This document shows positions 1 through 52,247 of a stretch of DNA of 52,247 nt, piece by piece. The position numbers and the translations under genes were made by a program. Where the stretch lies: the NCBI RefSeq assembly GCF_000735345.1, contig NZ_JMPJ01000022.1, positions 1 through 52,247 on the forward strand, written 5' to 3'. Every line of letters begins with the position of its first letter. The stretch's first letter is position 1. This DNA comes from Ewingella americana ATCC 33852. Lineage in GTDB: Bacteria > Pseudomonadota > Gammaproteobacteria > Enterobacterales > Enterobacteriaceae. The notes beneath the pieces were generated by a model. It ran no database searches. It saw only the letters and a list, made by a program, of their open reading frames with translations, and was not told where the DNA came from.

Positions 1-29
1 CCCACGGTTTTGAAGTTAAGAAAGTTTCC

Positions 30-48
30 TCAGCTTTCCAAAAGCTGA
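30..48. repeat. Short inverted repeat downstream of hpxZ
   Basis: Eight-base arms TCAGCTTT / AAAGCTGA close over a three- to four-base loop, 17 bases past the hpxZ stop codon. It could end the leftward hpxWXYZ transcript, but no clean run of T follows the stem on the minus strand, so a terminator role is weak. Confidence 0.3.
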
Positions 49-64
49 ACCGCCCATGGTTCGG

Positions 65-448
65 TCAAACCATCAAACTGACATGTGCCGCCACGATCTT
101 CCAGCCACTCGGCATCTTCACCCATGTCTGCTGCTGGCGGCCGATTTTGTCGCTGCCTGCGCGGCGGAACTCGGTGCTGGCGACCGCCATATCGTCGCCG
201 AAGGTGGTGATGGTGGTGTTGACCAAATCACGGTCCAAACCCTGTGAAGGGCGGGAGGCGCGGAACTCGCGGATGGCTTCGATGCCGTACAGGTTCTCGC
301 CTGCGCCGAAGCGCACGGTGCGCGGGTCGTGCCAGAACAGCTCGTCGAGCACGTCAATATCATTGCTGATCAACGCCTGCTCATAACGATAAAACGCGGC
401 GTTCATTTCGGCCAAAATCGCCGGGCGATCAATATTGTCAGTTTTCAT
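65..448 (-). CDS. hpxZ: HpxZ, oxalurate catabolism protein (AtzH-like, DUF3225)
   Basis: A 127-residue protein of the SnoaL/NTF2-like DUF3225 family, to which HpxZ of the Klebsiella hpx system and AtzH belong. AtzH is an amidohydrolase acting on 1,3-dicarboxyurea in cyanuric acid breakdown. HpxZ is tied to oxalurate catabolism, but its exact reaction is less certain. Residues WHDPRTVRFG (about 39-48) and the C-terminal TWVKMPSGWKIVAAHVS are typical of the fold. The ATG at 448 is chosen because a purine-rich AGAGAAGAAAAA tract precedes it; the upstream in-frame TTG (466) lies inside that tract. It is the last gene of hpxWXYZ, 19 bases after hpxY, so it is likely cotranscribed and translationally coupled. 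Confidence 0.85.
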   Translation of the reverse strand: MKTDNIDRPAILAEMNAAFYRYEQALISNDIDVLDELFWHDPRTVRFGAGENLYGIEAIREFRASRPSQGLDRDLVNTTITTFGDDMAVASTEFRRAGSDKIGRQQQTWVKMPSGWKIVAAHVSLMV

Positions 449-467
449 TTTTTCTTCTCTGGTCAAA

Positions 468-1868
468 TTATTGTGTTACCGGTGAGGTTAACACCTTCAC
501 CACACCCTGCTGCTCAAGTGCCCACGCGGCGCGCAGACAAAGGTCTTCACGCCACGGTGGGGCAATCAGTTGTAAGCCAATCGGCAGGCCGCTGGCGGTT
601 TGCACCGGCACGGAAACTACCGGCAAACCGAGGAACGAGATCGGCTGGGTCAACATGCCCATGCTGGCGCGGGTTGGCAGGTCGGTGCCGTTAATATGAA
701 TCGTTTCCTGACCAATCAGCGTGGCACTGCACGGGGTTGAAGGGGCGATCAAAATGTCCCAGTGCTCGAACAGCGGTAGAATTTGCTGCTGGAACTGATG
801 GCGGAAACGCTGCGCCTGAACATACCACGCGGCGGGGATCATCGCCCCGGCTAATAAACGTTCGCGGGATAATGGCTCGAACTGTTCTGGCATGGCGCGC
901 AGCAGTGGCAAATATTGATTGCCGCCTTCGGAAGCGGTGATCAGGAATGCCGCCGAGCGGGCCAGTTCGGCCTGCGGCATTTCCACCTCTTCTTGCGCTT
1001 CCAGCGCCTTGGCGACTCGCTTCACGGCGGCTTTGGCGTCGTCGTCACACCACGTGGAGAAATAACCGCCGAGCACCGCGGTGCGCAAACCTTGCTGCCC
1101 GTGAGTCAGACGGCTGAAGGTTTCAGTGGTCGGTTTGTCGGCCTGAAAAGCATCCTGCGGGTCGGTGCCTTGCATTGCGTCATACACCTGAGACAGGTCG
1201 GAGGCGCAGCGAGCCAGCGGGCCGATATGGTCGAGGCTGGCGACAAACGGCTGGCTGCCGCTGCGCGAGATGCGCCCGAAGGTCGGTTTCAACCCCAGAA
1301 TGCCGGAGAGAGAAGAGGGTACGCGGATAGATCCGTTGGTATCGCTGCCGAGGCTGAAATGCACCAAGCCCGCAGCCACGGCGGCGGCAGAACCGCCCGA
1401 AGAGCCGCCCGCAATGCGTGAAGTATCGCGCGGGTTGCGGGTCACGCCGTAGTGGCTATTCTCGGTGGTGAAGCCATAGGCGTAGGCGTCCATATTCAGC
1501 ATGCCGGAGAGCAGCGCGCCTTGGCTGGCAAGGCGTGAAACTGTCCACGCGTCCTGTTGGGCGACCGGGTTTTGGCTGTTGAGGCTGGCACCCGCCAGCG
1601 TCACTTGCCCGGTGACGTCGAGCAGGTTTTTCACCGCGTAAGGCACGGCGGCCAATGGCGGTAAGGTGCCGCCGCTGGCGCGCAGTTTGTCGACTTTCGC
1701 CGCTTCGCTCAGCATGCGATCGCGGGTGACATGAGTGAAAGCGTTGAGCGTCGGATCACTCTTCTCAATATTATCTAAGGTGGCGTTGGCGATTTCAGTG
1801 GCCGACAGGTCGCCGCTTTGCAGCGCGTGGTGCAACTGGCTGATCGTTAAATCTTCAGAGCTTTTCAT
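468..1868 (-). CDS. hpxY: HpxY, AtzE-family amidase-signature amidohydrolase
   Basis: A 466-residue amidase-signature enzyme, a usual length for the family. The Ser-cisSer-Lys triad is visible: Lys80 in VPYAVKN, Ser156 in GGSSGGS and the nucleophile Ser180 in NGSIRVPSS. It is closest to AtzE, which hydrolyses 1-carboxybiuret together with the small subunit AtzG. In hpx clusters this gene is assigned to oxalurate degradation. Its ATG overlaps the hpxX stop by four bases (ATGA at 1865-1868), so HpxX and HpxY are almost certainly made in equal amounts. That fits an AtzE-AtzG-like complex. The function comes from family and context; the exact substrate is not read from the sequence. Confidence 0.87.
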   Translation of the reverse strand: MKSSEDLTISQLHHALQSGDLSATEIANATLDNIEKSDPTLNAFTHVTRDRMLSEAAKVDKLRASGGTLPPLAAVPYAVKNLLDVTGQVTLAGASLNSQNPVAQQDAWTVSRLASQGALLSGMLNMDAYAYGFTTENSHYGVTRNPRDTSRIAGGSSGGSAAAVAAGLVHFSLGSDTNGSIRVPSSLSGILGLKPTFGRISRSGSQPFVASLDHIGPLARCASDLSQVYDAMQGTDPQDAFQADKPTTETFSRLTHGQQGLRTAVLGGYFSTWCDDDAKAAVKRVAKALEAQEEVEMPQAELARSAAFLITASEGGNQYLPLLRAMPEQFEPLSRERLLAGAMIPAAWYVQAQRFRHQFQQQILPLFEHWDILIAPSTPCSATLIGQETIHINGTDLPTRASMGMLTQPISFLGLPVVSVPVQTASGLPIGLQLIAPPWREDLCLRAAWALEQQGVVKVLTSPVTQ

Positions 1869-2062
1869 GCGTGATAAACCCCGGCGATTTCCAGACGCGG
1901 GTCCAGCGGCAGATCCATCAAAGGCTGCGCCATCTGCGCGATGCGGCTGAACTGTGCCAATAACTCCTGACGACGGGCGTCGTCGAGTTCCAATGCCAGC
2001 ACGGACTCCATCTGGCTGATGTAGGCGGCCCAGTCGGCTGGGCGCGATGTTGTTTTGCTCAT
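1865..2062 (-). CDS. hpxX: HpxX, small AtzG-like partner of HpxY (DUF4089)
   Basis: A 65-residue protein with the AtzG/DUF4089 look: a short helical start (DWAAYISQMESVLALEL), then a linker rich in Asp and Arg, and a conserved C-terminal stretch LDLPLDPRLEIAGVYHA-like. AtzG-type proteins are structural subunits needed for the solubility and stability of the AtzE-type amidase. The four-base overlap with hpxY supports the same partnership here. No catalytic residues are recognisable. It starts with ATG 21 bases after hpxW stops. Confidence 0.83.
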   Translation of the reverse strand: MSKTTSRPADWAAYISQMESVLALELDDARRQELLAQFSRIAQMAQPLMDLPLDPRLEIAGVYHA

Positions 2063-2082
2063 AGTGTTTCCCCTGTCAAAAA

Positions 2083-3669
2083 TTAGAATCCGGCGGCGCT
2101 GCCGTTGCTGCGCGGGTCAAACGCGCCTTCAAACATGCCGTTGGTGTGGCGCACAATCGCCCCCGCGTGCCCGACCGCTTCGCTGTAATCTGCCAGCAGT
2201 TCTACTTCGTGGCCGCGCTGGCGCAGACCGGCTAGGGTGGCGTGTTCGAAACGCCCCTCCAGCTTTAATGAGTCCGAGCTTTCGCCCCAAGTGCGGCCCA
2301 GCAGCCAGCGCGGGCCGCTGATCGCCTGCTGCAATGACTGGCCTTGCACCACGTGGCGGATAAACACCGCCGCCTGCGTCTGCGGCTGGCCGTCGCCGCC
2401 CATTGAGCCGTAAACCATGGTGCGCCCGTCATACAGGCGCGCGGCGGCAGGGTTGAGGGTGTGGAAGGGCTGTTTGCCCGGTGCCAGCGCCAGCAGGTGG
2501 TCGGCGTCGAGGCTGAACGAGGCGCCGCGGTTCTGCCACAGCACGCCGCTTTCCGGTAGCACCACGCCGCTGCCAAATTCGTGATAAATGCTCTGAATGA
2601 AGGAAACCGATAGCCCGCTGCTGTCCATCACGCCCATCCACACGGTGTCGCCCGGACCTTTGCCTTTGCCCCAGTCGGCGGCGCAGTGCGGGTTAATGCG
2701 GGTGGCGAGGGCATCGAGGTAGTCGGGTGCCAGCAGGCTTTGGGCGTCCTGCGTCATCATTTTTGGGTCGGTGATGTAACGGTCGCGCAGGCCGAAGGCC
2801 AGCTTGGTGGCTTCCACCACGCTATGAATGGTCGCGCCTTCGTCCATGGTTTCCAGCGGCAGGCGGTCAGTCAGGCCGAGGATCGCCAGCGACACTAAAC
2901 CCTGCGTCGGTGGCGTCAGGTTGAAGATTTCGCCTTTGCTGTGCTTGAGGCGCAGCGGGTTGCGGCGCTGCGGGCGATAGGCCGCCAGATCGTCGCGGGT
3001 CAGCGGCATGCCCAATTTCTGCATGTCGGCGGCGAGGCTGTCTGCCAGTTCGCCGCGATAGAAGCTGTCCAGTCCGTCTTCGCACAGCATGGAAAGCGTC
3101 GAGGCCAGCTGCGGCTGGGTAAAGCGTGTCCCGGCGCGCGGGATCTCGCCATACGGCAGGAAGACATCGGCGAAAGAGCGGATGTCGCGCAGTTCGTGGT
3201 GCTTGGCGCGGGTGGCAGCCTCCTGCGAGGCGGTCACCGGAATGCCATCGGCGGCGTAGCGAATAGCGTCACCCAGCAGGCGCGACAGCGGCTTTTGCTC
3301 GCCTCCCAGCTCGGCGGAAACCTTCAGCGCCTCGTGCCAACCGCCGACGGTGCCCGCCACGGTCAGGGCGGCTTTCGGGCCACGATGGGGAATGTGAGTC
3401 TCACCGGCGTAGAAATCCAGCGTGGCGTGCGTTCCGGCTGCGCCGCTGGCGTCGATGGCAATCGGGTTGCCCTGCGGCGGCACAATCAGCCAAAAACCGT
3501 CGCCCCCCAACCCGTTCATATGTGGGTAAACCACGGCGATAGTGGCGGCGGCGGCGACCATGGCTTCAATGGCGTTACCGCCTTCGCGCAGCACCGCAAG
3601 CGCACTTTGGCTGGCGAGATGATGGGGGGTGACCGCCATACCGAGCGGCGAACTGTTACTGTTGATCAT
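2083..3669 (-). CDS. hpxW: HpxW, oxamate amidohydrolase (gamma-glutamyltransferase family)
   Basis: A 528-residue Ntn hydrolase of the gamma-glutamyltranspeptidase superfamily. Klebsiella HpxW hydrolyses oxamate to oxalate and ammonia. The autoprocessing nucleophile is Thr342 in GPGDTVWMG; the following FGSGVVLPESG matches the family's small-subunit loop. There is no signal peptide, unlike periplasmic Ggt, which fits a cytoplasmic amidohydrolase. The start is the ATG at 3669 (protein MINSNSS), preceded by AAGGACCACCC; an upstream in-frame ATG at 3723 would add 18 unconserved residues. It is the first gene of the leftward hpxWXYZ operon and diverges from the RpiR-family gene. Confidence 0.87.
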   Translation of the reverse strand: MINSNSSPLGMAVTPHHLASQSALAVLREGGNAIEAMVAAAATIAVVYPHMNGLGGDGFWLIVPPQGNPIAIDASGAAGTHATLDFYAGETHIPHRGPKAALTVAGTVGGWHEALKVSAELGGEQKPLSRLLGDAIRYAADGIPVTASQEAATRAKHHELRDIRSFADVFLPYGEIPRAGTRFTQPQLASTLSMLCEDGLDSFYRGELADSLAADMQKLGMPLTRDDLAAYRPQRRNPLRLKHSKGEIFNLTPPTQGLVSLAILGLTDRLPLETMDEGATIHSVVEATKLAFGLRDRYITDPKMMTQDAQSLLAPDYLDALATRINPHCAADWGKGKGPGDTVWMGVMDSSGLSVSFIQSIYHEFGSGVVLPESGVLWQNRGASFSLDADHLLALAPGKQPFHTLNPAAARLYDGRTMVYGSMGGDGQPQTQAAVFIRHVVQGQSLQQAISGPRWLLGRTWGESSDSLKLEGRFEHATLAGLRQRGHEVELLADYSEAVGHAGAIVRHTNGMFEGAFDPRSNGSAAGF

Positions 3670-3731
3670 GGGTGGTCCTTGGCTTGTTTTTCTGCTGAAT
3701 AACAAGCAAGAGATGTTCCACATCGGCAGGA

Positions 3732-3750
3732 ATTCACTACTTTGGTGAAT
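3732..3750. promoter_or_regulatory. Candidate operator between hpxW and the RpiR-family gene
   Basis: A perfect inverted repeat ATTCAC-N7-GTGAAT sits in the 152-base divergent intergenic region, about 63 bases from hpxW and 72 bases from the regulator start. Its symmetry, size and position fit a site bound by the adjacent dimeric regulator. This is inference; no second copy was found by eye upstream of the transporter operon. Confidence 0.4.
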
Positions 3751-3821
3751 AATTTATGTTGCAAGGATAGATGCCGCACATGATATGTTCGCCCTGAAAC
3801 GAGAGTTGCGTAGGAGCAACA

Positions 3822-4661
3822 ATGAAACAAATCGATGAGCGGCTGCGCGAGCACTATCCCGAGCTGACGCCGCAGGAGCAGCGGGTGGCGGACTTTATCT
3901 TCGCCAACATTGATGACCTGATGAGCTACAACAGCGCCGAGCTGGCGCGGCTGAGTGATGTGTCGAAAGCCACGGTCAGCCGCCTGTTCAAGCGTCTTGG
4001 TTACCCGAGCTACCGCGATATGCGCGACGAAGTGCGCACCCTGCGCCAGAGCGGTATGCCGCTGACCGACAGCCGTGACGCGGTGCAGGGCAACACCCTG
4101 TTATCGCGCCACTATAAGCAGGAAATGGCCAATCTGACCCAGTGGATTAACCAGATTGATGACCAGCAGTTCACCGCCGTAATTGCTGCGCTGAGCAAGG
4201 CGCGGCAGGTGCGTTTACTGGGATTTCGCAACAGTTATCCGGTGGCGCTACACCTGCGCCAGCAGCTGGTGCAGGTGCGTCAGGGCGTGATGATGATGCC
4301 GCAGCCGGGGCAAACGCTGGCGGAAGAGCTGGTGGATTTAACCGAGCAGGACGTGGTGATTTTCGTGGCGTTTCGCCGCAGGCCGCGCGCGGCAAGGGCT
4401 ATCCTCAGCCAGCTTCAGGCCTTGAATGTGCCAGTATTGCTGATTTGCGAACCTCAGGCGCAGTCGTTGTTACCCATGGCGCGCTGGCATTTGGCGGCTT
4501 CTCTCGACAGCGTGTCGGCCTTCGACTCCTACTCGGCGGCGATGAGTTTGGCGAATCTGCTGAGTAACGCTTTGCTGCATGAAATGCTGGCTTCCGGCCG
4601 ACAAAGAATTCATCAAATCAGCGACCTTTATAGCGACCTCGACGAGCTAGAACAGCGCTAA
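3822..4661 (+). CDS. MurR/RpiR-family transcriptional regulator of the hpx/ureide locus
   Basis: A 279-residue regulator with an N-terminal HTH of the RpiR type (about residues 1-77, with SAELARLSDVSKATVSRLFKR-like recognition helices). A SIS domain (about 125-260, starting near RQVRLLGFRNSYPVALHLRQ) normally senses a phosphosugar or related small molecule. AGGAG lies just before the ATG. It sits between the divergent hpxWXYZ operon and the codirectional ABC transporter-hpxJK operon, so it probably controls both in response to a ureide intermediate. The ligand is unknown. Confidence 0.85.
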   Translation: MKQIDERLREHYPELTPQEQRVADFIFANIDDLMSYNSAELARLSDVSKATVSRLFKRLGYPSYRDMRDEVRTLRQSGMPLTDSRDAVQGNTLLSRHYKQEMANLTQWINQIDDQQFTAVIAALSKARQVRLLGFRNSYPVALHLRQQLVQVRQGVMMMPQPGQTLAEELVDLTEQDVVIFVAFRRRPRAARAILSQLQALNVPVLLICEPQAQSLLPMARWHLAASLDSVSAFDSYSAAMSLANLLSNALLHEMLASGRQRIHQISDLYSDLDELEQR

Positions 4662-4689
4662 ACCCTGCCTCTTTTTTCTCTGCTTCACC

Positions 4690-4849
4690 GTTGTGCATCA
4701 TTTCAGGCGCTTTTTTGGTGCCTGCGCACAACAGTAGTGCAACAACTTACCTTCTCCGTTTACCTCGTTGCCCCGTGACGAGGCAACGCGTTTCACCTTC
4801 TCTCCTTTTATAGCTGGTTTTTAGCGCCTGCGGCTTGGGCGCAGCGCTA
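4690..4849. repeat. Three successive inverted repeats between the regulator and the ABC operon
   Basis: In the 281-base gap: (1) GTTGTGC 4690-4696 pairs with GCACAAC 4726-4732, enclosing CAGGCGC/GGTGCCTG around a T-run; (2) CGTTGCC 4766-4772 pairs with GGCAACG 4782-4788; (3) TAGCGC 4822-4827 pairs with GCGCTA 4844-4849. The first may terminate the regulator transcript. The others may be operators or leader structure for the transporter operon that starts at 4943. Confidence 0.45.
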
Positions 4850-4942
4850 TTTCACCCATTGCATTGCTTTTGGCACATTAGTTGCAAAACACAATTTATA
4901 AGAATCTAACGTTTCACAAATTTAATCACCGGAGATAATCTA

Positions 4943-5734
4943 ATGAAAATGAACAAACGGTTGTTGGCTTGGGTTGGTGCAGCAATGTTGGTTTTCCAGG
5001 CGTCGAGCGTGATGGCCGACCAGCTGCAAGATATTCAAAAGCGCGGCGTGCTGCGGGTTGCGGTGCCACAGGACTTCCCGCCGTTTGGTTCAGTGGGTAC
5101 GGATTTGCAGCCTGCAGGTTATGACATCGACATGGCGCATTACCTCGCCGATAAGATGAAACTTAAGTTGCAGCTGGTTCCGGTGAGCAGCGCCAACCGC
5201 GTGCCTTACCTGCAAACCGACAAAGTGGACTTGGTTATCTCTAGTCTGGGTAAGAACGCCGAGCGTGAAAAAGTGATCGACTTCAGCAATGCCTACGCGC
5301 CGTTCTTCCTCGGCGTATTTGGTGCGAAGGGCGATAACGTGACTGACCTGAATGGTCTGGCGAACAAGACGGTGGGCGTGACCCGCGGCGCGGTTGAAGA
5401 CTTGGCGCTGACCGCCGTGGCACCGAAAGACACCAAAATTCAGCGTTACGAAGACAACAACACCACGCTGTCAGCTTACCTGTCTGGTCAGGTGGAGCTT
5501 ATCGCCACTGGCAACTTAGTGGTGGCGGCGATTGCTCGCCAGAACCCGGAAAAAGCGCCGGTTTCCAAAGTGTTGTTGAAGGATTCGCCATGTTTCGTTG
5601 GCCTGCGTAAAGACGAGCCAGCGTTGAAAGATAAAGTGAACGCGCTGATTGCTCAAGCCGTGGCTGACAAGACCCTGAACGCGCTTTCCGAAAAATGGAT
5701 GAAAGCACCGCTGCCTGCGAATCTGGGTTCCTGA
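4943..5734 (+). CDS. ABC transporter periplasmic substrate-binding protein
   Basis: A 263-residue family-3 (SBP_bac_3) binding protein. A cleavable signal peptide ends near SSVMA (about residue 25). The mature protein opens with the family pattern RGVLRVAVPQDFPPFG and carries GYDIDMAHYLA and DLVISSLGKNAERE. It should capture a small polar, amino-acid-like solute in the periplasm and deliver it to the two permeases encoded next. Gene context (hpxJ, hpxK, hpxWXYZ) suggests allantoate, oxalurate or another ureide, which is inference. GGAG lies 8 bases before the ATG. Confidence 0.88.
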   Translation: MKMNKRLLAWVGAAMLVFQASSVMADQLQDIQKRGVLRVAVPQDFPPFGSVGTDLQPAGYDIDMAHYLADKMKLKLQLVPVSSANRVPYLQTDKVDLVISSLGKNAEREKVIDFSNAYAPFFLGVFGAKGDNVTDLNGLANKTVGVTRGAVEDLALTAVAPKDTKIQRYEDNNTTLSAYLSGQVELIATGNLVVAAIARQNPEKAPVSKVLLKDSPCFVGLRKDEPALKDKVNALIAQAVADKTLNALSEKWMKAPLPANLGS

Positions 5735-5755
5735 GCAGGATAGGGGAGAAAGAGC

Positions 5756-6421
5756 ATGACCTACCAGCTGAATTTTCTTGCGCTGTGGCCGTATATGCCG
5801 GAGCTGTTGTCCGGCCTGTGGACCACTATCCAGCTGACAGTCATGGCGACGGTTGGTGGTATCGCAATCGGTATCTGCGGAGCTGCCATCCGTTGCGGCA
5901 GTAACAAAACGCTGCGCACGGTGTGGGGCATTTATGTCGAAATTATCCGTAACACGCCGTTCGTGGTGCAGCTGTTCTTCATCGTGTTTGGTCTGCCGGG
6001 CATTGGCCTGAAAATGACCGCCGGTGAGGCGGCGCTGCTGGCGATGCTGATTAACCTAGGTGCCTACAGCACAGAGATCATCCGCGCCGGGATTCAGGTG
6101 ACGCCGAAAGGCCAGTGGGAAGCCGGGCGAGTGCTGGGTTTGACCCGCAGCCAGACCTTTTTACGGGTGGTGCTGCCGCCGTCGCTGAAGCGGATTTATC
6201 CGGCGCTGGTCAGCCAGTGCATCATTGTGATGCTCGGCTCGTCGGTGGTGTCGCAGGTGTCGTATGAGGAATTGACCTTCGCGGCCAACTTAATTCAGTC
6301 GCGCACCTTCCTGAGTTTTGAGGTGTATTTGGTGACAACGCTGTTCTACCTGCTGTTGTCGGTGGCGATGCGTCAGCTGCTGTTGTTTGCAGGCCGCCGC
6401 TTCTTTGGGAGTTACAGCTGA
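5756..6421 (+). CDS. ABC transporter permease (polar amino acid type), first subunit
   Basis: A 221-residue His/Glu/Gln/Arg-type permease with about five membrane spans. The EAA coupling loop is visible as GQWEAGRVLGLTRSQTFLRV. The early motif EIIRNTPFVVQLFFIVFGLP is diagnostic of the PAAT family. It would form the heterodimeric channel with the next gene product. GGGGAG precedes the ATG, and its TGA overlaps the next ATG by one base, so the two subunits are translationally coupled. Confidence 0.88.
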   Translation: MTYQLNFLALWPYMPELLSGLWTTIQLTVMATVGGIAIGICGAAIRCGSNKTLRTVWGIYVEIIRNTPFVVQLFFIVFGLPGIGLKMTAGEAALLAMLINLGAYSTEIIRAGIQVTPKGQWEAGRVLGLTRSQTFLRVVLPPSLKRIYPALVSQCIIVMLGSSVVSQVSYEELTFAANLIQSRTFLSFEVYLVTTLFYLLLSVAMRQLLLFAGRRFFGSYS

Positions 6422-7074
6422 TGATGACCTTTACCGATTGGGACATCGTGCGCAACCTGCTGTTGGCGGCGCGCTGGACCATTTTGCTGTCGCTGACGGC
6501 GTTTATCGGCGGCACCTTAGTGACCTTGCCACTGCTGTTGATTCGCCTGACCAAGCGCAGCTGGCCGACCCGCACGGTGCGTTTGTACTCAGAGCTGTTT
6601 CAGGGGACGCCGCTGCTGATGCAGCTGTTCTTGGCCTTCTTCGGACTGGGGCTGTTTGGCATAGATGTCAGCCCGTGGACCGCCGCCGCGCTGGCGCTGA
6701 CGCTCTATACCAGCGCCTACTTGGTGGACATCTGGAGTGGCAGTATTGAAGCCTTGCCAAAGGGCCAGTGGGAAGCATGCCGCTGTCTGGGGCTGAGTTT
6801 CAGCCAGACCCTGTGGCGCGTGATTGCTCCGCAGGCGCTGCGGATTGCGATTGCGCCGACGGTGGGGTTCTCGGTGCAGGTGATTAAAGGTACGGCGCTG
6901 GCGTCAATCATCGGGTTTGTCGAGCTGACCAAGGCCGGAACTATGTTGACCAACGTGACCTATCAGCCGTTCAAAGTGTTTGGATTAGTGGCGCTAGGCT
7001 ACTTCCTGATGTGTTATCCGCTGTCGATGTACAGTCACTATCTTGAAAAATCGCTGCGTGGAGAGAACAAATAA
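6421..7074 (+). CDS. ABC transporter permease (polar amino acid type), second subunit
   Basis: A 217-residue paralogue of the preceding permease, with the same hallmarks: SELFQGTPLLMQLFLAFFGL near the start and the EAA loop GQWEACRCLGLSFSQTLWRV. It starts in a TGATG overlap with the first permease and ends in a TAATG overlap with the ATPase gene, so three genes are tightly coupled. It is the other half of the inner-membrane channel for the ureide or amino acid importer. Confidence 0.88.
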   Translation: MMTFTDWDIVRNLLLAARWTILLSLTAFIGGTLVTLPLLLIRLTKRSWPTRTVRLYSELFQGTPLLMQLFLAFFGLGLFGIDVSPWTAAALALTLYTSAYLVDIWSGSIEALPKGQWEACRCLGLSFSQTLWRVIAPQALRIAIAPTVGFSVQVIKGTALASIIGFVELTKAGTMLTNVTYQPFKVFGLVALGYFLMCYPLSMYSHYLEKSLRGENK

Positions 7075-7823
7075 TGCCGCTGATCACTATCAACCAAGTG
7101 CAAAAATATTACGGTCAGAACCACGTATTGAAAGGCGTGGATCTGGATATCGACGGCGGCGAAGTGATCTCGATTATCGGCCGCAGCGGTTCGGGGAAAA
7201 GCACCTTGCTGCGCTGCATTAACGGGCTGGAAGGCTATCAGGACGGCAGCATCAAGCTGGGCGGCATGACCATCACCAACCGCGATTCTCAAGCGCGCGA
7301 AATCAGCCGCTCGGTGGGAATGGTGTTCCAAAACTTCAACCTGTTCCCGCACATGACCGCGCTGGAAAACGTCATGCTGGCTCCTCGCCGCGTGCTGGGG
7401 AAATCAGCTGCCGAGTGCCGCGAGCTGGCGGCACAGATGCTGGCGAAAGTGGGGTTGGCGGACCGGATGGACTATTACCCTTCCAACCTGTCTGGCGGCC
7501 AACAGCAGCGCGTGGCGATTGCCCGCGCGCTGGCGATGAACCCGAAAGTGCTGCTGTGTGACGAAATTACCTCGGCGCTGGACCCCGAGCTGGTGGGCGA
7601 AGTGCTGAAAGTGCTGGAGCAGCTAGCGAAAGAGGGCATGACGCTGGTGCTGGTGACGCACGAAATGAATTTTGCCCGCGAAGTGGGCGACCGCGTGGTG
7701 TTTATGCATCAAGGCACCGTGTGGGAACAAGGCGAAAGCCGGGCGCTGTTTGCCAACCCGCAAACTGCCGAACTCAAACAATTTATCGCGTCGGTGCGCG
7801 GCTTAAACGAGGCTGCCGTCTGA
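7074..7823 (+). CDS. ABC transporter ATP-binding protein (polar amino acid type)
   Basis: A 249-residue ATPase with Walker A GRSGSGKST (36-44), a Q-loop in MVFQNFNLFPHMT, the signature LSGGQQQRVAIARAL, Walker B VLLCDEITSALDPE and the H-loop VLVTHEMNF. This pattern is that of GlnQ/HisP-type ATPases. Its start overlaps the permease stop by one base. It powers uptake by the importer encoded at 4943-7074. It is 43 bases upstream of hpxJ, so transport and catabolism are probably one transcript. Confidence 0.9.
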   Translation: MPLITINQVQKYYGQNHVLKGVDLDIDGGEVISIIGRSGSGKSTLLRCINGLEGYQDGSIKLGGMTITNRDSQAREISRSVGMVFQNFNLFPHMTALENVMLAPRRVLGKSAAECRELAAQMLAKVGLADRMDYYPSNLSGGQQQRVAIARALAMNPKVLLCDEITSALDPELVGEVLKVLEQLAKEGMTLVLVTHEMNFAREVGDRVVFMHQGTVWEQGESRALFANPQTAELKQFIASVRGLNEAAV

Positions 7824-7866
7824 TGAAAACAACTCAACTCGACTCAACGACTTTAAAGGACTAACC

Positions 7867-9105
7867 ATGTTGGATATTCAGAAATTTGGCCAAATCAATC
7901 CGCCAACTCGCCTGCTGATGGGGCCGGGGCCGATCAACGCCGATCCGCGCGTGCTGCGCGCGATGAGCAGCCAGTTAATCGGCCAGTACGATCCGGTGAT
8001 GACGGGCTATATGAATGAAGTGATGGCCCTGTACCGCGCGCTGTATAAAACCGAGAATCAGTGGACTTTCCTGATCGACGGCACCTCGCGCGCGGGCATT
8101 GAAGCCATTCTGCTGTCGGGCATTCGCCCCGGCGATAAAGTGCTGGTGCCGGTGTTTGGCCGTTTCGGCCACCTGCTGTGTGAAATTGCCCGCCGCTGCC
8201 GCGCCGAAGTCCACACCATTGAAGCACCGTGGGGCGAAGTGTTCGACCCGCAGCAAATTGAAGATGCTATCAAGTCAGTCAAACCGCGCTGGTTGCTGAC
8301 CGTGCAGGGCGACACCTCAACTACCATGTTGCAGCCGCTGGAGCAGCTCGGTGAGATCTGCCGCCGCCACGGGGTGCTGTTCTACTCGGACGCCACCGCC
8401 TCTTTCGGCGGCAACCCGCTGGAAACCGATGCATGGGGCTTAGACGCCGTGTCCGCCGGGTTGCAGAAGTGTCTCGGCGGCCCGTCAGGCAGCTCGCCGG
8501 TGACCCTCAGCCCGCGCTTTGAAGAGCAGATCCGCCGCCGTAAATGTGTCGAGGAAGGTATCCGTACCGCCGACCACGCCGACGGCGACGAAGAGATGAT
8601 CTACTCCAACTATTTCGATCTCGGCATGATCATGGATTACTGGGGTCCAGAGCGCCTCAACCACCACACCGAAGCGACCAGCATGCTGTTCGCCGCCCGC
8701 GAATGCGCCCGCGTCATTCTTGAAGAAGGTCTGGATAACAGCATTGCGCGCCACAAGCTGCACGGCGACGCGCTGCTGGCCGGGATTCAGGGCATGGGGC
8801 TGGAAGTGTTCGGTGACCTGAACAACCGCATGAATAACGTGCTGGGCGTGGTTATCCCGCAGGGCATTCCGGGTGAGCAGGTGCGTCAGATGATGCTCAA
8901 CGATTTCTCGATTGAAATCGGCACCTCGTTTGGCCCGCTGGCGGGCAAGATTTGGCGCATCGGCACCATGGGCTATAACGCCCGTAAAGACTGCGTGATG
9001 CAGACGCTGGTGGCGCTGGAAGCCGTGCTCAATCGCCTCGGTTTTGCGTCGAAATACGGCGCGGGTTCACAGGCCGCGTGGGACAGCTACGCGGGAGGCC
9101 AGTAA
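7867..9105 (+). CDS. hpxJ: HpxJ, ureidoglycine aminotransferase
   Basis: A 412-residue class V, fold-type I PLP aminotransferase. Lys201 in SAGLQKCLGGPSG is the expected Schiff-base lysine and Asp175 in FYSDATASF the pyridine-nitrogen partner. The start, with LLMGPGPINADPRVL, is typical of the alanine-glyoxylate and ureidoglycine-glyoxylate aminotransferase group. Klebsiella HpxJ transfers the amino group of ureidoglycine to a 2-oxo acid, giving oxalurate. The neighbouring hpxK gene supports this over a plain alanine-glyoxylate aminotransferase. AAAGGA precedes the ATG, and the stop overlaps the hpxK start by one base. Confidence 0.86.
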   Translation: MLDIQKFGQINPPTRLLMGPGPINADPRVLRAMSSQLIGQYDPVMTGYMNEVMALYRALYKTENQWTFLIDGTSRAGIEAILLSGIRPGDKVLVPVFGRFGHLLCEIARRCRAEVHTIEAPWGEVFDPQQIEDAIKSVKPRWLLTVQGDTSTTMLQPLEQLGEICRRHGVLFYSDATASFGGNPLETDAWGLDAVSAGLQKCLGGPSGSSPVTLSPRFEEQIRRRKCVEEGIRTADHADGDEEMIYSNYFDLGMIMDYWGPERLNHHTEATSMLFAARECARVILEEGLDNSIARHKLHGDALLAGIQGMGLEVFGDLNNRMNNVLGVVIPQGIPGEQVRQMMLNDFSIEIGTSFGPLAGKIWRIGTMGYNARKDCVMQTLVALEAVLNRLGFASKYGAGSQAAWDSYAGGQ

Positions 9106-10346
9106 TGGTTGCAGCCTCAACGCTGTTGGCCGCGCAGCGCGTGATGTCGCGCTGCGATGCGCTGGCGGAAATCACTGAAACGCCGGGTCAGCTGACCCGC
9201 GTTTATCTGTCGCCGGAGCATCTGCGGGCCAACCAATTGGTGGCCGAATGGATGCAGGCGGTGGGCATGAGCACCTGGACCGACAGCGTCGGCAATATTT
9301 GTGGTCGCTATGAAGGGCTAAACCCAGGCGCACCCGCGCTGCTGCTGGGTTCTCACCTCGACAGCGTGCGCAACGCCGGTCGCTACGACGGCCCGCTGGG
9401 GGTGCTCACCGCGATTGAAACCGTGGCTTATCTGCATCAAAACGCCATTCGCCTGCCGATGGCGGTGGAAGTGGTGGGCTTTGCCGATGAAGAGGGCACG
9501 AGGTTTGGCATTACGCTGCTCGGCAGCCGTGGGCTGACCGGCACGTGGCCGGAAGGCTGGCTGGAGCGCACCGACGCACAGGGCGTGTCCGTTGCCAGCG
9601 CGATGCGCGAGATTGGGCTAGACCCGCAGAATATCTTGGATGCGCGCCGTGCGCCGCAGGATTTTTGCGCCTACCTCGAGCTGCATATTGAGCAAGGCCC
9701 GTGCTTGCAATCGGCGGATTTGCCTCTCGGCGTGGTGACGGCTATCAACGGCGCGCGCCGCCTGAACTGCCGTTTTATCGGCTATGCCGGTCATGCGGGA
9801 ACCGTGCCGATGGGCCAGCGTCAGGACGCCCTGACCGCCGCTGCAGAATGGACCTTAGCCATTGAGGCTATCACCTCGGCGAAGGGCGGAGATCTGGTGG
9901 CGACCGTCGGCCATATCGAAGCCTTGCCGGGCGCGGTCAACGTCATTCCGGGGCAGGTGAATCTGTCGCTGGATGTGCGCGGCCCGCAGGATGCTCCTCT
10001 CAACGCTTTGCTGGCGGAATTGCTGGCGAAAGCCCAAGAGATCGCCGCACGGCGCGGGCTGAGCTTCGACGCCGAGCAGTTTTACAGCATCGATGCCACC
10101 GCCTGTGACGCTGAATTACAGCAGCGTTTCGGCCACAGCGTGGCAAATCTGCAAGGCCAGTCGCTGTTCCTGCCGAGCGGCGCGGGGCACGACGCCATTG
10201 CTATCGCCGAGTGCTGGCCGGTAGCCATGCTGTTCGTGCGCTGCAAAGACGGCGTTAGCCATCATCCCGATGAATCTGTCACGGTCGAGGATGTCGCGGT
10301 TGCCACGCAGGCCTATATTGATACCTTGCTGAGCTTCGCCGAGTAA
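9105..10346 (+). CDS. hpxK: HpxK, allantoate amidohydrolase (M20 family)
   Basis: A 413-residue dinuclear metal hydrolase of the M20 allantoate/N-carbamoyl amino acid amidohydrolase family. Metal-binding motifs appear in order: GSHLDSV, GRYDGPLGVL, GFADEEGTRFG and LHIEQGP. It hydrolyses allantoate to ureidoglycine, carbon dioxide and ammonia, which feeds HpxJ. The ATG at 9105 overlaps the hpxJ stop (TAATG) and has GGGAGG six bases upstream. The in-frame codon at 9078 lies inside hpxJ and has no such site. A strong hairpin follows the gene. Confidence 0.88.
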   Translation: MVAASTLLAAQRVMSRCDALAEITETPGQLTRVYLSPEHLRANQLVAEWMQAVGMSTWTDSVGNICGRYEGLNPGAPALLLGSHLDSVRNAGRYDGPLGVLTAIETVAYLHQNAIRLPMAVEVVGFADEEGTRFGITLLGSRGLTGTWPEGWLERTDAQGVSVASAMREIGLDPQNILDARRAPQDFCAYLELHIEQGPCLQSADLPLGVVTAINGARRLNCRFIGYAGHAGTVPMGQRQDALTAAAEWTLAIEAITSAKGGDLVATVGHIEALPGAVNVIPGQVNLSLDVRGPQDAPLNALLAELLAKAQEIAARRGLSFDAEQFYSIDATACDAELQQRFGHSVANLQGQSLFLPSGAGHDAIAIAECWPVAMLFVRCKDGVSHHPDESVTVEDVAVATQAYIDTLLSFAE

Positions 10347-10356
10347 TTTCTTCCTC

Positions 10357-10384
10357 CAACCCTCTGCCTGATAGCAGAGGGTTG
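10357..10384. terminator. Hairpin terminator after hpxK, shared by convergent genes
   Basis: A perfect 11-bp stem, CAACCCTCTGC (10357-10367) with GCAGAGGGTTG (10374-10384), closes a 6-base loop, followed by ATTCCTTT. It lies between the hpxK stop (10346) and the end of the convergent gene (10422), so it probably ends both transcripts. Confidence 0.7.
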
Positions 10385-10421
10385 ATTCCTTTCAGCTACG
10401 CCACTCAAAGATTCCTTCCAA

Positions 10422-11693
10422 CTAACCCATTGAAAAATAGCTTTGCTTAAGGCGCACGCTTTTGCTCAGCGTGGCGTGGCTGATGTCGCGCTGGCGAATG
10501 TTTTGGCGAATCTCTTGCAGGAAGGCCATCAGCAGCGAGCTGGCGCGTTCGCGGCGAGATTGCAACTCGGGATGGCTCTGAATGCCGACGAAGAAGGGGT
10601 GATCGCGCAGTTCAACGGCGGCGATGCCACGGCCTTTTTCGCCGGTGGCGCTGACTTCAAGACCCGCGCCGTGCAGTTCATCTACCAGTTCCGGGTTGAG
10701 GCTCCAGCGCTGGTTATAACGCTGGGTTGATTCGCGGCCAAAGATCTGCGCCACGCGGCTGCCGGACTGGCTGTAAATTTGCTGGTTGCCCATGCAGCGC
10801 GGTGAGTCCTGAGGCACTGGCAGGCAGGTTTGTAAGGCGTTCAGCGTGGCGGGGCCGTGCATCACCACTCGTTCGCGCCCCAGCGTTTTTTGGCCGAGTG
10901 CCGCCACCATGTGGTGCATTCCCTGATTGATCCCCAGCACCGGCAGGCGATGGTCTAACGCCCAGGTGGCGATAGCCAGCAGGCCGTTTTGCGGGTATTC
11001 ACCCAGCGACGGCAGCAGGCCCGGCAGCAGCACGCCGTCAACGTCAAACAGCACGCTATCCAGCTGGCTTCCCGACAAAGTTGGCGAGACGCCAACCACC
11101 TCGATGTTCAATGCCAGTGCATCGGCGGCGTCTGCTAGTGCAGCGAGCAGCGCCGGATAGCTCTCGGCGTGTTCGTTCATATCGCCTACCACGGCGATGC
11201 GGAGTTTCTGCGCACCGCGCATCACTGGCTGTAAAACTGAGCCAAAAGCCCAGCGCCCGAAGATGTCCCTTGCCCAGCCGTTGCTGCGCATTTTTCCTGT
11301 ATCGACATCTTCTAAATGGAACTTTTCTTGCTGTTTAACCACCTGTAATGATTCGACCACAATGCCGTTTTCGGCGGCTCTTAATGCCAGCTCGCGGTCT
11401 AAAGGTTGAATTGAAGGAATGACGATATCTTCGCGCAGGGCGCGGGTTATCAGGCTGTCGAGGTCCATTTCTGCGCCGGGACTGCGCCCGGTCAGGCGCT
11501 CTAGCCACACCAGCCCGCTGGTCAGTTGTTGCCCTTGAGCGGTGACGTGTTGGCGCGCATTAGCGAAGCGTTTGGCATCGTGAGTGACGGGCAAGTGACA
11601 CAGCGGTAATGCGCGCAGTTCAGCAAGTATCGCGGCCATCGCGCCGTACAACGCAGGTTCGGGCGTGGAGTGTGCAATAAAGGTGATAGTCAT
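10422..11693 (-). CDS. Glutamine amidotransferase-like protein lacking the catalytic cysteine
   Basis: A 423-residue protein. Roughly residues 165-395 resemble the class I glutamine amidotransferase domain of CTP synthase. The nucleophile elbow, normally GICLGMQ, reads GINQGMH, so Asn (about residue 256) replaces the catalytic Cys. His374 and Glu376 of the triad are still present in QSHPE. The N-terminal 160 residues match no domain I recognise and carry KMRSNGWARDIFGRW. It resembles the family annotated as CTP synthase C-terminal region-related (seleno)protein, but is longer. The ATG at 11693 is chosen over the adjacent TTG (11696). It stands alone, divergent from the DUF1993 gene, and its role is unknown. 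Confidence 0.72.
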   Translation of the reverse strand: MTITFIAHSTPEPALYGAMAAILAELRALPLCHLPVTHDAKRFANARQHVTAQGQQLTSGLVWLERLTGRSPGAEMDLDSLITRALREDIVIPSIQPLDRELALRAAENGIVVESLQVVKQQEKFHLEDVDTGKMRSNGWARDIFGRWAFGSVLQPVMRGAQKLRIAVVGDMNEHAESYPALLAALADAADALALNIEVVGVSPTLSGSQLDSVLFDVDGVLLPGLLPSLGEYPQNGLLAIATWALDHRLPVLGINQGMHHMVAALGQKTLGRERVVMHGPATLNALQTCLPVPQDSPRCMGNQQIYSQSGSRVAQIFGRESTQRYNQRWSLNPELVDELHGAGLEVSATGEKGRGIAAVELRDHPFFVGIQSHPELQSRRERASSLLMAFLQEIRQNIRQRDISHATLSKSVRLKQSYFSMG

Positions 11694-11872
11694 CAATAAG
11701 CCTCTGTCAGATGTTTTCGCGGATTAAAAGGATGCAAGAAGCGATCCACCCTGAGGCTCTTTACATTTAGCGATAATTTATCGCTTTTATCGCACGGAAA
11801 TACGGTGTCAGCGGCGCAATAACCCGCTAATCTCGTTGTCGTTTTTACCCCTCTCTCTTTAAAGGAAACATC

Positions 11873-12379
11873 ATGTCAGCATCGCTTTATGTGAGTACCG
11901 CAGCACAGTACGTTCGTGGTTTAGAGAACCTTTCCGCTCTGTTAGAAAAAGGCGCCAACTGGGCGAAAGAGAAAGGGTTGAGTGAAGATGCAGTGTTGAA
12001 CAGCCGTCTGGCTGAAGATATGTTCCCGCTGGCCCGTCAGGTGCAGATTGTCAGCGATATTTCTAAAGGCGCGGTGGCGCGTCTGGCCGGTTTAACGCCG
12101 CCAGCCTATGAAGATAATGAGAAGACGTTTGAAGAGCTGCAGGGCCGTATCGCCAAAACGCTGGAGTTCATTCGCAGCGTGAAGCCTGAACAGCTGGAAG
12201 GGGATGATGAGCGCCCAATCGTGGTGAAAATGCGTACCGGCGAGCTGAACTTCACGGCCAAGCAGTATGTGATGGATTTCGCGACGCCAAACGTCTTCTT
12301 CCACATCACCACGACCTACGCCATTTTGCGCCACGAAGGTGTAAATCTCGGCAAGACCGATTTCCTCGGCGCGTTCTAA
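11873..12379 (+). CDS. DUF1993 family protein
   Basis: A 168-residue soluble, mostly helical protein of the DUF1993 family (DinB-like four-helix fold). The conserved end is visible: FFHITTTYAILRHEGVNLGKTDFLG. The start MSASLYVSTAAQYVRGLENL is typical. Function is unknown; no signal peptide, membrane span or metal-binding cluster beyond His residues near the C-terminus is evident. AAAGGAAACATC precedes the ATG. It is a single-gene unit ended by a hairpin at 12397-12420. Confidence 0.8.
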   Translation: MSASLYVSTAAQYVRGLENLSALLEKGANWAKEKGLSEDAVLNSRLAEDMFPLARQVQIVSDISKGAVARLAGLTPPAYEDNEKTFEELQGRIAKTLEFIRSVKPEQLEGDDERPIVVKMRTGELNFTAKQYVMDFATPNVFFHITTTYAILRHEGVNLGKTDFLGAF

Positions 12380-12396
12380 GCGTTTAGCAGCACTAG

Positions 12397-12420
12397 ATTC
12401 CGGCCATCTCTGGCCGGAAT
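12397..12420. terminator. Bidirectional hairpin between the DUF1993 gene and yafV
   Basis: A perfect 10-bp stem, ATTCCGGCCA (12397-12406) with TGGCCGGAAT (12411-12420), has a TCTC loop. It lies in the 47-base gap between two convergent genes. No long T-run follows, so termination strength is uncertain. Confidence 0.6.
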
Positions 12421-12426
12421 TCAGCC

Positions 12427-13200
12427 TTACTCGTGGCGCAGGAAGCTATCAGCGTCGCGCCATGCCGGGAAGGCTTCGCGATAGTCTTGCAGCGCCTCCA
12501 GCGACAGTTCAGCACTCAGCACAATGGCAGCGCCCGGCTCGGCGCGGGTCAAGTCTTCCCCCTGCGGGTTGATGATCACGCTGTCGCCGCTGTAGTGATG
12601 GCCGTAATCGTCATCCCCCACGCGGTTGCAACCGGCGACATAAGCCTGATTTTCAATAGCGCGGGCGGTGAGCAGGGCTGACCAGTGGCGGCTGCGCGGT
12701 GCAGGCCAGTTAGCCACATACAGCGCCAAATCATAATCTTGCTGGTTGCGCGACCAGACCGGGAATCTCAGGTCGTAGCACACCTGCGGCAAGATCCGCC
12801 AGCCACGCCATTCGACGATTTCGCGCTTTTTCCCCGCCACATAGTAGTTGTGCTCACCGGCCATGCGGAACAGGTGGCGCTTGTCGTAGAAGTGAACTCT
12901 GCCCTGCGGCTCAACCAGCAGAAAACGGTTCACCGCGCCTTTATCGGTATTCAGCGCCACGCTGCCGCCAATCATGGCATTCAGGGTTTTCGCCCACTTT
13001 TGCAGCCACTCCACTACGCGAATCTCGGGCAGTGCGCGGTCGGGGGCCTGCATGGCGAAGCCGGTGGTGAACATCTCCGGCAGCACAATCAGGTCACGGT
13101 CGGTCAGGGGCGCCAGCAGCTGGTCGAAGTGAGCGAGGTTGGCTTCGCCATCCAGCCAGACCAGCGGTTGTTGCAGTAATGAGAGTTTTAAAGTTGACAC
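12427..13200 (-). CDS. yafV: YafV, omega-amidase (nitrilase superfamily)
   Basis: A 257-residue C-N hydrolase with the Glu-Lys-Cys triad: Glu42 in LPEMFTTGF, Lys107 in FYDKRHLF and Cys141 in PQVCYDLRFP. YafV-type enzymes hydrolyse alpha-ketoglutaramate and alpha-ketosuccinamate, clearing the product of glutamine-dependent transamination. The preceding gene is the YbdL transaminase, and the starts overlap by 13 bases, a functional pairing. The GTG at 13200 gives the normal family N-terminus (STLKLSLLQQP); the in-frame codon at 13248 would add 16 atypical residues. Confidence 0.88.
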   Translation of the reverse strand: MSTLKLSLLQQPLVWLDGEANLAHFDQLLAPLTDRDLIVLPEMFTTGFAMQAPDRALPEIRVVEWLQKWAKTLNAMIGGSVALNTDKGAVNRFLLVEPQGRVHFYDKRHLFRMAGEHNYYVAGKKREIVEWRGWRILPQVCYDLRFPVWSRNQQDYDLALYVANWPAPRSRHWSALLTARAIENQAYVAGCNRVGDDDYGHHYSGDSVIINPQGEDLTRAEPGAAIVLSAELSLEALQDYREAFPAWRDADSFLRHE

Positions 13201-14348
13201 AGTCGCTCCGCGGCAGCGTCCAGCGTGGCTTCTTGTTTGGCGAAACACAGCCGGATCAGTTTGTGTGGGAAAGGCGCGGCGCAGAATACGGACATCGGGA
13301 TCGCCGCGACCCCCACATGTTCGGTCAGCCAGTGGCAGAATGCAACGTCATCTAAATCAGAGACATCGCTGTAATCGACCAGCAGGAAATAGGTGCCATG
13401 GCTCGGCAATACTTTCAGGCGGCTGCTCGCCAGACCTTTCGCTAAACGGTCGCGCTTGGCCTGATAGAAGGCGGGCAACTCCTGCCAGTGTTGTGGCTCT
13501 TGGCGCAGCATGTCGGCCAAGGCCAGCTGCACCGGCGTAGTGATGGCGAAGGTCAGATATTGGTGAACTTTGCGCAGTTCGGCAGTGATGATCGCGGGCG
13601 CGATGCAGTAGCCGACGCGCCAGCCAGTCATGTGGAAGGTTTTGCCGAAGGAGGAGACGGCAATCGCGCGCTGGCGCAGCTCAGGGTGGCGCAGCACGCT
13701 GGCATGGCCTTCGGGCGCGAAGCAGATGTGCTCGTAGACTTCATCGCTGAGCACGAAGATCTCGCGCTCGGCAATGTGCTGCCAAAGCTGCTCGATATCC
13801 TGATGGCTCAGGGTGGTGGCCGAAGGGTTGTGCGGCGTATTGATGATAACCAGCTTGGTACGCTCGCTAATCTGGTCGGCAAAGGCCGCCCAGTCGACGC
13901 TAAATTCCGGCGGCTGGAGCTGAATACGCTTCATCACGCCGCCCGCCAACTCTACCGCTGGCGCGTAGCTGTCATAGCTTGGGTCGAAGGCAATCACTTC
14001 GTCGCCTTCGCGGATCAGGGCGGTAATGGCGATATACAGAGCTTCTGTGGCCCCGGCGGTGATGGTGATGTCGCTGGCGGCATCCGGCGCATAGCCGTAA
14101 ATACGCTGGGTTTTCTCGGCAATGGCTTCGCGCAGCGCGGCGGTGCCGGTCATTGGCGCGTACTGGTTAGCCCCCTGACTGACGTGATGCGCAAGGCGCT
14201 GTTTGAGGTAGTCCGGGCCGTCGAAATCAGGGAAACCCTGCGACAGGTTGATGGCGTTGTGTTGCTGCGCGAGGGCACTCATCTGGGTAAAAATGGTTGT
14301 GCCCAAGGCAGGAAGTTTACTTTGTGGGATCAGCGCTGCTTTACTCAT
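13188..14348 (-). CDS. ybdL: YbdL, methionine (glutamine) aminotransferase
   Basis: A 386-residue class I/II PLP aminotransferase. The PLP lysine is in SSFGKTFHMTGWRVGY, and NTPHNPSATTL and SDEVYEHICF are also typical. YbdL prefers methionine, histidine and phenylalanine and belongs to the kynurenine/glutamine transaminase K group. The overlapping yafV gene supplies the omega-amidase expected to pull the reaction when glutamine is the donor, as in methionine salvage. In E. coli these genes are apart, but the pairing is seen in other Enterobacterales. It starts with ATG at 14348. Confidence 0.88.
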   Translation of the reverse strand: MSKAALIPQSKLPALGTTIFTQMSALAQQHNAINLSQGFPDFDGPDYLKQRLAHHVSQGANQYAPMTGTAALREAIAEKTQRIYGYAPDAASDITITAGATEALYIAITALIREGDEVIAFDPSYDSYAPAVELAGGVMKRIQLQPPEFSVDWAAFADQISERTKLVIINTPHNPSATTLSHQDIEQLWQHIAEREIFVLSDEVYEHICFAPEGHASVLRHPELRQRAIAVSSFGKTFHMTGWRVGYCIAPAIITAELRKVHQYLTFAITTPVQLALADMLRQEPQHWQELPAFYQAKRDRLAKGLASSRLKVLPSHGTYFLLVDYSDVSDLDDVAFCHWLTEHVGVAAIPMSVFCAAPFPHKLIRLCFAKQEATLDAAAERLCQL

Positions 14349-14473
14349 GGCGTGCCTGCATTAGGGTCTTAGGTTTCCCCGATGATAACACGCTGTTTAC
14401 ATATGGCAATCGAGACGCTTAGATGGCTAAATGCTAATTTCATCTAGCCCAGAGCCAAACTGTCTATATCCCG

Positions 14474-15280
14474 TCACCAGAGGTTTAGATGGAACAGCAG
14501 CAGCGTCGCCATGGCAATGGACGGGCCAAAGGGAAAGTAGGCGGGCTGGTCGAGGGGAGCAGGGCGACGGCGGCGAATACCTGACAGAATATGCGCCACG
14601 ATGCCAAACAGCGCCGAGGCCAAAATCAGCTGCGGCAGGGCTTGCAAGCCACACCACGCAGAGCCGGCGGCGAACAGTTTTACGTCGCCATAGCCCAGAC
14701 CTTCGACCTTGCGCAGTGTCTGATACAGCTCGCGCAGCCCGCTCAGCAAGGCCCAACTGACTATCACGCCCAGTACTGCGTCAGACAATCGCAGAGGAAG
14801 ATAGCCCAGCGCCGACGCGCCAAGGCCGCTCCACAGCAGTAAAAACACCAACGGATCCGGCAGCAGCAGGTGGTGGAGGTCAATCACCGACAGGCAGAGC
14901 AGGATGGCGAACAACAGGGCAAACAGGCCGAGTTGCACTTCGCTGTACTCTGGGACATAGGCCAGCGCTATCAGCAGAAAAGCCGCGCCGGTCAGGGCTT
15001 CAATCAGCGGATATTGCGCGGAGATTGGCGTCTGGCAGTGACGGCAGCGGCCGCGCAGCAAGAGCCAACTCAGCACCGGAACGTTGTCGCGCTTGAGCAC
15101 CTTTTGCTTGCAGCTTGGGCAGTGCGAGGGCGGCCAGCTTAGGCTTAAGGCGGCCGCAGCAGCCTCTTCACGGCAGAGCATCAAAGGCAGCCGGTAAATC
15201 ACCACATTTAAAAAGCTGCCGATGATCAGGCCAATCATGCACATCAGCGGCGGGTAAAACAGACTAATGAATTCAGTCAC
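14474..15280 (-). CDS. Type IV prepilin peptidase (A24 family; TcpJ/CofP position)
   Basis: A 268-residue polytopic membrane protease. The two catalytic aspartates are visible in VIDLHHLLLPD and GLGYGDVKLF. The cytoplasmic zinc-type tetrad CPSC...CRHC (about residues 54-82) and the start IGSFLNVVIYRLP are typical. It should cleave the Gly|Met and Gly|Phe leaders of the pilins at 23255-23950 and 21612-23255 and N-methylate the new N-terminus. The start is GTG at 15280 with GGAA upstream. It is the last gene of the leftward pilus cluster, 21 bases after the TcpE-like gene. In E. coli-type genomes such a peptidase could also serve other systems. Confidence 0.87.
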   Translation of the reverse strand: MTEFISLFYPPLMCMIGLIIGSFLNVVIYRLPLMLCREEAAAAALSLSWPPSHCPSCKQKVLKRDNVPVLSWLLLRGRCRHCQTPISAQYPLIEALTGAAFLLIALAYVPEYSEVQLGLFALLFAILLCLSVIDLHHLLLPDPLVFLLLWSGLGASALGYLPLRLSDAVLGVIVSWALLSGLRELYQTLRKVEGLGYGDVKLFAAGSAWCGLQALPQLILASALFGIVAHILSGIRRRRPAPLDQPAYFPFGPSIAMATLLLFHLNLW

Positions 15281-15301
15281 GAGGGGTTTCCAGCAAGGCG
15301 A

Positions 15302-16330
15302 TTAGAAGGAGGTCATCTGCGAGATGGTGTCCGACAGGGCGAACAGCGCGATAAAGACCCAAATCACGCAGCCGCCGAGCACCAGCGTGGAGAGAGACTT
15401 CAGCAGCCCCGACAGCTTCTGGATATATTCCTGAATCTTCACCCGCGAGCGGCTGGAGACAGAGTTCAGCACCTGATTAAACGAGGGAAGCCCGGCGTAG
15501 AGATTAATGTTCAGCAGCTCTTCATGCCCAAACAGCCCGCTATTGAGTGCCTCGCCGTAGTTTTGGCCGTGGGACATCTTAGACAGCATGCTGTCGATGT
15601 GATGCTTGAGCCAGCGATTGGAGTTTAACTTGATGATTTCCAAAGCGTCGTTAATGGGAATGCCGTTTTTGAGCATCAGCGCCATATTGTTGAGAAATAT
15701 CGACGCGCCAATCTGTTTATAGGTGGAGAAGGGCAGGATTTTATCCAGAACGCGATCGCGGAAGTAGCCGGTCAGGTTCACCATGGTAAAGCGGATCAGG
15801 AAAATGGCGGCGGTGCCTACCAGCACTATTTTTAGCCATAAACCCTCAATCAGCGCGTTACCGAAGTGGTACAAAGCCTGCGTCACGCTCGGCCAAGTGG
15901 CGATGGGCACCACCTCTTCGAAAGCCGGGAACACCTTGACGGCGTAACCGGCAATCACAATCAGCGCTAGCACCAGCATGATGATCGGGAAGATCACCGC
16001 TGAGATTAACTTTTGAGTTAATTCACTGTTGTAGCGAATGACGTTAACCAGTGTTAGAAAGCCGTCGGCCAGACTGCCGCTGCGCTCTGCGGCATGAATA
16101 ACGCTGAGTTCATCGCGTGGGATAAGCTCTTCGAACACCGCGGATATTGAGGTGCTTTCACGCATTTTATCGGTAAGGGTTTTGAGCTTATTGCTGAAGC
16201 CTTTGCCGAGCAATTTCCCGCCTTGTTGCTGCAGTTTGAGCAGTGCGTCATACAGCGGCAGTTCGGCGTGGATCATGTCCGAGCAGAACTGATACAGGTA
16301 CAGTCGCTGCGATTTAGCTAACTTTCTCAA
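15302..16330 (-). CDS. Type IVb pilus inner-membrane platform protein (TcpE-like, GspF family)
   Basis: A 342-residue GspF/PilC-type platform protein with three predicted membrane spans (near ISAVIFPIIMLVLALIVIAGYAV, then IVLVGTAAIFLIRF, then a C-terminal LVLGGCVIWVFIALFAL). The conserved AERSGSLADGF motif follows the first cytoplasmic domain. The length matches V. cholerae TcpE (about 340). The start is taken as TTG at 16330 because GGAGG lies six bases before it inside the ATPase gene; the open frame extends to another TTG at 16378 without such a site. It overlaps the ATPase gene by 17 bases. It anchors the assembly ATPase to the pilin polymerisation site. Confidence 0.83.
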   Translation of the reverse strand: MRKLAKSQRLYLYQFCSDMIHAELPLYDALLKLQQQGGKLLGKGFSNKLKTLTDKMRESTSISAVFEELIPRDELSVIHAAERSGSLADGFLTLVNVIRYNSELTQKLISAVIFPIIMLVLALIVIAGYAVKVFPAFEEVVPIATWPSVTQALYHFGNALIEGLWLKIVLVGTAAIFLIRFTMVNLTGYFRDRVLDKILPFSTYKQIGASIFLNNMALMLKNGIPINDALEIIKLNSNRWLKHHIDSMLSKMSHGQNYGEALNSGLFGHEELLNINLYAGLPSFNQVLNSVSSRSRVKIQEYIQKLSGLLKSLSTLVLGGCVIWVFIALFALSDTISQMTSF

Positions 16331-17843
16331 GCAGAACCTCCATGTCTTCTTCAAGCAGGGTGCCAAATTCCATGGCAAACCAATTGGCGCAGACTCGCCC
16401 TTGCAGCACGGCGGCCATCACCTTCTCTTTGATTTCAAAACCTTCAGTGAGTGAAGGGCTGAGGGCGCGTTTATTGCGCCATAGGCCGTAGACTTGCAGC
16501 CACTGCTCTTTGGCAATGAATTCCAGCTCGGCATGGGTCGGCAGCATGTACTCCACCACCAGTTGCCGACTGGCAACGCCGGTGTTCTTGCAGGCCGCGC
16601 AGCCTTCGGCATTGCGGGCAAACAGCGCGTAGGGCTTGTCACAGTGGTTGGCGCTGGTGGCCTTTTTGCAGGCGTTGCACAAGATAGGGATCAGCTTTTG
16701 GCACTGCAGCCCGGCCAGAAAGCCGGGGGTTGAGAGCTTGTCGCTGGTGATGCCCATCGCGCACAGGCGTTGCAGCAGCGAGACAATATTCCCTGCGTGA
16801 ACCGTGGTGAAGCAGTAATGGCCGCTCTCCACGGCTCCGGCCAGCGCGTTGGCCGAGATGTTGTCGCGGATCTCCCCGACCATCAGCACGTCGGGGTCGC
16901 GGCGCAGCGCGGATTTAATCGCGGCGTGAAAGCCGCCGTCTTCGCCATTGAGCACCGAACTCTGCTTGGCGCCGTAGATTTGATATTCCACCGGGTCTTC
17001 GACGGTGAGAAAACAGCCCTTGTCGCCGTAGCGATTGACCTGTAGCCACTCCATCAGGTTCTTGAGGGTGGTGGATTTCCCCGAGCCCGTGGTGCCAGAG
17101 ATAAAGTAGGCGCCATAAGGGTTGCAGAGGATTTTCTTCAGGTCACTTAACTCGGCGTCGCTGATCCCCAGCTTGTCCAGACTGGCGACCACGGCTTTCG
17201 ACACGCCGGAGGGGATGATACGCAGCACGGCGTGGTAGCAGCCGTCCTCTTCACCAAAAATGGGGAAGTGGGCATAGCGAAAGCGATAACTCTTTTTGTT
17301 CAGCATGTAGAGAATGTTGGCGCTCTGCGGGATGTTGCGATTCCACGTGGTGTCCTTGGTGCTGGCCTCGACGTTATAGAGCACAAACACCAGTTCATCG
17401 CACCGTTGCGACTTCATCTGCATGTAAAGGGTCAGCACGCCGTTGATGCGCAGCTCAATAATCGCTACCACTTCATTGCGGGTGATATGCAGGTCACTGG
17501 CACCGGAATCGACGGCGTAGAGCAAGATCTGCTCCAGCGTTTTTTGGGTCGAGCTGGTACTCAGCACGGCTAACTGGCGAGTCTGCGAGGAGAGCTCCTC
17601 GAGAATTTCGTAATAAGTGCTGTCGCTGACCTGCACGATGCCGCTGATGGCTGGCGACTGGAATTTGCCCAACCGCCACAGGTCAAACTGGATGGTCGGC
17701 AAGCATTCCAGCAGCGGGCGGGGGCAGATCAGGTAGTGCTTATCCTCAAACGAGGCGGTGAGCAGGTGCTCATCGTATTCTTTGAACAGCCAGCCGCTGC
17801 CGGTGATGTCCGGCGACTCAAGCCGGAGGAATTCGAAGCTCAC
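16314..17843 (-). CDS. Type IVb pilus assembly ATPase (TcpT/PilB/GspE family)
   Basis: A 509-residue secretion ATPase. In order: the CM-like ASDLHITRNE (115-124), Walker A GTTGSGKST (250-258), the Asp box LTVEDPVEYQIYG, Walker B DVLMVGEIRD (318-327), the His box TTVHAGN, and a C-terminal tetracysteine module (Cys389, Cys392, Cys415, Cys418). The tetracysteine module marks extension-type rather than PilT-type retraction ATPases. The length matches TcpT (503). It starts with GTG at 17843 in a GTGA overlap with the preceding gene. No second ATPase is present, as in TCP and CFA/III, where a minor pilin is thought to trigger retraction. Confidence 0.88.
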   Translation of the reverse strand: MSFEFLRLESPDITGSGWLFKEYDEHLLTASFEDKHYLICPRPLLECLPTIQFDLWRLGKFQSPAISGIVQVSDSTYYEILEELSSQTRQLAVLSTSSTQKTLEQILLYAVDSGASDLHITRNEVVAIIELRINGVLTLYMQMKSQRCDELVFVLYNVEASTKDTTWNRNIPQSANILYMLNKKSYRFRYAHFPIFGEEDGCYHAVLRIIPSGVSKAVVASLDKLGISDAELSDLKKILCNPYGAYFISGTTGSGKSTTLKNLMEWLQVNRYGDKGCFLTVEDPVEYQIYGAKQSSVLNGEDGGFHAAIKSALRRDPDVLMVGEIRDNISANALAGAVESGHYCFTTVHAGNIVSLLQRLCAMGITSDKLSTPGFLAGLQCQKLIPILCNACKKATSANHCDKPYALFARNAEGCAACKNTGVASRQLVVEYMLPTHAELEFIAKEQWLQVYGLWRNKRALSPSLTEGFEIKEKVMAAVLQGRVCANWFAMEFGTLLEEDMEVLLEKVS

Positions 17844-18316
17844 GGCGTGACTTCCTTAATGCTCATTGCCCCACGTTGAGCACCGGCTTGTAGCCTGTAC
17901 GCTTTGCCATTGGCCTGAAATACTTCATTCAGGCGCACCATTTTTACCTGCTTGCCCACGGCGATGGCCACGCGCGACACGCCAGCGATGTCAGAAATCA
18001 GCAGGACTTTTGGCCCCTCAGAAAATTGCTGCGGGGCACTGGCGGCGCTGTCAGGCACATCGCCTTGTAAAGGCTCATTTTTTAGCTTACTCAGCTTGCT
18101 ACGAAGCTCTTCCAGCGCCAGTTCGTTGACCAGCTTGCGATGCTCAGTCTCAAAATAGAAGTTGTCTTCCATCATGCTGGCAATATGGTCTTGCTCAGGA
18201 GATACCGCCGGGATCTCAAGCTGATTACTGGCCAGTGGCGGGAGATTATCCTGACCCAGCACGGCATAGGGTGCTGACATGAGCAGCAGCGGGGCGATCA
18301 ATGTCCATTTTTGCAT
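17840..18316 (-). CDS. Type IVb pilus periplasmic protein (TcpS/PilP position)
   Basis: A 158-residue exported protein. A signal peptide (MQKWTLIAPLLLMSAPYAVLG) is followed by a helical stretch with alternating charge (VNELALEELRSKLSKLK) and a small beta-rich domain from about residue 100 (VLLISDIAGVSRVAIAVG). The C-terminal domain resembles the PilP/TcpS type that contacts the secretin and aligns it with the inner-membrane complex. Size and place between TcpD-like and TcpT-like genes match tcpS (152 residues). It overlaps its upstream neighbour by 19 bases and the ATPase gene by 4. The assignment rests on position and architecture. Confidence 0.7.
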   Translation of the reverse strand: MQKWTLIAPLLLMSAPYAVLGQDNLPPLASNQLEIPAVSPEQDHIASMMEDNFYFETEHRKLVNELALEELRSKLSKLKNEPLQGDVPDSAASAPQQFSEGPKVLLISDIAGVSRVAIAVGKQVKMVRLNEVFQANGKAYRLQAGAQRGAMSIKEVTP

Positions 18317-19125
18317 AACAATCCTCCTGATATTTTGGTCCCTGTCTTGCTCACCGCCACCTCTTTAATAAAGAAGGCGTCCTGATAGGCGAGAGTTTTG
18401 AAATACTGCATCACGTAAATGGCTTCCCTGGGCAGTTCAACTTCCCAAGTGGCGCTTAAGAATTGATAGCGCTGACCCATGCGCTGGCCGACTTCATCCT
18501 CGAGAGATGAAATTGAGGACTCTGGCGCGCTGAGAAGGATTATTTTTTCTTTACTGGCGACGGCGTTGTTATGCCCGTAAATATAATTCAACAGATTGAC
18601 ACATTGGGGTAATTGAATAGCCGCAGCGGATTGGTATTTCTTCAATAAAGGATGATTTTCCAGTTTTGAAGGCAGACCTTGATAATTAACCTCACCAGCA
18701 GAGAAGCTCGCCGTAAATAGCCGATGCCAAAACTGCTTTTGCTGTAAATTAAAAATCCCATTGTCTTGCAATAGATAATGGAAATTACAGCTGGTGGTAT
18801 CGCAGTTGACATTCTCTTCCCGATAACCCGCCAGTTGTAATGGAATGCGGCTGCGCGCCATCTCCGTCAGCAATTTGTTTAAGCTGGTAATATGCCCGCC
18901 GCTAAAGCTATCCAGATAGTACTGTTTTACTTGCTGGATCTTCTGCGCTACCTGCTGCTGGGCGATCTCCTCTTGCGCCAGTCGCTCTTTTTTCGGCACA
19001 TACAGCAGGAAGTATCCTCCGCTAATCGACAATAAAATCAGTATCACCACAACGGTGCTGATAATAATGGGCAATTTACGCGCCGATTGGGTGATGTCTT
19101 TCCAGATGTAATCTTTATTCAGCAT
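18298..19125 (-). CDS. Type IVb pilus bitopic inner-membrane protein (TcpD position)
   Basis: A 275-residue protein with a short cytoplasmic N-terminus, one membrane helix (about 19-41, PIIISTVVVILILLSISGG) and a large periplasmic domain with Cys pairs (NCDTTSC near 108-114, and a cysteine in QLPQCVNLL). It fits the TcpD/PilO-type alignment component in length (278 for TcpD) and position. It starts with ATG at 19125, 6 bases after the preceding gene. Function by analogy: linking the cytoplasmic ATPase/platform to the secretin. Confidence 0.68.
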   Translation of the reverse strand: MLNKDYIWKDITQSARKLPIIISTVVVILILLSISGGYFLLYVPKKERLAQEEIAQQQVAQKIQQVKQYYLDSFSGGHITSLNKLLTEMARSRIPLQLAGYREENVNCDTTSCNFHYLLQDNGIFNLQQKQFWHRLFTASFSAGEVNYQGLPSKLENHPLLKKYQSAAAIQLPQCVNLLNYIYGHNNAVASKEKIILLSAPESSISSLEDEVGQRMGQRYQFLSATWEVELPREAIYVMQYFKTLAYQDAFFIKEVAVSKTGTKISGGLLCKNGH

Positions 19126-19131
19126 GGTTAA

Positions 19132-19692
19132 TTATCCGGAGAAAAAGAAGTCTATCAGCACCAGCGTTAACCCCACCACGCCGATGGCCGTAAGCAGCAA
19201 AGCGCTATAGAGGAACAGTCTCTGTTTGCGCAGCCTTTTCTTGCGTTTTTCACACAATGAAATGACGGTTTCGATATGCTTGTCTTCTAATAGAATAAGC
19301 TCCAAATCGCCGTAGTCCGACTCCGGCAACACGCGTATCACTTCATCAAAAAAGGCTTTGCCAATCAGCCTGTCGGTTCCAGCTATAATCTGACCGCTAT
19401 AAATCATTAACAAATAATATTCATCTTCAGAGACAACGGCATAATAAATGCCATCGCCAAATTGAGTATTAATATAGGTGGCGAACGGGTCATGATATAA
19501 AACCGGCTTGTCCGTGTAGCCATAGTGGCTTTTATTCTTATCATCGGTATAGACCACCTGATGGTGACTCTTTTTCGTCGCCTCAATCCATTGGCGATAA
19601 TCCTTAGCATTACTGCCGGAATAGGCGTTTTCCCAGATTAACCCAGTGACAATATGGTTTTCGGTTAACTGTTGGATGAAGTTATTTTTCAT
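19132..19692 (-). CDS. Type IVb pilus accessory protein with C-terminal anchor (TcpR position)
   Basis: A 186-residue protein whose first 150 residues are predicted soluble and cytoplasmic. It ends in one hydrophobic helix (about 161-183, LYSALLLTAIGVVGLTLVLI) preceded by a strongly basic KKRKKRLRKQR segment, so it is a tail-anchored inner-membrane protein. Its place after the secretin matches tcpR, which is shorter (151). No catalytic motif is seen. It overlaps the secretin gene by ATGA and is read in the same operon. It may form part of the cytoplasmic ring around the ATPase; this is inferred. Confidence 0.62.
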   Translation of the reverse strand: MKNNFIQQLTENHIVTGLIWENAYSGSNAKDYRQWIEATKKSHHQVVYTDDKNKSHYGYTDKPVLYHDPFATYINTQFGDGIYYAVVSEDEYYLLMIYSGQIIAGTDRLIGKAFFDEVIRVLPESDYGDLELILLEDKHIETVISLCEKRKKRLRKQRLFLYSALLLTAIGVVGLTLVLIDFFFSG

Positions 19693-21158
19693 TTTAATGA
19701 GTAGGGCGCCTGATGATAGTCGATACCCACCACCATGACGACAGTGGCATCAGATTGGTTGCTCTCGCCGCCCGCGCCTATCAGCATCGCTCGCTGTCCG
19801 TCTGACATTTCCGTCGCTTGGTACTTGCTGACCATTAATAATGTGCCCGCCGTGACGGTAGAAACATTAAAGGTTTCCGTGGTGGTCACGACAGGCAGTT
19901 GAATAAGCTCGAAGGTGTCGAGACCATTGAGGAATCTTTTGGTAAAGCCGCTGGAGACTTCTATTCTGCCGTCTGACAGAACTCTAGGCGTAATAATAAA
20001 ACTGGTGCCAGTAATAATTCTATCAGTGGTGACCTCTATGGTTTCGCGATTAGTGGTTTCATTAATGGTTCTGGTGCGCCCGGAGACATAGTTCTGTCTC
20101 TTGGTCATATTCAAAGGAATAGGCATATTGTTACGAGTAACAAAGGTGCCGCTCTGCAATACTCGCGAACCCGTAAGTTCATAAAAAGCGTCAAGTTGAG
20201 CATTAATGTTTAGCGTGCGCCCAGCTTCTGGCGAATAGAACTTACGCCCGGCCTTAAAGGTTCCTTCTGCAGATTTCATCATTGCGGTGGTGAGGTTTAT
20301 CCCCGTGCCGCCGTTAATCAGATCGATATTCATCGCGGCACCGGCTTTTTTAATTTTTCGCTTATCCAGCACAAAAACCTTGTAGCTGACAATAAACTGG
20401 CGGCTGTTGTCGGTCTGGTATTTCTTGAGGATTTGGCTAAGGGTCTTATGTTCCGAAGGTCTGGCGGTAAAAGTCAAAATAGAGGCATCTTTAAAAAGGC
20501 TGTAAATACCGCTAGAAACGTACTTCTCCGCCATGTCTTTAACATCCTCCCAGAAGGTGGATTCAAACTTGGTTTCTGATTTGGCAATCAGGCCGCCTTC
20601 CGCCGTGGCTTCATTGCTCGACAGATCGAGTGAGGCTTCGAATTTGTTATTTTGCCCATAGAAATCCAGCTTAATGGCATAGGTTTCATACAACGACGTG
20701 GTCAACACGTTGTTGTGGTCCAGTGTCGAGGAAACATCATAAAGCACGGATATGTAACGCATAAACTCTTCAAACGTGCCGTTGAAGTTAATAGTGTGTG
20801 CCTGAAGTGGGGCCGCTTGGCTGCCCGTCTTCTCGCTATTAGGCAAAGAATCATTGATGCGATAGCTGATCCCCGTTTGGTCGGCGACGGATTCAAGCAG
20901 GGTCGGCAGATCTATAGGTTCATAGGATTCAATATTGACGTTTTGACTCAGCAGTTGCTGTGTCTTGGCATTGTACTCAACGCGCTTGCCAAGGAAGGCT
21001 GCGTCATATTTTTGGTAGGGACGGGTTTTGATGTCATCCGCTTCCACCACCTGAGGCATCTGGTTAGATTCACTATTAAGATCGTACTTTTGGTCAAAAT
21101 AGTGAGCACAGCCCGGCAGCATGGCGGATAAGCAAAATACCAATAATTTATTCTTCAT
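19689..21158 (-). CDS. Type IVb pilus secretin lipoprotein (TcpC/BfpB/PilN type)
   Basis: A 489-residue outer-membrane secretin, the same length as TcpC. A lipoprotein signal ends in LPGC (Cys17 or so). The N-terminal half carries a secretin N-type domain (YEPIDLPTLLESVADQTGISY) and the C-terminal half the beta-barrel core with RVLSDGRIEVSSGFTKR and IQLPVVTTTETFNVSTVTAG. It should form the gated pore for the pilus. The ATG at 21158 is preferred over the adjoining GTG because AGGGA lies seven bases before it. Base composition is clearly lower in G+C than in the flanking chromosomal genes. Confidence 0.85.
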   Translation of the reverse strand: MKNKLLVFCLSAMLPGCAHYFDQKYDLNSESNQMPQVVEADDIKTRPYQKYDAAFLGKRVEYNAKTQQLLSQNVNIESYEPIDLPTLLESVADQTGISYRINDSLPNSEKTGSQAAPLQAHTINFNGTFEEFMRYISVLYDVSSTLDHNNVLTTSLYETYAIKLDFYGQNNKFEASLDLSSNEATAEGGLIAKSETKFESTFWEDVKDMAEKYVSSGIYSLFKDASILTFTARPSEHKTLSQILKKYQTDNSRQFIVSYKVFVLDKRKIKKAGAAMNIDLINGGTGINLTTAMMKSAEGTFKAGRKFYSPEAGRTLNINAQLDAFYELTGSRVLQSGTFVTRNNMPIPLNMTKRQNYVSGRTRTINETTNRETIEVTTDRIITGTSFIITPRVLSDGRIEVSSGFTKRFLNGLDTFELIQLPVVTTTETFNVSTVTAGTLLMVSKYQATEMSDGQRAMLIGAGGESNQSDATVVMVVGIDYHQAPYSLK

Positions 21159-21176
21159 CACTGTTTCCCTGTGAAA

Positions 21177-21587
21177 CTATTGTCCATCAATGATTAACAC
21201 TTTATTTTTGCTGTAAAACTTAATAACTAACCCATAGTTTTCCGAGACAAAAATACGCCCCAAATTATTGAGAATTTCATCATTGCTCTTCCCCGATATC
21301 AGCGTATCAGTAAATATCATGTAATCGCTTTCGCTATTCCATAGCAGCTTATAGCCGACTTTATCCGCCCATTTTTTTATTTCCTGACTTAATAGGCTAT
21401 TTTCATGCAGAATCAATATTTGTTTCTGGGTTGTAACTTCGGCGTGAAGTAGAGGTTTTTTTAATAGCAATCCTGTCCGGTGGGTATTATCAATTTTAGC
21501 CGAGTTAGCACCAGTGTGAAGTGACGCATAAGAGGCAGTACTAATAAATAATAAGAGTAACGATAATGGTTTAAATATCCCTTTCAT
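21177..21587 (-). CDS. Periplasmic TcpQ-like pilus protein
   Basis: A 136-residue exported protein. A signal peptide (MKGIFKPLSLLLLFISTASYA) leads to a small domain ending DEILNNLGRIFVSENYGLVIKFYS, the TcpQ/toxin-coregulated pilus biosynthesis Q pattern. TcpQ stabilises the secretin TcpC and helps it reach the outer membrane. The gene precedes the secretin gene, as in tcp and cof. The ATG at 21587 is chosen because AGGA precedes it and it starts the signal peptide; the frame is open to 21611. Confidence 0.78.
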   Translation of the reverse strand: MKGIFKPLSLLLLFISTASYASLHTGANSAKIDNTHRTGLLLKKPLLHAEVTTQKQILILHENSLLSQEIKKWADKVGYKLLWNSESDYMIFTDTLISGKSNDEILNNLGRIFVSENYGLVIKFYSKNKVLIIDGQ

Positions 21588-21611
21588 AGTAATGTCCTGC
21601 TGTAGTGCCAA

Positions 21612-23255
21612 TTAAAAGTTAGGGGTGAGGCCTTTATAAAATAGACGGGAATAATCAACTTCAACGGTGCTGCACCATCGGGTGATCACTACGGATACAG
21701 AGCTTGGATTACGGTAGCTAAATGTTTTTTTGTGTGCACGGTTATAAGCCGATATGGTGGAAGTAACGACCCATTTATTGTCGTAACGGTTAACTTGGAT
21801 CTCTACTTTGCTAAAATCCGATGACAGTTCGCTTGGAGCGACTGATCGAGTCAGTGCTGGATTAGAATAATCTTTTAGATAAGTTCCTACATTCTCCTTC
21901 ATGTTATAAGAGATATCGGAGGACAAGGACGAAATGGCTGCCGCAATTCTTGGGTAAAGTTGGCGATTGTTCGGGCCCATTGGGCAACGCTGAACGGGTA
22001 ATGTAATTCTCCCCACTTCATCATCCAGACGACCCATGTACTCTTGGTAATATCTTGCACCATATAAGGGAGGTGCATCGATATTAATGGTATTGCCAAA
22101 AGCGGCGTAGCTTATCAGCGGAATGGTGGTCAACTCCGGGGGAGAGTTTGTGTATCTTCCTGGGCTTTCTAGAATCACGTTGGTGAGCAATGTGCCCACG
22201 GTCTTTGAGCCGTCAGCATTATTGGCTTCCAGAACCAGCACATTGTTTTCAGCATGGTTATAGCCCTGTCCGGCTTCGCTTGAGAGACAAAGGGTGGTAT
22301 TGGATTTTGAGGCATCCCAGCAGAGCTTTCCCGCCCCGACGCTGCCTGCGAGTTGAGTCTTCTGAGCATTTTTAGTGTTCACCGAAATACGGATGCCAAA
22401 TTGCTGTTTAAGCTTACTGCCGGCGGTCGCGATATAGCGGCTCATTTCACCGAAATTCACTGGCACTCTTTGACTTTCGCTGCCCGTCATCAATAGCTGC
22501 CACGCCGAGTTAGCCTTGCTGCCCGGCGGGCGCACCACAATGTGCGCGTGGGCGTAACTCAGCCCCATATCTTCAAACGCTTTGTTAAATGCCTGAAGGT
22601 AGCTGTCAAAGCGCAACTTGTCCTCGGTTCGCGGCGTTAGAGGGCTGTAACTGATGATGAAATCGACCCGGTCGACATCCTGACGCTTGGGGTCGCCAAC
22701 TAAATCAACGCGAACAATATTTAAAACCTCTTTGCTGAGCTGACTCGGGGAGGCGCACGGCAGAAATTCTTTCTCGAATTGGTAGACCTTATTTAATGTC
22801 TCCGGCCCGCAGCGATTACTGACAAAATAGCTTCTCTGGCTCATAGGCCCGTACCATTCAAAGAATCTTGCCGAGTGAATGACTTCAGTCATTTTATAAT
22901 TAGTGACTCTTCTACTATAAACAGCTTTTCTGGCCCCGTTTAATTTCAGATCATAAAGTGGATTGGTTTTAAAATTATCCCCTTTACCGTTTTCGATAAC
23001 AGAAACCTGACCTTGCTGAATAAATTTAACCAAGCCGTATATCTCACGAGTAATGAGTTTTGCCGTCTGTCGTTGTTTAATTTCTTCAATGTTCTTTTGC
23101 TTGATATTGACTGTAAAAGCCATAGTCAGGCCGATGATCACCAGCACCACTAACATTTCAAGCAAAGTGAAACCGCGAGAGAATTTATGCACGATTAGGC
23201 CAATATGATGGTCAGTAGAGAAATCCCTTCTCCCACAGGAGAAGGGGCGGGGCAT
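21612..23255 (-). CDS. Large type IVb minor pilin (TcpB/CofB-like)
   Basis: A protein of up to 547 residues with a type III signal: leader ending HKFSRG, then mature FTLLEMLVVLVIIGLTMAF with Glu at +5. A very large C-terminal region includes CQ- and C-containing loops (RCPMGPNNRQ, RWCSTVE). TcpB (about 430) and CofB (about 518) are the closest architecture. These start pilus assembly at the tip and support retraction without a PilT. The start is unclear: ATG 23255 overlaps the pilin stop (TAATG) but gives a 28-residue leader containing a hairpin-forming sequence, while GTG 23192 gives a 7-residue leader. The Gln/Asn/Ser-rich C-terminus may be a tip adhesin or bind a secreted partner; no such partner gene is seen. 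Confidence 0.78.
   Translation of the reverse strand: MPRPFSCGRRDFSTDHHIGLIVHKFSRGFTLLEMLVVLVIIGLTMAFTVNIKQKNIEEIKQRQTAKLITREIYGLVKFIQQGQVSVIENGKGDNFKTNPLYDLKLNGARKAVYSRRVTNYKMTEVIHSARFFEWYGPMSQRSYFVSNRCGPETLNKVYQFEKEFLPCASPSQLSKEVLNIVRVDLVGDPKRQDVDRVDFIISYSPLTPRTEDKLRFDSYLQAFNKAFEDMGLSYAHAHIVVRPPGSKANSAWQLLMTGSESQRVPVNFGEMSRYIATAGSKLKQQFGIRISVNTKNAQKTQLAGSVGAGKLCWDASKSNTTLCLSSEAGQGYNHAENNVLVLEANNADGSKTVGTLLTNVILESPGRYTNSPPELTTIPLISYAAFGNTINIDAPPLYGARYYQEYMGRLDDEVGRITLPVQRCPMGPNNRQLYPRIAAAISSLSSDISYNMKENVGTYLKDYSNPALTRSVAPSELSSDFSKVEIQVNRYDNKWVVTSTISAYNRAHKKTFSYRNPSSVSVVITRWCSTVEVDYSRLFYKGLTPNF
23225..23246 (-). terminator. Hairpin just after the major pilin gene (attenuator or stability stem)
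   Basis: A perfect 9-bp stem, CCCTTCTCC with GGAGAAGGG, has a 4-base loop and begins 9 bases past the pilin stop on the minus strand. Only ATTTCTC follows, so read-through is expected. A partial terminator or 3' stabilising stem here would give far more pilin than downstream machinery, as is usual for pilus operons. Confidence 0.55.
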
Positions 23256-23950
23256 TAACGGCTACCCAACACGATGGCGTTGTTTGGGGTATTGGTACAA
23301 ACCCCTAAGGTTGCCGCAGGAGTGATAGTGACGTTGCCACTGGCATGCAGGCTTCTCAATACCCCAGAAACCAGTGTGGCATCCAGCGAGCTTGGTGCCA
23401 CGGCATCGACACCGGCTGCGGCGGCTACGACACCAACGTAATCCCATTGATTACCAATTTGAGTAATAATGTTACGGCACTGAGCTTGATCTAACCCGTT
23501 GATAGTAAGATAAAAGCCTTTCAAGCCAGCTGTGGGGCCAGTGGTAATACGTACTCCGCCCATATGGAAGTAGTCACCAGAGATGCCGTTTTTGGCTTCA
23601 GATTCAGACAGTTTTCCCAGCTGTACCAGTGACGCGATCATGATTTTCGCGTTGGCGTTTACCAGGATGGAGGTAGGAGACATGTTGACGGTGGCGGTAG
23701 GTGAAGCCACCGGATAGCCGGTATTTCTGTAAGCTTCCTGTGCCGCCAGACGGATGCTATTGGTGTTGCTGACTAATTTAGTAATGGACTGGCTGCTGAA
23801 GGCGCGCTGTGCCAGCACGACCACGCCTGCGGCTATAGTCCCGACAATACCCAAAACGATAATGACTTCGAGTAATGACATTCCCCGCTGTTTTCTAAAT
23901 TTCTTATACGCGTTAGCTTTACTCTTAAGTATATTAATTTGTTCTTTCAC
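23255..23950 (-). CDS. Major type IVb pilin (TcpA/CofA-like)
   Basis: A 231-residue prepilin. The long basic leader (23 residues, ending FRKQRG) is cleaved before MSLLEVIIVLGIVGTIAAG, with Met at +1 and Glu at +5: a type IVb hallmark (type IVa pilins start with Phe). The mature length is 208, as for CofA of CFA/III. Two cysteines, in QAQCRNI and LGVCTNT, should form the disulfide that bounds the D-region. The pilin is exported by the machinery encoded downstream and polymerises into the pilus shaft. The start is GTG at 23950 with AAGGA seven bases before. Its closest relatives by pattern are CofA, longus LngA and Citrobacter CfcA. Confidence 0.87.
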   Translation of the reverse strand: MKEQINILKSKANAYKKFRKQRGMSLLEVIIVLGIVGTIAAGVVVLAQRAFSSQSITKLVSNTNSIRLAAQEAYRNTGYPVASPTATVNMSPTSILVNANAKIMIASLVQLGKLSESEAKNGISGDYFHMGGVRITTGPTAGLKGFYLTINGLDQAQCRNIITQIGNQWDYVGVVAAAAGVDAVAPSSLDATLVSGVLRSLHASGNVTITPAATLGVCTNTPNNAIVLGSR

Positions 23951-24430
23951 GACACATTCCTTATGTATGCTAATAGCGATTTTCTGGATATTTTATTTTT
24001 CATTAAACACATAATAAATAATCCCCGGTGAAGTGATTATTTAAGCGCAGATATCTAATGGCAGGCTGATTGTTATGTAAGCGAGCTATGAAATGCAATA
24101 GATTTTTGGAATTGCTCTGGGTGTTTTTTTATTGAATTGTTGTTTTTGAGTTGATTTTTATTATTCGCAATTGTTATTTGTTTGATTAATTAATTTTGGG
24201 TTTTGTTTTTGATTCTTAAAATAAAATATTGGCAAGGTGTTTTTATTATTATGAACCTCATCGATTAGCTATTTAGATTAGTTAGCGGAACGCATTTTTT
24301 TTCACAAAATGACCTGTGAACGTCAGTTCAGCGAAGCGCGTCGGTTTCTTGTATAATGTGCCGCTTCGAGGTGCGAAGGGGTGAACCCAGTGGCATTTCC
24401 TCGGTTTACTCCAAACAGGAATACAGAATT
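23951..24430. other. A+T-rich divergent region between the pilin gene and yehS
   Basis: These 480 bases hold no credible gene. About 24050-24300 is extremely A+T-rich, with T-tracts and TATT repeats. This is typical of H-NS-bound regulatory DNA upstream of acquired surface-structure operons. The pilus promoter should lie here on the minus strand; no clear -35/-10 pair was picked. The yehS promoter lies near 24330-24400 on the plus strand. Confidence 0.6.
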
Positions 24431-24901
24431 ATGATGCATAACGACGTCTTGCGCAGCGTGCGCCACATGCTTGATTTAAGCGAAGGCAGACTGATTGAGA
24501 TCCTCAAAACCACCGGCGTGCCCGTCAGCCCGGAAGTGATGTCCCGCTACCTGAAGAAAGAGGACGAAGAGGGTTACATGGAGGTTCCTGACGAAGTCAT
24601 GGCTAACTTCCTCAACGGTTTGATCACCTTCAAACGTGGTAAAGACGACCGTTTCCCAGCTCCAGAAGTAGAAAAACGCGTCACCAACAACATCATGTTG
24701 AAGAAACTGCGCGTGGCGTTTGAGCTGAAAACCGAAGACATGCTGAGCGTGCTGGCCGCCGCCGACTTCAAAATGTCCGAAGGCGAACTGAGCGCGTTCT
24801 TCCGCAAAGAAGGCCATAAGAACTACCGTCCTTGCGGCGATCAGGTGCTGCGTTACTTCCTGAAAGGTTTGACCGCGCGGGTCCGCCCGTCTAAAGCCTA
24901 A
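24431..24901 (+). CDS. yehS: YehS, DUF1456 family protein
   Basis: A 156-residue protein made of two tandem DUF1456 repeats (about 1-70 and 76-150). Each carries a pattern like ILRSVRxxLxLxE...LRKEDEEGY...FLNGLI; the second copy reads LKKLRVAFELKTEDML...KNYRPCGDQVLRYFLKGL. The length equals E. coli YehS. Function is unknown. The ATG at 24431 is chosen because it starts the first repeat and AGGA lies upstream; the open frame extends 75 bases further without homology. In E. coli yehS is elsewhere, so its place beside fadE marks a local rearrangement. Confidence 0.85.
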   Translation: MMHNDVLRSVRHMLDLSEGRLIEILKTTGVPVSPEVMSRYLKKEDEEGYMEVPDEVMANFLNGLITFKRGKDDRFPAPEVEKRVTNNIMLKKLRVAFELKTEDMLSVLAAADFKMSEGELSAFFRKEGHKNYRPCGDQVLRYFLKGLTARVRPSKA

Positions 24902-24935
24902 AGCCCGCTCGCCGTCTTATCGGCTTTGCTCCAAA

Positions 24936-24972
24936 TAAAAAGCCTGAGTGCATGACACACTCAGGCTTTTTT
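24936..24972. terminator. Bidirectional intrinsic terminator between yehS and fadE
   Basis: A 10-bp stem, AGCCTGAGTG (24941-24950) with CACTCAGGCT (24958-24967), has a 7-base loop. It is flanked by AAAA on the left and TTTTTT on the right, so it works in both directions for the convergent genes yehS and fadE. Confidence 0.88.
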
Positions 24973-24989
24973 GTGCTGCGGTTCGCGTA

Positions 24990-27446
24990 TTATGCGGCTT
25001 CAGTCTGCCGTGGCTTCACCACTTTCTTCTCTTCCGGCTCTGGCTTTTTTGCTGCCAGCTCATCGGCTTCGAACTCATCCACGTTGATAGAACGCAGGCG
25101 GCTCTCTTCGGCACGGCTCAGAATTCGGGCTTCGTCCGGGGTCAGATGACCAGCATCCAGACCTTTTTGCGCCAGAATATCCAGACGAGTGAACGACAGC
25201 TTTTTGCCCATCGCGTCGGACAGACGTTTATGCACCGGCTCAGCCGCCAGAATATCCTTCAGCGCCTCTTCCAACTGACCAATCGGGTTGTGCTCGCTCG
25301 CCGTCAGATACTGGCCGCGACCAATGCGGCTGCGGGTGGCTGATGGCACTTGCAGAATGCGCGCCAGCTCGTGGTCCAGTTGGTCAGAAGGCGCGGCCTG
25401 AGCACGACCCAGCGGGAAGATAACAAAGCGCATCACGCCTGCTACCAGCCCGTTAGGGAAGTTACGCAGCAGCTCTTCAATGGCGATTTCCGCCTGATTC
25501 AAGCAGTCCTGCACGCCCCAATGCACCAGCGGCAGGTCATCTTTATTACGGCCTTCTTCTTCATAGCGTTTCAGCGTCGCCGTTGCCAGATAGATTTGGC
25601 TGAGGATGTCGCCTAAACGGGCCGAAATGCGCTCGCGGCGTTTCAGGCTGCCGCCCAGCACGCCCATGGAAATATCGGACAGCAGGGCCAAGTTGGCGCT
25701 CAGGCGGTTAATCTGCTGATAGTAGCGAGCCGTCGCGTCCTTGGCCGGTGTCTTACTGGTGCGGCCGTTGGTCAGGCCCAGCCAGAAGCTGCGCACTTTG
25801 TTGCTGCCGACGTGGCCAATATGGCCGAACAGCGCGCGGTCGAAATCATGCAGATCGTTGCTTTCCGCCGCCGCCATTTCACGCAGCACGTACGGATGGC
25901 AACGGATAGCGCCTTGCCCGAAGATAATCATACTGCGGGTCAGGATGTTGGCACCTTCTACCGTGATGGCGATTGGCGCACCCTGATAAGCACGGGCCAC
26001 GAAGTTGTTCTTGCCGAGCATAATGCCTTTACCGCCGGTGATATCCATGGCGTCCATCACGGCGCGCTGGCCACGGTGGGTACAGTGATATTTGACGATA
26101 GCCGACAGCACCGCCGGTTTTTCACCGAGCATAATGCCATTGGTGATAAGCGTTGCCGCGGCGTCCATGACATAGGCGTTACCAGCAATGCGCGCCAGCG
26201 GCTCTTCGATCCCTTCCATCTTGCCGATAGGCAGTTTGAACTGGCGGCGGATATAAGCATAAGCACCCGTCGCCATCGCCAGTGATTTCAGGCTGCCGGT
26301 AGCGTTGGACGGCAAGGTGATGCCGCGACCAACCGACAGGCATTCAACCAGCATACGCCAGCCCTGACCGGCCATTTTCGGACCGCCGATGATGTAATCG
26401 ATAGGCACGAAAATGTCTTTACCGCGCGTCGGGCCATTTTGGAAAGGTACGTTCAGCGGGAAGTGACGGTGGCCGATTTCCACGCCTTGGGTGTCCGTTG
26501 GGATTAGCGCACAGGTGATGCCAAGCTCAGTGGTATCGCCCAACAGGTGGTCCGGGTCTTTCAGCTTAAAGGCCAGTCCCAGCACGGTGGCGATAGGGGC
26601 CAGCGTGATATAGCGTTTGTTCCAAGTCAGGCGCATGCCCAGCACTTCTTTGCCTTCCCACTGGCCTTTACATACCACGCCGACGTCAGGAATAGCCCCG
26701 GCATCAGAGCCTGCTTCCGGGCTGGTCAGAGCAAAGCATGGGATTTCCAAACCTTGGGCCAGACGCGGCAGATAGTGATCTTTCTGCTCGTCGGTGCCGT
26801 AATGTTGCAGCAATTCGCCGGGGCCGAGGGAGTTAGGCACGCCGACGGTGATGGCCAGAATGCCTGACACACCGGCCAGTTTTTGCAGCACGCGAGCCTG
26901 AGCGTAAGCCGAGAATTCGAGGCCGCCATACTCTTTCTTGATGATCATCGCGAAGAAGCGGTGCTCTTTCAAATAGGCCCACAGCTCTGGCGGCAGGTCG
27001 GCCAGCTCGTGCGTGATCTGGAAGTCATCCGCCATGCGGCAGGCTTCTTCTACCGGGCCGTCGATAAAGGCTTGTTCTTCTTCTGTCAGGCGTTGTTGCG
27101 GGTAATCCTGCAACTTTTTCCAGTCAGGCGTACCGCTGAACAGGTCGCCTTCCCACCAAGTGGTACCGGCTTCAATCGCCTCTTTTTCCGTGCGAGACAT
27201 GCTTGGCATGACTTTGCGGAAGGTGCGCAGGGCCGGAGCGGAGAACAGTGAACGGCGCAGAGCAGGAATGTTGAAAGGCAGCAAGATGATTGCCAGCGGC
27301 ACCAGCAGCCAGAGAGTCCACAGGTGGATAGCGCCCATGGCAGCGGTAAAAGCCAGAATAATCAAGCTACTAAGTTGTAGGTTCACGCGGTGATAGAACA
27401 GCACACCGATGATAACGAGCAAGGCAACGATACTAAGAACCATCAT
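24990..27446 (-). CDS. fadE: FadE, acyl-CoA dehydrogenase
   Basis: An 818-residue enzyme (E. coli FadE 814) for the first step of fatty acid beta-oxidation, the FAD-dependent desaturation of acyl-CoA. The N-terminal 45 residues hold two hydrophobic helices ([15 protein letters not shown] and [14 protein letters not shown]), so it is membrane-associated. The acyl-CoA dehydrogenase core follows ([34 protein letters not shown]), and a long C-terminal DUF1974 domain ends the protein. GGGGAG precedes the ATG. A FadR-type operator lies in the leader (27466-27482), so repression by FadR and relief by long-chain acyl-CoA is expected. Confidence 0.94.
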
Positions 27447-27465
27447 GATAAATCTCCCCAGTTGT

Positions 27466-27482
27466 AGGAGGTCTGACCTGTT
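27466..27482. promoter_or_regulatory. FadR operator in the fadE leader
   Basis: The 17-base AGGAGGTCTGACCTGTT agrees at 14 positions with the E. coli FadR consensus AACTGGTCTGACCTGTT. It is 20 bases upstream of the fadE start. The core GGTC-N-GACC half-sites are intact. Repressor binding here should block fadE transcription when fatty acids are scarce. Confidence 0.78.
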
Positions 27483-27694
27483 AGAGTGATATATTGGTTT
27501 TAGTTCAGGTCCATTTCTTTATCAATGTATTTACATCTTAATTACAACTTGGCTCACAAACCGATCGCACTAAGGGTCAAAATCACAAACATTCGGATTG
27601 ATTACCGCTTCTTGGCTTCTCGCTGTTTCGGCAATCCGTTACACTGCGTGGCGGAACGCTTTATTGCTGAAAATGGACATAAAAAGAGGCTGCC

Positions 27695-28276
27695 ATGTAC
27701 CTGGATATTATCCGTAGTGAACTGAACGAAGCTGCTGAGACACTGAACAAATTCCTCAGTGATTCAGCAAATATTGAGTCAATTCAACGTGCTGCCGTGC
27801 TGCTAGCGGATTCTTTTAAAGCGGGTGGGAAGGTGATTTCCTGCGGTAATGGCGGTTCGCACTGCGACGCCATGCACTTCGCTGAAGAACTGACTGGCCG
27901 TTACCGTGAAAACCGTCCGGGCTACCCGGCGATTGCCATTTCTGACGTCAGCCACATCTCCTGCGTGGGTAACGACTTTGGTTACGACCATATCTTCTCC
28001 CGTTACGTTGAAGCGGTTGGGCAGAAGGGCGACGTGCTGCTGGGGATCTCCACCTCTGGCAACTCCGCTAACGTGATCAAGGCGATTGAAGCTGCGCGTG
28101 CGAAAGGCATGAAAGTCATCACCCTGACCGGTAAAGACGGCGGCAAGATGGACGGTTCAGCTGACGTAGAAATTCGCGTACCGCACTTTGGTTTCGCGGA
28201 CCGCGTGCAGGAAATCCACATTAAAGTGATTCATATTTTGATTCTGTTAATCGAAAAAGAGATGGCAAAAGCGTAA
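27695..28276 (+). CDS. gmhA: GmhA (LpcA), phosphoheptose isomerase
   Basis: A 193-residue SIS-domain isomerase that converts sedoheptulose 7-phosphate to D-glycero-D-manno-heptose 7-phosphate, the first step of LPS inner-core heptose synthesis. Visible marks are [34 protein letters not shown] and the C-terminal [18 protein letters not shown], with the active-site His in the last helix. Length and sequence match E. coli LpcA. GAGG lies before the ATG. It diverges from fadE, and yafJ follows 26 bases downstream. Confidence 0.95.
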
Positions 28277-28302
28277 GGCTTTTGATGTAAAGGAGACTGG
28301 CA

Positions 28303-29070
28303 ATGTGCGAATTGCTCGGGATGAGCGCCAACGTTCCTACTGATATCTGTTTCAGTTTCAGTGGGTTGGTGCAAAGAGGTGGCGGCACGGGTCCGCATAA
28401 AGATGGCTGGGGTATTACTTTCTATGAAGGTAATGGTTGTCGCACCTTTAAAGATCCGCATCCGAGCTTTAATTCGCCCATTGCCCGTCTCGTTCAGGAG
28501 TATCCGATCAAATCCTGCGCGGTGATTTCGCACATTCGTCAGGCCAATCGCGGCGAAGTATCGCTGGAAAATACCCATCCCTTCACCCGTGAACTGTGGG
28601 GCCGCAACTGGACCTACGCGCACAACGGGCAGCTGCGCGGCTATCGCCAGCTGGATACTGGCACCTTAAGGCCCATCGGCCAGACTGACAGTGAGTTCGC
28701 CTTCTGCTGGTTACTGCATAAATTGACTGAACGCTATCCGCGAACGCCGGGCAACTGGCCGGCGGTGTTTCGCTATATCGCGTCGCTGGCTGACCAAATG
28801 CGGCAGAAAGGGGTGTTCAATATGCTGTTGTCTGACGGGCGCTTCGTCATGGCTTACTGCTCGACCAATCTGTATTGGATCACGCGCAGAGCGCCGTTTG
28901 GCAAGGCAACCTTGTTGGATCAGGATGTGGAAATTGATTTTCAGCAGCAGACGACACCCAATGATGTCGTCACGGTGATCGCTACCCAGCCATTAACGGG
29001 TAACGAAACCTGGAACAAGATTGCTCCAGGTGAATTCGCCTTATTTCACTGTGGTGAACGCCAACTGTGA
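28303..29070 (+). CDS. yafJ: YafJ, class II glutamine amidotransferase family protein
   Basis: A 255-residue Ntn-type amidotransferase domain protein. After Met removal Cys2 ([10 protein letters not shown]) is the N-terminal nucleophile; other family marks are [28 protein letters not shown]-type [10 protein letters not shown] and AHNGQLRG. There is no synthase domain, so the acceptor reaction is unknown. GGAGACTGGCA precedes the ATG. Synteny gmhA-yafJ-yafK is as in E. coli. Its 3' end overlaps the convergent yafK by 30 bases. Confidence 0.92.
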
Positions 29071-29766
29071 ACCCAGCGGGGTGGTTTGCACGGGCTGAGT
29101 TAGCACATACTTACCTGAGCTGACGACCACGTTTGGCGGCGTATGGTACTTCTGGAAGTAGTCATAGCCCGGCTTTAGCTCGTTCCAGAAACTGATGTAA
29201 GAAGAGTTTCTGTGCGACGCCATGTTGGCATCTGTCATGCGGAACGGGTAAATGCTGATTTGCACGTTACGCTGGCCGTATTGGAACGCCGCCTGCACAT
29301 AAGTGAAAATCTCATCCATGTATTGATCGGTCATCGCATAGCAGCCGATAGATTTACAGTTACCGTGGATCATTAAATATTTGCCGGAATAGCCCTGAGC
29401 CGTGTCATAGGCATTCGGGAAACCGATGTTAATTGCCCGGTAGAATTTGCTATCAGGTTTTAAATGATGAATGTCGACACTGTAAAAACCTTCTGGGCTT
29501 TTGAAATCCCCTTCGCGACGTTTATTCCCTAAGCCGCCCGAGAAATCACAAATACCGTAAGTGCCAATTAGGCGATATTCGCCCTGAAGTTCGGCATAAA
29601 GCTCAAGTTTGCGTTCCTGTTTAAAGATCTGGATATAAACCGGGGAACCCAAAAGTTTCTGTTTTAACGCTTGATCAACCGGGACAGGCTCACTGGCGGC
29701 CGCGGTGCCGAGGGTAAAAAGGGGCAAACTGAGGAGCATCGCAAGTAACAGCGCGATTCTGATCAT
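29041..29766 (-). CDS. yafK: YafK (DpaA/LdtF), YkuD-domain L,D-transpeptidase-fold protein
   Basis: A 241-residue exported protein. A signal peptide ([24 protein letters not shown]) is followed by a YkuD domain with the catalytic motif [12 protein letters not shown] (Cys near residue 140). In E. coli this protein (LdtF/DpaA) hydrolyses the bond between Braun lipoprotein and peptidoglycan rather than making cross-links. It therefore tunes outer-membrane attachment. The ORF runs tail-to-tail over the last 30 bases of yafJ. Confidence 0.92.
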
Positions 29767-30064
29767 TCTTATTCCTGCTTAACGATTTCCCCTCGATAGT
29801 TGCTGTTGCTACTGACGTCGCGGCAATCTCAATTATGTGGGGTTTAGGTCTGATTATTTTGTCTACAGATACGAAGATCTTTAAGACCGCCACTGATATA
29901 CAATCGGCATTAAACATGCATGATTCGATGCCATATTAATGCTGGTGGCTTTTTTAGCAATCCCACTAGGAATAAATTTACAGATAAAGTGTGAAAAAAT
30001 GAGTTAGTTTACTTTTTAATCAATTTTTTTGTGAATACCCCGACATTTCTGCCGGGGAATATCG
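29767..30064. other. Intergenic region upstream of yafK
   Basis: About 300 bases without a gene, A+T-rich near 29930-30035. A short G+C-rich stem, CCCCG with CGGGG (30038-30057), lies just past the end of the GDPD-like gene and may end its leftward transcript, though no T-run follows. The yafK promoter should lie at 29780-29900. Confidence 0.45.
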
Positions 30065-30964
30065 CTAGCGAGGAATGTTTTTGAAATCAGCCGGTGAGTT
30101 AACTAACACGCCGTCAGCCCCCAGCGCTTTGGCCTGTTGATAGTCAGCCTGATTATTAATACCGATCAGAATAATGTGCGCCTCTCCCTGTGAACGGAAG
30201 CAGTCCATCGCCTCTTTATCCCACGCCAGCGTGGCCTTAGAGCGCGCCTCGCCCAAGGTGTATTTTTCCACCACTTCCACTTCACGTTTCATTTCCAACG
30301 CATACCAGCGGCTTTTGTCATCAGCTTTGATTTGGCACTGGTGCGCCATGGTGATATTAGCCAGCGCGGTGCGGGTGGTATCGCGGCTTTCAAAGCGCGG
30401 AATAGAAGCCGGAAGGGAATCCAGATATTGACTGTCGGTGGAGTAAATGCGCACCCGGCGCTGGCTGTGCGTGTTGTCGAGCACCTTGTTTAAGGCTTTA
30501 GCCATCTCGGCAGGGCTGGCGTCCGGGCTTTTGATATCAATATAGAAAGTGGTTTTAGGGAAGGCGTTAAGCACGGTTTCCAGGCGCGGAATACCGATGT
30601 TTTTGCCACGATAAGGATGGTTATCGCCGCTGCCAAAGGCCCAACCGGCATCCATTTTCGACAGCTCCATCGCCGTGTACTGCGACACCGGACCACTCTG
30701 ATTAGTCAGAGATTTTAAATCGGACGGGCGATACAGCACCGCGACGTTATCCTTGGAGAGCTGCACGGTTACCCAAATGGCATCCGCGCCATTGTTTAGC
30801 GCCAGTTCGATAGCCGGAACCGTGTTTTCCGGTGCATCAGCCGTGCCGCCGCGATGGGCAATAATCTGCGGTGCGCCGCTAATGGTCGCCGCCAAGCCCG
30901 TCAGTGGGAACAGGGCGCTGCATAACAACGTGGTGCATAACAATTTTCGATTAAAGCTGATCAT
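30065..30964 (-). CDS. Periplasmic GDPD-fold protein with degenerate active site
   Basis: A 299-residue exported protein. The signal peptide ends near LTGLAA (about 26). The mature part starts as a glycerophosphodiester phosphodiesterase: HRGG (His37, Arg38) and PENT (Glu45) are kept. But the next metal-binding E-x-D is W64-x-T66 (DAIWVTVQ), the catalytic His (HD motif) is Arg79, and the later E-I-K is D-I-K (Asp143). The core metal ligands of the family are therefore largely missing, and activity on glycerophosphodiesters is doubtful. It might be a binding protein or use other ligands. It stands alone between yafK and dinB. Confidence 0.78.
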   Translation of the reverse strand: MISFNRKLLCTTLLCSALFPLTGLAATISGAPQIIAHRGGTADAPENTVPAIELALNNGADAIWVTVQLSKDNVAVLYRPSDLKSLTNQSGPVSQYTAMELSKMDAGWAFGSGDNHPYRGKNIGIPRLETVLNAFPKTTFYIDIKSPDASPAEMAKALNKVLDNTHSQRRVRIYSTDSQYLDSLPASIPRFESRDTTRTALANITMAHQCQIKADDKSRWYALEMKREVEVVEKYTLGEARSKATLAWDKEAMDCFRSQGEAHIILIGINNQADYQQAKALGADGVLVNSPADFKNIPR

Positions 30965-31162
30965 AACTAATTCCTTTTAGAGACAATGGAGCAATTAATA
31001 TACAGAGTGATTATGAAAAAAATATTAAATTCATACACAAAAACGATTATTTTTCAGTATTCAATCTAAAATTGAGATAACTATTATTAGGATAAATAAG
31101 CGGCAATTTTAATATTTGTCTACTCTATGGGTTAACTCAGTAGACTTGAATTTCCATCTTGA

Positions 31163-31182
31163 TACTGTATGCTTGTACAGTC
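31163..31182. promoter_or_regulatory. LexA box upstream of dinB
   Basis: TACTGTATGCTTGTACAGT contains the CTGT-N8-ACAG core of the SOS operator with near-consensus flanks. It ends 14 bases before the dinB start. LexA repression with induction by DNA damage is expected, as for E. coli dinB. Confidence 0.9.
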
Positions 31183-31195
31183 ATTGGGAGGGGCT

Positions 31196-32254
31196 ATGCG
31201 TAAAATTATTCACGTCGATATGGATTGCTTCTTCGCGGCAGTTGAAATGCGCGACGATCCTTCTTTGCGTGACATCCCAATAGCCATCGGCGGCAGCCGT
31301 GATCGCCGTGGCGTGATAAGTACCGCGAACTATCCGGCGCGCAAGTTCGGCGTCCACAGCGCGATGCCCACCGGCATGGCGCTCAAGCTCTGCCCACACC
31401 TCAAGGTGATCCCCGGGCGGATGGAAGCTTATAAAGAAGCTTCAAACCATATTCGTGAAATCTTCTCCCGCTACACCTCATTGATAGAACCCCTCTCGCT
31501 CGACGAGGCTTACCTCGATGTCTCTGATTCCACCCAGTGCAATGGCTCCGCTACGCTTATCGCCGCTGAGATCCGCCAAGCCATTTCAGATGAAATCAAC
31601 CTGACGGCGTCGGCCGGGATTGCGCCCATCAAGTTCCTCGCCAAGATCGCCTCAGATCTCAATAAGCCCAATGGCCAGTTCGTGATCACCCCAGATAAAG
31701 TCGCTGATTTCCTGCAAGACCTGCCGCTTAGCAAAATCCCCGGCGTGGGCAAGGTGACGGCAAAGCGTTTGCAGGAGCACGGCCTGATCACCTGTGGCGA
31801 TGTGCAGCGTTATGATTTGGCGAAGCTGCTAAAAGGCTTCGGCAAGTTTGGCCGCGTGCTGTGGGAGCGCTGTCAGGGCATTGATGAGCGCGAAGTCTCC
31901 CCGGAGCGCCTGCGTAAATCCGTCGGCGTCGAGCGCACGCTGGCGGAAGATATTCACAGTTGGGAAGAGTGCGTGGCGCTGATCGACCGGCTTTACCCCG
32001 AGCTGGAAACCCGACTGAGCCGCGTCAGCCCCGATTTGCGCATTGCCCGGCAGGGCGTAAAGTTGAAGTTTCACGATTTCCAGCAAACCACTCAAGAGCA
32101 CGTCTGGCCGGTTTTGAATAAAAATGACTTGTTGAAGGTAGCCCATGAAGCATGGGAACAGCGGCGGGGCGGTCGAGGTGTGCGATTGGTTGGGTTACAT
32201 GTGACTTTGCAAGATCCGCAGATCGAGAGGCAGTTGCTGCTGCCGTGGGAGTGA
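31196..32254 (+). CDS. dinB: DinB, DNA polymerase IV
   Basis: A 352-residue Y-family translesion polymerase. Catalytic metal-binding motifs are [12 protein letters not shown] near the start and [10 protein letters not shown]; the helix-hairpin-helix [16 protein letters not shown] follows. The C-terminal end QLLLPW is the clamp-binding motif type. The ATG at 31196 (GGGAGGGGCT upstream) is chosen over an in-frame ATG at 31169 that lies within the LexA box. Confidence 0.95.
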
Positions 32255-32288
32255 GGCTGAAAACGCTTTATCTTCTCTGGTTTTGATT

Positions 32289-32310
32289 CCTCCCCCTTCT
32301 CAGGGGGAGG
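32289..32310. terminator. Hairpin between the convergent dinB and pepD genes
   Basis: A perfect 8-bp G+C-rich stem, CCTCCCCC with GGGGGAGG, closes a 6-base loop. It sits 34 bases past the dinB stop and 14 bases before the pepD end. T-runs on either side are weak. Confidence 0.5.
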
Positions 32311-32323
32311 TGCAAAAGAAACA

Positions 32324-33784
32324 TTACTTACGCTCTGGGATCGCTTTCAGCAGGGCGGTCAGCAGCTTCCAGTACAGGTCAACGCTTTCGATCTCAACTT
32401 GCTCATCCGGCGAGTGCGGGCCGGTGATGGTTGGGCCGATAGACACCATGTCCATGTCTGGGTATGGCTTTTTGAACAGACCACATTCCAGACCAGCATG
32501 GATAACCATGATATTTGGCGTTTTGTCGAACAGCTGCTGGTAAGTTTCGCGCACCAGCGTCATGACCGGAGAGCTTGGCTCTGGTTTCCAGCCCGGATAG
32601 CTGCCTTTCGCCAGCGTTTTAGCGCCAGCCAGTTGGCCGAGAGAAGTCAGCATGCTGACCACGTACTCTTTGCCGCTGTCGATCAGGGAGCGGATCAGGC
32701 TGTTGATCGCCACTTCGCTCTCGGTCATGGTGACAACACCGACGTTCAGAGAGGTTTCAACCACGCCTTTCACGTCGTCGCTCATGCGGATCACGCCGTT
32801 TGGCGTCGCGTTGAGCAGTGACAGGAAGTGATGCTGGCTCTCTTTGTTCAGCGCTTTAGCATCGCTTTGCGCCGCTTCAACTACGAAAGCAATTTTCTTC
32901 TCAACCGCAGCCAGTTCGAATTGAACGGTAGCCAAGAACTCTTGGGCAGCCGCTTTCAGCGCGTCGGCTTTATCAGCAGCAACGGCAACGATCGCAATGG
33001 CTTCGCGTGGGATAGCGTTACGCAGCGTACCGCCGGTGAAGTCCAACAGGCGCAGGCCGTGAGTCTCAGCATTGTCAGCCAAGAAGCGAGCAAGCAGTTT
33101 GCTGGCGTTGCCCAGACCTAAGTGAATGTCAGCGCCTGAGTGGCCGCCTTTCAAGCCTTTGAAGGTCAGCTTCAACAGGCTGTAGCCTGCCGGAACGGCT
33201 TCACGAGTCAGTGGCAGCGTTGCGGTGAAGTCGATACCACCGGCGCAACCCATATAGATTTCGCCTTCGGTTTCTGAGTCAGTGTTGATCAGAATTTCAG
33301 ACTGCAACCAGTTTGGCTGAAGGCCGAACGCGCCTGCCATGCCGGTTTCTTCGGTCATGGTCAGCAGCACTTCCAGCGGGCCGTGCTCAACGGATTCGTC
33401 AGCCAATACTGCCAGTGCAGAGGCTAAACCGATGCCGTTGTCAGCACCCAGCGTGGTGCCGCGTGCTTTTACCCAACCGTTATCAATGTACGGCTGGATG
33501 GGATCTTTGGTGAAATCGTGAACAGTATCGTTGTTCTTCTGCGGCACCATGTCGAGGTGAGCTTGCAGGGCGACCGCTTTACGATTTTCCATGCCTTTAG
33601 TGGCTGGCTTACGCAACAATATGTTGCCAACTTCATCACGCTCAGCGTGAATACCTTTTTCCTGTGCCCATTCAACGATGTGTTTTGCCAGTGCTTCTTC
33701 ATGGTAAGAAGGGTGTGGAATCGAGCAAACTTTGGCAAAAATATCCCACAGCGGTTGTGGCGAAAGTTGAGACAATTCAGACAC
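32324..33784 (-). CDS. pepD: PepD, aminoacyl-histidine dipeptidase (peptidase D, M20)
   Basis: A 486-residue cytoplasmic dipeptidase that cleaves Xaa-His dipeptides such as carnosine. M20 metal motifs: LQAHLDMVPQ, TLGADNGIG, MTEETGM and the C-terminal HAGLECGLF. The start is GTG at 33784; the N-terminus SELSQLSPQPLWDIFAKV aligns with the E. coli protein from its first residue. It diverges from gpt. Confidence 0.94.
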   Translation of the reverse strand: MSELSQLSPQPLWDIFAKVCSIPHPSYHEEALAKHIVEWAQEKGIHAERDEVGNILLRKPATKGMENRKAVALQAHLDMVPQKNNDTVHDFTKDPIQPYIDNGWVKARGTTLGADNGIGLASALAVLADESVEHGPLEVLLTMTEETGMAGAFGLQPNWLQSEILINTDSETEGEIYMGCAGGIDFTATLPLTREAVPAGYSLLKLTFKGLKGGHSGADIHLGLGNASKLLARFLADNAETHGLRLLDFTGGTLRNAIPREAIAIVAVAADKADALKAAAQEFLATVQFELAAVEKKIAFVVEAAQSDAKALNKESQHHFLSLLNATPNGVIRMSDDVKGVVETSLNVGVVTMTESEVAINSLIRSLIDSGKEYVVSMLTSLGQLAGAKTLAKGSYPGWKPEPSSPVMTLVRETYQQLFDKTPNIMVIHAGLECGLFKKPYPDMDMVSIGPTITGPHSPDEQVEIESVDLYWKLLTALLKAIPERK

Positions 33785-34091
33785 TATGAGTCTCCTGTAA
33801 CAGTCAGCTCAGTCAGAAGGCATTGGCCGGTGAACTGATTGAGGTGCTGTAGGTTTAAGGTTAATTATTCATCAGATCCAGTTGCCAATCGGTGTGGCGG
33901 CTGGTCAAACAGAATATCACTTAATCCTAAGCAGTGCGCGTAAGGCAGTGGAAAATCCTTGGGGTTTGCGGGGTTCTGGCCTCATAAGCGCTGGTTTTTG
34001 TGAGCTGGACTCACTATAATCTCGCGCAACCTTTTTTCTTCCCCCCGAATACATTTTTAGAAGCCGTCATTTCACTGGCTGGGACACCTAT
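33785..34091. promoter_or_regulatory. Divergent pepD-gpt promoter region
   Basis: 307 bases without a gene. A perfect -10 box TATAAT stands at 34015-34020 for the rightward gpt transcript, with only a weak -35 near 33992-33997; a 70-base leader follows. The pepD promoter should be close to 33800-33880 on the minus strand; no clear box was identified. Confidence 0.6.
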
Positions 34092-34550
34092 ATGAGCGAA
34101 AAATACGTTGTAACTTGGGACATGCTGCAAATCCACGCCCGCACCATGGCAAAACGCCTGCTGCCGGCAGAACAATGGAAAGGCATCATCGCGGTAAGCC
34201 GTGGCGGTTTAGTTCCTGCCGCTCTGTTGGCGCGTGAACTGTGCATTCGTCACGTTGATACCGTGTGCATCTCAAGCTACGACCACGACAATCAGCGCGA
34301 AATGAAAGTGCTGAAACGCGCTGAAGGTGACGGTGAAGGTTTCATCGTAGTTGACGATTTAGTCGATACCGGCGGCACCGCCAAAGCCATCCGCGACATG
34401 TATCCAAAAGCGCACTTCATCACCATGTTCGCCAAACCAGCCGGTGCGCCGCTGGTTGATGACTATGTGATTGATATTCCGCAGGATACGTGGATTGAGC
34501 AGCCGTGGGATATGGGTGTGGTGTTCGTACCTCCTCTGGTCGGCAAATAA
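34092..34550 (+). CDS. gpt: Gpt, xanthine-guanine phosphoribosyltransferase
   Basis: A 152-residue PRPP-dependent purine salvage enzyme converting guanine, xanthine and hypoxanthine to nucleotides. The PRPP-binding motif [17 protein letters not shown] and the substrate loop [12 protein letters not shown] are visible. Length and termini equal those of E. coli Gpt. It is associated with the inner membrane face in E. coli. It stands between pepD and frsA as in other Enterobacterales. Confidence 0.95.
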
Positions 34551-34559
34551 ATCCTCGTC

Positions 34560-34665
34560 ATCCTTCGAGCCGCTCCTGCGTTGGCTGCCCTCGCGCATCC
34601 CAGTCACTTACTAATGTAAGCTCCTGGGCTTTGCTCAGTTGCCGCCTTGACGCGACTCGAATGAT
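34560..34665. repeat. 106-nt imperfect palindrome downstream of gpt
   Basis: Outer arms ATCCTTCGAGCCGC (34560-34573) and GCGACTCGAATGAT (34652-34665) pair at 12 of 14 positions. The centre is CTTAC-TAAT-GTAAG (34607-34620). The parts between pair partially (CCCAG with CTGGG). It looks like a dispersed intergenic repeat of enterobacterial chromosomes comparable to ERIC-type elements. I see no second copy in this window. Confidence 0.6.
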
Positions 34666-34690
34666 TTAGAGGATTACAGAAGTTGAAAGC

Positions 34691-34720
34691 AAAACGCCCA
34701 GCCGATTGGTTGGGCGTTTT
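34691..34720 (+). terminator. Intrinsic terminator before frsA
   Basis: AAAACGCCCA (34691-34700) pairs perfectly with TGGGCGTTTT (34711-34720), with extra GCC/GGT pairing inside the loop. A-rich and T-rich flanks make it work in both directions. It ends the gpt transcript after the palindrome. Confidence 0.85.
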
Positions 34721-34782
34721 CGTTTGTCTTTCATTTGCATCAGGCTTGACCTGAGTGCTGAGTTATCGCAACGTGTCCCTGT

Positions 34783-34788
34783 TATAAT
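34783..34788 (+). promoter_or_regulatory. -10 box for frsA
   Basis: A perfect TATAAT lies 38 bases upstream of the frsA start. The matching -35 (near 34759-34765, GAGTTA) is weak. A GGAGGAT ribosome site precedes the ATG. Confidence 0.55.
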
Positions 34789-34826
34789 TCTCGTCCACGC
34801 AGCTGGTTAACGGAGGATTTTGCATC

Positions 34827-36074
34827 ATGGCACCAGCCAACCTTACGGAAAAACTGTTCAAACCCACCTTCAAATATCCAGAAACCTCGACGCTGGTTCG
34901 TCGTGTGCATCATGCCGGGGTGAATACGCTCCACTCGGCGCTGGAAGGGGATTCGGCACCTTGTTGGTATCGCACGATTAACCGTTTGATGTGGTTGTGG
35001 CGCGGCGTAAATCCGCTGGAAGTGGAAGAAGTGCTGTCTCGCATTGCCGTTTCTACCGCCAAGCGCAGCGACGAGCGCCTTCTCGATACCGTGATTGGCT
35101 ATCGCGGCGGTAACTGGATTTATGAGTGGTCGCAGCAGGGCATGGCGTGGCAACAAAAGGCGCAAGAGGCCGAAGACTTGGCCCTCGCCAGCGAATATTG
35201 GCTCAAAGCCGCCAACCTTTATAGCATTGCTGGCTACCCTCATTTAAGAGGCGACACGCTGGCGGAACAGGCAGAAGTGTTAGCCAACAAGGCTTTCGAG
35301 CAGTCTGCGCTGCATTCTCCTTATCAACTGAAAGAGATCGACTTCGCCATCGAAGGCGGCAGCGCGATCACCGGCTTCCTGCATCTGCCCAACGAGGGCA
35401 AAGCGCCGTTCCCAACCGTGATGGTGTGTGGCGGACTGGATACCTTGCAGAGTGACCATCAGCGGCTGTTCCGCGACTACCTTGCGCCGCGTGGCATTGC
35501 CATGCTGACCATCGACATGCCGTCGATTGGCTTCTCCGCCAAGTGGAAACTGACCCAGGACACCAGCTTCTTGCATCAGCAAGTGCTGAAAAAACTCAGC
35601 GACGTAGTGTGGATAGATTCAACCAAAGTCAGCCTGCTCGGCTTCCGCTTTGGTGCTAATGTCGCCGTGCGTCTGGCCTATTTAGAGCCGCGTCGCGTTC
35701 GCGGTGTGGCGACCCTCGGCGCACTGGTTCATACCCTATTATTCGACGCCAAATGTCAGGACAAAGTACCCGACATGTATATGGACGTGCTCGCCAGCCG
35801 ACTGGGAATGTCCAATGCCAGTGACAGCGCGCTGAAGACCGAGCTTAATAGGTATTCTCTGAAAACACAGGGGCTGCTCGGGCGCAGAACGCCGACGCCA
35901 ATCATTGCCGGTTACTGGGAGCAAGACCCCTTCAGTCCTAAGGAGGAATCTCGCTTAATCGCTGATTCCTCGGGGGATGGCAAGCTGTTGAGCATTAAAA
36001 GAGAGCCGCTTTATCAGAATTTCGACAAGGCGCTGCATGATATTTGTGAATGGCTGTCGACTCACATGCGTTAA
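34827..36074 (+). CDS. frsA: FrsA (YafA), alpha/beta-hydrolase esterase
   Basis: A 415-residue protein matching E. coli FrsA over its whole length ([23 protein letters not shown] at the start). The hydrolase half begins near residue 180 with GFLHLPNEG and holds [19 protein letters not shown] and [10 protein letters not shown]. FrsA was described as a partner of unphosphorylated enzyme IIA-Glc that shifts respiration to fermentation; the esterase role is also reported. GGAGGAT precedes the ATG. Crl follows 64 bases downstream. Confidence 0.92.
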
Positions 36075-36138
36075 ACGAAAAGGTTGCTAATTCTTAAGGG
36101 TTTGCTACAAATGAAGCCCCCTAAAAGGAGAATGTGTA

Positions 36139-36540
36139 ATGACGTTACCAAGTGGTCACCCTAAAAGTAGGCTAATGAAACGTTTCGGCACGTTGGGGCC
36201 CTATATCAGGGAAGCCAAGTGCGAGAACGATCGCTTTTTCTTCGACTGTTTAGCGGTATGCGTTAACGTAAAACCCGCGCCGGAGAAGCGTGAATTCTGG
36301 GGCTGGTGGATTGAGCTTCAGGCTGAGGAAGAGCGTTTTACCTATGTTTATCACTTCGGGTTGTTCGACAAAGAGGGCGACTGGAAGGAGCAAAACATTA
36401 AAGATGCTGAAGTGCGTGACAAACTGGAGACTACGCTGCGTGGCTTCCATAAGAACCTCAACGCCATGATTGTCGAGATGTCTTTGAAACTCGAACCTGC
36501 TGAAGATTTTGGCGACGAACCTTTAAAATTGTCGGCCTAA
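36139..36540 (+). CDS. crl: Crl, sigma-S (RpoS) chaperone
   Basis: A 133-residue protein, the same size as E. coli Crl. [44 protein letters not shown] and EFWGWWIEL are hallmark segments. Crl binds RpoS and favours formation of the sigma-S holoenzyme, raising expression of curli and stationary-phase genes. AAAAGGAGAATGTGTA precedes the ATG. A weak promoter (TTGCTA 36084-36089, TACAAA 36106-36111) may lie in the frsA-crl gap. A perfect hairpin follows. Confidence 0.95.
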
Positions 36541-36576
36541 AGACCGCGATTTTCCCCTGCTTGAACCCTGCAATTT

Positions 36577-36602
36577 AGCGTTATGCCCTAAGGCATAACG
36601 CT
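36577..36602. terminator. Intrinsic terminator after crl
   Basis: A perfect 11-bp stem, AGCGTTATGCC (36577-36587) with GGCATAACGCT (36592-36602), has a CTAA loop, followed by GTTCTCCTTTT. It separates crl from proBA. The phoE gene that lies here in E. coli is absent. Confidence 0.8.
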
Positions 36603-36682
36603 GTTCTCCTTTTCCAAAGACAACAGTACACTTCATCATTTAAACTCTATTCAATTCTTCAAACGCAAACGGCAGAAAGATT

Positions 36683-37786
36683 ATGAGTGGCAGCCAAACA
36701 TTGGTTGTAAAACTGGGCACTAGCGTGCTCACCGGCGGCTCCCGTCGCCTTAATCGTGCTCACATTGTTGAGCTGGTTCGCCAGTGCGCGCAGCAACACG
36801 CGGCAGGGCACAGAATTGTTATCGTGACGTCGGGCGCTATCGCCGCCGGGCGCGAACATCTGGGCTACCCCGAACTCCCCGCCACCATCGCCTCCAAGCA
36901 ATTATTGGCGGCGGTGGGGCAGAGCCGTTTGATTCAACTATGGGAACAGCTGTTTTCTATTTATGGCATTAATGTCGGCCAGATGCTGCTGACTCGCGCC
37001 GATATGGAAGACCGCGAGCGTTTCCTCAACGCGCGTGACACCATGAACGCGCTGCTCGATAACCATATCGTGCCGGTCATTAACGAAAACGACGCGGTGG
37101 CTACCGCCGAGATTAAAGTCGGTGATAATGACAACCTGTCGGCGCTGGCGGCGATTTTAGCCGGTGCAGACAAACTGCTGCTGCTGACCGACCAGCGCGG
37201 CCTGTTCACCGCCGACCCACGCACCAACCCGCAGGCTGAGTTGATTCGCGAAGTGACCGCCATCGACGACGCCCTGCGCGGCATCGCGGGCGATAGCGTG
37301 TCTGGTCTGGGAACCGGCGGCATGGCCACCAAACTGCAAGCCGCCGACGTAGCGTGCCGCGCGGGTGTCGACACCATTATCGCCGCGGGTAACCTGCCGG
37401 GCGTGATTGCTGACGTCATCAATGGCGTGTCAGTGGGTACTCGCTTCCACGCCATGCAGACGCCACTCGAGAACCGCAAACGCTGGATCTTCGGCGCGCC
37501 GCCTGCGGGTGAAATCACCATTGATGACGGCGCGGTTGCCGCCATGCTGGAGCGCGGCAGTTCGCTGCTGCCGAAAGGCATCCGTGAAGTGAAAGGCGAT
37601 TTCTCGCGTGGGGAAGTGATCCGCATTCGCAACCTGACTGGGCGCGATTTGGCCCATGGGGTCAGCCGCTACAATAGCGACGCGATGCGCATGATTGCCG
37701 GTCACCACTCCCAGCAGATTAGTGAAATCCTCGGTTACGAGTATGGCCCGGTCGCCGTACACCGTGACGATATGATTGTCAGTTAA
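36683..37786 (+). CDS. proB: ProB, glutamate 5-kinase
   Basis: A 367-residue enzyme for the first step of proline synthesis (glutamate to gamma-glutamyl phosphate). The amino acid kinase domain (about 1-255) holds [30 protein letters not shown] and [16 protein letters not shown]; a PUA domain (about 275-360) ends it. Proline feedback inhibition is a property of the family. It is very close to E. coli ProB throughout. AGAAAGA precedes the ATG. ProA follows after 23 bases. Confidence 0.96.
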
Positions 37787-37809
37787 GACTGATTTTTAAG
37801 GATATACCC

Positions 37810-39063
37810 ATGTTGAACGCAATGGGGCAGGCCGCCAAACAGGCCTCTTATACACTTTCGACACTCAGCACCGCGCAGAAGAACCACGCGCTGCAAGTGA
37901 TTGCTGACATGCTCGAAGCCAACAGCCAGAGCATTATTCAGGCCAATGAATTAGACATGTCCGCCGCCCGCGCCAGTGGCATGAGCGAAGCCTTGCTCGA
38001 CCGCCTGCTGCTGACCCCTGCGCGTCTGGCTGCTATCGCCAGCGATGTGCGCGACGTGTGCCGCCTGAGTGACCCGGTCGGCCAGATTATTGACGGCTCG
38101 ACCCAAGACAGCGGGCTGAAGCTAGAGCGCCGCCGCGTGCCTTTGGGCGTGGTCGGGGTGATTTACGAAGCGCGCCCTAACGTCACCATTGACGTCGCCA
38201 GCCTGTGCCTGAAAACCGGCAACGCGGCTATTCTGCGCGGCGGCAAAGAGACTCACCACACCAATCAGGCGACGGTGAAAGTGATTCAACAGGCGCTGGA
38301 GCAGTGTGGTCTGCCACGCGCGGCGGTGCAGGCGATTGAAAGCCCGGACCGCCAGCTGGTCACCGAGATGCTGCGTCTGGATAAATACATCGACATGCTG
38401 ATCCCTCGCGGTGGCGCGGCGCTGCACAAGCTGTGCCGCGAGCAGTCCACCATTCCGGTGATCACCGGCGGTATCGGCGTGTGTCACACCTTTGTTGATG
38501 AGAGTGTGGATTTCGCCAAAGCGCTGGCCGTGATTGAAAGCGCCAAAGTTCAGCGCCCAAGTGCCTGTAACAGCCTCGAGACCCTGTTGGTTCATCAGGC
38601 CATCGCGGCCCGCTTCCTGCCTGAGCTGAGTGCCAAAATGCATGCCGCGGGCGTCACGCTGCATGCCAGCGAGTCGGCGCTGCCTTATCTGCAAAATGGC
38701 CCGGCGAAGGTAGTAGCCGTGACGGAAGAAGATTATCAGGACGAGTGGCTGTCGCTGGATTTGAACGTTACGCTGGTGGCGGATATCGACGAGGCTATCG
38801 CCCACATCCGTAAATACGGCACCGAGCACTCCGACGCTATTCTGACGCGCTCTATCAGTCAGGCCGACCGTTTCGTCAATGAAGTGGACTCCTCGGCGGT
38901 GTACGTCAACGCCAGCACCCGTTTCACCGACGGCGGGCAGTTTGGTTTAGGCGCGGAAGTGGCGGTCAGCACGCAAAAACTTCATGCCCGTGGCCCAATG
39001 GGCTTAGAAGCCCTGACCACCTACAAGTGGATTGGCTACGGCGACGATTTAGTGCGCCCGTAA
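37810..39063 (+). CDS. proA: ProA, glutamate-5-semialdehyde dehydrogenase
   Basis: A 417-residue NADPH-dependent reductase for the second step of proline synthesis, working with ProB on the labile phosphate intermediate. Marks: [25 protein letters not shown], the active-site Cys in [11 protein letters not shown], and [29 protein letters not shown] precedes the ATG. A perfect hairpin and a tRNA gene follow. Confidence 0.96.
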
Positions 39064-39074
39064 AAGCCCAAAAA

Positions 39075-39100
39075 AATAGCCCCGAATCACCGGGGCTATT
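39075..39100 (+). terminator. Intrinsic terminator after proBA
   Basis: A perfect 10-bp stem, AATAGCCCCG (39075-39084) with CGGGGCTATT (39091-39100), closes a 6-base loop, with an A-run upstream. It lies 12 bases after the proA stop. Confidence 0.8.
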
Positions 39101-39241
39101 AACAAAAACTATACAGAAATCATCATTTCCAAGCCTTCCATCACCCGCTGTGACGAGAAAAGCAGCAGTCGATTCTTTGCCTCTTGACTTGCGACTCGGA
39201 TTTCAATAATTTGTCACCCCGAAGTAACCCGCAGTAAAAAT

Positions 39242-39317
<76 letters not shown>

Positions 39318-39347
39318 TTTCAAAGCAAGCCCCCTCTAGGTTTACCC

Positions 39348-40685
<1,338 letters not shown>

Positions 40686-40848
40686 TCATGATCAATCTTA
40701 GACAGCGATGGTTCTGGCGGCTCTAAAGCCAAGTAGATTTTCGGTTTAGTGTACTGGGTGGTCATCGTGCTCGACTAGGTTCCATTTGTTACCAGTCTGT
40801 AATCAGGCTCATCTTCAGTCATGCATCTCGTCCCATTCAGGTGTTTGA

Positions 40849-40878
40849 CAATCAACCTACCAACTAGTAGGTTGATTG
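40849..40878. promoter_or_regulatory. TetR-type operator over the aldehyde dehydrogenase-DUF308 promoter
   Basis: A perfect inverted repeat with 12-base arms, CAATCAACCTAC and GTAGGTTGATTG, surrounds a 6-base centre. The 17 bases from 40857 to 40873 recur exactly upstream of the TetR gene (45037-45053). A -35-like TTGACA (40845-40850) with a weak TAGGTT 17 bases on overlaps the site, so a bound repressor would block the rightward promoter. Confidence 0.8.
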
Positions 40879-40936
40879 TGTAATTCAACCAATTGACCCT
40901 TTTTGTTTTCAGCGACGAGTGAGTTTTGGAGAGAGT

Positions 40937-41512
40937 ATGAGCAAAAATCCAGTAAGTTCAGCGAACCTTGGCCAAGAGCAGTGGCTGAAGCGTTATTACT
41001 ATACCCGCGCGCTATTTTCAGTGTTATGGGTGGCGTCCGCCTTCACGTTGGGGCAACACTCTTCGACCATAGGCGCGGTTTTGCTGGTCATTTACCCGGC
41101 GTGGGATGCGTTGGCAAACTACATTGATGCATCGCGCAGCGGCGGCCTCGGTCATAACCGTATCCAGACCACCAATATCATTGTCAGCGTGCTGACCACC
41201 TTAGCGGTGCTGGGGGCGCTGTCGATTAGCCGCAATTGGGTAATTGGGGTGTTTGGCGTCTGGGCCATATTGTCTGGCTTATTACAGCTGGGCGTCGCAG
41301 TGGGCCGCTGGAAAAGCTACGGTGCTCAGTGGACCATGATCCTCAGCGGCGCGCAGTCTTCACTGGCGGGCGCGTTCTTTATTCTACAAGCACAAATGCC
41401 GGTTCCCCCTTCGATTGTTAATATTGCCGGTTACTCGGCGGTCGGTGCTTTTTATTTCTTGGTTTCCGCCCTTTGGCTAACGGTAAGCCAGCGTCGTTTA
41501 AAGGCGGCTTAA
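40937..41512 (+). CDS. DUF308/HdeD-like membrane protein
   Basis: A 191-residue polytopic protein with about six membrane spans (for example ALFSVLWVASAFTLG, TIGAVLLVIYPAWDAL, IIVSVLTTLAVLGALSI, VIGVFGVWAILSGLLQLGV, GAFYFLVSALWLTV). The architecture is that of DUF308/HdeD inner-membrane proteins, of unknown biochemical role. The ATG at 40937 has GGAGAGAGT immediately upstream; a GTG at 40919 is less likely. It shares the TetR-type operator with the divergent aldehyde dehydrogenase, so a stress-response role is suggested. Confidence 0.78.
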   Translation: MSKNPVSSANLGQEQWLKRYYYTRALFSVLWVASAFTLGQHSSTIGAVLLVIYPAWDALANYIDASRSGGLGHNRIQTTNIIVSVLTTLAVLGALSISRNWVIGVFGVWAILSGLLQLGVAVGRWKSYGAQWTMILSGAQSSLAGAFFILQAQMPVPPSIVNIAGYSAVGAFYFLVSALWLTVSQRRLKAA

Positions 41513-41527
41513 TGAGAGGACGGTAAT

Positions 41528-41800
41528 GTGAATGTGATGGACTTTCCAACATACCGTAAAAATACACAGGGAAGTGAGCGAGATGATTTGATTGAGATAA
41601 TTGACGAGCTTATTCAAATCATCATCGAACTGCAATTTAACTCATCAACTCAATCCGATGAGAAGGGGAGTAAAGACATTCGTGAATTTGCACTGTCTCT
41701 GGCAGTTAAAATTCTTAATGATTCCGAGTTAAATAAAAGCGCGCCGTTCTTAGTCGATAAAATGGTCATGCTGCTGATTAAAGAGTCTCGCTATTCTTAA
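41528..41800 (+). CDS. Small hypothetical protein, possibly cotranscribed with the DUF308 gene
   Basis: A 90-residue acidic, soluble, mostly helical protein; I do not recognise its family. It has two amphipathic stretches (DDLIEIIDELIQIIIELQF and DIREFALSLAVKILND) that could form a helical dimer, similar in style to small AriR/YmgB-type regulators, but without a clear match. GTG at 41528 has AGGA seven bases upstream; an ATG at 41537 is also possible. It lies 15 bases after the DUF308 gene and is lower in G+C than it. Confidence 0.55.
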   Translation: MNVMDFPTYRKNTQGSERDDLIEIIDELIQIIIELQFNSSTQSDEKGSKDIREFALSLAVKILNDSELNKSAPFLVDKMVMLLIKESRYS

Positions 41801-41821
41801 TACTAATTCAATATCTAATAT

Positions 41822-41881
41822 CGCCAGACTTTACCTGGTCACGCTAACAAAATTATTAGCCTGAACAACCGAAGTCTGGCG
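41822..41881. repeat. Long-range inverted repeat after nupX
   Basis: CGCCAGACTT (41822-41831) pairs with AAGTCTGGCG (41872-41881), enclosing a smaller GCTAA/TTAGC stem. It lies between the convergent 90-residue ORF and nupX and may protect or end the nupX transcript. Confidence 0.5.
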
Positions 41882-41890
41882 AATTATTAT

Positions 41891-43141
41891 TTATGCCAGA
41901 CCAATAAAGAACCCTGCAATGGTGGCACTCATCAAATTAGAAAGCGTTGCCGCCGCCAGTGCTCGCATCCCGAGTTGAGCAATTTCAGAGGTACGCTGAG
42001 GTGCTATGGCAGAAAATGCGCCGACCACCACGCCAATCGAGCCAAAGTTGGCAAAACCACATAGCGCGAATGAAATGATGGCAATGGTTTTGACATCTAA
42101 AGTCCCGGCGGTTTGCAGATAAGGCGAAAAACTGAGATAGGCAACAAACTCATTAATCGCCAGCTTTTGGCCAATCAGGCTGCCTGCTAAGGTCGCGTCA
42201 TGCCAATCGACGCCCATCACCCAAGCAAGGGGAGCAAGGGCATAGCCTAATATGCCTTCAAGGCTTGCACCGCCTAGCCCAAACAGCCCGCCCACGCCGC
42301 TAATCAGCCCATTAATTAGGGCGATTATCGCGACAAAAGCCATTACCACGGTTGCGACACCGACGGCAATCCGCAGCCCGGTCATCGCCCCAGACGCCAC
42401 GGCTTCAATGATGCTTTTTGGCGGCGTTTCGGTGAAGGAGAGGTTATCGAAAACAATCTGCGACTCCTCCGTGGCCGGGCTCAAGATACGCGCAAAGAGG
42501 ATACCGCCGGGGATTGCCATTAATGACGCCGCCAACAGATAGTCTATTGGCACGCCCAGCCCGGCATAGCCAATCATTGTCGACCCCGCGATAGACGCCA
42601 TGCCGCTACAAATCGCTGTAAATAGCTCGTTGCGATTGAGGCGATGAATAAAAGGTTTAACGATGGCGGGAATTTCATTCTGGCCGAGGAAGATGGTGGT
42701 GACGGCAACAAAGGACTCAATCTTGCTGATATTCAAAGCTTTTTGGAAAATGCCGCCAAGAACGCGAATCAGTAACTTCATAATGCCGATATAATAAAGC
42801 AAGCTCACCAAGGCCGTCATAAAGATAATTGCAGGCAGTACGTGGAAGGCAAAAACGAAGCCCGCGCCGTTAAATACTCTATTCATATCTGGCCCGGCTA
42901 ATGCACCAAATATAAATGCGCTGCCCGCATCACTGTAATTCATTATATTATGAACGCCATAGGCGACTTTTTCAGCTAACCATTTTCCTGGGGGTAGGTA
43001 GAGGATCGCGCCGCCGATGGCTATTTGTAAAATCAGCGCCGCACCAATAGTCCGAAGACTGATTTTGCTTTTATTTACTGACAGGATAAATGCAATTGCC
43101 AGTAATACCACCATACCTAAAACACTTCTCATTATGTCCAT
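41891..43141 (-). CDS. nupX: NupX (YeiM), concentrative nucleoside transporter
   Basis: A 416-residue CNT-family proton/nucleoside symporter with about ten membrane spans. It matches E. coli YeiM/NupX closely: MDIMRSVLGMVVLLAIAFILSV at the start, TIFLGQNEIPAIVKPF, ICSGMASIAGSTM, and NFGSIGVVVGAFSAI. It imports nucleosides for RihB, encoded just upstream on the same strand. The ATG at 43141 gives the conserved N-terminus; the open frame extends 15 codons further upstream. A perfect hairpin lies between rihB and nupX. Confidence 0.93.
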   Translation of the reverse strand: MDIMRSVLGMVVLLAIAFILSVNKSKISLRTIGAALILQIAIGGAILYLPPGKWLAEKVAYGVHNIMNYSDAGSAFIFGALAGPDMNRVFNGAGFVFAFHVLPAIIFMTALVSLLYYIGIMKLLIRVLGGIFQKALNISKIESFVAVTTIFLGQNEIPAIVKPFIHRLNRNELFTAICSGMASIAGSTMIGYAGLGVPIDYLLAASLMAIPGGILFARILSPATEESQIVFDNLSFTETPPKSIIEAVASGAMTGLRIAVGVATVVMAFVAIIALINGLISGVGGLFGLGGASLEGILGYALAPLAWVMGVDWHDATLAGSLIGQKLAINEFVAYLSFSPYLQTAGTLDVKTIAIISFALCGFANFGSIGVVVGAFSAIAPQRTSEIAQLGMRALAAATLSNLMSATIAGFFIGLA

Positions 43142-43217
43142 AATGATTATCTCGTTATTATTAATTTTGGTATGCAGGATATCCAAATGGGCGACAGCAA
43201 ACTGCCCATGAGTTTTT

Positions 43218-43252
43218 AGGCATGCAAAAAATAAGCATTATTTTGCATGCCT
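43218..43252. repeat. 12-bp inverted repeat between rihB and nupX
   Basis: AGGCATGCAAAA (43218-43229) pairs perfectly with TTTTGCATGCCT (43241-43252) around an 11-base spacer. It lies 27 bases past the rihB stop and 77 bases before nupX. It may be an attenuator, an RNA-stabilising stem or an operator. Confidence 0.55.
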
Positions 43253-43278
43253 GATACAGAGTGTTTTATTTCATTTAA

Positions 43279-44211
43279 TTAGTTGTACATTCGCACGCAG
43301 TCTTCGACCAAATTCCAGAACCATTGGGTATCGATAGTGATCCCGACTTTGGCATTGGCAGGTTTGCCGGTAACACCCAGCTCGTCGCACACGGTTCGGC
43401 CATAGCACGGGCCGCTATTCACATCGACTTCGACATACATGTCTTGGGTTTTAATCCCTTCAGGATTAATGAGATAGCCGATGCAGGTGGCGTCATGTAC
43501 CGGGCCGCCTTCCAAGCCATAGTTCTCATTTTGCGTTTTCAGCGTGAAGTTCATCATGTCGCTGAACAGCTTGCCTGCTGGTCCGCCCGCTTTTTCCATG
43601 CGAGCAATCACGTCTGGAGTACAGGCTGTCTGGTTGGTCAAATCGAGGCCCATCATCACCAAAGGCGCGCCGGAGCTGAAGACAACATGGGCGGCTTCCG
43701 GGTCAGCATAGATATTGAATTCTGCCGATGGGGTGAAGTTCCCCGTGCCGTAGGCGCCGCCCATCAGCACGATCTCTTTAATTTTAGGGATAATAGCGGG
43801 CTGCATGCGCATGGCGACCGCGATATTGGTCAGCGGAGCAACCGGCACCAGAGTGATATCGCCATCGCTGGCCATCAGCGTATCAATGATGAACTGCACG
43901 GCGTGGGTGCTTTCCGCCTTGCGAGTCAGTGGGCCAAACACCGGACCATCAAGGCCTGTTTCCCCATGAATATTGTCCGCCACGATCTGCTTGCGCATAA
44001 TCGGCTGCGGCATTCCGGCAAAAACGGGCACGTTGATATCTAATTGCTGGCACACGTTCAGGCCATTAACTAATGTTTTGTCCAGCGTCTGGTTGCCGGC
44101 CACAATGGTTATTCCGAGTAAATCAATTGCCGGATGTTTAGCAGCCATCAAAATTGCAATAGCATCATCATGACCGGGATCACAATCGAGTATAATTTTT
44201 CTCTGCGCCAT
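43279..44211 (-). CDS. rihB: RihB (YeiK), pyrimidine-specific ribonucleoside hydrolase
   Basis: A 310-residue nucleoside hydrolase that splits cytidine and uridine into base and ribose. The N-terminal calcium-binding motif [14 protein letters not shown], then [24 protein letters not shown] and the active-site loop [10 protein letters not shown] are visible. The protein parallels E. coli RihB (313) nearly residue for residue. It is upstream of nupX on the same strand and diverges from the yeiL regulator. Import plus hydrolysis of pyrimidine nucleosides is the expected joint role. Confidence 0.94.
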
Positions 44212-44337
44212 CTCTCATTTCCTCTATTAGGGTTTAAATTGTCGATCTTTTTAAATGCATAACAAAATTGCTACGTCAACGCTTTAAACCTAACAGCTAA
44301 GATCGTATCTTAAATATGAGAAATCTCATGCTGGGAA

Positions 44338-45036
44338 ATGATTGTGAAAGAAATCCATAATGAAAGTTTGAAACAACAGTTAATAAAGAATTCTGCCTAT
44401 CAGGAGCATTTTTCATTTAATGTTGAGCAGGAAACTCGGCTACTTCACATTATGGCGGGAGACTATATTGTGAAGGAGGGAGAGCGGCCGGTTTACTTGT
44501 TTTATCTCGCCCGAGGACGGGCAAAGCTGTATGCCACCTTGGCTAATGGACGGGTTTCGCTGATTGATTTCTTTGCGGCAAGTTGCTTTATAGGTGAAAT
44601 TGAGCTGATAGATCAACAGCATGAATCACGCGCCGTGCAGGCTATTGAAGAGTGTTGGTGTCTGGCTCTACCTGCGAAACAGTTCCGCGCGCAGCTTTTG
44701 AATGACGCAGTTTTTTTACGCAATTTGTGCATGAGTTTAACGCAGAAAAATTATCGCAATATTGTCTCGTTAACCCGTAATCAATCATTTCCTTTGGTTA
44801 ATCGTCTGGCTGCATTTATTTTGCTTACACAACATGGTGATCTATATCACGAAAAACACACACAGGTGGCGGAATATATGGGTGTGTCTTACCGCCATTT
44901 ATTATTTGTGATTGCTCAGCTGGTCGATGACGGCTTTTTAATAAAACAAAAATCTGGCTATGCCATTAAAAATAAGCCGGCGATCATTGCATTAGCGCGG
45001 GAGATGGAACCGGATGCAACCCTATTTTCCACCTGA
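44338..45036 (+). CDS. yeiL: YeiL, Crp/Fnr-family transcriptional regulator
   Basis: A 232-residue regulator with an N-terminal cyclic-nucleotide-type beta-roll (about 30-140: [37 protein letters not shown]) and a C-terminal winged helix (about 165-225, [15 protein letters not shown]). The Cys residues in [16 protein letters not shown] and NLCMSL match E. coli YeiL, which has been proposed to bind an iron-sulfur cluster or form a redox disulfide. It diverges from rihB, so control of rihB-nupX is likely. ATG 44338 has poor spacing; GTG 44344 after GGGA is an alternative start. Confidence 0.88.
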
Positions 45037-45086
45037 CTACCAACTAGTAGGTTTATCTTGACAATAAAGCAGCAGATCCTTAGATT
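45037..45086 (+). promoter_or_regulatory. TetR-gene operator and promoter
   Basis: The operator core CTACCAACTAGTAGGTT (45037-45053), identical to 40857-40873, begins directly after the yeiL stop. Four bases later comes TTGACA (45058-45063), a 17-base spacer, and TAGATT (45081-45086): a good sigma-70 promoter. The site lies just upstream of -35, suggesting autoregulation. Confidence 0.78.
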
Positions 45087-45133
45087 TGATATTAATTTAG
45101 TGGATATCAATCAGTTAAGTTTTCAGGAATTCT

Positions 45134-45727
45134 ATGCCTACAGAGCGTTCGCCAAAAGCCAGAGAGATTATTCTTCACACCCGACAACTGCTGACCTCTG
45201 GTGGCTACAACAGCTTTAGCTATGCCGACATTGCAGAATTGGTGAAGATTCAAAAAGCCAGTATCCACCATCACTTCCCGAGCAAGGTTGAACTGGTGCA
45301 AGCCGTGTTGGCGGAATATCGCGAAGAGGCGAGGGGCGGGATGGCGGCGATAAGCCAGCAACTCAACGATCCGCTGGCCGAACTTAAAGCCTACGCCGGT
45401 TACTGGTCTACCTGCATTGAGAATGGCACTTCACCTTTTTGCATCTGCGTGATGCTTTCGGTGGAATTGCCCAAACTACCACCGGAGATTTCTAGCGAAG
45501 TGACCGGGCATTTCACCGATCTCGCCAACTGGCTGGCCGCTTTGCTGCAAAAAGGGCAAAGCAGCGGCATTTTCCAACTGACTGAGACGCCGGATATTCA
45601 GGCTAAATCCTTTATGTCCACGGTCCACGGCGCGATGCTGTCGGCCAGAGCCCTAAATAATGCTGAACTCTTTCAACAGATTGTGGACCCTGTCATCGAC
45701 CATCTCACGTGCGCGCCAAACAAATAA
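45134..45727 (+). CDS. TetR/AcrR-family transcriptional regulator (NemR-like)
   Basis: A 197-residue repressor. The N-terminal HTH (about 10-55) contains SYADIAELVKIQKASIHHHFPSK in pieces typical of TetR proteins. The ligand domain holds three close cysteines, Cys94, Cys103 and Cys105 (SPFCICVML), a pattern like NemR, which senses electrophiles by cysteine chemistry. Its upstream region has a 17-base operator core that is also present between the aldehyde dehydrogenase and DUF308 genes. These three genes are thus a likely regulon. AGGA lies five bases before the ATG. Confidence 0.88.
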   Translation: MPTERSPKAREIILHTRQLLTSGGYNSFSYADIAELVKIQKASIHHHFPSKVELVQAVLAEYREEARGGMAAISQQLNDPLAELKAYAGYWSTCIENGTSPFCICVMLSVELPKLPPEISSEVTGHFTDLANWLAALLQKGQSSGIFQLTETPDIQAKSFMSTVHGAMLSARALNNAELFQQIVDPVIDHLTCAPNK

Positions 45728-45737
45728 TCTCCTGCCG

Positions 45738-46556
45738 CTAGTGATCCAAATTCGCCAATAACAGCTCAATGGTTGGGTTGAGCTGAGCCTGAATGGCGTA
45801 GCAAATCCCCACGCGGCGCATCAGCGGGTGGCCGGGAAGCGGGCGTGAAGAGAGCTCACAGTGCGCCTCAACTAGCGACGCGGGTGCGATGGTTAAGCCA
45901 TAACCGGCTGCGACAAGATCCAGCGCCAGCGTGAAATTTCCGGCATTGGCGCGCGGAATTCCGCCAGATGCGCCGTAAAGCGGCAAGAAACGCTGGTGAG
46001 ATTCATGCTCAGGAGACATCACCCAAGGCTGCTCGTGAAGCTGCTCGAGGGTTAATTTTGGTACTTGGCCAATCGGATGATTCTGCGGGAAAGCCAGCAC
46101 ATAGCTTTCATCAAACATCGGAATAAACAACTCATCCTCGCAGAGCAGGTTTTCGCACCCCAAACGGATATCGCCGGTACAGCCCGGGTCCAGCGTGACC
46201 AGCACCTCAGGCAGGACAAGGCTGATTCGGCCCATCAAGTTGCCAAGATGTGCAGCCGCAATATCCTGCTCAATGCCAATATTGAGCTGAATTTTGTCCT
46301 GTTTTTTGCGAAATCTGCAGGCCAGCGCGCTCATGTCGCCAATCATGCGTCGGGCGTGCGGGTAGAGCACTCGCGCGTCTTCTGTTACCTCGACTCCCCG
46401 AGGTTTTCGTTCGAATAACTGAGTTCCCAGCTCCTCTTCCAGTGCCTTAATGGTGGCGGACAGGGCGGGCTGCGTCAGGTTAAGAAGGGCTGCGGCTCGG
46501 GTGATGTTGCGTTCTTCAAACACGCACATGAAGGCTTTAAGTTGTCGCTTATCCAT
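45738..46556 (-). CDS. LysR-family transcriptional regulator
   Basis: A 272-residue regulator, somewhat short for the family (about 300). The HTH (about 1-60) reads FMCVFEERNITRAAALLNLTQ and ALEEELGTQLFERKPRGVEVT. The effector domain follows (about 88-265). It ends near LLANLDH with no obvious truncation signature. It diverges from the short-chain dehydrogenase gene at 46665 across 108 A+T-rich bases, the usual arrangement for a LysR regulator and its target. The ligand is unknown. Confidence 0.87.
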   Translation of the reverse strand: MDKRQLKAFMCVFEERNITRAAALLNLTQPALSATIKALEEELGTQLFERKPRGVEVTEDARVLYPHARRMIGDMSALACRFRKKQDKIQLNIGIEQDIAAAHLGNLMGRISLVLPEVLVTLDPGCTGDIRLGCENLLCEDELFIPMFDESYVLAFPQNHPIGQVPKLTLEQLHEQPWVMSPEHESHQRFLPLYGASGGIPRANAGNFTLALDLVAAGYGLTIAPASLVEAHCELSSRPLPGHPLMRRVGICYAIQAQLNPTIELLLANLDH

Positions 46557-46664
46557 AATTTTATTTTATGACTTCGAAAGGAATAAACCATTTTTCATTA
46601 AATTTCGCTCAATTTAAAGTGAGGCACTGAATTTAGCTATCATTTTTATTTATGAGGAAGAGTG

Positions 46665-47399
46665 ATGAGTCATGCAGCCAAAGCGTTAATTGTGATCACC
46701 GGTGCCAGCTCAGGTATTGGTTTAGCGACGGCGAAATTGCTGTCATCTCGCGGCCACGCGCTGCTATTGCTGGCGCGCCGCGTTGAGCCCATGAACGCCT
46801 TAAACCTGCCGAATACGCTGTGTCGTGCAGTCGACGTCACGGACATCGACGCATTTTCGGCGGCAGTCAAAGAAGCCCAGCAGCAGTTCGGGCCGATAGA
46901 CGCACTGGTGAATAACGCGGGCGTGATGCTGCTAGGTGGCGTTGATCAGCAGAACCCGACTGAGTGGGAGCACATGCTCAATGTGAACGTCAAAGGCTTG
47001 TTGAACGGGGTTCACGCCGTCACCAAGGGGATGATTGAGCGTAAAGCGGGCACCATCATCAACATCAGTTCCGTAGCGGGGCGCAAGACTTTCCCTAACC
47101 ACGTGGTGTACGTCGGCACCAAATTTGCGGTACACGGCATGTCTGAAAACCTGCGCGAAGAGCTTTCGCCGCACAATGTTCGCGTGATTGTGATTGCACC
47201 GGGCGCGGTGGAAACCGAGCTGTTAAGCCACACCACCAATGACGAAATCAAAGCCGGATACCAAGAGTGGAAGCAAGAGATGGGCGGCAAAGTGCTGAGC
47301 GCGGAAGACGTGGCCCACGCCATTGACTATGCCTACTCCCAGCCGCAGTACGTCTGCGTGCGTGAAATTGTCTTGGCTGCGACCCGTCAGGGCGCATAA
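46665..47399 (+). CDS. Short-chain dehydrogenase/reductase (SDR)
   Basis: A 244-residue classical SDR. Marks: the cofactor loop TGASSGIG (12-19), NNAGVM, the catalytic Ser in NISSVAGR, and YVGTK with Tyr and Lys near 147 and 151. The loop ARRVEP suggests NADP(H) preference. The substrate is unknown; it is close to YdfG/serine dehydrogenase-like oxidoreductases in pattern. The ATG at 46665 has AGGA six bases upstream, better than the in-frame GTG at 46662. It is divergent from the LysR gene and ended by a strong terminator. Confidence 0.87.
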   Translation: MSHAAKALIVITGASSGIGLATAKLLSSRGHALLLLARRVEPMNALNLPNTLCRAVDVTDIDAFSAAVKEAQQQFGPIDALVNNAGVMLLGGVDQQNPTEWEHMLNVNVKGLLNGVHAVTKGMIERKAGTIINISSVAGRKTFPNHVVYVGTKFAVHGMSENLREELSPHNVRVIVIAPGAVETELLSHTTNDEIKAGYQEWKQEMGGKVLSAEDVAHAIDYAYSQPQYVCVREIVLAATRQGA

Positions 47400-47418
47400 C
47401 CCGAGTAATTCAAATTCA

Positions 47419-47441
47419 AGAGGGGCTTCGGCCCCTTTTTT
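47419..47441 (+). terminator. Intrinsic terminator after the SDR gene
   Basis: AGGGGC-TTCG-GCCCCT forms a very stable UUCG tetraloop hairpin followed by six T. It lies 20 bases after the stop codon and separates the SDR gene from the NTF2-like gene. Confidence 0.9.
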
Positions 47442-47468
47442 AACCTGGCAAAAAGAGGATATACCCCG

Positions 47469-48008
47469 ATGGCTGACGACAATAATTCAGGTTTTGAGCA
47501 GAGACTTCAGGTTATAGAAGATAAATTAGCCATTTACGAGCTCATTGCCTCGCACCCGCCGAGTGCGGATACCGGCCTCGCGGAGTATACGGCTTGCGTC
47601 TATATGGAAGACGGCGTTTTTGATCGCGGCGCGGGTCTGGATGGTGCCAAAGGCGTTGATGAGATCGCGGCCTTTATCCTCCGACCGGCTCATGAAGAAG
47701 CTATCAAGAGCGGGCTGGCTCACTTCGCCGGTTTGCCGCTGATTGATTTGCGTGGCGATAAAGCGGTGGTGACCTCCTATTTGCAACTGCTACAACTCGA
47801 CAAGCAGGGCGAGCCGCGTGAAATGGCCAATCACGGCTTTTCCAACGGCTATCGAATTCACCGAGTGGTGGTGAACCGCTGGGAGTTGGAGCGCCATCAG
47901 GGCAAGTGGAAAATTCGCAGCAGAACCCTGCTGCCGGTGGATGGAACCGAGGCTCCGCGCCAACTGCTAACTCGTGGTTTAACAGACGTACTTCACGGCT
48001 CGAATTGA
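47469..48008 (+). CDS. SnoaL/NTF2-like protein
   Basis: A 179-residue soluble protein of the nuclear transport factor 2-like superfamily. It has a leading helix (FEQRLQVIEDKLAIYELIA), then the cone-shaped beta-sheet with YMEDGVFDRGAG and HQGKWKIRSRTLLPVDG near the end. Members include small isomerases, dehydratases and unassigned proteins; no specific substrate follows. A GAGGAT site lies 10 bases before the ATG. It stands between a strong terminator and a 300-base gap, so it is probably a single-gene unit. Confidence 0.72.
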   Translation: MADDNNSGFEQRLQVIEDKLAIYELIASHPPSADTGLAEYTACVYMEDGVFDRGAGLDGAKGVDEIAAFILRPAHEEAIKSGLAHFAGLPLIDLRGDKAVVTSYLQLLQLDKQGEPREMANHGFSNGYRIHRVVVNRWELERHQGKWKIRSRTLLPVDGTEAPRQLLTRGLTDVLHGSN

Positions 48009-48308
48009 TTTTAAAGGCATTATTGGCAATCAAATGGCCGCCAGCGTTGTCGGCCATCTAACGCCCATCCTCAGTGCACACCTTGCCTTTTTTCCGTGCA
48101 GTGCTAGCAATCATCGCCGTTCCCTCCGCCACTTACCTATGCTTCCCTCGCTGCTTCACACCGCCAATAACTTGTATTCAAGTCAGTATCCATAAGCCCG
48201 CTAGCTATTTCTCAGACCTGATTTTGAGAGGTGGATCAAATATTGGCCTGCTTTATGCATTTCTCACCACATAGGTTTGTCATGTGGGTTTGATAGGGCA
48301 GAGCGGCG
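48009..48308. other. Intergenic region before the amidase operon
   Basis: 300 bases without a credible gene. A 6-base inverted repeat CCACAT-N9-ATGTGG (48267-48287) lies 21 bases before the amidase start and may be an operator. No clear promoter boxes were picked. Confidence 0.45.
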
Positions 48309-49745
48309 ATGAACGAGATCCTGAATTTTGATGCACACAAGCTGGCGCGGCTGATTCGCCAACGCGAGCTGTCTGCGGTGGAAGTCACCACGGCGTCGCT
48401 TGAGCAGATGCAGCAGCTCGAACCCACTCTGCACGCTTTCTGCACCCCAACGCCTGAGCTGGCAATGGCACAGGCGGAAGCTATCGATCTCAAACTGGCG
48501 AAAGGTGAAACCGTCGGGCCACTGGCGGGGGTTCCTATTGCAGTAAAAGACCTGATCAATACTGCTGGGGTGAAAACCACCTCAGGCTCTTTCGTCTATG
48601 AACACTTTATTGCCGATGAAGACGACATCGTGGTCGAACGCGTGCGTAACGCCGGGGCGGTTATCCTCGGCAAAACCACCGCGCCGGAGTTTGGCTACAG
48701 CGGCGTGGGCCACAACCCGTTGTTCGAATCGCCGCGCAACCCGTGGGATATCAGCAAAACTCCCGGTGGCTCCAGCGCGGGTTCCGGCGTGGCATTGGCG
48801 GCACGTATGTGCCCGCTAGCGCTGGGCAGCGACGGCGGCGGCTCGGTGCGCATTCCGGCGGCCCACTGCGGCGTCTATGGCTTAAAAGCCTCGATGGGGC
48901 GAGTGCCGCTCTATCCGGGGTGCCGCGACGAACGCTATCCGGGCGTCTCTAGTTGGGAATCCCTCGAGCACATTGGCCCGATGACCCGCAGCGTGGCCGA
49001 CGCCGCGTTAATGATGTCAGTCATTGCTGGCCCTGACGCCCGCGACCGCCACTCGATTCCGGCAGGCGATGTCGACTGGCTGGGCGCAACCCAGCGCGAC
49101 ATCAAAGGCCTGCGCGTCGCCGTCAGCGCCGATTGGGGATACGCCGCCGTCGCCCCTGAAGTGCGCGAAGTCTTTGCTCAGGCGGTCAGCGTGTTTGAAC
49201 GCGAACTGGGCTGCGTGGTGGAGTACGCCCATCCCGGCTTTAACGACCCGCGCCGTGCCTTTATGGCGCTGGTGGCGATGGACACCGACTTAGTCGGCAT
49301 GCGCCGCCTGCTGCCGGAGTTCGGCGACAAGATGTCTCCCCATCTGGTGGACATGCTGACCCGCAACTGGACGGCGGAGGACTTCACCAACGCTATCACC
49401 GAGCGCAAAGCCGTGACCAACCAGATGTGGCGCTTTATGCAGCGTTACGACCTGCTGCTGACGCCGACGCTTGCCGTCGCGCCATTCCCACTGCATATGC
49501 AGGGGCCAGAAGTGATTGAAGGCCGCATGGTCGCCAATAACGAATGGCTGAGCCTCTGCTTCCCAATGAATTTAACCGGCCAGCCAGCGGCCTCTATTCC
49601 TGCTGGTTTTACCCCGTCTGGATTGCCCGTCGGCTTACAGCTGGTGGGGCGGCATTTGGATGATGCCACTGTTCTTGCCGCCAGTGCGGCGTTTGAGCAA
49701 GCGCAGCCGTGGAACCACCTGCAACCCGGTGTTCTGTCGCGCTGA
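48309..49745 (+). CDS. Amidase-signature hydrolase of the biuret/ureide cluster
   Basis: A 478-residue amidase with the Ser-Ser-Lys triad: Lys80 in VPIAVKDLINTAG, Ser155 in PGGSSAGSG and the nucleophile Ser179 in GGSVRIPAAHCG. It is single-domain and lacks the C-terminal decarboxylase domain of full allophanate hydrolase (AtzF/DUR1,2). Context with a cytosine-permease-like transporter and a biuret amidohydrolase-like enzyme suggests a carbamoyl or ureide amide as substrate. Allophanate is possible, but the missing domain argues for caution. It starts with ATG at 48309 and probably begins a three-gene operon. Confidence 0.82.
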   Translation: MNEILNFDAHKLARLIRQRELSAVEVTTASLEQMQQLEPTLHAFCTPTPELAMAQAEAIDLKLAKGETVGPLAGVPIAVKDLINTAGVKTTSGSFVYEHFIADEDDIVVERVRNAGAVILGKTTAPEFGYSGVGHNPLFESPRNPWDISKTPGGSSAGSGVALAARMCPLALGSDGGGSVRIPAAHCGVYGLKASMGRVPLYPGCRDERYPGVSSWESLEHIGPMTRSVADAALMMSVIAGPDARDRHSIPAGDVDWLGATQRDIKGLRVAVSADWGYAAVAPEVREVFAQAVSVFERELGCVVEYAHPGFNDPRRAFMALVAMDTDLVGMRRLLPEFGDKMSPHLVDMLTRNWTAEDFTNAITERKAVTNQMWRFMQRYDLLLTPTLAVAPFPLHMQGPEVIEGRMVANNEWLSLCFPMNLTGQPAASIPAGFTPSGLPVGLQLVGRHLDDATVLAASAAFEQAQPWNHLQPGVLSR

Positions 49746-49776
49746 TTTTTCATCTTATTGACCAGGAATCGCCACT

Positions 49777-51096
49777 ATGAAAACTAACAACAAAAACGAC
49801 GCAGCGGGAAAAGGGCTTGAGCAGGAGTTTGAGCACAGCCCGGTTCCGCTAACCCATCGCCACTCAACCCGCTCGGTGTCCGCCGTGTGGTTTGGCTTCC
49901 CGATGATCCTCACCAATGCGCTGTTCGGCGGCATCATCACTTGGCACCTCGGCTTTTGGCCCGCGATAGCCGCCATTCTGCTGGGTAACTTGGTGCTGTT
50001 TGGCTATGTCGGCGCGCTGAGCCACTTCGCCGGTTCAACCGGGCTGAACTTTGCGCTGCAAGCCAAAAAAACCTTTGGTACTAAGGGTTACGGCTGGGTG
50101 TCCGGTTTTCTCTCCACCGTGGTGATTGGCTGGTATGCCTTCCAAACTGGCTTAACCGGCACGGTCATTCATGAAACTTTTGGTTGGAATGAGCTGGGCG
50201 TCAGCGCCTTCGCCGCCGTGCTCTACATCGCCATCACCTTCCTTGGCGTGCGCGCACTCTCCCTGCTGGGCATGATTGCCGCGCCGATGTACGTGATCCT
50301 CGGGCTGGTGGCGCTGTGGCTTATCTCCGGCACCCATGACTTAACGCAGATTGTGAATTGGCACGGTTCGGCGGCAGTGGCCGGTGGCATGACCATGGGC
50401 ACGGCGGTGACGATGGTGGTGGCAGGCTTTGCTGACTCCGGCACCATGACCGCTGACTTCACCCGCTGGTCGAAGGACGGCAAGTCGGCGGTGATCGCCG
50501 CATTCTCGGCTTTCCCGGTAGCTAACGTGATTTCTTATCTGTTTGGCGTGGTGATTGTCGCGGCGGGCGCGGCTATCGATCCGCTGCAAAACGGCGGCAA
50601 CTTCCTCTCTCTGTTGATGGGCCACGGCGCGCTGCTGGAAGTGCTGGCCTTCGTCTTCGTGTTCATCAACCTCGGCTCGGTCTGTACTCACTGCCTGTAT
50701 AACGGCGCGATGGGCTTCAGCCACCTGTTCGGCAGCAAGATGCGTTTATGGACGGTGATTCTGGGCGCGATTGGCGGCGTGTTGGCGCTGATTGGCGTTT
50801 GGCACTACTTCCTCAACTGGCTGAGCCTGCTTGGCGTGGCCGTCCCGCCGTTTGGCGCGGTGATGATTGTTGACCTGATCCTGATGGGCGAAATCAGCCG
50901 CCTGCGCACTGAGCAGCGCGTCCGCGCCAGCGCCTTTGTGGCATGGGCCATCGGTACCTGCTGCGCCACCATCGCGCACATTTGGTTCCCGTCTGTAGGC
51001 GAAGCCATCGTTGGATTGGTCGCCGGTGCCGTCTCTTATTACGCAATCACTATGCTGGCAATCAAATCGCCGGTTGTCGCGCTGGAGAAGAAATAA
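49777..51096 (+). CDS. Purine-cytosine permease family transporter (CodB-like)
   Basis: A 439-residue NCS1-type symporter with about twelve membrane spans, similar in length and pattern to CodB (419). The N-terminal STRSVSAVWFGFPMILTNA, GYGWVSGFLSTVVIGWYAFQ, FADSGTMTADFTRWSKDGK and the TM6-type unwound region are family marks. It probably imports a small N-rich compound. Lying between an amidase and a biuret hydrolase, biuret, a pyrimidine or a related ureide is the likely cargo. AGGA lies nine bases before the ATG, and the stop abuts the next ATG. Confidence 0.85.
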   Translation: MKTNNKNDAAGKGLEQEFEHSPVPLTHRHSTRSVSAVWFGFPMILTNALFGGIITWHLGFWPAIAAILLGNLVLFGYVGALSHFAGSTGLNFALQAKKTFGTKGYGWVSGFLSTVVIGWYAFQTGLTGTVIHETFGWNELGVSAFAAVLYIAITFLGVRALSLLGMIAAPMYVILGLVALWLISGTHDLTQIVNWHGSAAVAGGMTMGTAVTMVVAGFADSGTMTADFTRWSKDGKSAVIAAFSAFPVANVISYLFGVVIVAAGAAIDPLQNGGNFLSLLMGHGALLEVLAFVFVFINLGSVCTHCLYNGAMGFSHLFGSKMRLWTVILGAIGGVLALIGVWHYFLNWLSLLGVAVPPFGAVMIVDLILMGEISRLRTEQRVRASAFVAWAIGTCCATIAHIWFPSVGEAIVGLVAGAVSYYAITMLAIKSPVVALEKK

Positions 51097-51786
51097 ATGT
51101 CCGAATTTACGATTAACGCTGACCCGTACCGCTGGCCATTCGACGGCTCGCTCTCTGCCGCGAACACGGCGCTTATCGTCATCGATATGCAAACCGATTT
51201 TTGCGGCAAGGGCGGTTATGTCGACACCATGGGCTACGACATTGCCCTGACGCGCGCACCGATTGCACCGATTGCCTCGGTGTTGGCCGCGATGCGCGCG
51301 CAAGGCTTCACCATTATTCACACCCGCGAAGGGCATCGCCCGGACCTCAGCGATTTGCCCGCCAATAAACGCTGGCGCTCAAAGCAGATTGGCGCGGAGA
51401 TTGGCTTCGCCGGTCCGTGCGGGCGCATCTTGGTGCGTGGCGAGCCGGGTTGGGAAATCATCCCCGAGCTGGCCCCTTTGGCCAATGAAACCATCATCGA
51501 CAAGCCGGGCAAAGGCTCGTTTTACGCCACCGATCTAGAGCTGGTGCTGCACACGCGGGGCATCAAAAACCTGATCATTACCGGCATCACCACCGATGTT
51601 TGCGTCCACACGACGATGCGCGAAGCCAACGATCGCGGCTTCGAATGCATGGTGCTGTCCGACTGCTGCGCGGCGACGGAGCAAAAGCATCACGAGGCGG
51701 CACTCAGCATGATCAAAATGCAGGGTGGGATCTTCGGCGCGGTGACGGATTCCGCCACGCTGTTGGATGCTCTCGCCACGGCGTAA
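51097..51786 (+). CDS. biuH: Biuret amidohydrolase-like cysteine hydrolase (BiuH type)
   Basis: A 229-residue isochorismatase-fold hydrolase with the Asp-Lys-Cys triad: Asp30 in [11 protein letters not shown], Lys136 in IDKPGKGSF and Cys169 in [16 protein letters not shown]. Long segments ([51 protein letters not shown]) match Rhizobium BiuH as I recall it, beyond what general RutB-type relatives share. BiuH hydrolyses biuret to allophanate and ammonia; triuret hydrolase is a close alternative. ATG directly follows the permease stop and GGAG lies ten bases before it. Predicted role: nitrogen from biuret-like compounds in the cytoplasm. Confidence 0.85.
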
Positions 51787-51828
51787 CCTTTTCCTGACAG
51801 CTTGGGCTAAGAATTTTAAACCTCAAAG

Positions 51829-51888
51829 CGTGAGCGCTTCGTTTGAATATTTTCACAATATCGAACAGAGTTTACTGAAGCGCTCACG
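51829..51888. promoter_or_regulatory. Spaced inverted repeats upstream of ydcJ
   Basis: CGTGAGCGCTTC (51829-51840) and GAAGCGCTCACG (51877-51888) are perfect inverted copies 36 bases apart, and CTCAC-GTCA-GTGAG overlaps the second. Either a hairpin ending the upstream operon or paired operator sites over the ydcJ promoter would explain them. Confidence 0.5.
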
Positions 51889-51927
51889 TCAGTGAGAAAA
51901 GCCAATGTTGTCATGGAGAAGAGTCGA

Positions 51928-52247
51928 ATGAACGCTGTAGGCTTTGTCAGTAGCGATACCCTTCGCGCCAACTTTTCGCGCGCGATGTCCGACATGTATA
52001 AGGCGGAAGTTCCGCTCTATGGCACCTTGATGGAGCTGGTGGCCGACACCAATCAGCAGGTGATGGCGCAGTCGCCGGAGATTGCCAGCAGTCTGGCGCA
52101 GACCGGCGAGTTGCAGCGCCTGGATATGGAGCGGCACGGCGCTATCCGCGTCGGCACCGCCGAAGAGCTGGCGACCCTGCGGCGGCTGTTCGCCGTGATG
52201 GGCATGGAGCCGGTGGGCTATTACGATTTGAGTTCTGCCGGGGTGCC
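51928..52247 (+). CDS. ydcJ: YdcJ, DUF1338/2-oxoadipate dioxygenase-decarboxylase family (5' part, cut by window end)
   Basis: The first 106 codons of a protein matching E. coli YdcJ from its start: FSRAMSDMYKAEVPLYGTLMEL, then ERHGAIRVGTAEELATLRRLF and MEPVGYYDLSSAGVP. The family is metal- and 2-oxo-acid-dependent; HglS, a member, converts 2-oxoadipate to D-2-hydroxyglutarate in lysine breakdown. Full length should be about 450 residues. ATG 51928 has GGAGAAGAG upstream. It is the last feature, and the rest lies outside the window. Confidence 0.87.
   Translation, partial: MNAVGFVSSDTLRANFSRAMSDMYKAEVPLYGTLMELVADTNQQVMAQSPEIASSLAQTGELQRLDMERHGAIRVGTAEELATLRRLFAVMGMEPVGYYDLSSAGV

Follow-up and report, generated by a model that had tools for sequence, protein, structure and literature searches.

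How does a type IVb pilus operon of the TCP/CFA-III type come to lie in the chromosome of Ewingella americana ATCC 33852, and what might it do there? The window, meaning the whole 52,247-nucleotide stretch of DNA that was analysed, carries ten pilus genes on its minus strand (14474-23950) in the order A B Q C R D S T E J, all open and uninterrupted in its ORF list and lying where the initial annotation placed them. We think it quite probable, judging from sequence, that this is a working chromosomal operon of the TCP/CFA-III family of type IVb pili (T4bP), acquired horizontally in place of a methionine-salvage block in two sister species, free of cargo and used for adhesion or aggregation. From left to right, the locus reads:

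13188-14348, minus strand: ybdL/mtnE, methionine aminotransferase, left flank (NCBIfam NF006569, 1.8e-201)
14413-14428: probable MetJ operator, AGACGCTT AGATGGCT (12 of 16 to two tandem metboxes)
14447-24320: replaced segment (homology of the flanks to genus-mates ends at 14446 and begins again at 24321)
14474-15280, minus strand: J, prepilin peptidase, TcpJ/CofP type (Pfam A24_N 7.1e-34, Peptidase_A24 4.2e-19)
15281-15301: 21-bp gap between E and J, the tcpF/cofJ site, with the cargo gene absent
15302-16378, minus strand: E, inner-membrane platform, TcpE/CofI type (Pfam T2SSF 4.5e-27)
16314-17843, minus strand: T, assembly ATPase, TcpT/CofH type, 509 aa (Pfam T2SSE 1.2e-80; 58-91% identity to related T)
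17840-18316, minus strand: S, TcpS/CofG-type protein (position; 28-64% identity where matched)
18298-19125, minus strand: D, TcpD/CofF-type inner-membrane protein (position; 24-77% identity to related operons, partial in some)
19132-19692, minus strand: R, TcpR/CofE-type inner-membrane protein (position; R proteins of related operons are 25-77% identical, some over part of the length)
19689-21161, minus strand: C, lipoprotein secretin of the TcpC/CofD type with 490 aa and a lipobox-like LPGC (17 related secretins are 48-85% identical to it)
21177-21611, minus strand: Q, TcpQ/CofC-type secretin partner (Pfam TcpQ 9.4e-10)
21612-23192 (longest ORF to 23255), minus strand: B, single large minor pilin, CofB/TcpB type (CofB_pilin_dom 6.5e-32, CofB_C 2.5e-21, CofB 4qs4 4.4e-60)
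23225-23246, minus strand: terminator-like stem-loop of 9 bp separating A from B (with a modest z of -1.4 in the window itself)
23255-23950, minus strand: A, major pilin, TcpA/CofA type (Pfam TcpA 1.1e-9; CofA 9iuf 1.4e-49; TcpA 8uhf 1.1e-24)
23951-24320: presumed promoter region upstream of A, AT-rich (28.9% GC) and without a regulator gene, from composition and the ORF list
24356-24901, plus strand: yehS (DUF1456), right flank (Pfam DUF1456 9.7e-53)

Protein families, gene order and open frames bear out the initial reading of a tcp-order type IVb pilus operon of ten leftward genes. Family assignments rest on Pfam profiles, structure-linked matches are to the sequences of PDB chains, and other operons were compared by tblastn. 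The pilin, minor pilin and Q match CofA, CofB and TcpQ, and the genes form a single cluster that is predicted to be co-transcribed. Q is paired with a lipoprotein secretin, C, whose match to Pfam Secretin (E 0.0049) lies under the Pfam cut-off. R, D and S matched no relevant Pfam family, and their names therefore come from gene position and from tblastn matches in other operons; S has no tblastn match in one of these (L041). T carries a Walker A motif (GTTGSGKS at 250) and two CxxC motifs, and J has two CxxC motifs, an Asp motif and GYGD. The longest frame of E encodes 358 aa from a TTG start, and the true start probably lies inside it, giving about 342 aa, a plausible length because 16 of 23 operons give 340-348. 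Of the sizes first proposed, the mature pilin of 208 and the ATPase of 509 hold and the platform of about 342 is plausible, while the secretin has 490 residues rather than 489.

As expected for this pilus type, the operon has no retraction ATPase gene; a single T2SSE-family gene lies in the insert, and three further T2SSE matches lie elsewhere in the window genome. Placement of the proteins in a type II secretion or type IVa pilus family, which would have told against the initial annotation, did not appear. No equivalog-level match was found, and T and E fall far below the cut-offs (GspE 173 of 630 bits, PilB 157 of 676, GspF 76 of 424). The operon had also been called complete, a description that does not hold: tcpF/cofJ is missing and the ORF list shows neither a regulator nor a transglycosylase gene in the insert. 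By the same list, no integrase or phage gene was seen in 14447-24320. Secretin C had no match among 50,697 phage records, and a scan of viral contigs gave 56 pattern stretches, none confirmed by tblastn.

The two pilins carry the residues expected of the family. Prepilin A has 231 aa, of which a 23-aa leader precedes a mature protein of 208 aa (residues 24-231) that begins Met-Ser-Leu-Leu-Glu5 and has its Cys pair at mature positions 135 and 195; the CofA chain to which it matches at E 1.4e-49 (9iuf_A) also has 208 aa. B is the only large minor pilin and holds both the CofB pilin and C-terminal domains. Its start is probably the GTG at 23192 and not the ATG at 23255, since a hairpin lies between A and B and the first in-frame start of the sister species is the matching GTG. 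From this start B has 526 aa (547 in the longest frame), a 7-aa leader, Glu5 and six Cys that are invariant across 15 aligned B proteins. Pfam and PDB sequence matches suggest an H-type-lectin-like fold for its tip domain, as described in PMC9565799. In 24 of 25 operons a stem can be made out by eye after A (the interval in L040 is incomplete), and it is probable that this stem-loop controls the A/B ratio. A literature search for a tcpA-tcpB stem-loop returned nothing on point by title.

These parts suggest how the pilus could work. J would cleave the prepilins, and a trimer of B would prime assembly on platform E with ATPase T. A would then polymerise and exit via the C/Q secretin with R, D and S, and the hairpin 3′ of A would hold B below A in abundance. 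If a further B subunit then came in at the base, it could stall growth and trigger retraction, as proposed for TcpB, which initiates and retracts its pilus according to PMC5207764.

What the pilus would do depends largely on the missing cargo. Of 24 operons, 15 have a gene for a secreted protein (tcpF/cofJ) between E and J and nine, the window's among them, lack it; this count leaves out L032, where the contig ends inside the operon, and the truncated L044. Because of these absences we do not treat the cargo gene as defining the pilus family. TcpF/CofJ-type pilus-dependent secretion calls for a secreted protein with an N-terminal T4b secretion signal encoded between E and J, and this locus has none. 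Without such a gene, the filament and its H-type-lectin-like B tip would most likely themselves bring about cell-cell aggregation and surface adhesion, not act as a secretion piston. It is rather unlikely that the pilus still secretes a cargo encoded at another site in the genome by a gene that has diverged beyond recognition. Genome G208 shows that cargo-like genes need not belong to the operon: alongside the F inside its operon it encodes an unlinked protein of 416 aa with an F-like N-terminal pattern (L084, 1492-2742; profile E 2e-7). Both CofB domains are also retained in B. Similarity among cargo proteins is no more than 19-32%, so an orphan might escape detection. Against this, searches of the window genome with Pfam CofJ, with an F protein from Rahnella and with a profile built from four F proteins detected no homologue; of these searches only the four-protein profile had positive controls, matching its four source genomes and the unlinked G208 protein.

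A working adhesive pilus also has to be weighed against an acquisition that is decaying without function. F is absent, and the D gene of the sister species is frame-disrupted, so the sister operon may be decaying. In the window, however, all ten genes are open with every motif that was looked for intact, and dN/dS between the sisters is 0.07-0.27 across nine operon genes (D of the sister locus, L025, left out). Decay without function is unlikely for this operon. Silent-site divergence between the sisters exceeds that of the flanks about 3.7-fold from A to S and about 2-fold in T, E and J; native genes of the mtn interval in other pairs give 1.2-1.6-fold. GC content is 0.491 in the insert, 0.541 in the window and 0.289 upstream of A. 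The low GC of the operon is not uniform, as GC3 in T, E and J is host-like (0.71-0.77). Low GC in the A-S half was considered as a signature of mosaicism and is weakened as such, because the major pilin of several other operons has low GC3 too.

The locus replaces a block of methionine-salvage genes. The flanks first named, ybdL/yafV and yehS/fadE, are confirmed by profile matches, which include an amidohydrolase (yafV, which we take to be mtnU) and FadE, and the site is a core chromosomal one. "Inserted", the initial wording, should be "in place of", and E. coli with its ivy gene was the wrong comparator: relatives in the genus carry methionine salvage here. Where the interval could be read whole (L065 and L066), ybdL to yehS holds mtnB, mtnC, mtnD, three lipoprotein genes, mtnA and mtnK; in L064 and L067 contig ends interrupt it, and mtnK and mtnA adjoin yehS. 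The pilus stands in place of this block in the window and one sister species (two of six genus genomes), and the other four have the mtn genes. The genome-wide search for salvage genes covered mtnK, mtnC and mtnA, each found in four of six genomes and in neither pilus carrier, which is absence from draft assemblies of 92 (window genome) and about 10 contigs (sister). The ybdL/mtnE flank is a leftover of the salvage cluster. Beside it, the probable MetJ operator, scored against the metbox consensus, is conserved in L025, L065 and L066. The mtn genes are under MetJ control, and their cluster is widespread in Enterobacteria with later losses, according to PMC3228920.

The edges of the replaced segment are identical in the sister species and the window. 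At its right edge, only 12 nt equal the last mtnK codons in three of four genus-mates (with one mismatch in L067). No direct or inverted repeats of at least 9 nt were found between 220-base stretches around both junctions.

The CofB domain occurs in 2 of 6 genus, 20 of 392 family and 3 of 394 order genomes (each count includes that of the window), and in one of 369 class-wide at E 1e-20 or better, the window's own. In eight of the 20 family genomes the operon lies on contigs over 4 Mb, and related operons occur in named Rahnella, Kluyvera, Enterobacillus, Pseudescherichia and Lelliottia records, where loci on contigs already represented (L045, L046, L049-L052, L056, L057) were not counted twice. 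The pilus is thus less rare outside intestinal pathogens than first implied. Presence of the locus in all relatives, which would also have told against the initial annotation, did not appear either, as two of six genus genomes have it. In a midpoint-rooted tree of C, T and E, which like alignment A1 omits L035 for its split C frame, Rahnella operons L026 and L047 form the sister clade of the window operon (support 100). Although both carriers have the operon at the same site, it is very improbable that it is ancestral to the genus and was lost from the other species, with methionine salvage a later arrival, as all four non-carriers hold mtnA and mtnK beside yehS, the Rahnella kin lack these flanks, and the mtn cluster is widespread in Enterobacteria with later losses (PMC3228920).

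Horizontal replacement is our preferred account. It is tempting, if speculative, to place the operon in a cargo-free branch of TCP-type pili: the secreted-protein genes, if ancestral, may have been lost at least four times in Enterobacteriaceae, with the tip minor pilin here becoming the adhesin, and the locus may reflect a single swap for the salvage cluster beside a MetJ operator, followed by divergent allele exchange between sisters, as in surface-antigen loci. In V. cholerae and ETEC the pilus and a secreted colonization factor occur together, so the role of the pilus alone is hard to tell. Natural operons in which the machinery is entire and the CofB-type tip complete, yet the cargo gene is missing, would let it be tested. 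The locus also illustrates clearly how a surface organelle can take the place of a metabolic gene block, and this pilus class is now seen in chromosomes of several Enterobacteriaceae genera. By title and start of abstract, the literature matches listed held nothing on point beyond PMC9565799, which is no proof that the locus is unpublished.

Among relatives, the Rahnella chromosomal operon L026 resembles the window operon in A (53% identical), T (69%) and E (64%), and differs in B (just 29%); both L026 and L047 lack the ybdL/yehS/fadE flanks and carry an F gene with a GSF-type N-terminus. Operons of Citrobacter amalonaticus (L029), C. braakii (L048), Enterobacter sp. ENT03 (L034) and G670 (L040) are likewise F-less, with no gene between E and J. 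They form a separate clade, their longest B frames are 716-760 aa against 547 here, and an M23 peptidase gene follows J in the two checked (L029 and L034).

With the tcp operon of V. cholerae, whose gene order agrees with the table in PMC4971541, the window operon shares the order A B Q C R D S T E J and a single minor pilin with Glu5, and its proteins match the TcpA and TcpQ profiles. It differs in that its insert has no tcpF or toxT-type gene and A matches TcpA less well than CofA (1.1e-24 against 1.4e-49). Compared with the CFA/III (cof) and longus-type operons on Escherichia plasmids, the window operon is chromosomal, without cofJ and without regulator genes in the insert, and its B is just 28.9-31.5% identical to theirs (among 40 of 64 matches listed). 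The same families are nevertheless present in both: the mature pilin has 208 aa as in CofA, B matches both CofB domains, C is 50.3% identical to E. coli plasmid secretins (among 25 of 64 matches listed), and E is 55.8-56.6% identical to CofI-type plasmid platforms (among 25 matches listed).

Positions 14474-23950 hold ten minus-strand frames (A, B, Q, C, R, D, S, T, E and J), all open by ORF list and translation and at the positions first assigned. Pfam places A in TcpA, B in the CofB pilin and CofB C-terminal domains, Q in TcpQ, T in T2SSE, E in T2SSF, and J in the A24 prepilin peptidase and A24 N-terminal domains. In NCBIfam, T and E score below threshold against the T2SS and T4aP equivalogs, so these diagnostic proteins put the operon with the TCP/CFA-III pili. 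By PDB sequence search, pilin A is closest to CofA (9iuf, mature residues 1-208, E 1.4e-49) and then to TcpA (8uhf, E 1.1e-24), and the minor pilin B matches the CofB structure 4qs4 (E 4.4e-60). Residues needed by homology are present in A, B, T and J: Glu5 is kept in both pilins, the ATPase T has a Walker A motif and two CxxC motifs, and the peptidase J has two CxxC and both aspartate motifs. B has six cysteines, invariant across 15 aligned B proteins. The initial annotation, a TCP/CFA-III-type type IVb pilus operon, was a sound observation, and placement in a type II secretion or type IVa pilus family did not come out. Three changes are needed: the operon has no cargo gene, it replaced methionine salvage rather than being simply inserted, and its class occurs in several Enterobacteriaceae genera.

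The right comparator for the site is the genus, not E. coli as first used; genus-mates hold mtn genes in the ybdL-yehS interval. In L065 and L066, loci of two pilus-free members, the interval contains mtnB, mtnC, mtnD, three lipoprotein genes (GNA1162-like, DUF4810 and CsgG-like), mtnA and mtnK, with families checked on L065 and assigned in L066 by likeness of frames. In two others, L064 and L067, the interval ends at a contig edge, mtnA and mtnK adjoin yehS, and mtnC is on a different contig; L064 also has the three lipoprotein genes, and L067 has a Xan_ur_permease gene in their place. Flank homology between the window and its genus-mates ends at 14446 and restarts at 24321, with a 12-nt match to the final codons of mtnK at that point. 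In L025, from the sister species that carries the pilus, the insert edges are identically positioned. Genome-wide searches found mtnK, mtnC and mtnA each in four of six genus genomes, and none of them in either pilus carrier. One further feature is still present:

14413-14428, predicted MetJ-operator-like site

The mtn genes are under MetJ control and the cluster was lost repeatedly in Enterobacteria, according to the sections of PMC3228920 consulted. The core site stands, and simple insertion gives way to replacement of a methionine-salvage block. The locus is not common to all relatives, with the pilus in 2/6 genus genomes; a search of the 33 other operon loci found ybdL, yehS or fadE in L025 alone. 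The window's ends look accessory, judged by eye from translations: 1-10346 has amidase, gamma-glutamyltransferase, amino-acid ABC transporter, aminotransferase and amidohydrolase genes, and 39348-52247, right of a tRNA-Thr at 39242, has dehydrogenase, nucleoside, amidase and permease genes.

Nucleotide divergence between the window and L025 rises sharply at three places, the two edges of the insert and the vicinity of the T/S border. dS averages 0.29 over eight flank genes (range 0.18-0.45) and 1.09 over A, B, Q, C, R and S (range 0.88-1.37), with T, E and J in between at 0.54-0.60; dN/dS is 0.07-0.27 for these nine operon genes. As a control, native mtn-interval genes in five pairs of other species have by our arithmetic a mean dS 1.2-1.6 times that of flank genes, single genes reaching about 2.1 times gmhA dS, these ratios being compressed because the pairs are more diverged than window and L025. 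Against this range T, E and J, at ~2-fold the flanks, lie just slightly outside, and the A-S half, at ~3.7-fold, lies well outside. Faster divergence is a possible source of the A-S difference, and allele exchange through recombination would best explain it. In L025 the TcpD-type frame (about 5061-5871) is broken near residue 190, possibly an assembly error.

The operon had been called complete, and yet no cargo gene (F) lies between E and J. Among 24 distinct operons holding both E and J, window included, 15 have a frame of 264-449 aa there and nine do not (the window, L025, L029, L034, L036, L040, L048, L053 and L054). By eye, the cargo frames open with what resembles a signal peptide, and an aromatic motif (YGF, YGL, YRF, GGAF, GSF, NFNY or similar) comes next, in agreement with the type IVb secretion signals in the part of PMC9565799 consulted. 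On a midpoint-rooted C+T+E tree of 23 taxa, L035 left out, F-less operons occupy four places, that of L036 weakly supported (49); if ancestral, F would have been lost at least four times. The window genome gave no match to Pfam CofJ, a Rahnella F protein or a profile built from four F proteins, the last being the sole search with positive controls. In a control genome (G208) that profile picked up a second protein, which makes a cargo gene away from the operon possible in principle. This 416-aa protein (L084, 1492-2742) is far from the G208 pilus operon, has a cargo-like N-terminus (...NPTGGAFKF), matches no Pfam family and may be an orphan pilus substrate. L029, L034, L040 and L048 form an F-less clade with a larger B (716-760 aa), and in L029 and L034 an M23 peptidase gene follows J.

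Linking such pili to intestinal pathogens proved too narrow. The CofB pilin domain occurs in 3/394 order, 20/392 family and 2/6 genus genomes, the window's own counted in each, and on contigs >4 Mb in eight of the 20; the secretin profile found only the window's genome among 369 of the class. A named-record scan gave 14 loci, in Rahnella, Enterobacillus, Citrobacter, Kluyvera, Enterobacter, Pseudocitrobacter, Lelliottia, Huaxiibacter, Salmonella diarizonae and Pseudescherichia. All 64 plasmid records matching B are Escherichia, with 28.9-31.5% identity among the 40 matches listed. Oki et al. (PMC9565799, in the part consulted) had already discussed homologous secreted proteins from several Enterobacteriaceae, so spread past E. 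coli and Vibrio was known in print. Two distinct operons of the family lie on two contigs of Citrobacter braakii ATCC 51113 (L048, L055). Another recurrent site is apparently immediately downstream of folP/glmM-type genes, where seven operons (L028, L031, L037-L039, L041, L042) seem to sit, with families checked in L028 and L031 and the others judged by frame lengths. The secretin gene C of L035 (G546, about 6799-8300) is apparently broken into two frames.

Fold prediction places a hairpin ahead of B:

23225-23246, between A and B, hairpin with a 9-bp stem

Its placement argues for a B start at GTG 23192, to which the first start in the L025 B frame corresponds. In 25/25 operons the A-B interval has a more stable fold than its mononucleotide shuffles have on average, the L040 interval being shortened by the motif match, with z <= -2 in 17 and -1.4 in the window. 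Our literature search found no published description of a tcp A-B hairpin.

TcpB starts and retracts the filament with no retraction ATPase, according to the part of PMC5207764 consulted; by homology, B would do likewise. Lacking a cargo gene, the pilus would be left to act in aggregation and direct adhesion. Of the operon's proteins, A, B, Q, C, T and J have counterparts among the longus (Lng) proteins of the cited passage, LngC-Q matching by position.
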